A DNA stretch of 64,000 nucleotides from Rugalucina vietnamica (Eukaryota > Mollusca > Bivalvia > Lucinida > Lucinidae). Of the stretch, positions 1-64,000 are shown one piece after another. Below the pieces are notes generated by a model. The model was not told where the DNA came from, made no database searches, and saw nothing but the letters and a program-made list of their open reading frames with translations. Position 1 is the stretch's first letter. Each line of letters begins with the position of its first letter. The stretch covers positions 16,389,851 through 16,453,850 of the forward strand of contig OZ024878.1 of assembly GCA_964017185.1 (NCBI GenBank), in the 5' to 3' direction. A program made the translations under genes and the position numbers.

Positions 1-212
1 TAATCTGAAAAAAAAAGAAAATATATTAATATATATTAAATATATTAATTGAGTGTCAAGACATAAGGCAAAATCACTGAACCATGGAAAGTAGGTCAAC
101 CGACCCTTACCGTCATGACACATAAGTCAGTGTCACAATGTCAAAAGATGAATGACGAGCCATCTTCCTAAGTTGTTTCTATCAAGAAAAGAAAAGAAAA
201 AAAAATCAGGGA

Positions 213-892
213 GTTCTAGATTTTGACCTCTAGCCCCGCCCCCCTGACTCCGACCCAGAGGTCCGATGTCATGGAACCTAAAGTGCATGAAGTATGAATG
301 CTTTATGATCAGTTGTTGTCAAGATATGGACTCCTTGTAAAAGTTACACAACAGTACATCTATTTTTACAGTGTTCTAGTTTTTAACCTCTAGCCCCAAC
401 CCCCAGGCATGGACCCAGAGATCCGATGCAATGAAATGAAACTCAACCCTACAGGGTACCTATGGTCCGAGTATGAAAGCCCTCTGATAAAAAGTTTTCA
501 AGATATAAACTTCTAGAATACTATACTACAGAAAAGCCATTATTATTAATGGTGTTCTAGATTCTAACCTCTAGCCCCACCCCCTGGCATGGACCCAGGG
601 ATCTGATGCCATGGAATGAAAGCCGACCCTACAGGGTGTCAATGGCCCATGTATCAATGCTTTTTGATGAGTGGTTGTCAAGATATGGACTTCTAGAAAA
701 CTTTAACACAAGAATTGCCATTTTTGAAGGTGTTCTAGATTTTAACCTCCAGCCCCACCCCCTGGCCTGGACCCAGGGGCCCGATGCCATGGAATGAAAG
801 CTAACCCTACAGGGTATCTATGGTCCAAGTATGAATGCTTTCTGTCCAGTGGTTGCTAAGATATGGACTTCTAGAAAACTTTAACGCAAGTG
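213..892. repeat. Tandem repeat, four units of about 160-181 bp
   Basis: The phrase GTTCTAG...AACCTCTAGCCCC recurs at 213, 373, 554 and 732, so the period is 160 then about 180 bp. Each unit also holds TGGACCCAGRGATCCGATG-like and TCAAGATATGGACT-like blocks. The array decays into a short GGGAACG-rich stretch at about 900-940. No coding signal is seen; the small open frames here are products of the repeat. Confidence 0.85.
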
Positions 893-1167
893 TGACGCGC
901 AAGGGAACGGGAACGCACACGGGAACGGGAACGTGGACGACCGGGGTGACTGCAATAGCTCTATGCACTTCGTGCAGTCGAGCTAAAAATGTACCTCATA
1001 TGAGGGCAGACCTAAAAGCAAACATACATGTATAACATACCTTATATTTCGTAACATAAAACCCCTGGCCCAAACTACATTTAAGATCATACAATTAATA
1101 ATTAGAGTAAATTATGAAAGTAAATGTATTCAAGTAGGGAGACTGAATATTATTGAAAATAACTTAC

Positions 1168-1262
1168 AGGAAATAATTAACAGCCACACAGTAGTATATT
1201 GTCATCCCAACAATAAGGAACACAGTGAATACAGTATAGGCTACAGATGCTTCTTTCTCACC
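1168..1262 (-). CDS. Exon 6 of the secreted C2H2 gene (membrane helix)
   Basis: 95 nt, acceptor TTTTCCCAG|GGTGAG, donor TTTCCT|GTAAGTT, phase 2 at its end. It encodes GEKEASV followed by a strongly hydrophobic stretch (AYTVFTVFLIVGMTIYYCVA) that reads as one transmembrane helix. The next exon must lie below position 1168, beyond the 178-bp tandem array or outside the window. Confidence 0.75.
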
Positions 1263-4200
1263 CTGGGAAAATACAAACACAATTTCAAGATTATTTAAAC
1301 CACATGATTAGAAATGAGCTGCAACACGAGAAAACTGGTCTTCGGGGTTTCCGACCAGGTCCAACACAAATCGGCCTGTACAGTCTCAGAAGCAGACTAG
1401 AAGCTTGAAATTTTGGATTCAAAAAGAAGTGAAATTGTACTTTCTGTGTAGCGAAAACAAAGGGCCGGCAGTGCTCCAGATAGCGTCCGTACAGCCGTAA
1501 TTTACGGACTTAATTTTCGCAGATACGGTAGAAATTGAAATTTTGTCAGTACCAAAAACGGGAACGAAATGACCGATACGGTTGGGTTACGCTTATTGAC
1601 CGTAACCTTAACTCATTATCCCCAGAGTGCCGCTAATTTGAGGCAGATTTCTCCGCATGCCATTATTTACAATGCTTCCCGAGTGCCACGAAAAGTCGTC
1701 ACATACGATTGGTCCACAAAATACGAATTTCTAGCTTTGTTTAAATTTCAACCAATCAAATTCGCGCTTACATCGGTAGTTGGCATATTTTACTACAAAG
1801 AAAACGAAAGTAGAACATTTGTTTCCGGAGTTAAATGCAAGTAAACAACGATGGAAAATGGTGAAAATCTAGGGGTTTTAAATCGTGATTGTACTGGTGA
1901 CACGCCAAATTCACAAAATTCCACATGTATTTAAGCTGATACATCGCTTTGAAACCAGAGTATGTAGCATTTTCATATCTATCTAAGGTCAATACGGGGA
2001 AAGGTTGTGCATTGGACGCTGACACTTAGTCAAGACTTGCAAGTCTTTATGAGCTAATGTACTCCCCCACCTTCCCTTTTACTTCTGTCTTGCACATATC
2101 TTTCAATAGGCCTGGGTTATTAAGGAGAGGGTGAAGAATAAAATGCAAAATACAGGGGAACCTATGCCCAAATTTTTCACAGGGTTGAACTTAAAAAGTC
2201 TTCATGGGCAAATAGAACAGGTACTGAAGCCGAAATCTGGATACTGATTGGCTTAAATTTTGACCAGTACTGTACTGATTGAGAAAAAAATTATCTGGAG
2301 CACTGCAAAGGCGCTGATCAGCTTCGCATTAACTGCGAAGCTGATCTGCGTCTTTGTTTTCGCATAGACAAAAATCTGGTTTTCTCATGATGAGGCTCAA
2401 ATCATGGCTGCTCTCTGCATATGTGAAAACAAACATTGCAGATCAGCTACACCCTATTTAAGAATCAAACATAACGGCATACAAGTCATCAAGTTAAATC
2501 AAAACAATCAAGTCAAGGCTCCCAAAAAATTTATTTGCTGTAAGGAGATTGAAAATAAAGGCCGTTTATGGCATTAAAAGTTTCTATGCCCCCAAAGATA
2601 GTGTTTTATTGAGATTGATATGTGAGCCGCTGCACCAGAAAACCAACAATCTGCATATGCGAAAACATAAGTGCAGATCAGCTGTGCAGTAACTGCACAG
2701 CTGATCAGCATCTTTGTTTTTCCTACAAAGATAGTACAATACCCCTTCTTCTTAAATCCGAAATTTCGAGCTTCTAGCCTGTGTCTGTGACTGTACAAGC
2801 CAGACTGTGTCAAACCTGGCCTGAACCACACATTGTTGGTTTTCCCATGCGAAGGCTCATGTATAAAACTTAAAAGACAACTTACAGGTACAACTGGTGT
2901 ATCCCAATATTTTTTACAAGTCAAATATGAACACACAGCATCTGTCAATGAGGCTGAAAACAGAACACTAGAGCCACTGGAAAACTGATGTCACATATAT
3001 TAACTCTTTACATAGAAGTTGTATCTACCCGAAGAAAAGTTTGTATTTATTCAATTTTACTTGTATGCTAGGATGTTATTTTATCAAAAAGACGCAGATA
3101 AAACTGTGAAAAATTTATAGGACAAAAGATGTCCGAAGAAATATTTTCATGACCAAATCTCCATATACGAAAGTACCAGACATAGAGATCAACCCTATGC
3201 CCCATTCAATAGATTTGGATATATACTTACTAGGCTAATTAGCCCAATATACTAGGTTTCTAATGAAGAAAAGAAAAGCTTCTTAAGTCATTAATGCATT
3301 TAATATATGAGCCGCGACGCGAGAAAACCAGATTTTTTGCCTATGCTAAAAACAAAGGCGCTGATCAGCTGTGCAGTAACTGCACAGCTGATCACCGCCT
3401 TTGTTTTTGCTACTCGGGTAGTACAATATCTCTTCTACATATAGCCGAAGATTCATCTAACCATCTTCTGTGACTTTACAAACAGATTTGTGTCGCACCT
3501 GGTCGGAAACCCCGAAGACCGGTTTTCTCGCACCAAGGCTCATATAAACTTACATCTCAGTTTGTTGGTGACATTCCAGGACAGTTTCTCTGGTATACAA
3601 GCTTCTAGTAACTCCTGTAATATATAACAAATAATGCCTTTAAAACAAGTGTGAAGCAGACTGGCACAGTTGGTAGGGTCAAGGGCAGGAGGGGTCCCTG
3701 GTCAAGCCTCATCCAGTGCACCAGCTGCTGTGGCTTTGAGCATGTCACATTTCTACAACTCAGTATAGTGATACCAGACAGAAACAGTAACCCAAGGGAC
3801 CGAACTTTGTAACCCAAGGGACTGAACTGTAACCCAAGGGACAGAACTGTCTATCATATCCACAAATGGATGTTGGATTCTTTAGGTGGCAAGTCTTGAA
3901 TTGTATAGCCATTTCCTTTGTAAACACTTTGTAATCAAGTATGCCATTTTAAATGTTTGTGATGTCGTAGCGTGAGCGCTGAATGACAAAGTTATGTGAC
4001 ATCCTTTACAACTAATGTAATTTCTTCTTTAAGGTGATGTCATTGCTTAGTAAGGTAACGGATAAGATAAGGATTCCTCATTCTGGGTTGCCCCGTGTAA
4101 AACATTGGATTTTTCTATCTGGTGAGCATGAAAATGTTTTTCTTGCTCACCAGATAGAAAGATCCTACATTTTACCCCATTTGAGAAATTCTTATCTCAC

Positions 4201-7200
4201 CCTTGTTATCTCACCCCAGGCTCACCCTGTGTTCAAGTGTTCTTTTTTAAAATTGGTTGTATAGGACGTCAGTAATTTCTTTGTCAAGCGCACAGGTCAC
4301 AATGACATCAAAACGTTTTAATTTACAATGGCGGACGCCGCGGTTGTAGCGTTTTCTAGTTTGAAATTCAAGCTTCACCGCATTAAGGCGTGCAAGAAAA
4401 AAAATCCATCATGTGTGTAAGGTATGGATAGACCAATCTGTCCCTCGGGTCACAATTTGGCATCACTCGGGACAGATTTGTCTATCCATACCTGACACTC
4501 ATGTAAGATTCTTATAATCTGAACAAACCTGACAATCTTGTGTCAAATCCTGCATGTCCTCCTCCATGCACAGCGCCACATCCCAAAATGTTGCCGCGGC
4601 GGCTCCTGATATCACGTCACAGCGGAATATCTCACAGAAATCAGCAAGACATACAGAATCTGTCTCCTGAAATGTTTTGTGTCATATAAGAACATAAAAA
4701 TCATGCCCAACAATGATAATGTACAAGATTTTTAGGTCCAATGAGATATTACATTGTTTTCGGGAATCATTCTTTTTGAACTCGTTTTTTTTTTGGCCAC
4801 ATTTTGACACTGTAGTGAAAATATGAACCATTCAGTGCACATTCTGTTTAAACATTGTAGTTCTAGGAAAATCAGGGCTCATAGAATTACATCAGTCATA
4901 AATTTTTTCTAAGTTTTATTCACAATGCTTTATTTTTTTTCCTTTCAAGATTATTTCAGCTCATATGAGACAGGTGGGGCGAAAATGGGGGAACCCCGAG
5001 AAAAACCACCTGGCACATCCACAAGCAGAACTTGGCTTGTCTCACATGTGCCCCATGAGGGCTTGGAACCAACACCAGACACAGCGGTGAGATGATCAAA
5101 TGGTTAAGTGTGATAATGATATATCAGCACTCTTAACCACTCTGCCACAGGGGCGGCCTCCACAATGTTTTAGATAAAATGTATCTTGTGATAAAATGTG
5201 GTATCACATGAATAAACAGAAAAGTACAGCAAACCATGTAAATTAGCTTTCAAATCTTGAACAGTATACACTGTTTTTAATGTGTATGCACCATATTTTT
5301 TGGCTTATCTACTTAAAAGATCAGTGCAAAATAGCATCAAATCACTTTACCTTATAAATAGTATCAGCATGTCTATTGTCGAAATGTGCGTCCAGGTAGA
5401 TTTCACCAATAAAAGCCTTGCCGCAATAATCACAACTCCATCTGTTGAGAGATTCTCGCTCTTTGTGATCCTCGTTGTCTAGGTAACGATCTCGCTCTTT
5501 GAAGAATGGACATTCGTAGGGTACCTTTATGCCAAGGTCTTTGTAAATGGGCACCAACTCCTGTGAATATATCGGAGAACTATGAGAAAATACAATTTCA
5601 TGCAGGTAAGGAAATTTTGATGATTTTTTTAAATGAAATAAAATCATGCTTCAGTATCTCCAGATTTGCTATCCTACTACTCAACTTGGCAGCAGTTGCT
5701 GTCCCACATAGAGACATTGTTTACTTCAAAAAATTGTGGTCCCTGGGAAAAGCTCTCTGCAAGTAACAGTAACACACATGCTTTTCAACATGGAAAAAAA
5801 AACACTCAATTCTATTAATTCCATATGTACTGAAGTAAAACTAGTAATATTATATATTTTAATGAAGAACTCTCATTATAAATTCTTACATGCATTTAAA
5901 GTGAAACACATCTCAGCCTCTCAATTAAATATTGCATGGTGCGACTGTCCACATCAATATTTTGTAACCAGAGGACCAATGGTCCTGAGAACGCTCACCT
6001 GAAGCCTGATCCTGGAGTATTAAGTCATCATGAAATGACCTTGACCTTGAATACTCACACACCTTTATTGAATTCATAAGTTGTCTGCATCTGCAAAGAT
6101 TCAGGTCTCAGGCTGCAATAGTTTCCAAACCCAGTGATTTCTGAGAAAACTATAATTTTAATTTTGATATTCAAATGACCTTGGGTCAAGGTCAAGAAAT
6201 GACCTTGGCCATCATTAATTACTTACCTTCATTGACTCCATCAGTTGTCTGCATCTAGCAACTTTCAGGTCTCAGACTGCAACAGTTTCCAAAATATCCA
6301 TTGTTTTCGCCTTTTCCCATGAAAAAGCCTATGTTTCCAAAATTGACCTTGCCGCAAAATAGGTCAAGGTCATCCTATGGTCAGCATTTGATCAAACTAT
6401 GATGGGCTGGAGTCCAAAATGCTACATACAAACTTTCGCGAAAATTGGCCTGCCGGTTCTGGAGAAGAAGATTTTTGAGTGGTTTTACCATATATGGGCG
6501 TGGCAGCCATCTTGGTCATGTGACCTGGATTTCACGATCAAACTTTCGTCTCCCCTACCCATGGATGCTCCACATAAAATTTCACTTTGATTGGCCCAGC
6601 AGTTTCAGAGAAGAAGATCTGTGAAAAGTGTGTATGGACGACAGACTGGCCAAGGTCAAGAGATGACCTTGACCTAAATTAATCATATACCTTCATCTAC
6701 TCCATTAGTTGTTTGCATCCACCACTTTTCAGGCATCAGGCTGCAATAGTTTTCAAAAAATCCATAGTTTTCACTTTTTCACATGTAAAAGCCTATGTTT
6801 CCAAATTTGACCTTGCCGTAAAATAAGTCAAGGTCATCCTAGGGTCATCATTTTATCAAACTATGATGGGCTGGAGTCCCAAATGCTACATACCAAATTT
6901 CATGAAAATCGGCCTGCCGGTTCTGGAGAAGAAGATTTTTGAGTGGTTTTTACCATATATGGGCGTGGCGGCCATCTTGGTCATGTGACCTGGATTTCGC
7001 GATCAAACTTTCGTCTCCCCTACCCATGGATGCTCCACATAAAATTTCACTTTGATTGGCCCAGCAATTTCAGAGAAGAAGATCTTTGAAAAGTGTGTAT
7101 GGACGACAGACTGGCCAAGGTCAAGAGATGACCTTGACCTAAATTAATCACATACCTTCATCTACTCCATTAGTTGTTTGCATCTACCACTTTTCAGGCC

Positions 7201-8414
7201 TCAGGCTGCAATAGTTTTCAAAAAATCCATAGTTTTCACTTTTTCCCATGTAAAAGCCTATGTTTCCAAATTTGACCTTGCCGTAAAATAGGTCAAGGTC
7301 ATCCAAGGGTCATCATTTTGTCAAACTATGATGGGCTTAAGTCCCCGATGCTACATACCAAGTTTAGAGGAAATCGGCCCACCGGTTCTGGAGAAGAAGA
7401 TTTTTGAGCGGTTTTTAACATATATGGGTGTGGCGGCCATCTTGGTCATGTGACCTGGATTTCGCGATCAAACTTGAAATGCCACTACCCAAGGAGGCTC
7501 CACATAAAATTTCAACTAGATCGGCCAAGCGGTTTCAGAGAAGAAGATTTTTGAAATTGTGGATGACGACGGACGACGACGGACGACGACGGACGGACGC
7601 CGGATCATGGCCATCCTATTAGCTCACCTTGTGAGCCTTCGGCTCAGGTGAGCTAATAAAATATATGAGCCGCCTCATGGGAAAACCAACAATCTGCATA
7701 GGCGAAAACAAAGGCGCAGATCAGCTTCGCAGTAACTGCGAAGCTGATCAGCGCCTTTGTTTTCGCTACACAGATAGTACACTTCCCTCTTCTTCTTAAA
7801 TCCGAAATTTCAAGATTCTAGCCTTCTTCTGTGACTGTACAGACCGGTTTGTGTCAGACCCGTTCGGACACCACATTGTTGGTTTTCCAACGAGGTGGCT
7901 CATATAACAAATCAATTATTATACACATACCAGATGATGCCACGAAATTACAGATATTTCCTAAGCATCAGGAAAACCTGTCCATGTAATGTACACTCCT
8001 CATACCCCACTTTTGTAGTTTTATCTAGTAAAACTGGGGTTTGCAGGGGTATACCTATTTTTGTTGATCCAAAACATAGATTGTGGGTACTGTTAGAACC
8101 GCTCTCGCCAAAATTTCTCCAGCGAAAATCTTCACTTTTACAACAAAAACAATTTCTGTATATTGCATGGGCGTGTTTTCGTGAAGGGGGAGCATGCCTG
8201 CGTGGAACCCCTGTTTGAGGCATCACACATTTGCCTTCACACCGTCAGTGCTTAACTATGGTCGCACAAATAAGATTTCATTGCTACGCCTTTGACAAGT
8301 CATGTAACTTACCTGATGGATGACTTTTCTCACAGTTCTTGATTTGTCCCTCTCACAGTCTTCACAACTGACTGATAATATCACTACACAAACCTGCAAC
8401 ACATATACAGCCAT
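1168..8414 (-). CDS. Secreted or type I membrane protein with one C2H2-type finger (six exons, 3' end missing)
   Basis: Six exons on the minus strand join without a stop: 8414..8313, 5560..5351, 4666..4529, 3614..3554, 2953..2886 and 1262..1168. All five internal junctions have AG acceptors and GT donors (most GTAAG), with phases 0,0,0,1,0 and phase 2 at the last donor, so at least one more exon lies downstream outside the window. The product so far is about 225 aa: a signal peptide (MAVYVLQVCVVILSVS), a Cys-bearing region, a C-x2-C-x12-H-x4-H finger at about residues 77-98, a Cys-rich middle, and a hydrophobic helix at about 200-221. Signal peptide plus one late helix suggests type I topology, which would put the finger in the ER lumen or outside the cell; that is inference. 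I do not recognise the family. Introns hold hairpin MITEs and repeat arrays. The exon chain is well supported; the first exon could instead be internal, because a CAG precedes GTTTGTG at 8393. Confidence 0.8.
1315..2399 (-). mobile_element. Hairpin MITE copy A, split by a TIR insertion
   Basis: It starts ATGAGCTGCAACACGAGAAAAC and ends GATGAGGCTCA. The central palindrome (GATCAGCTTCGCA ... TGCGAAGCTGATC) is present, but the copy is interrupted at AACAAAGG by the 837-bp element at 1469..2305. It lies in reverse orientation relative to the copy at 3308. Confidence 0.85.
1469..2305. mobile_element. 837-bp TIR element nested in the hairpin MITE
   Basis: Ends are CAGTGCTCCAGATA and TATCTGGAGCACTG, perfect 14-bp inverted repeats. 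Comparison with intact MITE copies places the insertion in CAAAGGCGC; the right flank is CAAAGGCG and the left flank ends CAAAGGGCCGG, so the TSD is imperfect. CAGTG ends suggest a non-autonomous hAT-like element. The interior carries a 91-codon open frame (1569..1844) with no recognisable domain. Confidence 0.8.
2623..2859 (+). mobile_element. Hairpin MITE copy B
   Basis: 237 bp from TGAGCCGC to GGCTCA. The core palindrome is of the TGTGCAGT/ACTGCACA type. The right end lies 27 bp from exon 5 of the secreted C2H2 gene. Confidence 0.9.
2886..2953 (-). CDS. Exon 5 of the secreted C2H2 gene
   Basis: 68 nt, acceptor CTGTTTTCAG|CCTCATTG, donor GTACCT|GTAAGTTG. The split codon joins exon 4 as Ser. 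It encodes SLTDAVCSYLTCKKYWDTP and a few more residues, ending in phase 0. A hairpin MITE starts 27 bp past the exon edge (2859 on this strand). Confidence 0.8.
3308..3542 (+). mobile_element. Hairpin MITE copy C
   Basis: 235 bp, TGAGCCGCGACGCGAGAAAA at the left and matching inverted sequence at the right, flanked by TATA on both sides. The core palindrome is of the TGTGCAGT/ACTGCACA type. It abuts the donor of exon 4. Confidence 0.9.
3554..3614 (-). CDS. Exon 4 of the secreted C2H2 gene
   Basis: 61 nt, acceptor ATTACAG|GAGTTAC, donor GAGAT|GTAAGT, leaving phase 1. It encodes ELLEACIPEKLSWNVTNKLR. NVT is a possible N-glycosylation sequon. A hairpin MITE ends at 3542, about 12 bp from the exon edge, just past the donor consensus. 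Confidence 0.8.
3795..3855. repeat. Short tandem repeat TAACCCAAGGGAC
   Basis: Three near-identical units read (TG)TAACCCAAGGGAC[CT/A]GAACT. No coding or regulatory role is visible. Confidence 0.7.
4048..4208. repeat. Imperfect inverted repeat (hairpin), about 160 bp
   Basis: The left arm (AAGATAAGGATT...TATCTGGTGAGCATG) is matched by the right arm (TTGCTCACCAGATA...AATTCTTATC). The arms face each other around 4135. The outer GATGTCATTG at 4036 and CAATGACATC at 4303 may be an outer pair of the same element. Confidence 0.7.
4413..4498. repeat. Inverted repeat (hairpin), 86 bp
   Basis: GTAAGGTATGGATAGACCAAT faces ATTTGTCTATCCATACCT, with CTGTCCC and GGGACAG inside. It lies in the intron about 30 bp from exon 3 of the secreted C2H2 gene. 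Confidence 0.75.
4529..4666 (-). CDS. Exon 3 of the secreted C2H2 gene
   Basis: 138 nt, phase 0 at both ends, acceptor TTTCAG|GAGACAG and donor TGTCAG|GTTTGT. It encodes 46 aa with four Cys (ETDSVCLADFCEIFRCDV ... ALCMEEDMQDLTQDCQ would give five with the last). An 86-bp inverted repeat starts about 30 bp past the donor. Confidence 0.85.
4950..5157 (-). mobile_element. tRNA-derived SINE
   Basis: On the minus strand an A box (TGGCAGAGTGGTTAAGAG) and a B box (GGTTCCAAGCCC) are followed by a tail containing GCCAGGTGGTTTTTCTCGGG. The A-to-B spacing is longer than in a tRNA, so it is a SINE or its relic, not a tRNA gene. It lies in the intron between exons 2 and 3. Confidence 0.6.
5351..5560 (-). 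CDS. Exon 2 of the secreted C2H2 gene (zinc finger)
   Basis: 210 nt, phase 0 at both ends, acceptor ATTCACAG|GAGTTGG and donor TATAAG|GTAAAG. The 70 aa run from ELVPIYKDLGIKVPYECPF to the finger (CDYCGKAF, then HFDNRH), matching C-x2-C-x12-H-x4-H. The spacing is that of a classical C2H2 finger. Confidence 0.85.
5967..7656 (+). mobile_element. Composite Helitron-like array A (GACCTTGACC repeats)
   Basis: The left end ACCAGAGGACCAATGGTCCT includes a small palindrome; the right end is a hairpin (GAGCCTTCGGCTC) followed by AGGTGAGCTAA and then T. Between them lie about three and a half repeats of a ~470-bp unit containing GACCTTGACC, CTGGAGAAGAAGATTTT and CATCTTGGTCATGTGACCTGG. A 3' hairpin followed by CTAA|T is how Helitrons end, and bivalve pearl elements are known to be non-autonomous elements with tandem cores. 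The assignment is inference. A short GACGGACGAC run lies at 7565-7600. Confidence 0.6.
7666..7902 (+). mobile_element. Hairpin MITE copy D
   Basis: TGAGCCGCCTCATGGGAAAAC to GGTGGCTCA, flanked by TATA on both sides. The core palindrome is of the TTCGCAGT/ACTGCGAA type. It follows array A by only 9 bp. Confidence 0.9.
7967..8183 (+). mobile_element. Foldback MITE with GATTGTGGGTAC core
   Basis: It starts ATCAGGAAAACCTGTCCATG and ends CATGGGCGTGTTTTCGT, which are imperfect inverted repeats. The interior shows ACTGGGG.. and the CATAGATTGTGGGTAC motif. The same family recurs at 8773, 10203, 25734 and 40036. Confidence 0.75.
8313..8414 (-). CDS. Exon 1 of the secreted C2H2 gene (signal peptide)
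   Basis: It encodes 34 aa from an ATG at 8414: a short hydrophobic leader, then CEDCERDKSRTVRKVIHQ, then donor CAG|GTAAGT. Another in-frame ATG lies upstream at 8438 (MLYGHIFI...). The leader fits a signal peptide with cleavage near SVS|CEDC. If CAG|GTTTGTG at 8393 is used as an acceptor, the exon shortens to 8313..8393 and the start lies elsewhere. Confidence 0.65.
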
Positions 8415-8444
8415 AATGAAAATATGCCCGTACAGCAATTTTTT

Positions 8445-8636
8445 TTGTTTATAAAAATGAAATTTTCCAGTTGAAAATTTTCAATATTTTTCATATTTTT
8501 GCTCTAAACATAGATTGTGAGTACCAACAATTTATGTTTTGAAGCAATAATTAGGAAAACTGTAAACCCTTATACACCCCAGTATTTACTATATGAAAGT
8601 GGGATATAGTGGACAGACATCATGTTGTCCTCTGAT
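8445..8636 (-). mobile_element. Partial GATTGTGGGTAC foldback MITE
   Basis: It shares CAGTTGAAAATTTTCAA, TTTTTGCTCTAAACATAGATT and a degenerate distal half ending in a tail similar to GGACATGTTTTCCTGATG. One end is lost. Confidence 0.6.
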
Positions 8637-8772
8637 GATTTTGAGACTGGCCAATAGGTCATGAGGCCTGGCTGGATTACAATTATTTAGATTGGTCCTA
8701 GCTACCAACTTTGAGTCGAAAACACTTTTCTCATATTATTTAATCTGCAGTAATTGCATCACCCACCAAAAC

Positions 8773-9056
8773 ATCAGGATAACATGTCCTTGAAATATAT
8801 ACCCCCTTATACCCCACTTTCATATTGTAAAACTGGGGTTTGCTAAGTTATACCTATTTATCTTATTTTTGATCAAAAATTTAGATTGTGGGTACTCGTT
8901 AGCCTCAGCCCTCAAAGAGGCGGTTCTAACTTGTACCCACAATCTATGCTTTGAGCAAAAATAAGAAAAATATCAAAAATTTTCTACTGAAAACTTTATT
9001 TTTAATTTTTACAACTTAAGAAAAATATGTATTTTACATGGGTGTGTTTTCGTAAT
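8773..9056 (+). mobile_element. Foldback MITE with GATTGTGGGTAC core
   Basis: A fuller copy: ATCAGGATAACATGTCC at the left, ACATGGGTGTGTTTTCGTAA at the right, with the inner inverted pair GATTGTGGGTACTCGTTA and TTGTACCCACAATCTATG at about 8884-8950. Confidence 0.75.
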
Positions 9057-9426
9057 GTAAAAAAACTGCATACCAAGAGGCAGGGTTCGAAGAGAGGATG
9101 AAAACACATGTTAACTGTTATGAATATACTTTAATATAATACTGAATTCTTGAAAAGATGACCAAGTATCTGAGAGAGTAAAACAATCATACTACAAAAT
9201 GCAGAAGTGTGTGGCAAAACACCTGGACAGGAAAGAGAGCCAAAGCTACTGAGATTGACAGGTCCTTTGATTAACAGTAAAGGTAGTCTTTGAGTTTGCC
9301 TATAATGTTACCGTAAATACTTTCAAAGAAACAATTGACAGTTTAGAAGAAACTAGTATATGGAACTGAACTAGACCATTATTATCATCACCATTATCAT
9401 TGCAACCACATTCACAATCATCATTA

Positions 9427-10742
9427 GGCCAAATACAATTATATGTGTGGTTCAGGTTACCCGACCGTCCCTAGTAAAAAGGGGGCCGACCCTATTTTTT
9501 TTTTCGCCAAAAAAAAAAAAAAGCCGATTTTCCAAAAAAGTTAGAACTTTTTTGACGCGAATCGGTTCGGCCATGCGATATTGCAAGAGTTGTCTTTCTT
9601 ACGACATCGAGCTCACCAAGGTGCTTGTATTGATTTTTTGTTGTGTGTAGCGCAGTATTTGAGCAAGCGTCCAAGTCGCACACCTGTTGATCAATATTGA
9701 GGAATGGCCACCTCCATACTAAGAGTGACAATTGAGTCCTCCGTAAAACCACCCATCATTAATATTCATTTTTATATTGACCATTCAAATCTGCACATTA
9801 GCTAACGGTCAATGACGGTTAGACAACACGTGGGTTAGACAAACAAACCCACGTGCTTTTTACAGGTAAATACAGGTGCAAAAACACAATGTTTGTCTAA
9901 AGAAATAGGGGTGGGCGTGGCTATACCTTGCTGGCGGAGGAGTCAATTAAAAAATGCTCGCTCATTCCTGGCATGAACGAGCTACGGCCGTTTTCAAATG
10001 GGATGAGTATGAGAGACCTTTGTAAATTTTACTATCCCCCCATTGACAGGCCAAAATTGCTCGGAAGCTCCCAGTCAGCTGATGCGAAAGCCGACTTCAT
10101 ACTGGTTAGGAAAAAGGAAGAGAAAGAGGTATATTATGGCCATTGTTTTGACATCATGCCGCCGTCTCCCTTCCCGAGAAAACATTGATAGGTCTATACC
10201 AACATGAGGACAGTGTGCATTCTGATTCTGATACAATATACAGCATTTCTGCAATTTTATTCAGCTGTAAACAATGAAGATTTTCAGTGGAAAGAAAAGA
10301 TATTTTTTTCTTATTTTTGCTCTTAACATAGACAGTGAAGGCAATTACAACCACCTGTTAAACCCCCACAAATATATGTTTTAGGTGAGAAATAAATAGG
10401 TACCCTAGTACACTCCAGTTTTGCAAGATAAAAGTGGGGTTTAATGGGGTATACATTTTTATGGACATGTTTTCCTGATGAGATATTTGTGTTGTAGCTT
10501 AAAATCCGTCATATTGGGACAGAGAAAACGCTTCCTTGTTAGTATTTGGGAGCTTTAAGTATCTTGCTCAAGAACACTACACTCTTATGTTCTTCATCTT
10601 TGGTTTTGGTTGAGACTTAGCCGGATGGCAATAAATTTGGCAATCATAAAAAAAAATAAAAAATAAAAAAAAAAATGACTACCTACCTACCCTATTTTTT
10701 TCCAGCATGTAACCTGAACCACACATATAATTTTATTTGGCC
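9427..10742. mobile_element. TIR element with GGCC ends and TTA target duplication (PIF/Harbinger-like)
   Basis: The left end GGCCAAATACAATTATATGT and the right end ACATATAATTTTATTTGGCC are inverted repeats that continue inward (GTGGTTCAGGTTAC). It is flanked by TTA on both sides (9424-9426 and 10743-10745). A 3-bp TWA target duplication and G-rich ends are typical of PIF/Harbinger. No transposase is recognisable, so it is non-autonomous. It contains a foldback MITE at 10203..10480 and a CTACCTACC motif near the right end that recurs in the element at 33283. Confidence 0.75.
10203..10480 (-). mobile_element. Foldback MITE (GATTGTGGGTAC family) nested in the GGCC element
   Basis: The right end ATGGACATGTTTTCCTGATG is the family terminus in reverse. 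The inner inverted pair is degenerate (ACATAGACAGTGAAGG). It sits inside the GGCC element, so it is the younger insertion. Confidence 0.65.
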
Positions 10743-11156
10743 TTATCATCAACAAAATAATTTTCAAAATAAAATTCAGTATTTTTTACCTATTTTATGA
10801 AGATTCCTCCTTAAAAAATCAATACTTCCTTTGACAGTGTTTATGGTAAGATCAAATACTACATTTACTGTTATCTTTTAAAGACATGTCAATCATCTAA
10901 CTTGGTCTCTTTGATGTTTGAATTTTTAACTGGATATGCCACTTCCCAGTAGGACTGCTTTTGTTTTCTGGCCACCTGGTTTGCCACACACTTCTGCATT
11001 TTGTAATAATGCTTCATTAACTACTAGACAGGAACATCCTCAATAGATGATAAGCTGTAGTAACAGATCAGAGTTTATGTCCAATTCAGACATTCCAAAG
11101 AGATGAAAGACATGTATACATAACACTTAACTCTCTTTTTCAACTCCCTTTACAAG

Positions 11157-12291
11157 GGGTGTGTGCAATCACCAGATCGGACCGGAAAGAAACAAGGTCG
11201 GAAGTAATTACCGAATCAGACCTAATTTTTCATTGACTTTTAGACTCATTTTAGCAATAATCATGAGTGGTTTCAATCAAATTAACATCCTAGCCCTTCT
11301 GAGCAACGTTGTGGGTGATCATAATTGCTCTCTTTCCCAATTTAAAGTTACATGTATTAATTTGGCGGCCAGCTGCTAGATTCGTGTTTGAAGATTCCAA
11401 AATACCAAATATGTACAAAACCATGCCAAACTTTGTATAGTCGGCTCCAAACTACCTGAAAATATTCATTTGACCATTTTAAACTTAAACTTTAAATTTC
11501 TTCCATCAAATGAGCCGCGACGCGAGAAAACCGGTCTTCGGGGTTTCCGACCAGGTCCGACACAAACCGGCCTGTACAAGCTCAGAAAAGAGTTAGAAGC
11601 TTGAAATTTCGGATTTAAGTAGAAGAGGAATTGTACTATCCGAGTAGCGAAAACAAAGGCGCTGATCAGCTTCGCGGTTACCGCGAAGCTGATCTGCGCC
11701 TTTGTTTTCGCATAGGCAATAATCCCGTTTTCTCATGATGCGGCTCATTTATAAACATTATTGAAACAAAATCAATTACACAGCATTCAATCTCTTCCCA
11801 TACTAAAGAGAAACTAAACAAATCAATGGTAGGTTTTACTCCAGTATGTGGAGATTTGGAGACGTGGGTTTTTGGTCATGGTACCTTTATAAATTCATTT
11901 ATACCCCAATATTAAGCACTGGATATGTTTGGTATGATGATATCAGTGGTCAAAATTAGGATTTTTCCTCACTAGCCCAAACCCCTTTATCTTTAATCAT
12001 TTGCCAAAATTTTCCAATAGCCCAAGCTATGTAGGAAATGGGTTAAACTGAGCAAAAACTACTAGCTCGACAACCCTTTGGCTAGTGTTGGACGCAAAAT
12101 CTACTAGCCCGACAACCCTTTGGCTAGTGTCAGGCAATCGGGCTAGTGCTAATTTCCATCACTGTGCTATGCCATGAAATATCTAAGTGAAAGCCTGTTA
12201 AAGCCAATAATGAAAGGCAAATGTTGGTCCCATTCGGTAATTATGTCCGATCTGGTCTGATCCTGTCCGATCTGGTGATTACACACACCGC
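11157..12291. mobile_element. hAT-like non-autonomous element with 8-bp TSD TTTACAAG
   Basis: Ends GGGTGTGTGCAATCACCAGA and TCTGGTGATTACACACACCGC are inverted repeats extending about 60 bp with gaps. Identical 8-bp flanks TTTACAAG lie at 11149-11156 and 12292-12299. The interior holds hairpin MITE copy E and two direct copies of CGACAACCCTTTGGCTAGTG near 12065-12130. No transposase is seen. Confidence 0.85.
11511..11747 (-). mobile_element. Hairpin MITE copy E
   Basis: TGAGCCGCGACGCGAGAAAA to GATGCGGCTCA, 237 bp, reverse orientation. The core palindrome is of the TTCGCGGT/ACCGCGAA type. It is nested in the TTTACAAG element. Confidence 0.9.
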
Positions 12292-12299
12292 TTTACAAG

Positions 12300-13243
12300 C
12301 CATTTACTCATTTGTTCAGTTATTTTGTCTCTATAATTCACTATTAATTCATTTTAATAAAAAAAAAAAAAAAAGATTCATCAAAATAAAAATTGTGAAA
12401 AACCATTTAAAGATATGAGATACATTCCATTAAGCAATGCATCATATCAGCTTCACAATCATATAATTTTCAACAAAATAAATGTTGCAATGTTCCAGAA
12501 AATTGTTCCCAAAGATTTTATGTGAATGAAAGTTGTGAAAATGGACACTGTGGTACATATTAAGTCAAAACAGATATAAATGCTATTATTAATGTAGACT
12601 GAATAATTTAGCATGTTCTGATTTAGAAAAAAAATGAAAGATTCAATAACAGGATTATATAAAATTGACATTAATAATAAATTTTGAATGTACATTTTCT
12701 TGGTGAGTATGGTACTTAGCCCAGTTTTCGTGGTAGTTCCAGTTTTCACGGTATACACATTTTTCATCTGAAACTGTACATTCTCAGTGTTGCTCACAAG
12801 CTGTCAAGTTTACCAGCGTGTCATCCATTTTGTGCAATAAAAATAACAAAGATTGTTTTTTGTGAGGGTCGTTCAATATCTTATTGATCTGAATCTGAAT
12901 ATGGGGGTAAAGCTTTATTCAAAATGGGTAGAAGTTTTAAAATTGTTTCTAGTATCACATCTGATAGTGAATTGTTTGTCAAGTTACTTATTTCAATTCA
13001 CAAGGTGTGATAAAATAATGACACATTAAAATCTGATAAGAATTTCTTTAAACATTGAAATTGCAAGCCACTTTTTGAACGACCCACAAATTTTGGAGCC
13101 TTACTTTTGGTGACGTCAAAGATCACAGCGTCATTCAAATTTATGGCTTCTATGTAATCAATAAGTAGAATTGCCATGAAAAGGTAAGCTGGACATAACA
13201 TGCAAAGGATTATTACATATAATTCCATATTTATTTAAGCTGT
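12300..13243. other. AT-rich stretch, nothing recognised
   Basis: A poly-A run at 12360-12374 and scattered AT-rich sequence. Short open frames here look accidental. A GTTTTCGTGGTAGTTCCAGTTTTC motif near 12725 is related to sequence near 30055. Confidence 0.6.
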
Positions 13244-13248
13244 GACCT

Positions 13249-14026
13249 CAGTGATGTAGATAATTATTTTTCACAATGCGTACTGTACGCATCAAAATAA
13301 ATGTTCAGTGCGTACCGACAATACAACTGCGTACAAGTTTTCTGAGGTTTCTTATTCAAACCTCTCATTTAGAATCAATCTTATAGATAAAGGTACACGT
13401 ATGGATAAGACCATTTAATCGAGTATGAAAATTTAAGTAAACTGGTTGATAATCCTGTAATAACATGTCATTCTATCATTTAGGCATGTTAAACTATATT
13501 TGTGTCCCCTGCCTAGATAATAAGAGACACAAATGAGGAAAACATTAGAGAATGGGATGGCTGTAGAAAATGGACACATCAAGTTTTAAATTGAAAACAA
13601 TGACCAGAAATCAATGCAAAATGCCTATTCAATAAACCAAAGTGACAGACTATCATTAAACTTCATGAATAAACCTTTGATAAACAATTTGTCTGGTCAA
13701 AGTACTGAACGGCGAGCACGCATATGGTATAACTACTGAAGATACATAATATATTGCATTATATATAATATGGAACGATCAAAAGCTGCATTTATATTGT
13801 ATCTACTTTTCGATTATTGACAAGCAGCCAGACAAAACTAGTTGAAAAATTGTCATTTTGGTGAAAATTTTAAAGGTATTTTATCTGAGTACGCATAAAA
13901 CCGAAAACTGTTAGCGTACCGCTGATTTTTACTGCGTACATGGTACGCACAGGTCTGATTTTTTTATGCGTACAGAGCGAAAAATCGTGCGTACATACGC
14001 AGTACGCACCGTTATCTATTTCGCTG
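13249..14026. mobile_element. TIR element with GCGTAC subterminal repeats and 5-bp TSD GACCT
   Basis: Ends CAGTGATGTAGATAA and TTATCTATTTCGCTG are imperfect inverted repeats, with GACCT on both sides (13244-13248 and 14027-14031). GCGTAC is repeated several times at each end in both orientations (TGCGTACTGTACGCATC near 13284; at least five near 13890-14010), as in transposase-binding subterminal repeats. No transposase is recognisable. Confidence 0.75.
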
Positions 14027-14377
14027 GACCTGTTTCTATATCCAGGATTTGCCTATGAATTATTGGTATACTGGCTTCCTCCTGTATCGCGGCCCTTGTT
14101 TGTAAACAGGAAGAAGCAAACAAATATTATTAGTAATTGAAATTTATTCTACCTCAACAACTTCCAAAATCCTTCAACTACAATCCTGTTATGATGACAA
14201 TTACAAGACATTTGTCAATATTTTGTGACTACCGCATTTGTGTGGCCATGTTGTTATATCCCTATGTTGCAAAAGTGACTTCTGTATCGCGGGGTTCACC
14301 TAAAATGCGATTGCAAAAGTTTCCATGTAAGGTATAATATCGGCAATTACACCTGTATAACACGTAACTCCTCTAGT

Positions 14378-14731
14378 GTGATTGACTATCTGTTAGCTGA
14401 TCTCGACTTCTTTCGTCATATCTCAGATTTTGAAATACATGAAAGAATTGAGTCTATACATATGCCAGTTCTTGTACAAATTAGCTGTACAGCCATCACA
14501 TCGGATGTTGTAGATGATCCTAATACAAATAATCAAAATAATGCCAGATACTACAAATACATATTTAATGAGGAAAAACAACAAGAATATATGTATACAT
14601 TATCAGATGAGTTAGAAAAATTGCTTGAAGAGTTTTTGAATCTAACTGAAAACGATCATATTTCCGAAGCATTGAATAAACTAACTACATGCCTATCAAT
14701 TGCATCAGAGGGTATGAAAAAGTCGATTTGA
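14378..14731 (+). pseudogene. LINE fragment: end of endonuclease and linker
   Basis: 117 codons beginning IDYLLADLDFF, with the endonuclease terminal motif present as SIHMPVLVQIS. The linker is lysine- and glutamate-rich. It closes at a stop after a frame change; the PWFDEECACLRS stretch that follows at about 14763 is in another frame. Confidence 0.8.
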
Positions 14732-14909
14732 ACAGTACAAAAGAATGTTAAAACTTTAACCCTGCCATGGTTTGACGAGGAATGCGCTTGCCTAAGAAGT
14801 AAAACCTTAAATGCCTTACGCTCCTTTCGAGAGGCACGTTCAGTTGATGCACTTGAAAATTACATTGATACAAAACAAATATATAGGAATTTGATAAATA
14901 TTAAGAAAA

Positions 14910-15557
14910 ATGCCTATAAAACAAACCATTGAGCTTGAAAGAGCATGTGAAGACAAAAATCCGAAGAAATTTTGGCAATTTCTGAAGGGAGATAAATTTT
15001 CCAATTCTGTTAAAATTTCTGCAAATGAATGGTTTTATTATTTTTCCAATCTTTTTAATTCAAACCTTGATACTGAAACTGAACATACCTTCGAAGAGGA
15101 CGATACGATTATAATTGACGAGATGCTAGATGAACCAATCAATGCTTCGGAAATACGAAAATCAATTGTTAATTTAAAGAATAACAAATCCCCAGGTATA
15201 GACGGCATTCCAGCTGAGTTTTACAAGGTTGCATGTGACAAATTTATACCTTTCTTTGAGATTCTATTCAATAAATTGTATAATAGTGCATATTTTCCAG
15301 ATGATTGGGCAATTTCGATCATAACTCCTATTCACAAGAAAGGCAATAAAAACATACCTGATAACTATAGAGGCATTAGTCTACAAACATTAGTCTACAT
15401 TAGTCTACAAGTTATTAGTAAGATATATACGGCTATCTTAACTAATCGATTATCAAACTGGAGCAATGTTAATAATGTAATTGGAGAAGAACAAGGAGGG
15501 TTCCGCAGTTCTTATTCCACTATTGATAACTTGTTTTGTCTTCAAACCAGTCTCTAA
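14910..15557 (+). pseudogene. LINE reverse transcriptase, fingers part
   Basis: 215 codons with RT landmarks: NNKSPGIDGIPAEFYK, ITPIHKKGNK, NYRGISL and GEEQGGFR. A small internal duplication of ATTAGTCTACA units (15376-15411) adds a few residues after NYRGISLQT. The frame then shifts near 15550. Confidence 0.9.
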
Positions 15558-16120
15558 AGTCTAAATACCTACGCAAACAGGGTGGTCGATGTTATGCTGT
15601 TTTTGTAGATTTCGAAAAGGCATTTGACTGTGTGGATAGAAATGCACTTTGGAAAAAATTACAATCATTGCATGTAAGTTCTAAAATGAATAAAATGCTT
15701 AGGTCAATTTACTCTTCTGTGAAAGCATGTGTAAAAACTCAAACTGGATTAACGACTGTTTTCAACTGCCCTGCTGGTGTACGTCAAGGATGTTGTATTT
15801 CACCTATACTTTTTTCCTTTTTCCTAAATGACTTAAAAGATTATGTATCCACTGATAGTTACGGTATTAGTCTTGATGTTTGTAAAATTTTTCTTTTACT
15901 TTTTGCTGATGATTTAGTAATGTTCGCAGAAACCAAAATCGAGCTACAAAGATTGTTAAATAAGCTGTTTGAGTACTGCAGTCGATGGAACTTGAAAGTC
16001 AATATAGACAAAACGAAAATAATTGTCTTCCGTAATGGGGGCTATCTTCGGCATTATGAAAAATGGTTCTATGGAAATATTAGGCTAAAAGTTGTAACAT
16101 ATTATAAATACAACTGGTAA
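15536..16120 (+). pseudogene. LINE reverse transcriptase, palm part
   Basis: 194 codons carrying the catalytic motifs: FVDFEKAFDCVD (motif A), GVRQGCCISPILFSFF (motif B) and LLFADDLVMFAE (motif C). All three catalytic Asp are kept. The last residues before the stop derive from the insert that begins at 16111. Confidence 0.9.
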
Positions 16121-16689
16121 AGAAATCTAATGACTTTTTTCAATTCTCCCTTCTCCACCTTTCATCTTGTTCCTAACAGTAAAATCTGTTTTCAAAGGAT
16201 GTGTAAACCCTTTGTAGTATAAAATGACCTAAGTAACCCCAGGAAGATAGCAGTATACTTTTAGCAGTACAGAGCTGTGTCAGGTAAAAAGACAAAATAG
16301 CCAATAACCATTTTTGAATTGACAGTTTATTTCATTTAATACGATGCAATGCTCCATAATAAATCTAGATGATAATCTGTCTTCTTTGAAATGAATGACT
16401 CTAAAGCTTATGGTAATGATGTGAATAAAAATAAAACATCAAAAAATTCATTATGGCATATTCTTCCTTTTCTCTGGACATGGCCATTTAGTGTACAAAA
16501 ATAGAAAAGAAAACATCTTTTGATGTAAAGTTTTGACCTCCTGATTTCAAGGACATTTAGTGATCAAAAGAAAAATGTCACAGCTGTTTCTTTTGAAATT
16601 CTAGCGGCTTGTCAAACTTTGACAATGTGACCGTTATCTAATTGAGAATGTCCACAGCAGGAAAAATCATTAGATTATGGAATCAGTTG
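16111..16689. mobile_element. 579-bp TIR element inserted at TA inside the LINE
   Basis: Ends CAACTGGTAAAG...ATCTAATGAC and GTCATTAGAT-like...CAGTTG are ~25-bp imperfect inverted repeats. TA flanks both sides (16109-16110 and 16690-16691). Removing insert and one TA gives AAATATCTTGGA, restoring the LINE reading K-Y-L-G, so the borders are exact. A TA target fits Tc1/mariner-like elements; no transposase is present. Confidence 0.88.
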
Positions 16690-17697
16690 TATCTTGGACT
16701 GGTTATTTCTTCAAGACTGTCGTGGTATATGTGTCAAAAAACACTCGCAGAGCAAGCTTCTAAGGCACTTTTCGCCATTAAAGCAAACCTAAGTAAATTT
16801 GAAACATTTTCGGCAAATGTTTTATTAAAGATTTTTGACACAAAAATCCTACCAATTTTGACATATGGTGCCGAAATTTGGATTTCGCATAAAGGTAACG
16901 ATATAGAAAATGTTCAACATAGCTTTTGTAAATATATTTTGTGTATATCAAAACAATCACTGAATATTTTTGCTTTGGGTGAACTTGGTAGATATAGTAT
17001 TACAAATAACAGAATTATAAAAACTATCAAGTATTGGCTCAGAATTCTTAACATGAATGAAAACAGATATCCAAAAATTTGTTATAAATTACAGTGCAAA
17101 TGGTTAAATCATAATAAAAGAACAGATTGTTGGGCACGAGACGTTAAAGAGTTACTAGAAAGTCTGGGGTTTGGTTATGCATGGTATAACCAAAGTGTAG
17201 CGAACGAGTGCTATTTTATTTCGCAAATTTTACAAAGGCTGAAAGATATTGATATACTCTGTTGGAGAAATGATATTGAAGAAATGAACAAACTTAGAAC
17301 ATACAGATTATTTAAAGAGAACCTAATTTGTGAAAATTATCTTAACGAAATAAATATAATTTCATATAGGAAAGCTTTAACAAAACTTAGAGGGGGGTTG
17401 TTAGATTTACGGGCTAATACTGGTAGATATGAAAATATTAACTACAACGATAGAATATGTAAAATGTGTAATGATTCAATAGAAGATGAGTACCATTTTC
17501 TTTTGGAATGCAATATTTATGACGATATTCAAAGTAATTTCATTCCTGCTTTTTATTATACTCATCCTTCACATAATAAGTTTAAATTATTAATGAATAA
17601 GAAAAATATAACTACATTACTTAATATAGCGAGATATGTTATTGTTGCAATGAAACACAGGGAGGCTTTTATAAAGACTGCCAATCAAATTATATGA
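16690..17697 (+). pseudogene. LINE C-terminal part (thumb and zinc knuckle)
   Basis: It resumes the reading frame after the insert with LGLVISSRLSW, then runs through KILPILTYGAEIW, typical of LINE RT C-terminal regions, to CKMCNDSIEDEYHFLLEC. About 335 codons without a stop. The first ~16 codons of the open frame that starts at 16642 belong to the insert. Confidence 0.88.
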
Positions 17698-17740
17698 GCA
17701 GTTCTGTTTTCAAATAGACATTTAACTATATATAGTTTAG

Positions 17741-18060
17741 GCCAAAAAAAAAAATAAAAATGTTTCTCAGGCACCGCCGCATCTGTCTGAAACCCCCCGC
17801 ATTACCCCTTTTTATCGTCTCAAAAAAAAAAAATAAATAAAATAGCGCATCTGTTTCAAATCTTCGTTTTTGTCTTTGGCGATCAAGGAGATAAAGCCAA
17901 GCGCTTGCAAAGAGGCATGGAAAGCGTCTTCATGATTTTGGGTTAATACAAAACATTTTTTTTTTTTGGACGGAAACATTTTTACTTTCGGATCCAAGAC
18001 GTTTCTTCCCAAGGTTGTTTCGGTCCAGTTTGTTTGAAGAAAAAAAAAAAACTAGTATGG
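17741..18060. repeat. GGCC-ended repeat end with A-runs
   Basis: GGCC followed by a long A-run and TTTCTCAGGCACCGCC after TTA. The inverse (GTGCCTGAGAAAC ... TTTTTGGCC|TTA) occurs at about 29537-29572. These look like ends of a second GGCC/TTA family, but I cannot pair two ends of one copy here. Confidence 0.4.
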
Positions 18061-18195
18061 TGGAATGGGTGTACCCTTAGAGGGTAGGGTAGGGAGGAAT
18101 CCTTGTACAGGAGGATGGTTCACTAATAGGGTGGGTGTATCCTAGGAGCTAAGGTAGTGTGGAACCCTGGTAAGTTAGGGTAGTACAAGGCGCCG
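18050..18195. repeat. Dispersed repeat rich in ACTAGTAGGGTGG / GGGTAGGGTA
   Basis: ACTAGTATGGTGGAATGGGT...AGAGGGTAGGGTAGGG resembles 23135..23285 on the far side of the hAT element. The two may be parts of one older repeated region. Confidence 0.5.
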
Positions 18196-18687
18196 TTTTA
18201 CCCTAATATATTCCTGTATTGTATTGCAGTTAAGGCGTTATTGTACATTGAGAACAATAAATGTTAATTATCTATTGCATATTTAAAACTGACAGAACAG
18301 GTTTTCTAATAGAAAGCATAATGTGTTTACGAACCGTGTCGGCTGCGTGTATATTCACGAGTGATAATTGCCATTTCAGTAATTTTTAGACGGACACAAT
18401 CCACCGCTCGCGAAGCGTGGATGACAGTCTAGTGGTGAAACGATTCATCGCGATGCATCGAAAACCGAGTACTCTGCTGTTGATTCGATTAACGATTCAG
18501 GCACGAAGCGGTTCGGTTCGGTTCGGCAATCGGCAAAGTGATGTCTTTTAACCAGCTTGGGAGCGATGTATTTTACATCTGACCTTCATAAAATCATACC
18601 AATGAAACGCGCGATTTGATTGGTCCATTTCTTCTTACCGGCCAATCAACATCCCCGTATCGTTTTCTGTTCGTTTACCTGGCTAAG

Positions 18688-21520
18688 ATGGAGGCGCATG
18701 ACAATGTAAAACTTCGCGATCCGCCTTCGCATTTGCGATCAAATGTGTGGAAGCACTTTGGATTTCGGGGTGAATCTAAAGACACGGCGACATGCCGTAC
18801 TTGTTTCACAGACATTTACTGTAAGACCGGTAACACTAGCAATATGAGCAACCACTTGAAACGGCGACATGGTGTTGATGTGTCTAAGACAGATGACCCC
18901 AAAAGTCTGAAGCCAACAAAATCGGCCCCATCTATACCAGCCACATCAACTGGACAGCTTAAGATAACTGATGTAGTCACCAAGATGTCCTTGAATGCAA
19001 CTAGATCCCAGAATATCTCTAAAGCTATTGGTGGCTACTTGGCGCGTGACATGAGGCCTCTGTCTACCATAGAGAGAGAGGGTTTCAAGCATATGGTCAA
19101 AGTGCTTGAGCCAAGGTACCCTCTTCCGAGCAGGACACATTTTACAGATACTGTTATTCCGCAGATACACAAAACAGTGACTGACAGAGTGAAAAGATCT
19201 CTTCGAGAGGCTGAAACCATTGCCTTAACTACAGACTCATGGACATCACGATCTACAGAGAACTACATAGCCGTTACTTCTCATTTTGTAAACAGCCAAT
19301 GGAAAGTTGAGAATTTTGTCCTTGAAACTAAAAAGTTCAATGAATCCCATACCTCAGAGAACCTGGCACATGAATTGAAAGAGACTGTCATTCGCTGGGA
19401 CCTAGTACGTAATGGCAAGAACCCTGCCATATCTACTGACAATGCTAGTAATATTGTTCGCGCAGTGCATGAGTCAGGTCTGAGCCCACACATTCCCTGT
19501 TTCGCTCATACTCTCAACCTAGCAACACAGCGTGGATTAAAGGTATCCCAAGTAGACCGACTTTTGGGCAGAGTAAGGCGTGTGATTGCCTTTTTTCACA
19601 AGAGTACATCTGCTACAAGTAGCCTTTCACTGATGCAAACAAAGCTTGATCTCCCTGACCATAAACTGATAATTGATGTCTCGACGAGATGGAATTCTAG
19701 TTTTGACATGCTAGAGCGCTATTTGGAACAGCAGGCCGCTGTCTATGCAGCTCTCATTGAGGTGAAAAAGAATGTAAAAGACTTGGTCACATTGTCTGAT
19801 GATGATATTCATAATATAGAGGAATTAATCAAAATTCTCAAGCCTCTCAAGACAGTCACAACAATGATGTGTAGTCAAAAGCATCCAACAGTTTCCCTAA
19901 TCCACCCATTGAAGGAAATGCTGCTGAGGCAGCTACAGCCGTTACCTACTGACAACACTCTGGTGACAGATGTTAAGACAGTCATATCATCTGATCTCAG
20001 ACCAAGGTATACATGAACAAATGTAAATAAAAGATCATTGCTACTCTAGCCAAATTGATGGCTCTTTCCCAAACCTCAGTGCCTTACATAAACATTCCTC
20101 TGCAATACACTGAAATTTTTTTCATCTGTAAAAAATGAAACTTTCCAGTTGAAAAATTTTGGTATACTAGAAGTGCCTCTGATGCAGATCTAATGAGTAC
20201 CTCAATTAATGTTAAAATGCAAATGTAAGAAAAAAGATACATGTATACAATTAAAAAATAGGTGAAAGGTGAACAAAATAAAACAACAACAACAATGCAA
20301 AACATACATCACTTTATTATTATTTATTTATTATTATAATTATACAATAGAACACATCAATACAAAATTCATTACATGGGCATTTTACAAACATATGCAC
20401 TTCAATTGGAATATAACGTGTATTAAATTTTATTTCAGATACACAGACCCAACCACGTTGGCATTTCTCCTACAGGCTTCAGCACTCGACCCTAGATTCA
20501 AAAGCCTCCCATACCTAGAGGACAGCAAAAGACTTGATGTATTCAACAAGCTTGCTTTGCAAGCCATAGATGTGCCTAACTCCCAGCAGATACATGTATG
20601 TGCCTTTATATCGAAAAAGCTTGATCCTGGTATTCAAATATATAATGAAATCTGTAGTTCATGAAAAAAATAAATGAAGAATGTTAAAGTTGAATTCTTT
20701 TATTACAGTTGAATAAATTAGAATAATGAGATTGCAAGCCCCTTGTAGATCCCCAGAGGGCAACTTTGCATTCAAAGAAACACACTTATGCAATATATTT
20801 TTTAATTGAAGGATTTTGAGATGTGGGTACTTGAATCTACATTTTAGGGCAAAAATTACAAATCCCCTGAACACTATAAGCTAAACACTATACACTTTAT
20901 AAAAATAAATAGGGTACATTGGCCTAGGGTACACATTACAAATTTACAATGGTATGTTATACTGATGATTTCAGGCTGTGACTGTGAAGAAAGAACCCGA
21001 AGATGGAAGACCTACACTGGCTGACACCCCTGAACTCCCAGCCTTGCCCACTCTTGACCCTCAACGTCCTGAAGTGCCTGCCCCTGAAGCAAATGAGGGA
21101 GAGCCTCCATTGAAGATCAAGAAGGAACCAGAGTCTGAGAGCCCGTGTGCACTGTCTGAGTTATTCGGAGATGTATTTGTGGTTAAAGTTGAAGCAGCGC
21201 AGAGTCTGTCTGATAAAATTCAATCTGAAATTAAGGGTTATAAGAGCGAAGCAACCATGCCATTGAATTTTGATTCCGATCCTAAAAAGAAAGGGAAAGG
21301 ACCATTAGAATGGTGGAAGGAAATGGCTATTAAATATCCCATTTTGTCAACATTGGCTAAGCAGTTCCTTGGTGTCCCAGCAACAAGTGTTGCAAGTGAG
21401 AGAGTGTTCTCCACAGCTGGAGATATAGTAACAGCACAAAGGGCATGTCTGTCCGGAGATAATGTTGACAAGTTAATCTTTCTCACAAAGAACATGCAAA
21501 TCCCTGAGGATCTGGTCTAG
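18688..21520 (+). CDS. hAT transposase (ZBED1-like), three exons, 673 aa
   Basis: Exons 18688..20006, 20439..20595 and 20975..21520 join in frame with GT-AG borders (AG|GTATAC, TTTCAG|ATACAC, CAT|GTATGT, TTTCAG|GCTGTG). The ATG at 18688 (AAGATGG) has a strong context; another in frame lies at 18616. The product has a BED finger (C36, C39, H56, H61), the hAT catalytic landmarks (D183 in LTTDSWTS, D251 in STDNASN, then CFAHTLNLAT), the conserved SALDPRFKSLPYL segment and a C-terminal hATC dimerisation domain (FLGVPATSVASERVFSTAG). It would bind and cut its own TIRs in the nucleus. Exon 3 begins with an acidic linker carrying VKKE, IKKE and VKVE, which fit the SUMOylation consensus. No stop or frameshift is seen, so activity is possible. 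It is inside TIRs with a TSD, so it is a transposon gene, not a domesticated ZBED gene. Confidence 0.88.
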
Positions 21521-22055
21521 TGTGCTACAGTATACCCTGCCAGTTACTTGTTACTTGTTACTTTGTCAGCTGTTACTGTATCTCCAGATGAGGAGTACTT
21601 CTCTAGAAATACTTCTGAAGGTCTCAAAAAATCCAGTTTGGAATGTTGACTGTGATGACTTAGTTACTGTTAGTTTGTTACTGTTAACTTTGTTTTACTT
21701 TTAAATGAGCTGCAGTATTTCATTCCATATTTCTAGTCAATATTAGACGATAACATTTGCATTCCATTTTGCAGTGTTGACTGTGCTAGCTATTGACTGT
21801 GAACCAGTGTTACCCAGTAATTACTGTTCATTGCATATTTCTAGTCACTGTAATGTTGACTGTGAACCAGTTACTAGCTTATTCATTTTAGCGTGTTCAG
21901 GGGGCTAGATAAGGGGACTATTTGATAGTAATTAAAGGATAATTTGGCTTATTTCTTCATAAAAATCTAATTGTGGGGGCTCATTCGAATCCTAAGCAAA
22001 AATAAGCACAATTATCTTCCAATTATCATCAAATACTCCTCTTATCTAGACCTCT

Positions 22056-22290
22056 GGACCCAGTTGTTCAAAGCATCAGCTTAACGATATCGTTAAGACA
22101 TAAATTTGTTAAGCAAATATCAGCTAAAGTAACAAATACACTGTTATTTTTTGTTGAAAAAAATGTGAGAATTCTCACATTTTTTCAACAAAAAATAACA
22201 GTGTATTTGCCTTTGAAGTCAATATTTAGTTAACAAATTGAGGGCTTAACGCCATCGTTAAGCTAACGAAGTTTTGAACAACTGGGCCCT
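22056..22290. mobile_element. GGGCCC-ended foldback element nested in the hAT element
   Basis: Ends GGACCCAGTTGTTCAAAGC and GTTTTGAACAACTGGGCCC are inverted repeats, and almost the whole element folds back on itself through CACTGTTATTTTTTGTTGAA / TTCAACAAAAAATAACAGTG. A second copy is at 60405. GGGCCCA-type ends recall ISL2EU-like elements; that is a guess. Confidence 0.8.
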
Positions 22291-22489
22291 GGTGTTTCTA
22301 GTCATTCCATAGTTTAAGCATCAAGGGGTATATTGCTCTTAATTGATGCTGACTTGAACATTGTTCTTGAATAAAATTTTACACTGAAAGTTTGTTTGTA
22401 TCGAATCGAAAATAACCGAACCGAGTTATATTTAATCGAATCGAACCGAATCGAGGCTCCAGTGAATCGTTGCAGCCCTAGATGACACA

Positions 22490-22830
22490 TTGTTTTCTTA
22501 AGATTAGCCATAAAAGTTGTGAAAATAAGCCAAAAGCACTAGGGGATTATCGATAGACCATAACGAGACGGTAAACACAGGCTGCTGTAGGCTATTTGTG
22601 ACAACTGTTACGCAACGTTGCTCACTTTCGACGGCGACACAAACCAAAGATTTTTTAAGCATTGGGACACCTATATCTTGTATAATTCTATCCGATCAGA
22701 AAATGCATTTGTGCTTTCTCGATTAAGAACGGCGAATTAAAATAATTGTAAATAAGGAATCGGCAATGACACTTGTCCGCGTTAAATATCCGGGTGCGCC
22801 AATAAGTCAAAGGCGGAACAGCAACATTAG
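22490..22830. repeat. Old dispersed repeat, copy 1
   Basis: TTATCGATAGACCATAACGAGA and GTGCTTTCTCGATTAAGAACG are matched at 32880..33130 (TTATCGATAGACCGTAACGAGA and GTACTTTCGCAATTAATAACG). It also holds GGTGCGCCAATAAGTCAAAG, which ends the SINE at 34166. The hAT element appears to have inserted beside or inside it. Confidence 0.6.
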
Positions 22831-23124
22831 CGTGGTGTCATTGACGCTTTTTTCACATTCAATCGTTGTAGATCGTTTTTAATTGATTAAAATATGGAAA
22901 CAAGCAAAATTTCACTTTTGTTTATTCCATTTTACAAGGACTCCGGGATAAACCGCCAATTTGCTCGGTTAAGCAAATTAACACGCCGTATAGGCGCTTT
23001 TCCCCACCCACAAAAACTACATGAACTGTGATCAGCCTGGTCCGACTCAGTAGATTTGCATTACGCGCTTCACCTATAACGCGCATGCGACTTGTGGACC
23101 CCGACCAGCGCCTTATAACGGGTC

Positions 23125-23290
23125 TGAAGTGTATACTAGTAGGGTGGGATGCGTGTACCCTGAGAGGGTAGGGTATGGAGGAACCTAGTAGGACATGATG
23201 GTTCACTAGTAGTAGGAGTACCCTAGGAGATAACGATAGGGGAAACCCTAGTAGGGTATGGTGGTACACTAGTAGAGTGGGTGGCAATCG
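23125..23290. repeat. Dispersed ACTAGTAGGGTGG repeat, copy 2
   Basis: Similar to 18050..18195 in the same order of blocks (ACTAGT, AGAGGGTAGGGTA, GGTTCACTA, CCTAGGAG). Confidence 0.5.
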
Positions 23291-23739
23291 CTGAAAGGTG
23301 AATTGAGGATCTGTCATCAGGACAACAATTTTGTAATACTCCGTTGTTGGTGGTGTTCTCATGGACCTGAATTGTTATTAGCTGTAAAAGTCATGGAATA
23401 AATGATATAAGGTCGAAACCGCCTGAAAGATGTATCCAGCAAAGTTCGAAACGTCTACGAAACAATTTCGTTTCGCTCAAAAAACAAAAACAAGTTTTGA
23501 TAAGTTTAACCTCGTTTTCGGACTTACTTTCACTTTCCACCTACGTGAATGGAGAGCTCACGAAACTCATATTTTTTACTTGTTTAATGGAATTGTCAGT
23601 CAAAAGTAAGTAAATTATGATGTTTTGTATGTTGTATTCAAATAAGCAATAGCAATATTTCTGGCTTATTCTGCGTAGAAGTTGAGATTGACCCGATTGT
23701 ATTGTCTTGCCTTGTATCGTAATGTTCCCCCATCGATTT

Positions 23740-24012
23740 ATCGATGCACCTTGTTTTAACCCCGAGAAAGGGTATCACCACCACCAGAGTGACCAGACCC
23801 CAATGATAGAACTACACTGTCTGCCACCAACCATCACCTTGACATATTTACTGTATTCCTATCACTGAGGTTGTTGTTTTTGGAGAAGAGAAGGCAGTCA
23901 AATGCTGAGCACCAAGTAGCCACTGATACCATTTTTAAAGTCTTTGGTATGACCCAGCTGGTATTGAACGCACAAACTCCCACTTCCAAAGCCAACGCTG
24001 TAACCATTATGC
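23740..24012 (-). mobile_element. tRNA-derived SINE (tRNA-Pro-like head), copy 1
   Basis: On the minus strand the head TGGCATAATGGTTACAGCGT and TGTGCGTTCAATACC lead into the same body as the plus-strand copy at 34166 (ACCAAAGAC...AAAATGGTA, GCTCAGCATTTGACTG, GAGAAGAG, GGTGATGGTTGGTGGC, CCTTTCTCGGGGTTAAAA). It is diverged. Confidence 0.75.
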
Positions 24013-24582
24013 CAGATGAGAGTCTGGTATTTCGACAGGAACATCATAATAGAAAATACACATTACGTGTTCTCGCGCATATTCGAAAGAAATACGCGAC
24101 CGAACTACTTTAATTTTAGCCCCGCCCCTACTTACGTCAGGTGACCAAGATTAAAGAAACAACTACTCTGATTTTATGACTGAGATTAATTGCGTTTTAT
24201 GTTTTGATCAAAGCATGTTTTGGTTCCGCATACATCTTATTCCAGTTTGTGCGACTCTTTGATGATGCCGAGCGGTATGTCACACAATATCCCCACGTGT
24301 CATATGGTTTATTGGCACGCTTGAAAGGAATGTTTCGGTCATATTAAATCTTGATAAATTGATTTTATTTATTTCTTTTTAATTGATCTTGTATCATTTC
24401 TATTTCTTTTTTCATGGCGATTTATCGTACAGAGTCGGGAATTGGAAATGAACTTTGAAAATTTAATTGACATTATGATACTCAAAGTTTACAAAGATTA
24501 ATGGATAGTAAAAATTAAAATGATCTTTGTGCGCCATAAATGCGATTTTCCGAAGAAAAATCTGTAACTTACGCCTAACCTT

Positions 24583-24775
24583 CAGGTGCGACACAAACCG
24601 GTCTGTGCACTGACAGACGATGGCTGGGAGCTTAAAATGTTTAATTTAAGAAGAAGAGGAATTGCGCTACCCCTCGAACGAAAACAAAGGCGCTGAGCAG
24701 CTGTGCAGGTACTGCATGGCTAATCTGCGTCTTTGTATATAGGCGAAACATCAGGATTTCTCACAACGCGGCTCA
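24583..24775 (-). mobile_element. Hairpin MITE copy F, truncated
   Basis: The outer left end is missing; it begins at CAGGTGCGACACAAACCGG and ends ACGCGGCTCA. The core palindrome is decayed (GAGCAGCTGTGCAGGTACTGCATGGCTAATC). Confidence 0.8.
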
Positions 24776-25733
24776 TATTACATCTGCTGATCACCTCGGT
24801 GTAACTTTAGTTGTATGCGTTCTCATATATGTACATGTATTACCAAAGACATTTGAGTCCTAAAGTTTTCATATTGAAACGTTACATACGATCTTCTAAA
24901 CGTATAATGGGCCTTTTATTATCACAGACATAAAATCAGCATAAAAAGTCCTTTAAATTATTTATAATCTTGAAAATAAGGAGATACGCTGAACCTTTGC
25001 CAAACATCTTTTTTGATAATGTCGTATTTCAATACTAACTATGTTTGTTATTTTACATTCTTCTTGTAAAAGAAACGAGTTTAATAATATTTCGTTTATA
25101 AATTTGACCGGAGAGCTTTTGCATGTTTTGATTGATTCGGTTATTTTAATTTTGCATTACTTTTATTATTGTATTGTTTCATATTGCACTTTAATTCTTT
25201 CAGATATTTATTTTGGTTTTTTAATATAATTATTAAAGATTGCTTCCCTTAATAAATGATACAAGTATCAGCTTTTTTGTAAACAGAAGCAAAAGGATTG
25301 CGTTTTATCTTTTGATATACGAAATTGTGAGCTATTAAATCGAAAACATTTCTCATTTATCATGCAAACTTATTTGTTGTATGTCGTGAAGCATACCTAT
25401 TTGATGCATGTTTGCGACCTAAGGATCGCCAAGATGATAAAGTCGTTATGCCCTGATGCTAAACCGTTCTGATCAGCTAATTGCCTAGCAGATGCATGAA
25501 TGGTATTGATTAAAAAGAAAGAAGAAAAACTATTACAGCATTGTTTGTTTTTTCGTTTGTCGCTTACGTCGTACATTTACTTCGTGTACCCGAACACAAA
25601 AGCCGAGAACATGTACACTGCCCTAACGCGTACAAGTAATGCATGCGATCGGAATTCGAGGGCCTGTCGCTTAAACCATAAACTTTTCAATAGATTCTCG
25701 CAGATATTTTCTTTTCTCTTTTTATCTTTCTAC
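24776..25733. other. AT-rich stretch, nothing recognised
   Basis: No splice-consistent exon and no repeat border was found. The open frames at 25041 and 25500 look accidental. Confidence 0.5.
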
Positions 25734-25994
25734 ATCAGGAAAACATGTCCGTGCAATATATACCCCCTTAAAACCACTTTTATATAGTAAAACTGGGGTA
25801 TGCAGGGTCATACCTGTTTTTCTTATTTTTGCTCCAAAACATAGATTGTGGGTACTCGTTAGAGGCGGTTCCAACTTGTACCCACAATCTATGTTTTGAG
25901 CAAAAATAAGAAAACTATCAAAAATTTTCAGTTGAAATTTTCAATTTTTACAGCTGAAAAAATCTCTGTATATTGCATGGACGACGTTTCGTAA
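25734..25994 (+). mobile_element. Foldback MITE with GATTGTGGGTAC core, best copy
   Basis: It begins ATCAGGAAAACATGTCCGTG and ends GCATGGACGACGTTTCGTAA. The inner stem is GATTGTGGGTACTCGTTAG and AACTTGTACCCACAATC around a loop of about 20 bp, flanked by TTGCTCCAAAACATA / TATGTTTTGAGCAAAA, so the inner ~75 bp can form one long hairpin. Confidence 0.85.
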
Positions 25995-26183
25995 TGTTGC
26001 TCTTAAAACGCCTCACATACTAAGTATGGGTCCGTTAACCACCTGGTTGATTAAAAATATACATGTACGTTCATGTATAATTATTATTATACATGTACGT
26101 TCGTATGAATTGTGGCATGCGCGGATCCAGAAATTTTCATGAGAGGGGGTCCAACGAAAATGGTAATTTTTGGTCACAGACGA

Positions 26184-26185
26184 GT

Positions 26186-26216
<31 letters not shown>

Positions 26217-26225
26217 GGGGGGGGG
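26184..26225. repeat. (GT)n followed by a 26-base G run
   Basis: GTGTGT at 26184-26199 runs into G at 26200-26225. The run length may be unreliable in the assembly. Confidence 0.85.
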
Positions 26226-26333
26226 TCCAACCCTCAAAAAATCCCGAAATTACCTTTTTTTAGGTAAAAATTTCAAAACAATATTCTGATTTTTCTTTCC
26301 TCGTTATTTGGCAGATACTGGCGGTTTCACATT

Positions 26334-26556
26334 TGAGCCGCTGCTTCAGCTGAAAACCAACAATCTGCATATTCGAAACCAAAGACGCAGATCAGCTGCA
26401 CAGCTAATCAGTGTATTAGTTTTCGCTACATGTTCAGTACAATTCCTCAACTCTCAAAATTCAAACTTGAGTTGCCCGTCTCTAGCCATCTTGGTTTGTG
26501 TCGGACCTGGTCGAAAACTCAGATTGTTGGTTTTCTGATACATGTATGAATGCTCA
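26334..26556 (+). mobile_element. Hairpin MITE copy G, diverged
   Basis: TTGAGCCGCTGCTTCAGCTG to ATGCTCA. The core palindrome has partly decayed (GATCAGCTGCACAGCTAATCAG). Confidence 0.8.
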
Positions 26557-26559
26557 TTT

Positions 26560-27990
26560 AAAATTGGGCCAACAAATTTTACCATTTCATACTCCATTTA
26601 TGGGAAGCAGGTCTATTTTGTTTTGTATTCTCTTGATCCTAGGATGAGAATATGCTAGTGAGCATTGCAGTATTTCTCTGTGAAAAGTAAACGTTCTCAT
26701 AGAACTTATATGTACTTATTCAAATGCATTCGCAAAATGATCAGTGTATCACTGGCGTTTATGCGTAGGGACTACAACACACGCACACACACAGAGACGC
26801 GCGCGCGCGTTCGTGCACGCACACGCTATCGGCATGTCCTACATAGCAATATTGTGATCCGTTCTTTTGCATAATTTTGTTGAACTAGCCAAGCTTTACA
26901 TTATAATAAAGTGGTTGTGAGGGAATATGGGCCCAGCGCACTGGGACCTAAAGAAATAGATTGGCTGTCTGTGCCTTCATCTTTTGGGTAAAAAGTCCCA
27001 TAAAATAGAAGCACCGTCCAAATATGACTATGGCTGTTGACCGGGACGTAACAGCAAACCAGTTTTATATGGAATACTTTTACAATGAGTATGAATGTCT
27101 CGGAAATGTCCTTTTTTATGACGAAATATTGCGCACATTTTTATTTTGTTTTGTGAAACAAATGCAAATTATTCTCTTTGATCAAACAGCAGTATTATAT
27201 TGATATTGTAGCATTAAATTAAAATGATGTGTTTATTTTATATACTTGAACAAAACTCCTCGCGTTTGCGGGATGCTCAAAATTCAGTTGTCCTTCAACA
27301 GATTCATTTTTTTTTTCTCGCTCCCTTTAACATTTTTAAAATTTTAAAATTCTCGTTTTCAAAGTCAACGTACGCGCGATCTTAGGAAAATTGAAAATAA
27401 TTCTAAACAGCTAAGTAAAACAATGATTTAATTTATTACTTTTTTACAATATAATTTTCTAAGAATTATTTCTTAGATGAAAATCAAATCGATGCATCGT
27501 TTTCACATAGTCACATAGTCATAGGAAGCAATCTTGTAAGCGAAATCGAAAATATTTTTACATCGAAACAAAAAAAAAAAATCTACAAGACGACATATAT
27601 TTATTGAAATAATAAAATTTATTTTTTTTTTACATTATCGTTTTTCTTTTGATATCGATACGTTTTTGACCAGGTATTTGCCCCGCCCACTTGTTAATTT
27701 GATTGGTCGGTTGTATCACTACGCGCGTATATTCAACCTGTTAACATTTTCAATGCCGAAGCGCGACATAGTTCACATTAAAAACACATTTTTATAAGGC
27801 ATGGATTAGCAAAATTGTTCAAATATGTCATTTTAGTGATTCCGAAGGAATAACAATGTTTTAATTCATAATTTGGTGCCTGTGGTAGGTGTAACAGACA
27901 TTTAAATTTCAAGCCCCCTCGAATCCACCTTTCTACTATATAATGTGGTGAAACAGGGGGACTTAAACATATGAGGCCGGAAACGTAATG
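26560..27990. other. Intergenic, no gene seen
   Basis: An AC/GC-type low-complexity patch at 26783-26822 is the only clear structure. A-rich and T-rich runs occur near 27310, 27575 and 27620. Confidence 0.5.
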
Positions 27991-28001
27991 AACCCACAGG
28001 T

Positions 28002-28168
28002 CAGTGGCGGATTTATAGGGGGTTCGGGTGGTTCGCTTGAACCCCCCTCTGGGACCAAATTATTTCAATTTCATGGGGAAATTTATGAAAAATCAGGCAA
28101 AATGTTGAAAACGAACCCCCTACTGTTGGATTTGAACCCCCCTTCCAGAAATCCTGGATCCGCCCCTG
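28002..28168. mobile_element. Short TIR MITE, CAGTGGCGGAT ends, 5-bp TSD CAGGT
   Basis: Ends CAGTGGCGGATTTATAGGGG and CTGGATCCGCCCCTG. CAGGT lies on both sides (27997-28001 and 28169-28173). The body is C-rich (AACCCCCC on several sides of the centre). 167 bp; hAT-like non-autonomous by its ends. Confidence 0.8.
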
Positions 28169-28187
28169 CAGGTAAAGCTATGTTGTA

Positions 28188-28330
28188 CAGTGGTATACAT
28201 ATATTTTTGTATTTTTGCTTTAAGACAGATTATGGGTGATGCAGCTCTAGTGCATACCCACTATCTATTTTTTTTGAGCAAAATTAGAAAAATATCAAAT
28301 TTTTTTCACGCATGTTTTCATACATGTGAT
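28188..28330 (+). mobile_element. Fragment of the GATTGTGGGTAC foldback MITE
   Basis: GGTATACATATATTTTTGT, AGACAGATTATGGGT...CATACCCACTATCTATTTT and GAGCAAAATTAGAAAAATATC match the middle of the family. Both ends are missing. Confidence 0.6.
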
Positions 28331-28825
28331 ACATTCTTAGGCCCAAATAGGGAGATTGGACATTTTTGGTAGGGAGATTTAGGTCTGAAATAGGGAGGTT
28401 TTTTCTCGACAAAATTATAGCCGATTTAACCCTGGAAAATATTTTCAGCAGTCCAGCATTTTGTCAAATGTTTGCACTTCAATACGCATATACAACTGAT
28501 TCTCACAAATCTATATAGATGATTACTTAAAATTAGAATTTTATTATAATTATTGAAAGTAATTTAATTCTGGTTGTAAGACATACTTGCTATGTACCAA
28601 ATGGATAATGATAGCTTCCTTCAATAGTTCATTGATAAAATAAGTAATTGTGAAATTAGTAAGTTATTTGAAAAGGATATACATGTATTTAAAAAAAAAA
28701 TAATAATCTAAATTGTGCAAATAAGAAAAAGAGAAGTAAAATAATGCATTAAAAAAAAGAGGTTTTGAATGTGAAAAGAGAATAAAAAAAAATCTTTTGA
28801 TTAAAAAAAAAAATAAAAAAAAAAT

Positions 28826-28899
28826 TGCTCCAGCCGGGATTCGAACTCACGACCTCCCGCGTGACAAGCCAACACCTTAACCACTGCACCACTTGGTCA
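28826..28899 (-). tRNA. tRNA-like sequence or tRNA pseudogene, T-run after it
   Basis: On the minus strand there is an A box (TGGTGCAGTGGTTAAGG), a TTGTCACGCGGGAGG anticodon-arm-like block similar to tRNA-Asp(GTC), and a B box (GAGTTCGAATCCC). The acceptor and T stems do not pair well, so it is not a good functional tRNA. It is followed directly by a long T-run, which would stop Pol III. It may be a tRNA pseudogene or the head of a SINE. Confidence 0.5.
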
Positions 28900-29475
28900 T
28901 GATGACGTCACAGCACTCCAGGATTTGACCAGACGTAAAAAGCACATGGTTTATGTTTACACAATAAATAATTGCATACGAAATGGATAGCTGTGTATTG
29001 TCATTTGTTTACTTCGAGTCTTAGAACAAGCTATTGAAACATGTTGGAATAGTGTTTAATTGGAGTAATATTATTGGGATTATTGCTTTTTTGAAGGTAG
29101 GTGTATTTTTTTTTATCAAGCTCACAAGACAAACCCCATGATCACCGATCAATCAACTGATGATCCTTACGTAAGCTTACCTGACTACGACAATTACCTA
29201 GCACCTAATAGCCAATAAACACACCTGTCACTTCACACTACGAAAATTCGTCGAGTAGCTGCTGTAAACCTTCTGCTAAACGATCTTTTTGGGGGAAAAC
29301 TAAAAAAACACCATAGGAATTTTTCTTCGTCGGGTTTTAGGTTTCTATATCGTGAGAGCGTTTTAGTAAATTAGAGACCAAAATATCGGGAGATTCACGA
29401 TCAATCGTTAGATATCACATGTATGATGTTTTTCCGGTTGCAAAAAAAAAAAGTGGCCTCATCTGTTTTTGGGTG

Positions 29476-29477
<2 letters not shown>

Positions 29478-29509
<32 letters not shown>

Positions 29510-29511
29510 CC
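29478..29511. repeat. Long A run
   Basis: An uninterrupted run of over 30 A between TTTTTGGGTG and CCTGCCTGCC. It may be collapsed or expanded in the assembly. Confidence 0.85.
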
Positions 29512-29654
29512 TGCCTCATCTGTTTTTTCCAAAAAGTGCCTGAGAAACAATTGTAATTTTTTTTTTGGCCTTATAGTTATGTAACTTACGTGTACGATAT
29601 TGATGTTTTTCCATATGTTTGATCATCATTATGTTTTTGTCATTGTATTGTAAA

Positions 29655-29720
29655 ACCATGTTTGTATTTTGGGCCGGTGGCCTGTATTACGAATAAATTT
29701 CTTCTTTCTTCTTTCTATTA
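29655..29720 (+). repeat. LINE-like 3' tail ending in (TTCTT)n
   Basis: GGCCTGTATTACGAATAAAT followed by TTCTTCTTTC units looks like the 3' end of a non-LTR element with a microsatellite tail. No coding part is joined to it here. Confidence 0.4.
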
Positions 29721-29729
29721 TAACGTGAC

Positions 29730-31535
29730 CTATTAATGGTGTGTGATCTCTGAGGTGCACACCTCAGATCCTGACTCGAAAATAAAAACAACGGGTGTTT
29801 TAGGTACTAAGGGGACATTTTATGGGAAGAGGGTAACCAATATGTGCAAAGTTCACATTCTACATAATTTTTGTAAACGTATACATTTACTTTTCACCAT
29901 TCATGACAATAAACACAATTTTCGCTGGAATTGAGAGCAAGTCGTTTGCGGTGAAAGATGTTGAACGTAGGGGGTGCTAGGCTTGAAAATTCACGTGATA
30001 TGCAAATGCCGCGATACAGTAGCTACCGCGATACAGTAGGAACTGAGTATACCACGAAAACTGGGCCAACCATCATAAATACGAAACTGACATATCCCGG
30101 TACGACCAGTTTTCGACCACCTAACAGGTATTTTGCCTTGCTCTAGTTGGTCTCATGACTTATTCCTGATATTATTGTTTTATATCATCTGTCAGTCCAT
30201 GTGTAATAAACCAAGAACAATAAATATTCAAATTTCCTCCTTTGTGTCTGGGATGGCCTGATAATATGGAGGTGGCCGAAGGTAGGCCTTTTCAGAATTT
30301 ACTAACCTATTTTCGACCACCAGGGGTAAAATGTGTATGGTACATACAATAAGAACTGAATGCATTTCTGCTGTTGGGGCACAACCTTACAAAAGCAATA
30401 AACAAGCAAAATGATTTCGAAAATAAGCAAGGAGTCCGACACACGAGAGCAGTTCATACACGGTACATGTCACTGAATGGGCTGTTGAATTACATGGGGT
30501 AGGGCTGGAAATATTAGTATAGAAAATGTTTTACGCTTCCTTCTGAGACAAACAAAGTTCATTTCAACTGAAAAGAAACTATGCTTCGCTATCATGTAGA
30601 TGATAACTGTTGTACATGGCTATGTGGTGCTTTATTTAACAATTTTTGAAAGTTTGATAATTTTAAAAATTGATGGAAACAAAGAAAACTGTCATAAGGA
30701 CGGTATAGCAACTATTTGCTCTAAAATTATTTCATTTAGAAAGCTTTGAAATTTTACTGTGTTGCAATAGTAACCGAAATCACTGTGGATAAAAAATATT
30801 TTTAAATTATGAAAATTTGCTCAACAGTTTAGAAATCGTAGTCATGGAAACAGGCATAAATTTTGGTAATAAGAAAAAGCCCAAGAAAACAGGGTCTTCC
30901 AACATAATGTCATTTAATAGTTACCACTGGGCTTAAACAGCTAAAAGAAGAACACTACCTTACAGGGCTATCCTTGCTGAAAACAATGATACCCCAACAG
31001 CTGCAAAATTCAGTGTATCAAGATTTTTATAAGGCAAAGTCTTAGGTGGTCGAAAACAGGTTGTTTGAGGATACAAGAATTTTGAGCACAAGGCAGATTC
31101 TTGACCCCTCCTATAGAGACCCTGGAGAAAAGTAGTTATAGAAAAATAACTGATCAATTTCGTATTCACTCCATGCTATCATACCAGCAGCTTCTTGCTG
31201 TACCGCGGTAATAGCAATACACAGGTTCTATCCTCATGCATGTAGGCTCATCCTGCAAACACACCGGAGTGTACAATGTACACCTCCCAAGAATAATCAG
31301 AAATTGATTGATGGGAGTAACAAGAAAACAAAACAAATACCGCGATAATTTGGGAGGTGGTGTAAAGTTTCGTATAACTGATAGTTTTCTTAGACTGAGT
31401 CAGTAAATGACTGTTCTGATTTTCGAGCGCACTAAAACCTACCACAGTAAATATGCTGATTTGTTGTGACATGTCCAACATTTCAATTATTTGCCTATTT
31501 TGACAGCCAGTTTCTGATTTTTTTTACGTCGCACT
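29730..31535. other. Unassigned region with TTTTCGACCACC repeats
   Basis: TTTTCGACCACC occurs at about 30112 and 30308 and inverted at about 31043 (GGTGGTCGAAAAC). The last two may be ends of an unclassified element (about 30303..31062). At 31205-31320 lies a dispersed repeat (ATCCTCATGCATGTAGGCTCATC...) that is the empty-site relative of the flanks of 37160..39642. Confidence 0.4.
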
Positions 31536-32055
31536 CACTGGCCCCTGATCCGTTTGTTAGGGTCCAAGAATCTATTTATGGACATGGTATTTATCCGTCA
31601 TTACGAAAATATGTCACCCACCTGTGTTGTGTTCTGGAAATTATTACTAAGAGGCTGCGCCTGAAGTTGCCACTTAGCCGTCAGTTACACCAAACATCCT
31701 TCTCTATATCAACAGCAAAATGAAGAAAATCCAGCGTTTCGCAACAATACAAAAGATGTTGAAAAAAAAATATCCATTTCGCCATGTTTCAATCTACAGC
31801 GGGACAAAATGTAAACTTCCGGTTTGTTCGATTTTTCGGTCCGTAGAATTACCAAAACACACCCGAAACACCGGTAATTACCGGAACACACTCTAGTTTT
31901 TGATTATTGCCTTTTTATTGGCAACTGTATGTAAGGTGTATCGCCAGTGTATCGCTGGTGTGTGGCAGTATATAGAGAGTTCAATATAATTCTTCTAAAT
32001 AAAAAAAAAAAAAACGTATTTGCTTGTCACAATTTTGAAGGTCTAACCAATCTTG

Positions 32056-32220
32056 CGCACTCTTGATGGTGGTGGTGTCATGTTACTTATTCACAAGGAT
32101 ATCCCACACATGCCAATGACAGAATTAGAAAATAAGTCAGAATCAGTTTGGGTAAAAGTATTCGCTAATAAAACCGCACATTTTGTTGCAAGCTGGTATA
32201 TGATGACAATGATGGGAAAC
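32056..32220 (+). pseudogene. LINE endonuclease fragment in the foldback spacer
   Basis: The reading LDGGGVMLLIHKDIPHMP...SESVWVKVFA...AHFVASWY matches the central part of an AP endonuclease of non-LTR elements. About 55 codons remain; both ends are cut, and the left cut lies at the arm border. Confidence 0.8.
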
Positions 32221-32797
32221 CATACCATAAAGAGAAACTGTAAGAAAACTGCACCTTGGTCGAATCGGAGGGCCTAGCAAACGATCTTTTTATCTGCACA
32301 TGCATGCCTAACTGTAATACAATATAGGAAGACATGGGTAAAAAATGGGCGCCGCCGCATTCGCCAAGGTGAAGTTTCCTTGGTTTCTCTTTATGTTACT
32401 ATGAGAACAATTAATAGTTATTATCTTAATGGAAATATCATGTTTTTAAAGACCGATTTCCATGTCTATTGAGGGTCATAAGATAAGGGACAGGGCATTA
32501 GAAAACGTAGTTCCTTGACATTGACTCAGAATACAGGTAGGGACCACAACAGAAAAAAATCAATATTGATTGCAGAGGGAGGCAGTTTTATTGCATATGT
32601 TATCAGGGACAATAATATCAATAAACAGTGGAAATACAGGTATTCTCCTTTAGGGGCCTCTTTATGACCCCCTGCAGAGATGTGATAATCACCTCATTAT
32701 GACAGTCCTTTGATCTAAGGACCATATTGCACCATTAGGAGTCATTAACCGAATAAACAGGGGTACCCCTTTTAGCTTCTTCAGAAGTAGGTCTTTA

Positions 32798-32834
<37 letters not shown>
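32798..32834. repeat. Long A run in the foldback spacer
   Basis: About 37 A, followed by GGTGTGTATGAACCGTGTCGG, which also occurs near 18328 (CGAACCGTGTCGGCTGCG). Confidence 0.85.
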
Positions 32835-32835
<1 letters not shown>

Positions 32836-32849
32836 TGTGTATGAACCGT

Positions 32850-33130
32850 GTCGGCCCCTCACTAAAAGTAGTTAGAATAAGACAAGCGTGTGCAATTTCT
32901 CGCTAGGGGCTTATCGATAGACCGTAACGAGAATACAAAGGTGGTTGTATGCTATTTATGACAGTTTTCGTCAGTGATTATTGAAGTCAACACCTCTCTT
33001 TTCTATTATTCAATCCTTTTGATCAGACAACGCATTAATTTGTACTTTCGCAATTAATAACGCCGATCGTCAAGTATCGATTTTGTAAATAAAATTTGTC
33101 TGGATAAAATAAGCGAGGTACCAATTGCTG
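32850..33130. repeat. Old dispersed repeat, copy 2
   Basis: Related to 22490..22800 (TTATCGATAGACCGTAACGAGA, CTTTTGATCAGACAACGCAT). It was carried inside the foldback. Confidence 0.6.
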
Positions 33131-33282
33131 GGGGCATTATTGAACCGGGAGGACCGATTCTAAATCCTTCCAATATATATAGGTGCGCAAGATTGGTTAG
33201 ACCTTCAAAATTGTGATAAGCAAATACGTTTTTTTTTATTTAGAAGAATTGTATTGAACTCTCTATATACTGCCACACACCA

Positions 33283-33574
33283 GGCCTAAAATAAGATTTT
33301 GTTTGTTTGCAATTGCCTACCTACCCACTATTTTTCCTCCTACCCAAAAAATTTTATTGGGTTTCCTGGAGGAGTTTTTTTTTTTTTTAATGAATCTGCG
33401 CTTTGCAGCCCAGCTAAGGGCAATTTAGTAATATAATAAATTTCAGTCAACTTTTATAGGCACTGTTTAAATTGATTAAAATTCCTGTTGGACTTGAGCA
33501 CTGAGTTGCTTAATTACATTATTACGTGTTTATTGAACAAAATATATACTGAATACATGTATTTCCACGTGACC

Positions 33575-33605
<31 letters not shown>

Positions 33606-33673
33606 GACCTACCTACCCACACCTTCAAACCCGAGGTAGGCAATTGCAAACAAACAATTTTTTAAGTATGGCC
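33283..33673. mobile_element. GGCC-ended TIR element in the right foldback arm, TSD CCA
   Basis: Ends GGCCTAAAATAAGATTTTG and CAATTTTTTAAGTATGGCC, with inner inverted TTGTTTGCAATTGCC / GGCAATTGCAAACAA. Comparison with the uninterrupted left arm (inverse of GTATCGCTGGTGTGTGG) fixes the borders and the 3-bp TSD CCA. It carries CCTACCTACCCA motifs like 9427..10742 and A/T runs. PIF/Harbinger-like, non-autonomous. Confidence 0.85.
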
Positions 33674-34165
33674 CCAGCGATACACTGGCGATACACCTTA
33701 CATACAGTTGCCAATAAAAAGGCAATAATCAAAAACTAGAGTGTGTTCCGGTAATTACCGGTGTTTCGGGTGTGTTTTGGTAATTCTACGGACCGAAAAA
33801 TCGAACAAACCGGAAGTTTACATTTTGTCCCGCTGTAGATTGAAACATGGCGAAATGGATATTTTTATTTCAACATCTTTTGTATTGTTGCGAAACGCTG
33901 GATTTTCTTCATTTTGCTGTTGATATAGAGAAGGATGTTTGGTGTAACTGACGGCTAAGTGGCAACTTCAGGCGCAGCCTCTTAGTAATAATTTCCAGAA
34001 CACAACACAGGTGGGTGACATATTTTCGTAATGACGGATAAATACCATGTCCATAAATAGATTCTTGGACCCTAACAAACGGATCAGGGGCCAGTGGTCG
34101 CACTTCTTTGGTGTAACATGTTAGTGTATGGTAACACTAAATACCGAAAATAAATGAACAGGCAT

Positions 34166-34498
34166 CGGTCCCGATAGCGTAATGGTTAGAGCGTCCGCTT
34201 CGGAAGCGGGAGGCGCGGGTTCGAACCCGGGCCGCGTCATACCAAAGACGTTAAAAATGGTACCAGTGGCTACCTTGCTTGGCGCTCAGCATTCATAAGG
34301 CAAGCACTGGCTTCTCTTCTCTCAAAAAAAAAGATAACTTCAATGATGGGAATACAGTAAATATGTTAAGGTGATGGTTGGTGGCGGGCAGTGTAGTTCT
34401 ATCATTGGAGTCTGGTGATGGTAATACCCTTACTCGGGGTTAAAATGAGGTGCGCCGATAAGTCAACGGCGGAACACTACGAACATACATACATACAT
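34166..34498 (+). mobile_element. tRNA-derived SINE (tRNA-Pro-like head), copy 2
   Basis: The head has an A box (ATAGCGTAATGGTTAGAGCG), an anticodon arm GTCCGCTTCGGAAGCGGG with CGG in the loop (Pro-like) and a B box (GGGTTCGAACCCGG). Acceptor pairing is poor, so it is a SINE head. The body is shared with the minus-strand copy at 23740; the tail is GGTGCGCCGATAAGTCAACG then (ACAT)n. Confidence 0.85.
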
Positions 34499-35239
34499 CG
34501 CAAAGTGTTACCTCGATAGATCTAAATGGCAAAAACGTTAAGCAGATTATTTTTCACTAATTAAGTCATGCGCTGCACTAGACCATAGTTTTTGAGTCAG
34601 ACATTTATAAGTTAAGTGAACAAAAGTGAAAGCGCAACACATTTTCTCTATAGTCTTAAATATGACTTTTGGTCACTGAGTTTCATCTCGGATCCATAAT
34701 TGGATCCGAAGTTTCATTTTATGAGGGTCTCAATGGGGCACCTCTGAAATCGCTAATCAGTAAAATTTTGGGGAAAAAATCTTTAATCAGTAAAGTTTTG
34801 GCCAAGAAGAAAGGCTAATCAGTAAAATTTTGGCAAAAAATCGCTTAAACAGTAAAAAAGTTCGTCAAATCAGTAAAATAGCTTTAATGTGATGATGTTG
34901 AATTTTACAATAATTATGCTGGCATACATGTTATCAGGTTATTATCTTTTCTTTATCAATATAATAAAAGGAATTCCAGAATACGAAGAGAGAAAGCTAG
35001 CCTACTGCTTCATGTAAAATAGCATGGATGAAAATACGCAAATTATAATTATACACATGGAAAAAGTTAGGGAACTTCAAGACTTTTGGTTATTTGGAAG
35101 ATTTAGAAAAATATCGATTTTCCCGTTTTCTTGTGATACTGAAATTTTTATCACATGCCAAATTATATAAGTTCACAACATTTTGTCTCTGTGCTACCGA
35201 GGATAAAACCTTGCATTACTTTAAATTTCTAAATCAAAG

Positions 35240-35328
35240 ATGGCCGCATCCCGCCGCAGTTTATGTTTGATGTTTGCGCATCTAAGCCGTATAGATCTTT
35301 TAAAAACTTGCAAAGCCAGAATCAGAAT

Positions 35329-35361
<33 letters not shown>

Positions 35362-35506
35362 CGATGATGATGATGATGATGATGATGATGATACAGTGAT
35401 TCTTGGAGGGCGATTCGAACATGGCCATGCAGCAAAAGAGGCCAGAAAAAGAACGACTGGCACTGAGCCAGACCTGCAAGCAGAAAACAATAGAAGAACC
35501 ATGTGA
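35240..35506 (+). CDS. Hypothetical protein with a poly-Asp run from a GAT microsatellite
   Basis: 88 codons starting AAGATGGCC, a good start context: MAASRRSLCLMFAHLSRIDL, then a run of about 21 Asp encoded by (GAT)n, then a basic tail. A second frame (35403..35696, 97 aa, Lys/Glu/Gln-rich) overlaps its end. Either could be an exon of a gene carried by the surrounding TIR element, or both may be chance. No domain is recognised. Confidence 0.3.
35330..35392. repeat. (GAT)n microsatellite
   Basis: About 21 GAT units with one GAC. It makes the poly-Asp frame on the plus strand and poly-Ser and poly-Ile/His frames on the minus strand. Confidence 0.95.
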
Positions 35507-36215
35507 AAGACCAAATAAGCTCGTCAAAGACGAAGTGCATATAAATCGAATCAGCGTGATACTTCCTAAAGATAATAATATAAAATACCAGCAGCAGACC
35601 GAGGAAGAGGTGCAAAAAATGTGCGCAAATGAAGCACTTAAACTGAGCGCAGTTGATATAAGTATGAATAATGAGAGCAAACGAAATTTTTGCTGAAAAA
35701 ATACCCCAATTGTAATACTCGGCGCCGTTCCCTACCTTATTTCCATATTTAAATGTAGGCCCGCCTACTTTGATATTCACTTGTATTGGAGCTAATAATC
35801 CAAAAACTTCATAGGAAACAACAACAGAAAACCACACTACAATCTACCTAAACAGTAACCAGCTTACTGAAAAATTTCATACTTGTTGCATTTTAAATCG
35901 TCGACTAGAAGCAGGGACACAATAATTGTCATCAGCTCACATTACGACAAGAAAGCTGACTATAAATTTGAGTAGGAATGCACCCATTCTACGTCAGTTT
36001 CATCGAAATCGCTAACCGTTAAAATGAGTCAAGTCGCTAATCGGTAAATTTTTCCACCAAAAATCGCAAATCATTATTTTTTTTTCGTCGAAATCGCTAA
36101 TCATTAGCAGTGCTCAGATCGCTAACAGGTAAAAAATTCCTTCAAAAATCGCTAAGCATTAAAAATAATGGCCAAAAATCGCTAATCAGTAAACCCCATT
36201 TAGACCCTCTTTTAT

Positions 36216-37153
36216 TGCAAAATGTTTTATCACACATACGGTTTCTTTATTTAGCTATAATTTGCACTTGGATTCGTTTTTGTCGACGCGAAAAAAAAGT
36301 GTAACTGAACTCGCCGAAATTTGCGTATGAAATTTGCCGTGGACGATTCTAAGTGCTGCCGATGTAACGTGCTCATTTTGGCAGTTTCTGTCTCGCGTAC
36401 TTAATCTACTAAATTGACATGGTCATTAGACCTTGCTTGTTGAAATGCACTTAACACGGCTCTGTTCGCATGTACAGACATGAATCAGTGCAATTTATAT
36501 CCAAATAACGAAATAAATGCAATGCTTTACCATGGAATGAAATAGGAAACAGAAAATCAAGTCAGAACTTATGTGTAGCGTTTTCACTTTTATTCAGTAT
36601 ATATAAGAAACACGATACGCACAAGTTTGAAGTATTATAGTTCAAATATGTTACATGCGTTAAATTTTCTTACAGCTGTAAACCCCGGCCCTGTGACAGG
36701 GTTTTTTGACAGTGCTGTATTTTGATGGGCACGGAAAATGGTTAATCTACTCATTCATGTACATTTTATAAATTACATGTAATTCAAAACTTATCAGTGA
36801 AAGAAAGTAATCATACATGTAGTAATATATATGTTCACATGGCATTTGCGTTCTTTGACAGATAAAAATCGAACGTTATAAACCAAGCCAATTCGGTCTG
36901 GCAGTCGACCGTGACTATTCCACCGCTACCAACAAAGGTAACGCGAAGCTTAGGTCAGTGGAAAAACATACTCATCCACAAATCATGGTAGTTTAGTGTG
37001 CCTATAATTAGCTACCTTTACCCGTATCGCAAAATGGGTGACATGAACATAGTGCGCCGTCCTTCGGATCGGGACATTAAATTGAGACCCCCTGTGGAGG
37101 GACAGTCATCCCATGTGCAGGTTAAAAATTCCTACACAGGTTTATCCTCATGC
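36216..37153. other. Intergenic, nothing recognised
   Basis: AT-rich with no repeat borders found. The block before 37153 (ACAGGTTTATCCTCATGC) is the left part of a dispersed repeat also seen at 31215. Confidence 0.5.
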
Positions 37154-38114
37154 ATATAGCACACTGGTAAATGTAAAAGTACTGGAGCTAGTTGCAACGC
37201 ACTGGTGCAGATTAAATTACGAACTGGAGTAAGATTAAAATGGCGGAAAAGGTAAACAAAACTTGTACCTCTCCTCATTATCATTCCCTTATAAATTTGT
37301 GTGTGTGTTATTTGCTTTGTCACCTGGCACAGAGAAGGGCGGAAGCGTTGTAGTTTATGATTTTATCACGCAATATGTGATTCATTTCATGGATTAGAAG
37401 CCAAATCCGATACAGTTTTACCAACATCACTGGTGGCATGTGTTTTCGTGCCAAAATTGAGGGAAAAATGCATGTCTGAGCATAGTTGTTGTTATATTAT
37501 CATATATTTATGAATAAACATTCAAGAAACACTGTTTCCGATCGCCAATTTTTTTTCTAGGTACCGAAGCAAACGTTTTATTGAGGATTTTCTATTACAA
37601 CGCACTGGGAGCATTTTTTGAAGCATTTGTACAACGCACTGGTGGTTACACAAACTTGCTGATTTCACATAGACAAAACATCTAACTCGCCCAGAAGAAA
37701 AACAACATACATTATTTTAAAGCGGTCAATTATAAAAATCCTATGTAAAGTACAACATAAACTTGTCTTTACGAGTCAACATATCCTTTTTTATTGGTCA
37801 TGTTGTAAAGTGGTTATGTCTACTTTTATTTCTGTCCATTTTGCATCTGACCGGCTACCACTAGACGAACCTGTTCTGACCCTGATGTATATTTTTCGGC
37901 TAGTCATACTAACCTATGGGCATATGATGTATGGGGCTATCCTAACAAGCAAGACGTGAAACTCATGAACGTCTGATTGCATTCACATTGTTAATTCATT
38001 AAACGATGTTTCCATTTCAGTGAATAATAACAACGCCTCTGCTTAACCCTAGTAACAACCACAGCCCCTGATTTACATCCACGTCTACAAAAAAAAACCT
38101 CCAGAACTCAAAAG

Positions 38115-38303
38115 ATGCCTACGAGAAAAAAATCTAACCTCTCCTTAAATAGAACAAAGCAAAGAAAAAATCGGCCTCGGTTTGTGACACCGAAAAAGAG
38201 AATAATAGTAACAACTCTCAAAAAGACTGCAGCTTTTTCCACACCTTCCAAGTCCGGCCGTGTGTTCAAAAGGTTGCGAACCCCAGTCTTTATCAAGGGC
38301 TGA
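38115..38303 (+). CDS. Small Lys/Arg-rich open frame inside the long-TIR element
   Basis: 62 codons, about one third Lys/Arg, starting MPTRKKSNLSLNRTKQRKNR. It is the only frame in the element with a biased composition. No family is recognised; it may be a chance frame. Confidence 0.25.
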   Translation: MPTRKKSNLSLNRTKQRKNRPRFVTPKKRIIVTTLKKTAAFSTPSKSGRVFKRLRTPVFIKG

Positions 38304-38859
38304 CAGGAACAAAATGCATATATATGAAAGTCCTTGACTAAATATTTTAAATTCATAAAGCGTTAAAACTGTAACAGCCATATTACTCTTTTACACTTCG
38401 ATACTTCGTACCACTTCCATGTGATGCAACGAAACACCCATGGAGCTACACTGTACATCTGTGCGACCGGTTTCAGAGAATATGTATAAATAATATTTAA
38501 TTATAAGTAAAGCCGGGAAGTAAAGCAATCAAAGCATCTGCAGACCAACCAAAAAGCCACCAATTGGCCCCAAAAATATGAATACTTGTAAGCATTAATA
38601 AAACAAGGCACAGTCTTCGCCATATCCAGTTAAATAAAGTCCTTAAACCTTAGATGGGCCTATTTGAAAACTAAGACATAATGCATTTGTACCTTTTTTC
38701 TGGTTGATCTGGGTGCTCAGGTTGATGGACAAGGACTTAGTAGGATGATGAGGATAAATGTTTTGCTAGTTCTGAAAATATGGGAAGTAAAGCGAGAAAA
38801 TGTCTCAAAATTATGTCCGAGAACCTCAGACCACACATTATATAGCTAAACAGGTTGTA

Positions 38860-38975
38860 CAGGGATAGACATTTTTTCTTCTTATTTTTGCTTGACACAT
38901 AGATTGTGTGTACTCTAAGAATCGTCTCTGACGTGTTTTGTTTAAGCAAGATGAGAACAAAAATCAAATTTTAAA
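38860..38975. mobile_element. Fragment of the GATTGTGGGTAC foldback MITE
   Basis: TTTCTTCTTATTTTTGCTTG..ACATAGATTGTGTGTAC and a reverse part match the family middle. It lies inside the long-TIR element. Confidence 0.5.
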
Positions 38976-40035
38976 CTAACAGCCTTGTAAGTCTTTGCAT
39001 AATAGATAGGGTAATGAAAACACAGCTGTTGTCAATGTCATCAATGTATGATAATTTAGTGTTACGGCCTTTTTTTAAATGAACACTGTAAAATAATGTC
39101 TCTATTTTTCTGGACGAGTTAAACGCAACCCTGAAGCAAGTTTGTGTAACCACCAGTGCGTTGTACAAATGCTTCAAAAAATGCTCCCGGTGCGTTGTAA
39201 TAGAAAATACTCAATAAATTGAATAAAACGTTTGATTCGATACCAAGAAAAAAAATGACGATCGGAAATCGTGTTTCTTGAATGTTTATTCATAAATATA
39301 TGATAATATAACAAAAATATGCTCAGACATGCATTTTTCCCTCAATTTTGGCACGAAAACACATGCCACCAGTCATGTTGGTAAAACTGTATCGGATTTG
39401 GCTTCTAACCCATGAAATAAATCACATATTGCGTGATAAAATCATAAACTACAACGCTTCCACCCTTCTCTGCGCCAGGTGACATGGCAAATAACACACG
39501 CACAAATTTATAAGGGAATGATAATGAAGAGAGGTACAAGTTTTGTTTACCTTTTCCGACATTTTAATCTTACTCCAGTTCGTAATTTAATCTGCACCAG
39601 TGCGTTGCAACTAGCTCCAGTACTTTTACATTTACCAGTGTGATATAGGATCATCTAACAAACACGCCGGAGTGTACAATTATGCCTCCTAAGAATAATC
39701 AGAAACTGATGGATGGGAGTAACAAGAGAGAAAAGCAAAACATTTGCATATTTTACCATGACTCTCAAACGTTCTAGCAAACGCGCGCACGGTATTACAT
39801 AAATGACCTCACTGGCCGATATACAATGCCCCAACCTAAGCCGTTCTATCGCAAGACCAGACTTTTTTAGGCATGTCATCTGCAGTCTAAGGCACATTAT
39901 GTCACAAAGCAACGAAACCCATTTGTTATAATCATTTCGCCTTGACTTCTTTCTTACATGTATCTGGTCTCAGGTATCAGAATTATTCAGTGTGGTTGGC
40001 CCATATTACGAAAATTTGCCCATACAATTTATAAA

Positions 40036-40270
40036 GATTTATTTCAGCTGTAAAAATTGATAAATTCGCTGGGAAAAGTTTAATATTTTTCTTGTTTTTG
40101 CTCAAAACATAGATTGTGGGTACCTCGGTGAGCTGGTTCTAACGAGTACCCACAATATGTATGTTATTAATCAAAAATAAGAAAAATAGATATACCCCTG
40201 CATGCCCCAGTTTTGTTATATAAAAGTGGGGTTTAAGGGGATATACATTTCACGGACATGTTATCCTGAG
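40036..40270 (-). mobile_element. Foldback MITE with GATTGTGGGTAC core
   Basis: It runs from ATTTATTTCAGCTGTAAAAATTG to the family terminus CACGGACATGTTATCCTGA. The inner pair is ACATAGATTGTGGGTACC and GAGTACCCACAATATGTATG. ACTGGGG-type and GTGGGGTTTAAGGGG blocks are as in the other copies. Confidence 0.75.
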
Positions 40271-40695
40271 GGCAGCGGAAGAACTTCCAAAGATTCCTGC
40301 AAAAGAACTACTGAAGTTTATACTTAAACAACAGGAGTACGTGGTGCCTCTAAAATATTTTAGTCTCAGTTTAATTTTCAATTATATCAAAAGTCCTTTG
40401 TCGCAAGCAGCAACATGTACATGCATATATACGTTCATCTAGTCTTCGAACTCCGGATTTCCCGAAAGAAGAAGAAAACGGGCATATTTGCATTGTCATC
40501 CTCTGTTTCTTAGCGGGATAAAAGATTTACTACGTGTTGAATTGATTAACTAACTAGACGGTCTAAACCATAATTTTCTTTAAACTAGCCAAGTCTTGAG
40601 AAACAGCATATGCTGAAAAAAAAAACCGGATCCAACAGTTTCAGTCTAAGAGTGTAGACTCTTGCCGGGAACGCTTTACCCGAACATGTAGTCAT

Positions 40696-40714
40696 GGGGG
40701 GGGGGGGGGGGGGG
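40696..40714. repeat. 19-base G run
   Basis: An uninterrupted G run between GTCAT and CGTCAT; the length may be unreliable. Confidence 0.85.
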
Positions 40715-40985
40715 CGTCATGGCACCCTCCCTGAACTGCTTCAAATCACGGTTAAATGTGTTTTGGAAAAACCACTCGTATAAGTTTAGTCCCTGGTGCT
40801 GCAGTCCCGGAACAAAACCAAGGGACTACTACACGGATGCACCTACAGAGGCTGTCTAGCTGATCTTGGTGTCGAGGATATGAGTTTTATGTGAGTTATA
40901 ATTTTGCATAGGTCCCAAGTTTGTCCGGGTCATAGATCAAGTCAATAAATATTTCAAGTCACATCTCTGAATCTGATTTCCAGTA

Positions 40986-41222
40986 AGATGCGACATTTGG
41001 TCTAAAAATTCTTATTTTTTCTTAACTTTTTTTTAGACCAAATGTCGCACCCACTAGATTTTTTAGACGAACTGTCCGTTAGACGAAATGTCCTTTAGAC
41101 CAAATGTCCATTAGACCAAATGTCCTTTAGACGAAATGTCCTTTAGACGAAATGTCTTTTAGACGAAATGTCCTTTAGACGAAATGGCTTTTAGACGAAA
41201 TGGTTTTAGACGAAATGTCCTG
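40986..41222. repeat. 16-bp tandem repeat TTAGACGAAATGTCCT with an inverted lead copy
   Basis: From 41033 about ten units of TAGAC[GC][AC]AATGTCCTT follow each other, 16 bp each. Just before them, at 40990, the unit occurs inverted (GCGACATTTGGTCTAAAA), facing TTTTAGACCAAATGTCGCAC across an AT-rich loop. The array ends 256 bp before the TRIM-like start codon. Confidence 0.85.
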
Positions 41223-41477
41223 CACCCCATAGATCTATTACATAAATCGTGTGGCAGTCGACGTTGATATTGGGACATTGATGCTGACTGCCTATTTCAA
41301 CATAAATGTCAAAACCAAAAATATCAGAAATACCCGAGTTCTCATGTTATGGGAGTATCCGGGTCATTGACGTCGATACCGAGTTATACAAAAACTACAC
41401 GTGTACATTCTACTATTGCACCGGTTGCGGTTTCTACTTTCGGTTTCGATTTCTCCACGTGAATATCAAGGGTTGAA

Positions 41478-43586
41478 ATGGCAACTGCCTTGGACAATGA
41501 AGAAAAACCAAACTGTGCGATATGCATTCAGATATACACAGAGCCACGACAACTTCCAGGCTGCTCACATTCTTTTTGCGAAAACTGTATTGTTAAACTA
41601 ATTCTGGACTTGAAACAGAACGAAAAACTTGGCAGTGAATTTGAGTGCCCAGTTTGTAAACTGCCAAGCAGTTCTCCTGGACCTGAAGATTCCGTACATC
41701 GATGGGTCACAACATTAAAAGTAAATGAGGATATCAAAGCAAGATGTGCAGAAGAAATAAAGACTGAAGATGTGCCTGATGTATCAAAGTGTTGCAGCCA
41801 TTGCCTTTCTTGTGAAAAGACGGTATCGGCGAACAAATTTTGCTGGTCATGTCAAAAGTATTACTGTGGCTCGTGTTCAGAGGCACTTCATGCTTTTGCT
41901 GTGAATCAGGGACATACTGTCATTGACTGCTTTGAAAATGGAGATACTGGCAAATTTGAAGATGATCTGCAACTGCTGAATAAATTTGTCACCTGTTCTG
42001 AACATCCAAAAGAGTTTGTCACATTCTATTGCCAAGATGAGAAGAAGTTTTGCTGCGTTACTTGTTCTGTGGATTTTCATAAATCATGTAAATATGTAAA
42101 ACCCATTGCCAATTTTTCAGAACAGTCCAGTATTCCAACACTTTCTGCTAATATCCTGGACTTGACTGACAAGTTGCTGAAACACATTGACAGTGTTATT
42201 AAAGCTGTTAAAGGAAACAATGATGACAACAAGACCAAAGCAGAGCAACTGGGAGTGAAGTTCGAAGAAATGAAACAAAAAGTCATAAAGCTTTTAGACA
42301 CAATGGAATCTAACTTGAACGATGAAAGGAAGGCTGCTGTCAAAAATGCTGCTGTAAAAAATCAGGATGAAATTGATAATCTTGAATATTTAAAGCAAAA
42401 GCTTAAAACTGTTCCTCGCCTGCTTGAACAAGTTGAAAAATTCACTTCAGTTGATCAGGCACTTGTCTGTGTCCTTGAAATAGAGCATTCTGTTGAAGAT
42501 ATTGAAAAAAAGATCATAGAAAAGGGTGGCATGGTGAAAACGTTTGGGCTTGAACTAAACACAACTGACATTTTTGAAACTATCCAGAATTTGGGTCCAA
42601 ACGAAACTGCAAAACTTGCATCAGTAACCCAGCCAGAAGCTTGTATTGTTGTACCTGTCTATGAAGATAGACCTTTTTTAAGGAACTGTAAGATAGAGAA
42701 AACAGGTGCTTACAAGGTTAAATTTAAGACTGACAAGACAAACACACCTACTTTTGGAGGACTACTTTTTCTACCACAAAATAAATTTCTTCTTGTGGAT
42801 AGCTTTCATGGATTTTTATACATTGTAGATGAAAGATTTGATATATCAAAGCAATGGGTAAATTTCTATAGAAAGACTGATCCAGATAATTCATTCAGTA
42901 ATGAAAGGCATGCTGTATACTTTGAAAGTGGTGTCATTGTTCTTAGCTTAAATTCTTACGGCAGATTATTGCTACTGTCAGCAGATGGGAGTTTTACAAA
43001 CAAAGGTGAGATATTTTGTGAGTATCAGCCAAAAGCTATTTGCGGCCTTAGGAGTGGGGACATAGCTATAGCATGGAACAACCCAGTTGCCTTCGGAATC
43101 ATATCTAGTTCTACCTGGAACACCTGTGGTAGGGTATACAGTATGAACGGGGCTCTGCAGTATTGTGAAAAGATTTATTTTACTAAAGATACATCTGGAA
43201 GGCAGTTACAGTCATTTCAGTATATGGCTGTTGATGAAGCACGTGGGCACATTATTCAACCATGCAGTGTTGAGAAAGCTGTGTTTTGCTTTGACTTTGA
43301 TGGTAAACCAATATTCCGTTATAGTCACAATGTTCTTAAGGATCCAAAAGGTGTGGCTGTAGATACTGAAGGAAATGTATACATCTGTGAATTTAGCTTT
43401 AATTGTATTCATATAGTTTCTCCTGATGGCATAGGGATTACCATAATAGGGAAAGGTCAGGGATGCCCTTTCAGACCACTTGCTATTGCATATAACAAAA
43501 ATAACAATGTATTTGCTGTCACTGAAGATGGGGATGACAAAGGATGGGACAGAGTAACTTTCTTTACAGTTAAGAAACTGAAATGA
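41478..43586 (+). CDS. TRIM-like RING/B-box protein, single exon, 702 aa
   Basis: The protein starts MATALDNEEKPNC (context GAAATGG) and is open for 702 codons without an intron. It has a C3HC4 RING finger (C13, C16, C29, H31, C34, C37, C57, C60), a B-box1 (C109, C112, C122, C125, C130, C133, H138, H146), a B-box2 (C173, H176, C185, C193, C196, H201, C204) and a coiled coil at about 225-355 rich in Lys/Glu (AAVKNAAVKN is a small tandem duplication). The last ~300 residues have beta-propeller-like repeats (GGLLFLPQNKFLLVDS, GVAVDTEGNVYICEF, with a spacing near that of NHL blades). TRIM proteins of this layout are E3 ubiquitin ligases in the cytoplasm; the substrate is unknown. Intronless RING/B-box genes are expanded in bivalves and often linked to immunity, so an innate immune role is inference. 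It has no neighbours of its own family in this window. Confidence 0.93.
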   Translation: MATALDNEEKPNCAICIQIYTEPRQLPGCSHSFCENCIVKLILDLKQNEKLGSEFECPVCKLPSSSPGPEDSVHRWVTTLKVNEDIKARCAEEIKTEDVPDVSKCCSHCLSCEKTVSANKFCWSCQKYYCGSCSEALHAFAVNQGHTVIDCFENGDTGKFEDDLQLLNKFVTCSEHPKEFVTFYCQDEKKFCCVTCSVDFHKSCKYVKPIANFSEQSSIPTLSANILDLTDKLLKHIDSVIKAVKGNNDDNKTKAEQLGVKFEEMKQKVIKLLDTMESNLNDERKAAVKNAAVKNQDEIDNLEYLKQKLKTVPRLLEQVEKFTSVDQALVCVLEIEHSVEDIEKKIIEKGGMVKTFGLELNTTDIFETIQNLGPNETAKLASVTQPEACIVVPVYEDRPFLRNCKIEKTGAYKVKFKTDKTNTPTFGGLLFLPQNKFLLVDSFHGFLYIVDERFDISKQWVNFYRKTDPDNSFSNERHAVYFESGVIVLSLNSYGRLLLLSADGSFTNKGEIFCEYQPKAICGLRSGDIAIAWNNPVAFGIISSSTWNTCGRVYSMNGALQYCEKIYFTKDTSGRQLQSFQYMAVDEARGHIIQPCSVEKAVFCFDFDGKPIFRYSHNVLKDPKGVAVDTEGNVYICEFSFNCIHIVSPDGIGITIIGKGQGCPFRPLAIAYNKNNNVFAVTEDGDDKGWDRVTFFTVKKLK

Positions 43587-43729
43587 ACAGGGACTTTATA
43601 CATTATAGTGTGCCTACAGACATAATCAATACAGTTGAACAAGTATTTCATAACTAAACAATAATTATAATATGTTCCAGAGGTGTATGTTTGCAGTTGA
43701 TAAACCATCTTTACATGTTTTTGTATGGG

Positions 43730-43930
43730 GTTTAGTGGCAGTGGCCTGGTGGTTAGGGTGTCAGACTTGTGATTAAGCAGTCTGGAGTTTTAACCCCCGC
43801 AGCTGATTTGTGTACTTGAGCAAGACATTTTCTAGCAGGAACTTAGGCTAAAATTCTCTACTAAGAGACAACAGCAGCGAACTATATATATTATATATCC
43901 AGTCCTTTGGTGGGGACTATCAATTTGTTA
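43730..43930 (+). mobile_element. tRNA-derived SINE with GAGCAAGACA body
   Basis: The A box (GTGGCCTGGTGGTTAGGGTG) and a weak B box (GGAGTTTTAACCCCC) are followed by ACTTGAGCAAGACATTTTCT and CAGGAACTTAG. The same body is on the minus strand at 60280 and on the plus strand at 49735, with a fragment near 47345. Confidence 0.75.
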
Positions 43931-44615
43931 TAATTCATTTAGACTTAGCAAAATTCAAAACCATGTGTGCTTTGATGCTCTAGGATCTATATACATATAT
44001 TTAATTTCCCTTGTATTAACCTCACATTTCCATGGAGAAAATACATATACACTGCATAATAGGTAAATAAATAGTACACCTGTCACCTTTTTTTATAACG
44101 TGCATTTTTAGACCAAATTACAAACAAATCAAGTGGGTATGATGACCTAGCCTAGTAGCATCAAGAGGTCGGCGTTTTACGAAAGCGCGGATCAATATAG
44201 ATATCAAATGTGCAGATGCTCAAAAGGCTACCAAAAGCGTTTTTTAAAAAGCGTGGAATTTAATTGCTTTTACAGATATTTTTCAGATATACCTGTGCTT
44301 TGATTATATCCCGCTATCAAGACCAGAGTTATGTTAGCGAGATTCAACCATAGTTCTTCCGTTAGCCAGCATTGAATTCAACGTCTGTTGCCCCTGTACA
44401 CGTTGAATTCAACCTGTACACCTCCAAGAAATATCATCCCCTTGTGTACAGCATAATTTTTTTAACTATAACCATTGTGTAACATGCTTTTCTTTCCTTT
44501 ATTAGTGTTAGAAATTTTAAAATCCACAATGGTTAAAATAATATTCATGGATAAAATACAATTTAAAAACGCTATAAAACCATCTAAAACCTATAAAAAC
44601 ATGTTAAAATATGAC
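43931..44615. other. Intergenic, nothing recognised
   Basis: AT-rich, no repeat borders or exons seen. Confidence 0.5.
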
Positions 44616-44769
44616 TAATGCACCAGTCATTTGCAACCACGGCTCCCTCGGGGCCGGGAAATAGCGGGGATATTGACTTTTCCATTTGCAAAGCCCAGGT
44701 ATAAGCCCTGCACTGCGGGGACTTCTTTTCGGTAAAATCCCTGCAAAAAGCCCCTGCACTGCGGGGATT

Positions 44770-45090
44770 TTCCCAAAATTTCGGCCCAACTTGACCCCCC
44801 CGCAAACTGGGCCCCCTGAAAAATTTCGGCCCAACTTAACCCCCTACAAACTCGGCCCCCAATCTTTTGGCCCAACTTGACCCCCCCCCTACAAACTCAG
44901 CCCCTAACAAACTTGGCCCCTGACAAACTCAGCCCCAAAAAATTGTAGGGACTAGGGGGTCTAGTTGGGCAGACATTTTGGAGGCCGAGTGTCAGGAGGC
45001 CAAGTTTGTAGGGAGTCGAGAGCCGAGTGTCAGGGGCCGAGTTTGTAGGGGATCAAGTTTGGCAAAAATTTTGGGGGTCGAGTTGTTACT
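44770..45090. repeat. GGCCCAACTTGACCCCC / CTACAAACTCGGCCCC tandem units
   Basis: Short units such as TTTCGGCCCAACTTGACCC repeat on the left half and the inverse (GGCCGAGTTTGTAGGGG) repeats on the right half, so the block is itself a coarse inverted repeat centred near 44935. Confidence 0.75.
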
Positions 45091-45129
45091 AATATATACA
45101 GTTTGTAAAACAATTTATGTACACGCTCT

Positions 45130-45478
45130 TTAACACTGCGAAATCTCGTTCAGTCTTAATATTCTCCTCCTATGAATCTGGTCGATGAACTCTCTCGAAC
45201 AAAGTTCCAGAAACTCTATGTCCTCGAACCTGTCCATGTACACAGAACAATCCAGGGTGAGATGAGTAAGGAATTCAGGGTTCTGAAAGTCTGAACATAC
45301 GTTTACAGGAAGAACTAGCATATCTTTCAGTTTCTCAACATAAACTTTCCTTTCCTGGGTATAGGCTGAGCATTCTGATATAAAATGTTGCCGAGTTTTT
45401 GTGTATTGATTGAATGCAGCTCTATTGCCTTGTAAGGTGTGTGCCAGTGAGAATTTTGCATTTGAGTTGTGCTCTTAT
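45130..45478 (-). pseudogene. LINE C-terminal fragment
   Basis: On the minus strand an open reading of about 115 codons ends at a stop near 45133. Landmarks are TLQGNRAAFNQYTKTRQHF, ISECSAYTQERKVYVEKL and LELCSREFIDQIHRRR, as in the tail of LINE reverse transcriptase proteins where a zinc knuckle precedes a helical end. It is cut at the border of the palindromic array at 45490. Confidence 0.7.
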
Positions 45479-45489
45479 TATCAGTTTTG

Positions 45490-46397
45490 TATGGAACGCC
45501 GGTCCGTCATGCTAATTGTAAAATGCTAAATGCTAATTGTTAATTGTTAATTATAGGGCAATACTGTACTAGAGGGTGGTTGGGTAGTTATAACTAGTAA
45601 CATAATAGAATAAATAGGACTTGCTAAATGATAATTGGTAATTTAGAATTTGAAAAAAAAAGTAAATGCGAAAACTTAATTGCAGATTGCTAAATGACCC
45701 GTCATGCAAATTGTAAAATGTTAAATTTCAATTGTTGATTGTTAGTTGCATTTTTCGCCGGTCCGTCTGGCTAATTGTATAATGTTAAATGATAATTGTT
45801 TATTGCATTTTTCACCGTCATGCAAATTGTAAAATGTTAAATGTCAATTGTTAATTGCATTTTTCGCCGGTCCGTCATGTTAATTGTAAAATGCTAAATG
45901 TTAAGTGTGTATTGCATTTTTGCCGGTCCGTCATTCTAATTGTAAAATGTTAAAAGTAAAGCGTTAAATGTTAATTGTTATTAGCAAAATACATTTACGA
46001 ATTACAATGAATGACAATCTGAATTGAAATTATCATTTATATTCACATTTAACAATTAGTATGACGGACCAGCTTAAAATGCAGTCAACAATTAACATTT
46101 AACATTTAGCATTTTAAAATGCAATTAGCAATTTACAAATAGCATTTAGCATTTTACATTTAACATTTTACAATTAGCATGACAGACCAGTGAAAAATGC
46201 AATAAACAATTAACATTTAACACTTTACTTTTAACATTTTACAATTAACATGACGGACCGGCGAAAAATGCAAAAAACAATTAACATTTAACATTTTCCA
46301 TTTAACATTTTACAATTAGTAAGACGGACCGGCGAAAATGCAATTAACAATTGACATTTTACATTTTACAATTTGCATGGCGGACCGGCGTTCCATA
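45490..46397. mobile_element. Palindromic repeat array with 6-bp TSD GTTTTG
   Basis: Ends TATGGAACGCCGGTCCGTCA and GGACCGGCGTTCCATA, with GTTTTG on both sides (45484-45489 and 46398-46403). Inside, units of CGCCGGTCCGTCATGCTAAT plus AAATGTTAATTGTTAATTGC-like spacer repeat about six times leftward and then about five times in the opposite sense, turning near 46010. It is an arrayed foldback element inserted in LINE-derived sequence. Confidence 0.85.
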
Positions 46398-46403
46398 GTT
46401 TTG

Positions 46404-47000
46404 CTATTTCTTACAGTTGCCCATATAGGATGAGATTTAATGTTTTTGGCATTTTACATATTACAGCATAAAACAAAGAAAAACTGTCACTTTAGCCAAA
46501 GTCTTTCTTTTTCCTCAATAAATATGTTACTCAGTCTATTCAACTGGTCATATCAAGTTATGTTTTAAGAGTGAAACAAAAAACTGTTCAAACATTTCTA
46601 GTCAGTTATACTGTATTGTTACTCTTTATAGAATAAAAAAGATTTTATTTTACTTATGGCTGTGCTTTTCTGCCCATGTTATAATGTATGATTAAATACA
46701 ATTTGAAACAAACTTAAATACCCATGCCAGGTACCAATGAAGACAGACCAGAAGAAAAATACAAATAGAAATAACAGCGTAACATATCCCCATCAATCAG
46801 ACGTGCTGGAATGTTCTCTCCACTTGGCTACATTCAAAATTTAGCCACCCATTCTTCACTTGAGATGATGAACAGAAATTGATCGACTCAGAATATAAAG
46901 ATAGATAGCAACAGAAATTTACCTCCAAAACTGTCGAAGCCTTGCTTTTAAAAGGAAATTTTATCTCAAAGTCTCGAATCTCGTGATACTTCAAAACACG
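46404..47000. other. Interior of the TGCAC element, nothing recognised
   Basis: AT-rich until about 46980, where GC-rich CCCGGTCAAAACGCCCCGC-like sequence of the right TIR region begins. Confidence 0.4.
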
Positions 47001-47849
47001 GCCAAAATTCGGATAAAACACGGTACTGTAGACCGTTAAACCCCGGTCAAAACGCCCCGCTATTTCCCCCGCTGTTTTGGCGGGAATCAAAAGCCCGGCC
47101 TTACCACGGCACTGCCGGGACACCTCGAAGGTAAAATCCTGGTACTTTAGCCCCGCTATCCCCAGCCCCATAGGGGCCGTGGTTGCAAATGACTAGTGCA
47201 TAATATAACAGGCGTACCTGCCGAAAGCCAACGTGAAGTGAACATAGGTTACTTGAGTGATTATCAGCTAATTACCATCCGCGCATTTGATACTCCTATT
47301 CTCGCACTTTTCAAACATCATGGTATGGTTTTAGCACTTTTGATATACAGCCCAAGAGGTTTGGGGATTCAAACCCCACTGGCATCAAGTTGTGTCACTG
47401 AGCAAGACGCATCAAGTACCAGTTTACACAGGAGGCAGCGGCTACATCCTGGGAAAAGTGAAAAATTGCCATGGAGATGTTAGTTAAACCACATAACAAA
47501 CAAACAGAAAATGGATTATTACACCACAACTCACACAGAATATAAGCCAGCAAAATCTAGTTTTAGAAGTATAGTTCAAATGGACACTACATGTTTATTA
47601 CAATATTCTAAAGATTTGCTGCCTCAGCCTTTATAGAATTGGTAGATTTTATTCATAGCTTACAATTACAACTATTGTTTAGGGTTAATGGTCTTGCTCC
47701 TATGGGTAAAACAGGATTACTTTTTAGCCTGGACATTTTCATTTCTTTACTTGGAGCACATACTTTATGCCAATTATTGACATCTGTGAAAGAGGAAGAA
47801 TATTTTTCATGGGACCTTTGCTTAGAAGCCAATTTAATGTGCCTGGTTA

Positions 47850-49622
47850 TTAGCTCACCTGAGCCAAAGGCTCACAGGTGAGCTTATAGTATACCCATGC
47901 TCCGGCATCCGTCCGTCTGTCGTCATCCGTCGTTCATATTTTCAAAGATCTTCTCCTCTGAAACCGCTTGGCCAATCAAAGCCAAACTTCATGTGGAGCA
48001 TCCTTTCGGAATGGGGAACAAAATTTGTATAAATGGTCCAGGTCACATGACCAAGATTGCCGCAATGGCTATAAATAGCAAAAACCTTTAAAAAAATCTT
48101 CTTCTCCAGAACCAGAAGGCTTATGATTTTGAAACTTTGCATGAAGCATCAGTCAGTGAAGCTCTACAAAGTTTATATAAATCATGACCCTGGGATGACC
48201 TTGACCTTTTTTACAGCAAGGTCAACTTAGGTCGTCCATGCATTTGAATGGGAAAAAATAGGAAAATGTAATTAAATGGCAGAAAACTTGCTAGGAATGA
48301 GCAAATGGACAGAAGATTTATGTTTCTGAAAATATTTTGGGCCCTGGGGGTTGTCTGCCCCTGCCCCGGGGCTATATACATGTATATGACCATAATATTC
48401 AAACATCTTCTCTGACACCACTAGGCCAATCAAAGCCAAACTTTATGTGGAGCATCCTTAGGAAGAGGGAATGAAAGTTTGTATACATGGTCAAGGTCAC
48501 ATGACCAAGATGGCCACCATGGCTATAAATAGGAAAAATGTTTAAAAATCTTCTTCTTCAGAATCAGAAGGCCTATGATTTTGAAACTTGGCATGAAGCA
48601 TCCGGCAATGGTGCTTTACAAAGTTTTGTATAAATCATGACCCTGGGATGACCTTGACCTCTTTTACGGCAAGGTCAACTTAGGTCCCCCATGCATTTGA
48701 CTGGGAAAAATAGGAAAATGTCATGTGATGGCAGAAAACTTGCTAGGAATGAGCAAATGGACAGAAGATTTATGTTTATGAATATATTTTAGGTCCAGGG
48801 GTTGTCTGCCCCTGCCCCGGAGCTATATACATGTAGATGACCATAATATTCAAACAGCTTCTCCTCAGAAATCGCTTAGCCAATCAAGGCCAAACTTTAT
48901 GTGGAGCATCCTTAGCAAGACGGAATAAAAGTCAAGGGCATATGACCAAGATGGCTGCCATGGCAATAAATAGCAAAAATCTTCAGAAATCTTCTTCTTC
49001 AAAGCCAGAAGGCCTATGATTTTGAAACTTGGCATAAACAGGGGTGATAACAGGCAGTGAATCCAAATCAGGAAAACTCAGTGGTCCAGGCCTTCAGAAC
49101 ACACCAAACCGCCTTCTATCCAAGTAATCTCCTTGGATTTGTGTTGTTTTAAGTCTACAGTTGAAAGTAAGACTAAACACCCAGGAATTGGCCATTTATT
49201 TTATAATCCCAACCCAGACACTAAGCAGGAACAGAGTCCAGAATCAGGAATTAATTCCTGATAAATCAGGAACTTTATCACCCCTGCATGAAGCATCAAG
49301 GAATGGAGGTCTACAAAATTTATATAAATCATGACACTGGGATGACCTTGACCTATTTCACGGCAAGGTCAACTTAGGTCGCCCATGCATTGGAATGGAG
49401 AAAATTGTTAAAAAATGTCATTTGAAGGACAAAACTTGCAGTTAATTGGCAAATGAACTGAATGTTTGTGATTTGAAAAAGACATTGACTCCAGGGGTTA
49501 TTCTGACCCTGCCCTTGGGTTATATACTTGCATTGTACCATTCTAGTCTAAAACAAGTTTATTGGTACATGTGTATATCACAGGTCTCAGGTGAGCGTTC
49601 ACATGACCATTGGTCCTCTGGT
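47850..49622 (-). mobile_element. Composite Helitron-like array B (GACCTTGACC repeats)
   Basis: The inverse orientation of array A: TTAGCTCACCTGAGCCAAAG with its hairpin at 47850, and TGACCATTGGTCCTCTGGTT at 49622. About three to four units of ~440 bp with CAAGGTCAACTTAGG, TGACCTTGACC and CTTCTTCTCCAGAACCAGAAGG. A 248-bp TIR insert lies at 49039..49286. Confidence 0.65.
49039..49286. mobile_element. TIR MITE, CAGGGGTGATAA ends, 6-bp TSD
   Basis: Ends CAGGGGTGATAACAGG and CTTTATCACCCCTG, flanked by CATAAA and CATGAA, a 6-bp TSD with one mismatch. The neighbouring unit (GGCATGAAGCATC) shows the empty site. Confidence 0.85.
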
Positions 49623-49734
49623 TAAATAATGTTTTGTCATGTGGAATAATATTTTTTATGTCAACATAATTTGTTTTTCTTTAAACCTGTGTACATGACT
49701 ATATTCCATCAATGTAGTAGATAATATTGCATAA

Positions 49735-49938
49735 AGGGAGCATATTGGCTCAGTCCTACAGCACTAGACACCGAAGCTAGAGATCAGGGACTGTTTTCTT
49801 GAGCAAGACACTTTTCTTCAACGGAGAAGGCAATTATAGGCATGCCTACGCCTAATCCAAGTCACATATATATTCCCCAATGTTATCATGTAAACACTTG
49901 TAACTATGTATGTAAATATGTTGACTAAAATTTCGGAA

Positions 49939-49969
<31 letters not shown>

Positions 49970-49972
49970 ACT
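49735..49972 (+). mobile_element. SINE with GAGCAAGACAC body and (AATA)n tail
   Basis: TCTTGAGCAAGACACTTTTC and later AAAATTTCGG, then (AATA)n at 49939-49970. The head is diverged and a tRNA origin is only weakly visible. Confidence 0.6.
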
Positions 49973-50264
49973 TTTCTTCAACCAGTGAATTCAGCATCCA
50001 GGAAGCAGAAGCCGTGTCTTGTCATAACTGAAGTACATGTATCTAGAAAGATTATCATCATCAAATATTAGTTAAAATGTCATATTAAGTTTGGGGCACT
50101 GCTTTATAGTGACTTGATTAGACAATTTATACTTGACTGGTTGGTTGCTAGTCTCCAAAAATGTTTTCTGATTCTTTCATTGAACCCCTACCACATCATT
50201 TCAGACTTGCTGAATAAGTCACCATGTTCTCCCCGATAAACAGCAATATTTGGAATGGTAATAG

Positions 50265-50370
50265 TAAGCCATTTGGTTGGTTGATTTGGGGTTTAACATC
50301 CCACCAACAGCTAAGGTCATATGGAGAAGGGACCTCAGTTTATAGTCTCATCCGACAGACTGGAGAAATG
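50265..50370 (+). repeat. TTGGTTGGTTGATTTGGGGTTTAAC-type dispersed repeat
   Basis: CCACCAACAGCTAAGGTCATATGGAGAAGG with CAGTTTATAGTCTCATCCGA resembles sequence at 61285..61350 and 63820..63900. Family unknown to me. Confidence 0.5.
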
Positions 50371-52224
50371 ATAGCAGTGATAAGAAAATTGTGCAGTCGG
50401 AAAGAAATTACAACTCCGAAAATCCAGGTGGGAAAAATCTGTATCTACAATCAGGTACTAATACACAGAATATTTTGTAAGTCAAGTGAATAAAAATTTA
50501 AACTGAGATCCTTTAAGAGAAGCGAGCAAATTGATGAGAAAGGGGATGGGCCATACCGCGGTTTCGACTATTAAAGTCTCGTCAGTGACCCTTTAGATTT
50601 GGCAACATGGAGCCAAAGAAAATTACTGAAATTTTGCAACTTTCAACAGGGTAGTCGATACAAAGACTAATATCTTAAACATTGGTTAGAAAATGAATCT
50701 TGACCGATAATAAGTTTCTGATTTCTCAGAATATACTCACTGATCTCAAAGGACCAAAATGAAAATATAACCTGCACTATGGGCACTCAGTAACCCGGAC
50801 TTATAATAAATATATGAAAACCTAAATACGATGCAAACAGCACAAAAATTCAAAACCAAAACATAAATCAATTAGAACCAAAACAGAAGTATCGCTTTTG
50901 AATGAACTGTAGTATCAAATTACTGGTGGCTTAAATCGATTTTACAGGTGCCTAACCTCATCCTCCGCATTCAGGGTTCGACACTACAGGGAATCCGGGA
51001 CTCCCAAATTCTAATGCTGGACTCCTTGTTTATACTTGTAGGCAGTCCGACAGACTTCTTGATATGACACCAGATTTATTGTCTTGTCATTTTCTGTAGA
51101 TTCTAAATGTCACTAAACTTAATATAGCTTTCAAAACACTGATTTGCTTGTACATGCGTATTTTTCTACCACACAGTTTACTGCATTTAGAAAGACAGAA
51201 ATGTATTGGCATGAAGAGAAATCCAACGATTGGATTTCACACATGATATAAACAAAGTGCATTTTAAAAAAAGATAATTTTCTAATGAAGGTACTATGCT
51301 CACCGGCAAAAGTTAAATCACATTTGGACAGTTAGCTTCAAAACCCCTCAATAGTTTGGGATTAAAATTACTAGTCATAAAACTGTGAATAAAATCTAAC
51401 ATTTCCAACGAAAAATATTTAAATATCGCATGTGGTTTTGCCATAGTGCATACACCAATTTTCGTTCTTATTTTAAATGCAAGGGAGGTAATCTAAAAAT
51501 AATATTTGACCTGTTATTTCCCGAGATTGTAGCTGAATTTTGAAAAGATTTTTTCAGATTTTTGTCACTGGAAACAACTTCTATCAGAAGGCGCTAATAA
51601 TCAAAGAGCCTATTTGATCATTTATTTGGTAATTACAATAATGGTGTTTTACGAAAAAGGCCAATAACTCGGTCAAAATTGACAACTGAGGGAGTTACTT
51701 TCCAGAATTAGAAAGATACTGACTTTGCGAATTCAATAAAGGAGAACATTTAAGGCAAGCGGATAAGCATTACAGTAATTGGGCTGGTAGTTACTGACTA
51801 AACTTTTTCCTCCGAGTATATTTAGAAGTACATACTACAGAGTATCCCTGAGGCATATGCATCCTAAGTCAGATTAGTAAAGACTTCAAACAAAAGGCTA
51901 AAATTGATGCATGACTAGGATTTGTACAATTATACAAATTGTGTAAATACATGTAGTTACGTTGTAGAAGTAGTCACTCCAAGTCATTTCAGCTTCCATC
52001 TGCTATGGTATAGCGGCCTATAAATGTAGTTTCTCTCCCTATCAGGGACTGGAGGTTAGTTTTCTACTGCTGAAATTTCAGATGATTGTGTGTCCAAGTT
52101 TGCTTCACTCTTGTGTTCTAGGGACTAATTTTTCCCCCATCCGAACCCCTGGTAAAATAATGTCATTTGGCAAGTCACCAGTAAACTATTCAGATTGAAG
52201 TGTGTCTGTGTATTGTATTTAAGG

Positions 52225-52368
52225 ATTGAAATTCAGATTTTAGCTTTCACTGGATGATGAAAAACATTAGGCTGTTTTAATGTCTGTGAAGCCCGAAGGG
52301 CTTCTCGGAGACATTAAAACAGCTAATGTTTTTCATCATCCAGTGAAAGCTAAAATCTGAATTTCAAT
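52225..52368. repeat. Near-perfect 144-bp palindrome
   Basis: The left arm starts ATTGAAATTCAGATTTTAGC and the right arm ends GCTAAAATCTGAATTTCAAT, meeting at AAGCCCGAAGGGCTT. Only a few mismatches are visible in about 70-bp arms. It is a DNA hairpin or cruciform candidate. Confidence 0.95.
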
Positions 52369-52487
52369 ACATATATTTACATTTTATATTATCAATCAAG
52401 TATCAGATTTTTAATTGCACATATCACCGCAAATTTTCATGTTATTTGACATTAAATTCGACTTAACGTAATTTTGGAACAGCCAAA

Positions 52488-52617
52488 ACGTCAAATTTTC
52501 GCGCCTAACGTCATGGCGATACGCGACCAACGTCACCACAACAAGAGTAAACAAACAACGTCACTGGATGGGTTTTGACGTCGCCCCGCCCATAGGCGTG
52601 GCATCTAGATCACGTGA
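52488..52617. promoter_or_regulatory. Cluster of ACGTCA (CRE half-site) motifs
   Basis: ACGTCA at 52488, 52508, 52530 and 52558 and GACGTC at 52577, then CACGTG at 52612. CREB/ATF proteins bind such sites. No gene start is seen nearby, so it may belong to the TIR element. Confidence 0.35.
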
Positions 52618-53315
52618 CTTAATGTTTTTCATTGGGAAATGAAGAACATCAAGAAAGATACTTTCATCTAGGGCGATTGCAATAAAAAATGTAAATATAA
52701 CGAATTGTAAATATAAGCTATTAACATTTTTTCATGATTCAAGTTTGGACTCCTAAATTTGTGTTCGGACTCCTTGATTTCTGAAGTTAGGAGTCCGATG
52801 GACTCCTCAAAGACTCCTTAATCAAAAAAGTTAGTGTCTAACTCTGGCATTCATGTAGTTTAGCTGTTCGATCCTCATGGTGGATCTCTAACTTGTCCAT
52901 GAATCTTCACGGAAACTTGAACAATAACAAATAACTGAAAAATAATTTGAATTTTTTTATTTCCTTTGAAAAAAAAATAAAAAAAAATCAGGTTTTGACA
53001 TCTTTAACAACAAAATATAACAATAAACAACAAAAGAAGCAATTTTTTACAGCAAAATAAGAACTAAAAGGTTTTGATTTTAACATCTTTCGATATGGCT
53101 GTGTCACACCTTTTACAACTGATAAACTTGCATAGTTATCATTCATCTCCTTCAGTGACTCAAATTTCCACTTTCTTTGAAATTGTGCAAAAATGGGTCA
53201 AATATTATGTTGTACATTGTATCTCAATTATATTTTACTGCCAGATCCTAACAGCAGCCTAATGAGGGTGAAGGTGGTTGCTACTGTAGAACAATGGCTA
53301 TTTTCAAAGCAATTT

Positions 53316-53547
53316 TAGCCGCTGCATTAGAAAACTAACAATCTGCATATGCAAAACCAAAGGTGCAGATCAGCTGTGCAGTAACTGCACAGCTGATCAG
53401 TGCCTTTGTTTTTACTTCAAGGATAGTACAATCCCTCTTCTTCTTAAATCCAGAATTTCAAGCTTCTAGCCTTCTTCTGTGACTGTACAGACCGGTTTGT
53501 GTTCAACCTGCACGGAAACTAAAATTGTTGATTTTTTCATAAGGCTA
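53316..53547 (+). mobile_element. Hairpin MITE copy H
   Basis: TTAGCCGCTGCATTAGAAAAC to AAGGCTA. The core palindrome is of the TGTGCAGT/ACTGCACA type. Confidence 0.85.
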
Positions 53548-53777
53548 ATTCTGGTGTTGAAAATACTAAATCAGAGAGTTCAATTATGAAAAAGATGTCA
53601 AATGTGCGTTTAACAGGTAGCATATTCAATGTACATATTTTATATCAATTAGCACAAAGTCAATAAAAGAATTAACAAATATTGTATATACACAGTGGTT
53701 TCAATGCAATCGATATAGCACCCTTCGGTACCTCACATAAGATTTACAATCTGCTATTGAGCTCGTAGCAAAGTACA

Positions 53778-54013
53778 TGAGCCGCTTCAAAAGAAAACCG
53801 GATTTTTGCCAATGGGAAAACAAAGGCATAGATCAGCCTTACAGTAACTGTGAAGCTGATTATCTCCTTTGTTTTTGCTACATCGATAGTGCAATTCCTC
53901 TTCTTTCTAAATCCAAAATTTCTAGCCTCTAGCCATCTTCTTTAGGTGCACAGGCCGACTTGTGTCGGGCCTGGTCCGAAACCACATTGTTGGTTTTCTC
54001 ATGACTCAACTCA
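53778..54013 (+). mobile_element. Hairpin MITE copy I, diverged
   Basis: TGAGCCGCTTCAAAAGAAAAC to ATGACTCAACTCA. The core palindrome (GATCAGCCTTACAGTAACTGTGAAGCTGAT) carries mismatches. Confidence 0.85.
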
Positions 54014-54502
54014 GTTACATATGATGTGATCAAAATTAAACATAGCACAAAGATGAACACAAACAATAACAAAGATTGCTAGAAAAAAATTGAACTGAAC
54101 ACATTTAGACAAGAAATTATGGTTGAGAATTTATTAGTAACATTATGAGGATAATAACAGGGGGACCCATATAAGAATAGTATTCCGAAATCTATGGTGA
54201 AAACAGAAATACACAAGAGCATTGTTGAACACAACTGGTGAATAGTGAATACTGGTTGTTATTTGAGTTTTAGGCAAGAAAACCTGTTAGAAAGTTTTTT
54301 TCACCATTAGAAAAACAAACACACTTTGATACATAAAACAGACATGGCAGTCAATTGAAACCGCACCCCACTCAGCCCTAGGGAAGGATAGGTTTCCACT
54401 CGTACAGTCTCCACAGTGCAGGAGAAATACCCATGTTTTGTGTGTCACATAGATGAAAAGAGCAGTATAATGTAAACATAGCAGAATATGGTTGAAAAAC
54501 AA

Positions 54503-56900
54503 ACCAGAGGACCAATGGTCCTGTAAACACTCACCTGAAACCCGAGATATATACCAGTAAACTTGTTTGACTATAATGGTAATATACATGTACGAGTATA
54601 ACCCCAGGGCCGGGTCAGAGCAACCCCTGGAGTCAATTTCATTTTGAAAACATAAAACTTCAGTCCATTTGCCAATTTACTACAAGTTTTGCCCTTCAAA
54701 TGACATTTTAACAATTTTCCCCATTCAAATGCCAGGGTGACCTAGGTTGACCTTGCTGTAAAATAGGTCAAGGTCATCCAAGGGCCACGATTTATATAAA
54801 CTTTGTAGAGCTCCATTGCCTGATGCTTCATGCCAAGTTTCAAAATCACAGGCCTTCTGGTTCTGGAGAAAAAGATTTTTAAAGGTTTTTGCTATTTATA
54901 GCCATGGCAGCCATCTTGGTCATGTGACCTTGACCATTTACATAAACTTTCATTGCCCCTTCCTAACAATGCTCCTCATAAAGTTTGGCTTTGATTGGCC
55001 AAGCAGTTTCAGAGAAGAAGATCTTTGAATATCACTGTATTATACATGTATATTGCCCTGGGGTGGGGGCAGACAGACCCCTGGGGTCCAATTTTTTTTT
55101 CAGAATCATCAATCTCAAGTCCATTTGCCCATTTCCCTACAAATGACATTTTAACACTTTTCCCCATTCAAATGCATTAGCGACCTATGTTGACCTTGCT
55201 GTAAAATAGGTCAAGGTCATCCCAGGGTCATGATTTATATAAACTTTGTAGAGCTCCAGTCACTGATGCTTCACACCAAGTTTCAAAATCATTGGCCTTC
55301 TGGTTCTGGAGAAGAAGATCTTTAAAGGTTTTTTCTGTTTATAGCCATGGCGGCCATCTTGGTCAGTGACCTTGACCATTTATATAAACTTTCATTCCCA
55401 CTTGCTAACAATGCTCCTCATAAAGTTTCGCTTTGACTGGCCAAGCAGTTTCAGAGAAGAAGATCTTTGAATATCACTGTATTATACATGTATAATGCCC
55501 CAGGGTGGGGCAGACAGACCCCTGGGGTCCAAATTTTTTCAGAATCATCAATCTTCAGTCCATTTCCTGCAAGTTTTTCCCTAAAAATGACATTTTAACA
55601 CTTTTCCCCATTCAAATGCATTAGCGGCCCATGTTGACCTTGCTGTAAAATAGGTCAAGGTCATCCCAGGGTCATGATTTATATAAACTTTGTAGAGCTC
55701 CATTGCCTGATGCTTCATGCCAAGTTTCAAAATCACAGGCCTTCTGGTTCTGGAGAAAAAGATCTTTAAAGGTTTTTTCTATTTATAGCCATGGTGGCCA
55801 TCTTGGTCATGTGACCTTGACCATTTATATAAACTTTCTTTCCCCCTTCCCAAGGCAGGGTTCCCACAAATCATAAAAAGTAAAATTCCCTGACTTTTCA
55901 CTGACTTTTCAATGACCAAATTCCAAAATTCCCTGACCAAAATAAGCGGCATTTTTCGACTATTTCTGAATTTCGTCGGTGCTAAAATTCCAAAAAAGGC
56001 GAGAAATAGCCCCGTAAATACACATTAGGTAAGAATCCTTATCTAGAGCACTCAATTGGCTTCATGAATAGCATAGCTCACCTAAAAGTTGGAAATCATT
56101 AGAATTTATTGATTTATAACTGTAATTATCATCACTGAAAAATATGGTCTGACGTTTGATTCTAAAATTCCCTGACTTTTCCCTGACTTTTGCCAAAATT
56201 TCAAATTTCCCAGACCAAAAACAAAAATCCCTGACTTTTCCCTGACCTTTAACTTTTTTTATTTTTCCCTGACTTTTCCCTGACCGTGGGAACCCTGCAA
56301 GTTTGAAGGATGCTCCATATGAAGTTTGGCTTTGATTGGCCAGGCGGTTTCAGGGGAGAAGATGTTTCATTATTATGGAAATATACGTGTATATAGCCCC
56401 GGGGTAGAGGCAGACAACCCCCCAGGGGCTAAAATTTTCCATTAACATTAATCTTCTGTCCATTTGCCTATTCCCAGTAAGTTTTACCCATTAAATAGCA
56501 TTTTACCATTTTTTCCCATTCAAATGCATTGGCGACCTTAGTTGACCTTGCCGTAAAATAGGTCAAGGTCACCCTAGGGTCATGATTTATATAAACTATG
56601 ATGGGCCCTCATCCCCGATGCTACATACCAAGTTTCGTGGAAATCGGCCCACTGGTTCTGGAGAAGAAGATTTTTAAAGGTTTTTAATATTTATAGCCAT
56701 GGCGGCCATCTTGGTCATGTGACCTGGACCATTTATATAAACTTTCGTTCCCCCTTCCGAAGGATGATCCACATGAAGTTTGGCTTTGATTGGCCCAGCG
56801 GTTTCAGAGGAGAAGATCTTTGAAATTGTGGACGACGGACGACGCCGGAGCATGGGTATACTATAAGCTCACCTGTGAGCCTTCGGCTCAGGTGAGCTAA
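54503..56900 (+). mobile_element. Composite Helitron-like array C (GACCTTGACC repeats)
   Basis: Left end ACCAGAGGACCAATGGTCCT, right hairpin GAGCCTTCGGCTC then AGGTGAGCTAA. About four units of ~440 bp with AAAATAGGTCAAGGTCATCC, TTCTGGTTCTGGAG and CATCTTGGTCA. It carries a 442-bp TIR insert at 55856..56297. The base after CTAA is C here, unlike arrays A and B. Confidence 0.65.
55856..56297. mobile_element. TIR MITE, CAGGGTTCCCAC ends, within array C
   Basis: Ends CAGGGTTCCCACAAAT and GTGGGAACCCTG. The body is full of CCCTGACTTTTC-type units near both ends. Flanks CAAGG and CAAGT match in 4 of 5 bases. hAT-like non-autonomous. Confidence 0.85.
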
Positions 56901-56937
56901 CAAAAAAATGGTAAAGGTTTTACAAACTTGCAACTTG

Positions 56938-56956
56938 TGGTTACAAATGACTAATG
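56938..56956 (-). repeat. TGCAC-family end fragment
   Basis: GTGGTTACAAATGACTAATGC matches the terminus of the TGCAC elements at 44619 and 59922. The rest is missing. Confidence 0.5.
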
Positions 56957-57586
56957 CAAAACAAATAATGTTGTTTCTAAGAGATTTTTTAAAGATATTT
57001 TTTTAAGATAACATTTAATACAAAGTGAAAAGTTTAAAACATGCAACACTTCAAACAATACTTGAGCATATCAGGTGTCTTCTGGTAAGGTGTATTTACA
57101 ATTACATACAAAGCACAGAACACTGGCCAAAATGGCGAGTGATAATGGAAAGTATGTGCGACAAAAGAAACACCATATTCATTCTGATGAGCGCACATGC
57201 GGCAATAAGTCAGTTCTTTTTTGGACTTGTATATCGTGCAAATAATTGCAAATCTGTACTTTTGCAAGGAAAATGCCCTGAATATCCCTACACAACTTCA
57301 AATCAAAATGTTCAGCATGAGTGACATGCTACAAGCCAGAGACTATTGTTCACCTATTTCACTTTTTGTATTTATCTTTCTACTCTGAAAGTTTTTATGA
57401 GACATTTGAAAGCTCCCAATGTGCACTTATTGGAAAAAATTTCGTTACCTGCACTTAACATGCTTAACATAGCGTGTTGAAGCACATTTATCAGAATTAA
57501 TTCTGTACTTCAATGCTAAAAATAATCTTGAAGGGCCATAAAAACAGTCTGTATACAAGGAGCAAGCCCACAAACACACCATTACA
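56957..57586. other. Intergenic, nothing recognised
   Basis: AT-rich with accidental open frames on both strands (57025, 57267). Confidence 0.5.
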
Positions 57587-57811
57587 TGAGCCGCATCGTG
57601 AGAAAACCGGATTTTTGCCTATGCGAAAACAAAGGCGCAGATCAGCTTCGCGGTTATCAGCGCCTTTGTTTTCGCTACACGGATAGTATATTTCCTCTTC
57701 TTCTTATATCCGAAATTTCAAGCTTCTAGCCTGCTTCTGTAACTGTACAGGTCAGTTTGTGTCAGACCTTGTCGGAAACACCGAAGACCGGTTTTCTCGC
57801 GTCGCGGCTCA
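57587..57811 (+). mobile_element. Hairpin MITE copy J, core shortened
   Basis: TGAGCCGCATCGTGAGAAAAC to GTCGCGGCTCA. The core reads GATCAGCTTCGCGGTTATCAGC, so part of the right palindrome arm is deleted. The outer TIR is well kept. Confidence 0.9.
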
Positions 57812-58060
57812 CATGACATTTCAATGACAATATACAGTGTATTTAATTGAACACAAAATGGTTATAACCCTGAACACATTTTTAAGTAAATTCTGATTTG
57901 ACTGAACACATGTTTCTGGCACTTGGAAGACACTGACTTTAAGTTTGAGAATGTCAAACATTCTGCATATTCAATTTAAATTGAGCATTTTGAACTGTCT
58001 TGATTAGATTTTTTTTACTTGATTTCTTAACTTTCACAAGTCAGACAATCAAGATAGAAA

Positions 58061-58297
58061 TGAGCCTGTGCATGAGAAAACCAACAATTTGGGTTTCCGA
58101 CCAGGTCCAACATAAACCAGGCTGTACAGTTACAGAATAAAGCTAGAAGCTTGAAACTTTGAATATAAGTAGAAGAGGAATTGTACTATCCGTGTGGCGA
58201 AAACAAAGGCGCTGATCAGCTTCGCAGTTACTGCGAAGCTGATCTGCGTCTTTGTTTTCGCATATGCAAATTGTTGGTTTTCTCACGCACAGGCTCA
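58061..58297 (-). mobile_element. Hairpin MITE copy K
   Basis: TGAGCCTGTGCATGAGAAAAC to CGCACAGGCTCA, reverse orientation. Core of the TTCGCAGT/ACTGCGAA type, perfectly paired. It lies downstream of the Ser-rich gene. Confidence 0.9.
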
Positions 58298-58805
58298 AAT
58301 AATATGACCTGATCAGTTTATCAATGGTCTGTAGAATATCAATGTATGAAGTCGACAGCACATTTGTATTCGACAGCGCATTTGTCATGCTTTGTGTTAC
58401 CTGATGGCTCTTTTTATTCCTGGTAAAGGATTTAGGTCGACATTTTTTTTTTTTCAGTTCAATGCTCATAGCTGCTTCAATTACAATCGATCTATAGCAC
58501 TTTTGACATATATAAATCAGAAAATATTTCAACAATTAGTTCTGTAACAACTGGCAAGATAAAATCTTAAAGCACATCATAATGATCATGATAAAGACTG
58601 CATCAGATGTTCAAAACTTTCAGAAACTAACCTTGTACTAGAAGCTTGAACACAAAATGTAAGCTACACTATTCTATGGTACACAAGCCTACTACTAACC
58701 AGCCTTACATCCACAGAAGAGGATGGCATCGATTAATTTCTAGTATGTGACTGACTGGGTTAGGAAAATTCCTTAAACATCCTACCAGAACAGCAGGGCT
58801 ATATA

Positions 58806-59035
58806 TGAGCTGCGTCATGAGAAAACCAACATTTTGCAAAGGCGAAAACAAAGGCGCAGATCAGCTTCGCAGTGACTGCAAAGCTGATCAGCGCCTTTCT
58901 TTTCGCTACTTAGATAGTACAAAAAAATTCCTGTACTTTCAAAACCAAAATTTCCAGCCTCTAGCCATTTTCTGTGATTTTCTGTGCTTCTGCAGTTTGA
59001 TTTGTCTCAGACCTGTTTTCTCAAGACGTGGCTCA
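58806..59035 (+). mobile_element. Hairpin MITE copy L, in the likely 3' UTR of the Ser-rich gene
   Basis: TGAGCTGCGTCATGAGAAAAC to GACGTGGCTCA, flanked by ATATA / TATAT. It begins 48 bp past the stop codon (59083) in the direction of that gene. Possible poly-A signals lie beyond it (AATAAA on the minus strand near 58415), so it could be transcribed in the 3' UTR. Confidence 0.85.
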
Positions 59036-59082
59036 TATATTGTCTGTTCTTTGTCTTGTCAATACAACCAATGCCATCCAGC

Positions 59083-59115
59083 TCAGTCTTCTTCCTCACT
59101 AGCCGCATCAAACAT
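59083..59115 (-). CDS. Ser-rich gene, last coding exon
   Basis: 33 nt, acceptor CATCATTTCAG|ATGTTT. It encodes MFDAASEEED and a TGA stop. MITE copy M begins 34 bp upstream of the exon on the plus-strand map, close to the branch-point region. Confidence 0.75.
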   Translation of the reverse strand: MFDAASEEED

Positions 59116-62100
59116 CTGAAATGATGGAAGCAAAGATAATGGAACATATGAGCCGTGCCAGGAGAAAACCGGATTTTCGCCTTTGCGGAAACAAAGGTGC
59201 AGATCAGCTGTGCAGTAACTGCACAGCTGATCAGCGCCTTTGTTTTCGCTACAGGGATGATAGAGTACCTCTTCTACGCATAGCCAAAATTTTAAGCGTC
59301 TAGCCTTTTTCTGTGTCTGTACAGGCCGATTTGTGTTGGACCTTGACGGAAATCCCGAAGACAGGTTTTCTCATGTCGAGGCTCATATTATGTATGGTTG
59401 AAGGCCGATTTGTGTTGGACCTTGACGGAAATCCCAAAGACATGTTTTCTCACGTTGCGGCTCATGTTATGTATGGTTGTTTCATATATGAACTTTATGA
59501 AACCAGCTTTCTGTGGGTTATGTCATCATGAGGTCACAATTTTTAACTGTTCGTTGGACAATCAACCGATCATATAATTACAAACTCCTGTAACAGTGTT
59601 AATACACCTGTGTACTCATATCATATTATTACATGAAATAATTGACTAAATAACCTACCCCTAGCAGATTCTTTGGCTCTATATTAGACTTGGTGCCCGG
59701 CACGTCATCCAGCTCTAGATTACCTCCCTCTATTTCATAAGTGGGGGTTATTGCCCTTTCCTCCTCACACATACTGAAACTACTGTTGAAGCTGTCATTG
59801 TGGTTGTGCACTGGACTCGCTGAATATCTAGAGGCACTGAAATCACAGCCAGATTACCAGATGGAGGAAGTATTTGATGAAAATTGAACAAGTATATGTT
59901 GTAGGTGCCTCAGGAAGATTATGCACTGGTCTTTTGTAACCACAGCCCCTCCCACTCACAGGGGAGGGCAGGGGGTAGCCGTGGAAATAAGCAGGGCTTT
60001 GAACAAAGTTTTGCCATGGCAGTGCGGGGGAAATACCCAGGGTTTGCTTTATATAGGCAAAAAGAGCCGTCAAATGAAGATAGCAAGCTGTGGGGGGAAA
60101 AGAGCAGTGGTTTAACCAACACGCATTCCCCGCAGGGTGGGGTTTTAGCGGGGATTTGCTGGACCAAAATTCAAAGCCCCCGCTATTCCCCGGGGTTGGG
60201 GTGGAGGTGTGGTTACAAATGACTCGTGCATTACTCTAATGTACAATACTGGTTTTCCAGTGAGCGCCAACAACAAACATTTTAAGTTTTTGGTAAGCCA
60301 AGATGTTAACCAGTACTTTAGGAACTTATTGTGTCTTGCTAAAGGACACACTCAGCACAAGCTGGATTCACACCGCTGATTTTTGATTAGGAGTCTAACA
60401 CTCTGGGCCCAGTTGTTCAAAACTTCGTAAGCTTAACATCATTGTTAAAAGAACTCAACTCGTTTTAAGTAAATGCCGACTACATAAGCAAATACACTGT
60501 TATTTTTTGTTGATAAAATTTGAGAATCCTTTGCATTGGATTCTCACATTTTATCAACAAAATATAACAGTGTATTTGTAATATTCATGTTTGAAATTTT
60601 AACGAATCATTAACTGATGACATCGTTAATTTTGAACAACTGGCCCCTGGTTGTCAGTCCATGACTTTTATCATATGAGCCGCCCCATGGGAAAACCAAC
60701 CATCTGCATAGGTGAAAACAAAGGCGCAGATCAGCTTCGCGGTAACCGCGAAGCTGATCAGCGCCTTTGTTTTCGCTACACGGACAGTACACTTCCTCTT
60801 CTTCTTAAATCCGAAATTTCAAGCTTCTAGCCTGCTTCTGTGACTGTGCAGCCTGATTTGTGTCAGACCTGTTCGGGAACCACATTGTTGGTTTTCCCAC
60901 GAGACGGCTCATATCTAACCATGCTCCTGGAAAAGAATGTGACAGTTAATTCTTTACATACCTTCTAGATGGTGGATGTACAGGTGACGAGCTGACCGGA
61001 GATGGAATATGGCCGAAGTGGCGATGGCGAACAAAAGGTGTGGTGAAGGCATTGCGTACTGGCTTTTGACTGGAAAAAGGAGATAGAGATAAAAAGGACA
61101 TCTTTAGAACATAGCCATCTTTATTTTAGTCTCCTTTATATTGCTGACTTCTTCAAAATGAATTCTTGCTTATCTAAAGTTATCCAGCAGCTTATAAGCA
61201 AATATTGTCTTGAATTACTGCTTTTAATCTATAGTTGTGAAATTTTAGTGGTGGTGGCTATGAAAGCCTATGATATTTGTGCTCTACATCCAACTCAACA
61301 GCTAAGTCATATGGAGATGGGACTCGAGTTTAAAGTCTCGGTTGAAAGACTGAAGAAGGCCTGGGTCAAACTTGCCGTCCCTGGTTTACAAAGCAAGTGG
61401 CTTGATCTCTACACCACAGACATTTACAGCAAGTTTGGGTTCTCAAGTTGAAGATATTCACCAGAAAGAAATGCAAGTACACAGAACAGATCTATTAACC
61501 CACATAAACCTGGTGTGGTTCTTCTCTTTGTGGGTATAGGCAAACCGCACAGCCCAGATATGACCTCACAGAAAATGGGCTATTCTGTCAGTGTAGAAAA
61601 TAGGCAGTTTGTCTGTAAGTCAGGTTGAACATTAGTCATCAACATGAAAGCCATGTACCAGCTAACCTCCAGATTGCACACTATCTGTTTGACCACCTAA
61701 TGCCCATAAAATGAAAGTGGACTCTATGATGGCCCCGACTAAAGCTATTCATTTTAGTTGGTTGGGGCCGGAGCTTCTTGTCTGTTGCTTGGCCCACCGG
61801 GGTTCAACTGGTGTTTTTCTTTTGCTCCGGAGTTAGTAAGTTATTTGGCGCCCAGGGATCTCCATCGTCGGGCAGCTTACTCAATCTGTGAGTCCTGGTT
61901 TTTGATTCATCAGGATGTTTATGATTTATTTGTCTGTTCTTGATGATTCATTTACTAGTTAGAGATTCACCACGAGGACCGAAGAAGTAACTAAATGTTA
62001 TGAACCACTGCAGAAGCTGAGGGTGAGGTTACGGCCGTGTAAAATCGATTTAAACCCGCCAGTAACTTTGTGTTACTGATCGTTCCAAGTCGATACTTCT

Positions 62101-63530
62101 GTGGTGGTTCTTTTTGTTTTATGTCTTTTACAATTGACTGAGTTTTATGTAACTGAGTGGCCACCTATTGGGAAAATAGCTGCTCATTCGGCTTACGAAA
62201 CGTTTTCATGGTATAAGTACCTGATTGTTAGTTTGGTTTTTTCCCACCTCGGTTTTTGGAGTGGAAATCTTTTTCTGATTGCGCCTTTTCCTGATCTTTG
62301 CCTACTTGTACCTTTTCACACCCAAATGATATTGATGTGCAAGTCCAATAATATGATAAATGGGCTATAAATAGACTTACTGTGGCATAACAAACTCCTC
62401 ACTGAAACTGTCGTTGGAAGACGAGGATTCTAACAGAGCACCGATAGAGTTGTTGTTGATACTGATGTCATTCTCAAATATCTCATCTGCCACAAAAAAA
62501 GATCATATGAGCCGCAATGTCAGAAGATGGACTTTGGTGTTTCTAACTACTGTAGAGCAAAACGCTTGAAACGTTAAATTTAAACAGAAGAGGAACTGTA
62601 TTATTTGTGTAGTGAAAATAAAGGAGCAGATAAGCTGTGCAGTCTCTGCAGAGCTGATCTGCACCTTTGTTTTTGCATAGGCCGAAGTCCGTTATTCTCA
62701 TGACTACCTCAAATGTTTTATCTTTTTCCTGCCTTTTCTTGATCTTTTCTTTCTAAAAACCTGTTGCACGTGAAGGCCAATCTATCTTATGCTTCATTTG
62801 TACATCATTATATTCTGTATTAGGTCATTCAACATGAATACTTTACAGGTTCTTCATTTCTACCAGTGTAGGAAAATGTTAGATAGTCTTTTACAGCGAC
62901 AGCTAAAGTCATGATGGGATGGTCATTTATCGTAGACAGTTCCCGGGCAGGTCACAAAAGGCAGATTACCAGCAGTAACTGCACATTTCTTTCACCACTA
63001 ACTAACAGATGCTCTTCTTAGATCAGAATGGTTGTAGAAATGAGCCGCCACATGGGAAAACCAACAATCTGCCTAGGCAAAAACAAAGGCGCCTTTGTTT
63101 TCGCTACTCTGATAGTACAGTTCCTCTTCTTTCTAAATCCGAAATTTCAAGCTTCTAGCTCCTTTCTGTGCTCGTACTGGTCGGTTTGTGTCAGACCTGG
63201 TCGGAAATCACATTGTTGGTTTTCCCACCAGGCCGCTCAATTATGTGAGGATAGATTGTGGGTCTGCTTCACGAAGTCGTGTCAGGCGCACTACTGATCA
63301 AGCTATCGAGCCCAGTTACCAGTGCAGTAATTACAAAACTCATTATAAACTTATTCAAATATACCATCAGATAAGCTATGGTCCAGCCCGAGGCTTGAAT
63401 TGAGACTATGAGAGCCACTGGAAACGGACGAGTATTTCCGTCGTATCTTGTTGATCGGCTTCATGAACACGCTGGTGATTAACATTATGAACTGCCACAG
63501 GCGGTAGAATGTGGATTTCACTGTGGAAAT
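59083..63530 (-). CDS. Unknown membrane-associated Ser-rich protein, last five exons
   Basis: Exons 63530..63365, 62486..62381, 61069..60962, 59836..59659 and 59115..59083 on the minus strand join to 196 codons plus a stop. Splice borders are GT-AG, and phases 1, 0 (as CA|T), 2 and 0 match at each join. The product segment starts with a hydrophobic stretch (FYRLWQFIMLITSVFMKP) followed by KIRRKY, then Ser-rich sequence with SP sites (PSPVSSSPVHPPS), several acidic blocks (SLSDDEIFENDIS; EEERAITPTYEIEGG) and a C-terminal MFDAASEEED. This suggests a membrane-anchored or membrane-binding protein with a cytoplasmic, phosphorylatable tail; that is inference. I do not recognise the family. The 5' part lies beyond the window. 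Introns and the 3' flank carry five hairpin MITEs. Confidence 0.8.
59149..59385 (+). mobile_element. Hairpin MITE copy M
   Basis: TGAGCCGTGCCAGGAGAAAAC to GTCGAGGCTCA, flanked by TA. Core of the TGTGCAGT/ACTGCACA type, perfectly paired. The right end (from 59324) is tandemly duplicated once more up to about 59465, period 79 bp. Confidence 0.9.
59386..59466 (+). repeat. Tandem duplicate of the right end of MITE copy M
   Basis: GGCCGATTTGTGTTGGACCT occurs at 59324 and again at 59403, followed both times by GACGGAAATCCC, TTTTCTCA and TTATGTATGGTTG. One duplication of 79 bp. Confidence 0.9.
59659..59836 (-). CDS. Ser-rich gene, exon 4 in window
   Basis: 178 nt, acceptor GATTTCAG|TGCCTC, donor CTAGGG|GTAGGT. 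It encodes SASRYSASPVHNHNDSFNSS, then FSMCEEERAITPTYE and ends EPKNLLG. Confidence 0.85.
59922..60230. mobile_element. TGCAC-ended MITE, TSD TTA (PIF/Harbinger-like)
   Basis: Ends TGCACTGGTCTTTTGTAACC and GGTTACAAATGACTCGTGCA; TTA on both sides (59919-59921 and 60231-60233). The ends are C-rich and G-rich (CAGCCCCTCCCAC ... GGGGTGGAGG). It shares its ends with 44619..47200. It lies in the intron 85 bp from exon 4 of the Ser-rich gene. Confidence 0.88.
60270..60400 (-). mobile_element. SINE of the GAGCAAGACA family, reverse
   Basis: On the minus strand: GAGTGTTAGACTCCTAATCA, GTGTGAATCCAGCTTG, then CTTTAGCAAGACACAATAAG. It is the reverse of the 43730 copy, diverged. Confidence 0.65.
60405..60647. 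mobile_element. GGGCCC-ended foldback element, copy 2
   Basis: Ends GGGCCCAGTTGTTCAAAAC and TTTTGAACAACTGGCCCC; inner stem CACTGTTATTTTTTGTTGAT / ATCAACAAAATATAACAGTG. It matches the copy nested in the hAT element at 22056. Confidence 0.85.
60676..60911 (+). mobile_element. Hairpin MITE copy N
   Basis: TGAGCCGCCCCATGGGAAAAC to GAGACGGCTCA, flanked by ATA. Core of the TTCGCGGT/ACCGCGAA type, perfectly paired. Confidence 0.92.
60962..61069 (-). CDS. Ser-rich gene, exon 3 in window
   Basis: 108 nt, acceptor TTTTTCCAG|TCAAAAG, donor AGAAG|GTATGT. It encodes QKPVRNAFTTPFVRHRHFG, then HIPSPVSSSPVHPPSR. MITE copy N ends 50 bp beyond the donor. Confidence 0.85.
61070..62380. other. Intron of the Ser-rich gene with dispersed repeats
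   Basis: At 61285-61345 lies a relative of the AACAGCTAAGTCATATGGAG repeat of 50300. The remainder has no recognisable element; open frames at 61758 and 62101 look accidental. Confidence 0.5.
62381..62486 (-). CDS. Ser-rich gene, exon 2 in window
   Basis: 106 nt, acceptor TTGTGGCAG|ATGAG, donor CCACA|GTAAGT. It encodes DEIFENDISINNNSIG, ALLESSSSNDSFSEEFVMP. A hairpin MITE (copy O) ends about 22 bp from the acceptor. Confidence 0.85.
62508..62711 (-). mobile_element. Hairpin MITE copy O, diverged
   Basis: TGAGCCGCAATGTCAGAAGA to ACTACCTCA, reverse orientation. Core GATAAGCTGTGCAGTCTCTGCAGAGCTGATC, with some unpaired bases. It lies 22 bp upstream of an exon acceptor. Confidence 0.8.
63041..63239 (+). 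mobile_element. Hairpin MITE copy P, palindrome deleted
   Basis: TGAGCCGCCACATGGGAAAAC to CAGGCCGCTCA. The centre reads AAACAAAGGCGCCTTTGTTTT, a perfect short palindrome: the inner part (about 38 bp in other copies) is gone exactly between the symmetric arms. Confidence 0.9.
63365..63530 (-). CDS. Ser-rich gene, first exon in window
   Basis: 166 nt, acceptor CATTTTCAG|ATTTCC, donor TGATG|GTATAT, phase 1 at its end. It encodes ISTVKSTFYRLWQFIMLITS, then KPINKIRRKY and a Ser-rich part ending LGLDHSLSD. Confidence 0.85.
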
Positions 63531-63602
63531 CTGAAAATGGTTTATTTTCGTCATTAGGAATTTGGTTGGTTTTGATTCTTAATTTTGTCACAAAATTTTG
63601 GC

Positions 63603-63655
63603 CATTATGCACTGCCACAGACGATGGAATGTGGATTCACAGAGGAAATCTGAAA
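63603..63655 (-). pseudogene. Partial duplicate of an exon start (Ser-rich gene)
   Basis: The acceptor TTTTTCAG|ATTTCC and the first ~45 nt of the exon at 63530 are repeated 120 bp further upstream. The copy lacks one A (GTGAATCC against GTGAAATCC), so its frame is lost and it reaches a stop (GCATAA). It is probably a dead duplicate, though its acceptor is intact. Confidence 0.75.
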
Positions 63656-64000
63656 AACACACTCATGATTAACAGTAATTTGCTAAAATTAAATGCAGAT
63701 TTATCTCTGAAGCAAATATGGATCATTTGAATTTACAACTCGCATAATAATATAAGCAAATTTTTTTCATATTCTCTTAAAAAGATGTTTGTGTAATGCA
63801 TGTACATCTAGCAAAGAATGTTGGTTGGTTGACTTCATGTTTTAGATCCCACTCTCATATTGAGATTGAAAGACCGGAGAAGCCTGGGAAGAACCCATTG
63901 TTGCTGGTTTACATGGGTGATTGGCTCAACCACTATTCCACGTATACGCTTCAATCAGGATCAAATTTCCCAACATCTCCCTGACTGAATTTCAAATTTC
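63656..64000. other. Window end, upstream intron
   Basis: AT-rich; at 63820-63900 a piece resembling the TTGGTTGGTT repeat of 50265. No exon was found. Confidence 0.45.

Follow-up and report, generated by a model that had tools for sequence, protein, structure and literature searches.

The 64-kb window, by which we mean the whole stretch of eukaryote-type DNA analysed, contains 16 copies (A to P; Table 1) of a non-autonomous TIR DNA transposon (MITE). At about 237 bp and 16 copies in 64 kb, the element is as short and as multi-copy as a MITE should be, and its ends are inverted repeats (for example, 7662-7696 and 7872-7906 are 89% complementary). Identical flanking ANNT 4-mers, as left by target-site duplication, occur in nine of the 12 copies with both ends (P = 8e-9 for at least nine matching flanking 2-mers by chance); those of E, I and P are unmatched. 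In copies F, H, L and O one end is partly decayed, cut or missing. A palindrome of about 61-65 bp overall, with arms of 30-32 bp and a single base at its centre, adjoins the left TIR on the inner side. The letters used for the copies in the preliminary description fit the order of the 16 elements in the window, and the coordinates it gave (57587-60911) cover five of them, J to N.

Table 1. Copies of the MITE in the window
Copy	Position	Strand	Palindrome	Tip	TIRs and other features
A	1315..2399	-		TTCGCAG, one mismatch, T centre	CCGG type; split by insert at ~1464-2305
B	2623..2859	+	2661-2721	TGTGCAG	CCAAC type
C	3307..3542	+	3348-3408	TGTGCAG	CCGG type
D	7665..7902	+	7704-7764	TTCGCAG	CCAAC type
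E	11511..11748	-	11649-11709	TTCGCGG	CCGG type
F	24582..24776	-	24680-24740	degraded, TGTGCAG-like	left CCGG type; right end truncated
G	26334..26539	+		right arm TGTGCAG type; inner left arm partly deleted	CCAAC-type motifs
H	53315..53544	+	53353-53413	TGTGCAG	CCAAC-type motifs; right end decayed
I	53777..54013	+	53816-53876	degraded	left motif CCGG type, right CCAAC type
J	57586..57811	+		TTCGCGG left arm; 12 tip bases and right arm lost	CCGG type
K	58061..58297	-	58199-58259	TTCGCAG	CCAAC type
L	58805..59035	+	58844-58904	TTCGCAG, one mismatch, G centre	left CCAAC type; right motif deleted
M	59148..59385	+	59187-59247	TGTGCAG	CCGG type
N	60675..60911	+	60714-60774	TTCGCGG	CCAAC type
O	62508..62703	-	62614-62674	degraded, TGTGCAG-like	CCGG-type motifs; left end without first bases; internal deletion
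P	63040..63239	+	22-nt perfect palindrome remains within 63079-63102	inner part deleted	CCAAC type

In this element the palindrome lies apart from the TIRs. Consensus sequence 1 of Lucina pectinata, a MITE-like repeat in clam haemoglobin genes with fragments reported from other molluscs, is given in the excerpted text as 210 bp long, with 30-bp imperfect TIRs and a palindromic segment that spans 77 bp at 96% identity (PMC4732748). Compared by description only, it shares with our element TIRs of about 30 bp and a long internal palindrome. However, its palindrome is called central and may thus differ in position from the one here beside the left TIR, its authors could not identify target duplications whereas ANNT matches are present here, and paired changes are not part of its description in the excerpt (PMC4732748). 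DINE-1 of Drosophila is likewise short and non-autonomous, and its subterminal stem varies in sequence between species, for which its authors suggested compensatory mutations; unlike the palindrome here, that stem is 7-11 nt long and lies near the 3' subterminal repeat (excerpted text of PMC2374699). DINE-1 has been classed among the non-autonomous Helentrons and is therefore not a TIR cut-and-paste element (PMC4067079, in excerpt). Made1, related to hsa-mir-548, is also a palindromic MITE capable of forming a hairpin, but in the excerpted account its entire 80 bp are the palindrome, made of two 37-bp TIRs (PMC1784062). For relatives of the element, blastn against phages gave no match, nor did pattern searches of viral_contigs (six patterns) and genome_contigs (one pattern); searching papers for the letters and translated words of the element listed a single paper, on Riemerella. 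Other bivalve repeats carry similar TIRs around an inner palindrome of another kind; a pattern search of viral_contigs for such a repeat found none.

The core of the palindrome exists in three versions in which both arms have changed together, as the preliminary description had claimed, and pairing is complete in the intact copies of each. Copies D and K carry the TTCGCAG form (TTCGCAGT/ACTGCGAA) intact, and in A and L it bears single changes. The TGTGCAG form (TGTGCAGT/ACTGCACA) is complete in four copies (B, C, H and M); by our own assignment, F, O and the G right arm appear to be decayed versions of it. Two copies, E and N, have an intact TTCGCGG form (TTCGCGGT/ACCGCGAA), of which J retains the left arm alone. 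Between TTCGC and TGTGC two adjacent pairs differ jointly, with no intermediate shared among the copies. Covariation is above chance and confined to the inner nine pairs, where none of 500 shuffles reached the observed score of 0.253 (shuffled mean 0.119); for the outer 21 pairs no covariation was detected, 144 of 500 shuffles reaching their score of 0.093 (shuffled mean 0.088). Twelve complete palindromes (11 distinct) entered this scoring, from which A, although complete, was left out and G, J and P are absent as incomplete; the shuffles take no account of kinship among copies, and the paired differences stem from few events.

Tip type is independent of TIR type. All six combinations occur among the 14 scored copies, and the mutual information was matched in 3161 of 5000 shuffles; the eight intact tips alone give five of the six, TTCGCAG with CCGG depending on A. 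The TIR motif labels were assigned by eye, and left and right motifs agree in 13 of the 14 copies scored at both, the exception being I with its unlike ends. A single clade of the CCAAC group is itself rejected when only the body is used (p = 0.03), and thus TIR type need not follow descent.

The outer sequence bears on whether the tips mark three old subfamilies with no paired change inside any, the outcome that the preliminary description had named as fatal to its proposal. For TTCGCGG this is not what is found: E, J and N as a single clade are rejected on the full outer tree (p = 8e-5), without the TIR motifs (0.004) and on the body alone (0.02). Furthermore, D and N, with different tips, are sisters by outer sequence (support 89/75, or 93/74 without TIR motifs; neither starred), and their 61-nt palindromes differ solely by one paired change; on the body alone (95 columns) the D/N pairing is neither shown nor rejected (p = 0.25). 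For TGTGCAG the subfamily outcome is rejected only if the TIR motif columns are trusted: a single clade has p = 2e-6 with them, and without them 0.23 for B, C, H and M and 0.09 for seven copies. All three tips were rejected as clades on the full outer tree; removal of the TIR motifs weakened this, and for TGTGCAG the rejection is not claimed. The groups in these tests, like the tip and TIR types, were named after the data had been seen.

Likeness by tip type stops at the tip. Copies with the same tip and unlike TIRs are no more alike in any of nine stretches outside it, and when 110 informative columns were screened singly (p under 0.05, uncorrected for the number of columns), the only ones outside the inner pairs linked to TGTGCAG were outer-arm columns 47 and 58, both CpG positions (p = 0.026 each), and right-TIR column 250; body column 151 alone was linked to TTCGCGG. 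Over all sites, short-range compatibility gave a significant signal (p = 0.002 with five neighbours; below 0.001 for the 12 better copies), which weakened when the palindrome was removed (p = 0.03) and was marginal on the body alone (p = 0.04-0.05 with three to five neighbours, 0.33 with ten). The signal was absent once both palindrome and TIR motifs were removed (p = 0.7-0.8), and general recombination between copies, which we had entertained, is therefore not claimed.

The palindrome is conserved relative to the rest of the element. E and N differ at 47 of 180 columns outside it and at none of 61 inside (1.8e-7 if differences were evenly spread), being the most extreme of 12 listed pairs; between D and N two of 19 differences fall inside, a deficit that is not significant (p = 0.10). 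Averaged over 11 copies, the outer arms diverge by 0.098, compared with 0.24 for the body and 0.28 and 0.32 for the TIRs. The outer arms are thus conserved without covariation, and selection for pairing as such is visible only at the tip.

Resident copies mostly decay one base at a time, losing pairing. Among 43 departures from the type consensus in the 13 complete palindromes, 37 leave a broken or G-T pair and only four are paired, whereas paired changes should prevail if template switching maintained the hairpin in resident copies. The inner nine pairs contribute nine single changes and one paired change; the outer 21 contribute 26 single breaks or G-T pairs, two double unpaired changes, three paired changes, all at CpG positions, and two single changes that mend a standing mismatch. 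At outer-arm pairs -20 and -19, one-sided states common to several copies persist, and the outermost of the 30 pairs occurs in all four states over the 16 copies (GC 9, GT 2, AC 3, AT 2). Since single copies lose pairing base by base, the matched tip changes look inherited from mobile parent elements and not continually rewritten.

The preliminary description had left a choice between selection on the structure and rewriting of one arm from the other by template switching. Continual rewriting is disfavoured by the departures, which are mostly unpaired or G-T; structural selection fits better, with RNA and DNA roles indistinguishable here. We hold with about even confidence that the palindrome is kept by selection in mobile lineages, that a few paired alleles of the tip originated in those lineages and became shuffled with the ends, and that unpaired decay follows insertion. 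Under this model, lineages of the MITE that are still transposing would keep the palindrome beside the left TIR by selection, most likely because transposition uses it as a DNA substrate that is folded or dyad-symmetric. In these lineages a limited set of paired alleles would arise at the tip, and exchange between co-active elements, to which the unlike ends of I may point, would bring tips and TIR types into all combinations, although the flanks give no clear sign of such exchange. Once inserted, a copy would decay mostly one base per step, without arm-to-arm repair.

Fold-back copying may still have acted at the moment when an allele originated. A strand could fold at the tip during replication or gap repair in a mobile lineage, one arm being copied from the other so that both change at once; such events have been proposed for RNA stems, in which paired multi-base changes preserve the hairpin (PMC8794818). 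The restriction of covariation to the inner nine pairs, the joint difference of two adjacent pairs and the end of tip-type similarity at the tip are all consistent with this. In the excerpted text, however, the RNA-stem events are inferred from the histories of RNA genes (rRNA, microRNA), whereas here we see resident transposon copies with mostly unpaired decay. The few paired changes in those copies and the persistent one-sided states at -20 and -19 argue against it, and independent switching must repeat the same alleles with both TIR types; we consider this explanation improbable. Selection of the transcribed palindrome as an RNA hairpin, a source of small RNA, seems more doubtful. Computed as DNA, the strand folds very stably, at -38.3 kcal/mol in D (z -12.3) and -36.5 in N, and microRNAs have arisen from palindromic MITEs, as excerpted for Made1/mir-548 (PMC1784062), but unpaired decay is common and the outermost pair occurs in all four states. 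No Rfam family reaches its gathering score on these elements; the sole match in a scan of the window was a tRNA (34168-34239), at its gathering score.

On both arms, pairs -3 and -6 are CpG positions, and CpG transitions, absent from the readings first offered, could have given rise to them. That chance double transitions in independently decaying arms produced the tips is nevertheless quite unlikely. The window has a CpG observed/expected ratio of 0.66, and left and right states are associated at outer CpG pair b (-19/-18; p = 0.017). In simulations, two random tip substitutions gave a changed perfect palindrome in 9% of cases at a CpG rate factor of 10 and 12% at 20 (2% unbiased), and four gave two pairs in 3% and 7% (0.1% unbiased). 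However, discordance among changed CpG pairs is 6 of 14 at the outer two and 1 of 19 at the inner two (p = 0.026). The -4/-3 CpG is changed in 11 copies, and every one of them shows the complementary CA/TG form, as expected of one old allele; the difference at pair -7 (T-A or G-C) does not arise by CpG transition. Part of the GCGG/GCAG difference may be due to CpG transitions. Simple descent, in which the tips would mark old subfamilies while the TIR motif was exchanged or converged, we regard as very improbable: the unrejected TGTGCAG clade without TIR motifs and its two accompanying outer-arm CpG columns favour it, but the rejection of E, J and N with and without TIR motifs and the grouping of D with N, despite their different tips, speak against it.

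Shared paired tip alleles set against unpaired decay in single copies separate events in mobile lineages from the fate of resident DNA, and high-copy hairpin transposons are natural replicates for studying how stems gain paired changes. The tip could even be a separately inherited module of under ~20 bp, rewritten as a unit on both arms during mobility, either through fold-back copying or with another element as template, and independent of the equally matched TIR module, although we think this unlikely.

The window holds sixteen copies (A to P, in window order) of a single element of ~237 bp, which is a MITE. Its TIRs measure roughly 35-40 bp and begin with TGAGCC, and adjoining the left TIR is a palindrome whose arms, 30-32 bp either side of one central base, match almost perfectly in copies with less decay. 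Duplications flank the element: identical 4-mers of the form ANNT were found in nine of the 12 copies with both ends (those of E, I and P differ between ends), and these flanks may alternatively be read as a 2-bp duplication within an A..T site. A later insert, presumably hAT-like judging from its ends, interrupts copy A. Palindrome-internal deletions, read by eye, occur in three of the 16 copies, and copy M has gained an extra right end (see the table).

The preliminary description had distinguished three versions of the palindrome tip, with both arms changed together. We confirm all three, TTCGCAG (intact in D and K), TGTGCAG (hereafter TGTG; intact in B, C, H and M) and TTCGCGG (GCGG; intact in E and N), and the matching of their arms holds. 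Counting outward from the palindrome centre, the shared-state differences in the tip lie at pairs -7 (T-A or G-C), -6 (C-G or T-A) and -3 (A-T or G-C). Across 12 complete palindromes (11 distinct; A omitted, G, J and P incomplete), the 30-pair stem covaries (score 0.141 against a mean of 0.098 in shuffles, 0/500 of which reach it). This covariation is supplied by the inner nine pairs (0.253 versus 0.119, 0/500), and none was detected in the outer 21 pairs (0.093 versus 0.088, reached in 144/500). At outer-arm pair -30, C and H have A-T, but five further copies have G-T or A-C there. The nearest match in architecture, compared by description only, is a MITE-like repeat from a clam, in which the TIRs span 30 bp and the palindrome 77 bp (PMC4732748). 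Among the matches listed from the open-licence literature we noticed no paired tip alleles in a MITE. The element is a further MITE of known kind, with a tidy and testable pattern.

The palindrome is better conserved than its surroundings. Copies E and N, the most extreme of 12 listed pairs, show 47 differences over the 180 columns flanking the palindrome but none over its 61 columns (probability 1.8e-7 under an even spread); for D versus N the palindrome deficit is not significant (p 0.10). Among 11 copies, divergence averages 0.098 for the outer arms, against 0.226 for the tip, 0.24 for the body, and 0.277 and 0.319 for the TIRs. Since resident copies would be expected to decay evenly, the pattern suggests that much of the outer divergence probably arose in source lineages that meanwhile kept the palindrome.

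Tip type does not follow TIR type. Two TIR types, CCAAC and CCGG, were sorted by eye from the alignment on an inner motif, and of the 14 copies typed at both ends, 13 carry the same type left and right. Copy I looks as if it were a chimera, with a CCGG-type left motif and a CCAAC-type right one. All six tip-by-TIR combinations occur among 14 copies scored for both (I and P omitted; F and L placed by left TIR only; tips of F, G, O and J read from degraded or partial sequence), and there is no association (3161/5000 shuffles as high); the eight intact tips alone give five of six combinations. On a palindrome-free tree of 181 columns, weakly resolved as outer-sequence trees are here, tips take eight changes (shuffled mean 6.9), and single clades are rejected for TGTG (p 2e-6 with four copies, 4e-8 with seven), GCGG (p 8e-5) and TTCGCAG (p 8e-9). 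Much of the weight of these rejections comes from the TIR motif: with it removed, TGTG as one clade is not rejected (p 0.23 with the four intact copies, 0.09 with seven) and TTCGCAG is barely rejected (p 0.04); GCGG is still rejected (p 0.004). The CCAAC group is also rejected as a clade from body columns alone (p 0.03). The firmest case of paired change within one subfamily is D versus N, which group by outer sequence (support 93/74), a grouping that the body alone neither shows nor rejects (p 0.25). Outside the palindrome they differ at 17 of 180 columns, and within its 61 nt only at both partners of pair -3.

Copies sharing a tip across TIR types are alike in the tip only; none of nine other stretches, outer arms included, is closer than expected. 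Single columns associated with TGTG, uncorrected, are outer-arm 47 and 58 (both CpG) and right-TIR 250. A short-range compatibility signal across all sites (p 0.002) disappears once the palindrome and TIR motifs are removed and is marginal in the body alone (p 0.04-0.05). Long-tract exchange is thus unsupported by these copies; short-tract exchange, or old exchange followed by drift, is possible. For Galileo, PMC4168063 discusses template switching during gap repair as well as ectopic exchange among transposon copies.

We propose that the palindrome would be under selection in mobile lineages, acting at the DNA level in transposition, and that tips and ends may have been shuffled among elements. 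An earlier transposon stem, in DINE-1, is proposed to be maintained through compensatory mutations (PMC2374699). The main rival is template switching localised to the tip within a mobile lineage, and fold-back copying at rare moments of new tip origin is possible. The preliminary description had offered two alternatives, selection on the structure or arm-to-arm template switching that keeps rewriting one arm from the other; such ongoing rewriting finds no support in the window's copies. We compared 13 complete palindromes (A included; I placed in the TTCGCAG type by judgement) with their own tip-type consensus, counting cells rather than independent events (one departure is common to A, F and K). 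The inner nine pairs show eight single unpaired changes, one single G-T and one paired change, in copy I at a CpG; the outer 21 show 17 single unpaired, nine single G-T, two double unpaired and three paired, all at CpG positions (-19 in B, -30 in C and in H). A standing -16 mismatch was mended by two single changes, in C and O. This balance, mostly unpaired or G-T, argues against resident copies continually correcting one arm from the other. Folded as single-stranded DNA, six palindromes gave -38.3 (D), -36.5 (N), -32.1 (C) and -32.2 (M) kcal/mol, with less in decayed copies (I -14.7, L -27.4); strong folding suits every hypothesis.

CpG decay may contribute, chiefly to GCGG/GCAG, as both arms have a CpG at pairs -3 and -6 and the window is CpG-depleted (observed/expected 0.66). 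In simulations, the share of cases in which two random tip substitutions gave a changed perfect palindrome rose from 2% with no CpG bias to 9% at a bias factor of 10 and 12% at 20; four substitutions gave two changed pairs in 0.1%, 3% and 7%, respectively. However, CpG decay does not readily explain pair -7, or why all 11 copies with a change at -3 share one complementary state. As an internal control, changed CpG pairs are discordant in 6/14 at the outer two and 1/19 at the inner two (p 0.026), a contrast made less clean by left/right association at one outer pair (p 0.017).

Other features and rearrangements in the window
Feature	Position	Observation
Insert in copy A	about 1464-2305	breaks right palindrome arm; inverted ends CAGTGCTCCAGATA / TATCTGGAGCACTG
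ORF	15530-16120	reverse transcriptase match
ORF	18592-20016	BED finger match
Deletion, copy G	26375-26424	within palindrome
ORF	41463-43586	RING and B-box matches
Large inverted and tandem repeats	45820-46267	arms 45-101 nt
Copy I	53777-54013	unlike TIR motifs
Deletion, copy J	57625-57673	within palindrome
Tandem duplication, copy M	59323-59479	right 79 bp, 2.0 copies, 92%; extra right end 59391-59464
Second palindromic repeat	60406-60646	ends like GGGCCAGTTGTTCAAA (by eye); 41-nt inner inverted arms 60489-60529 and 60538-60578, 95%
Deletion, copy P	63079-63102	seemingly between GCGC repeats; shorter perfect palindrome remains (by eye)

The host looks eukaryotic from the domain scan, given RING/B-box, reverse transcriptase and BED finger matches in three of the four ORFs scanned, and may be a mollusc. 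The reverse transcriptase and BED finger ORFs sit amid neighbouring ORFs, and those adjoining them may be part of the same mobile elements.
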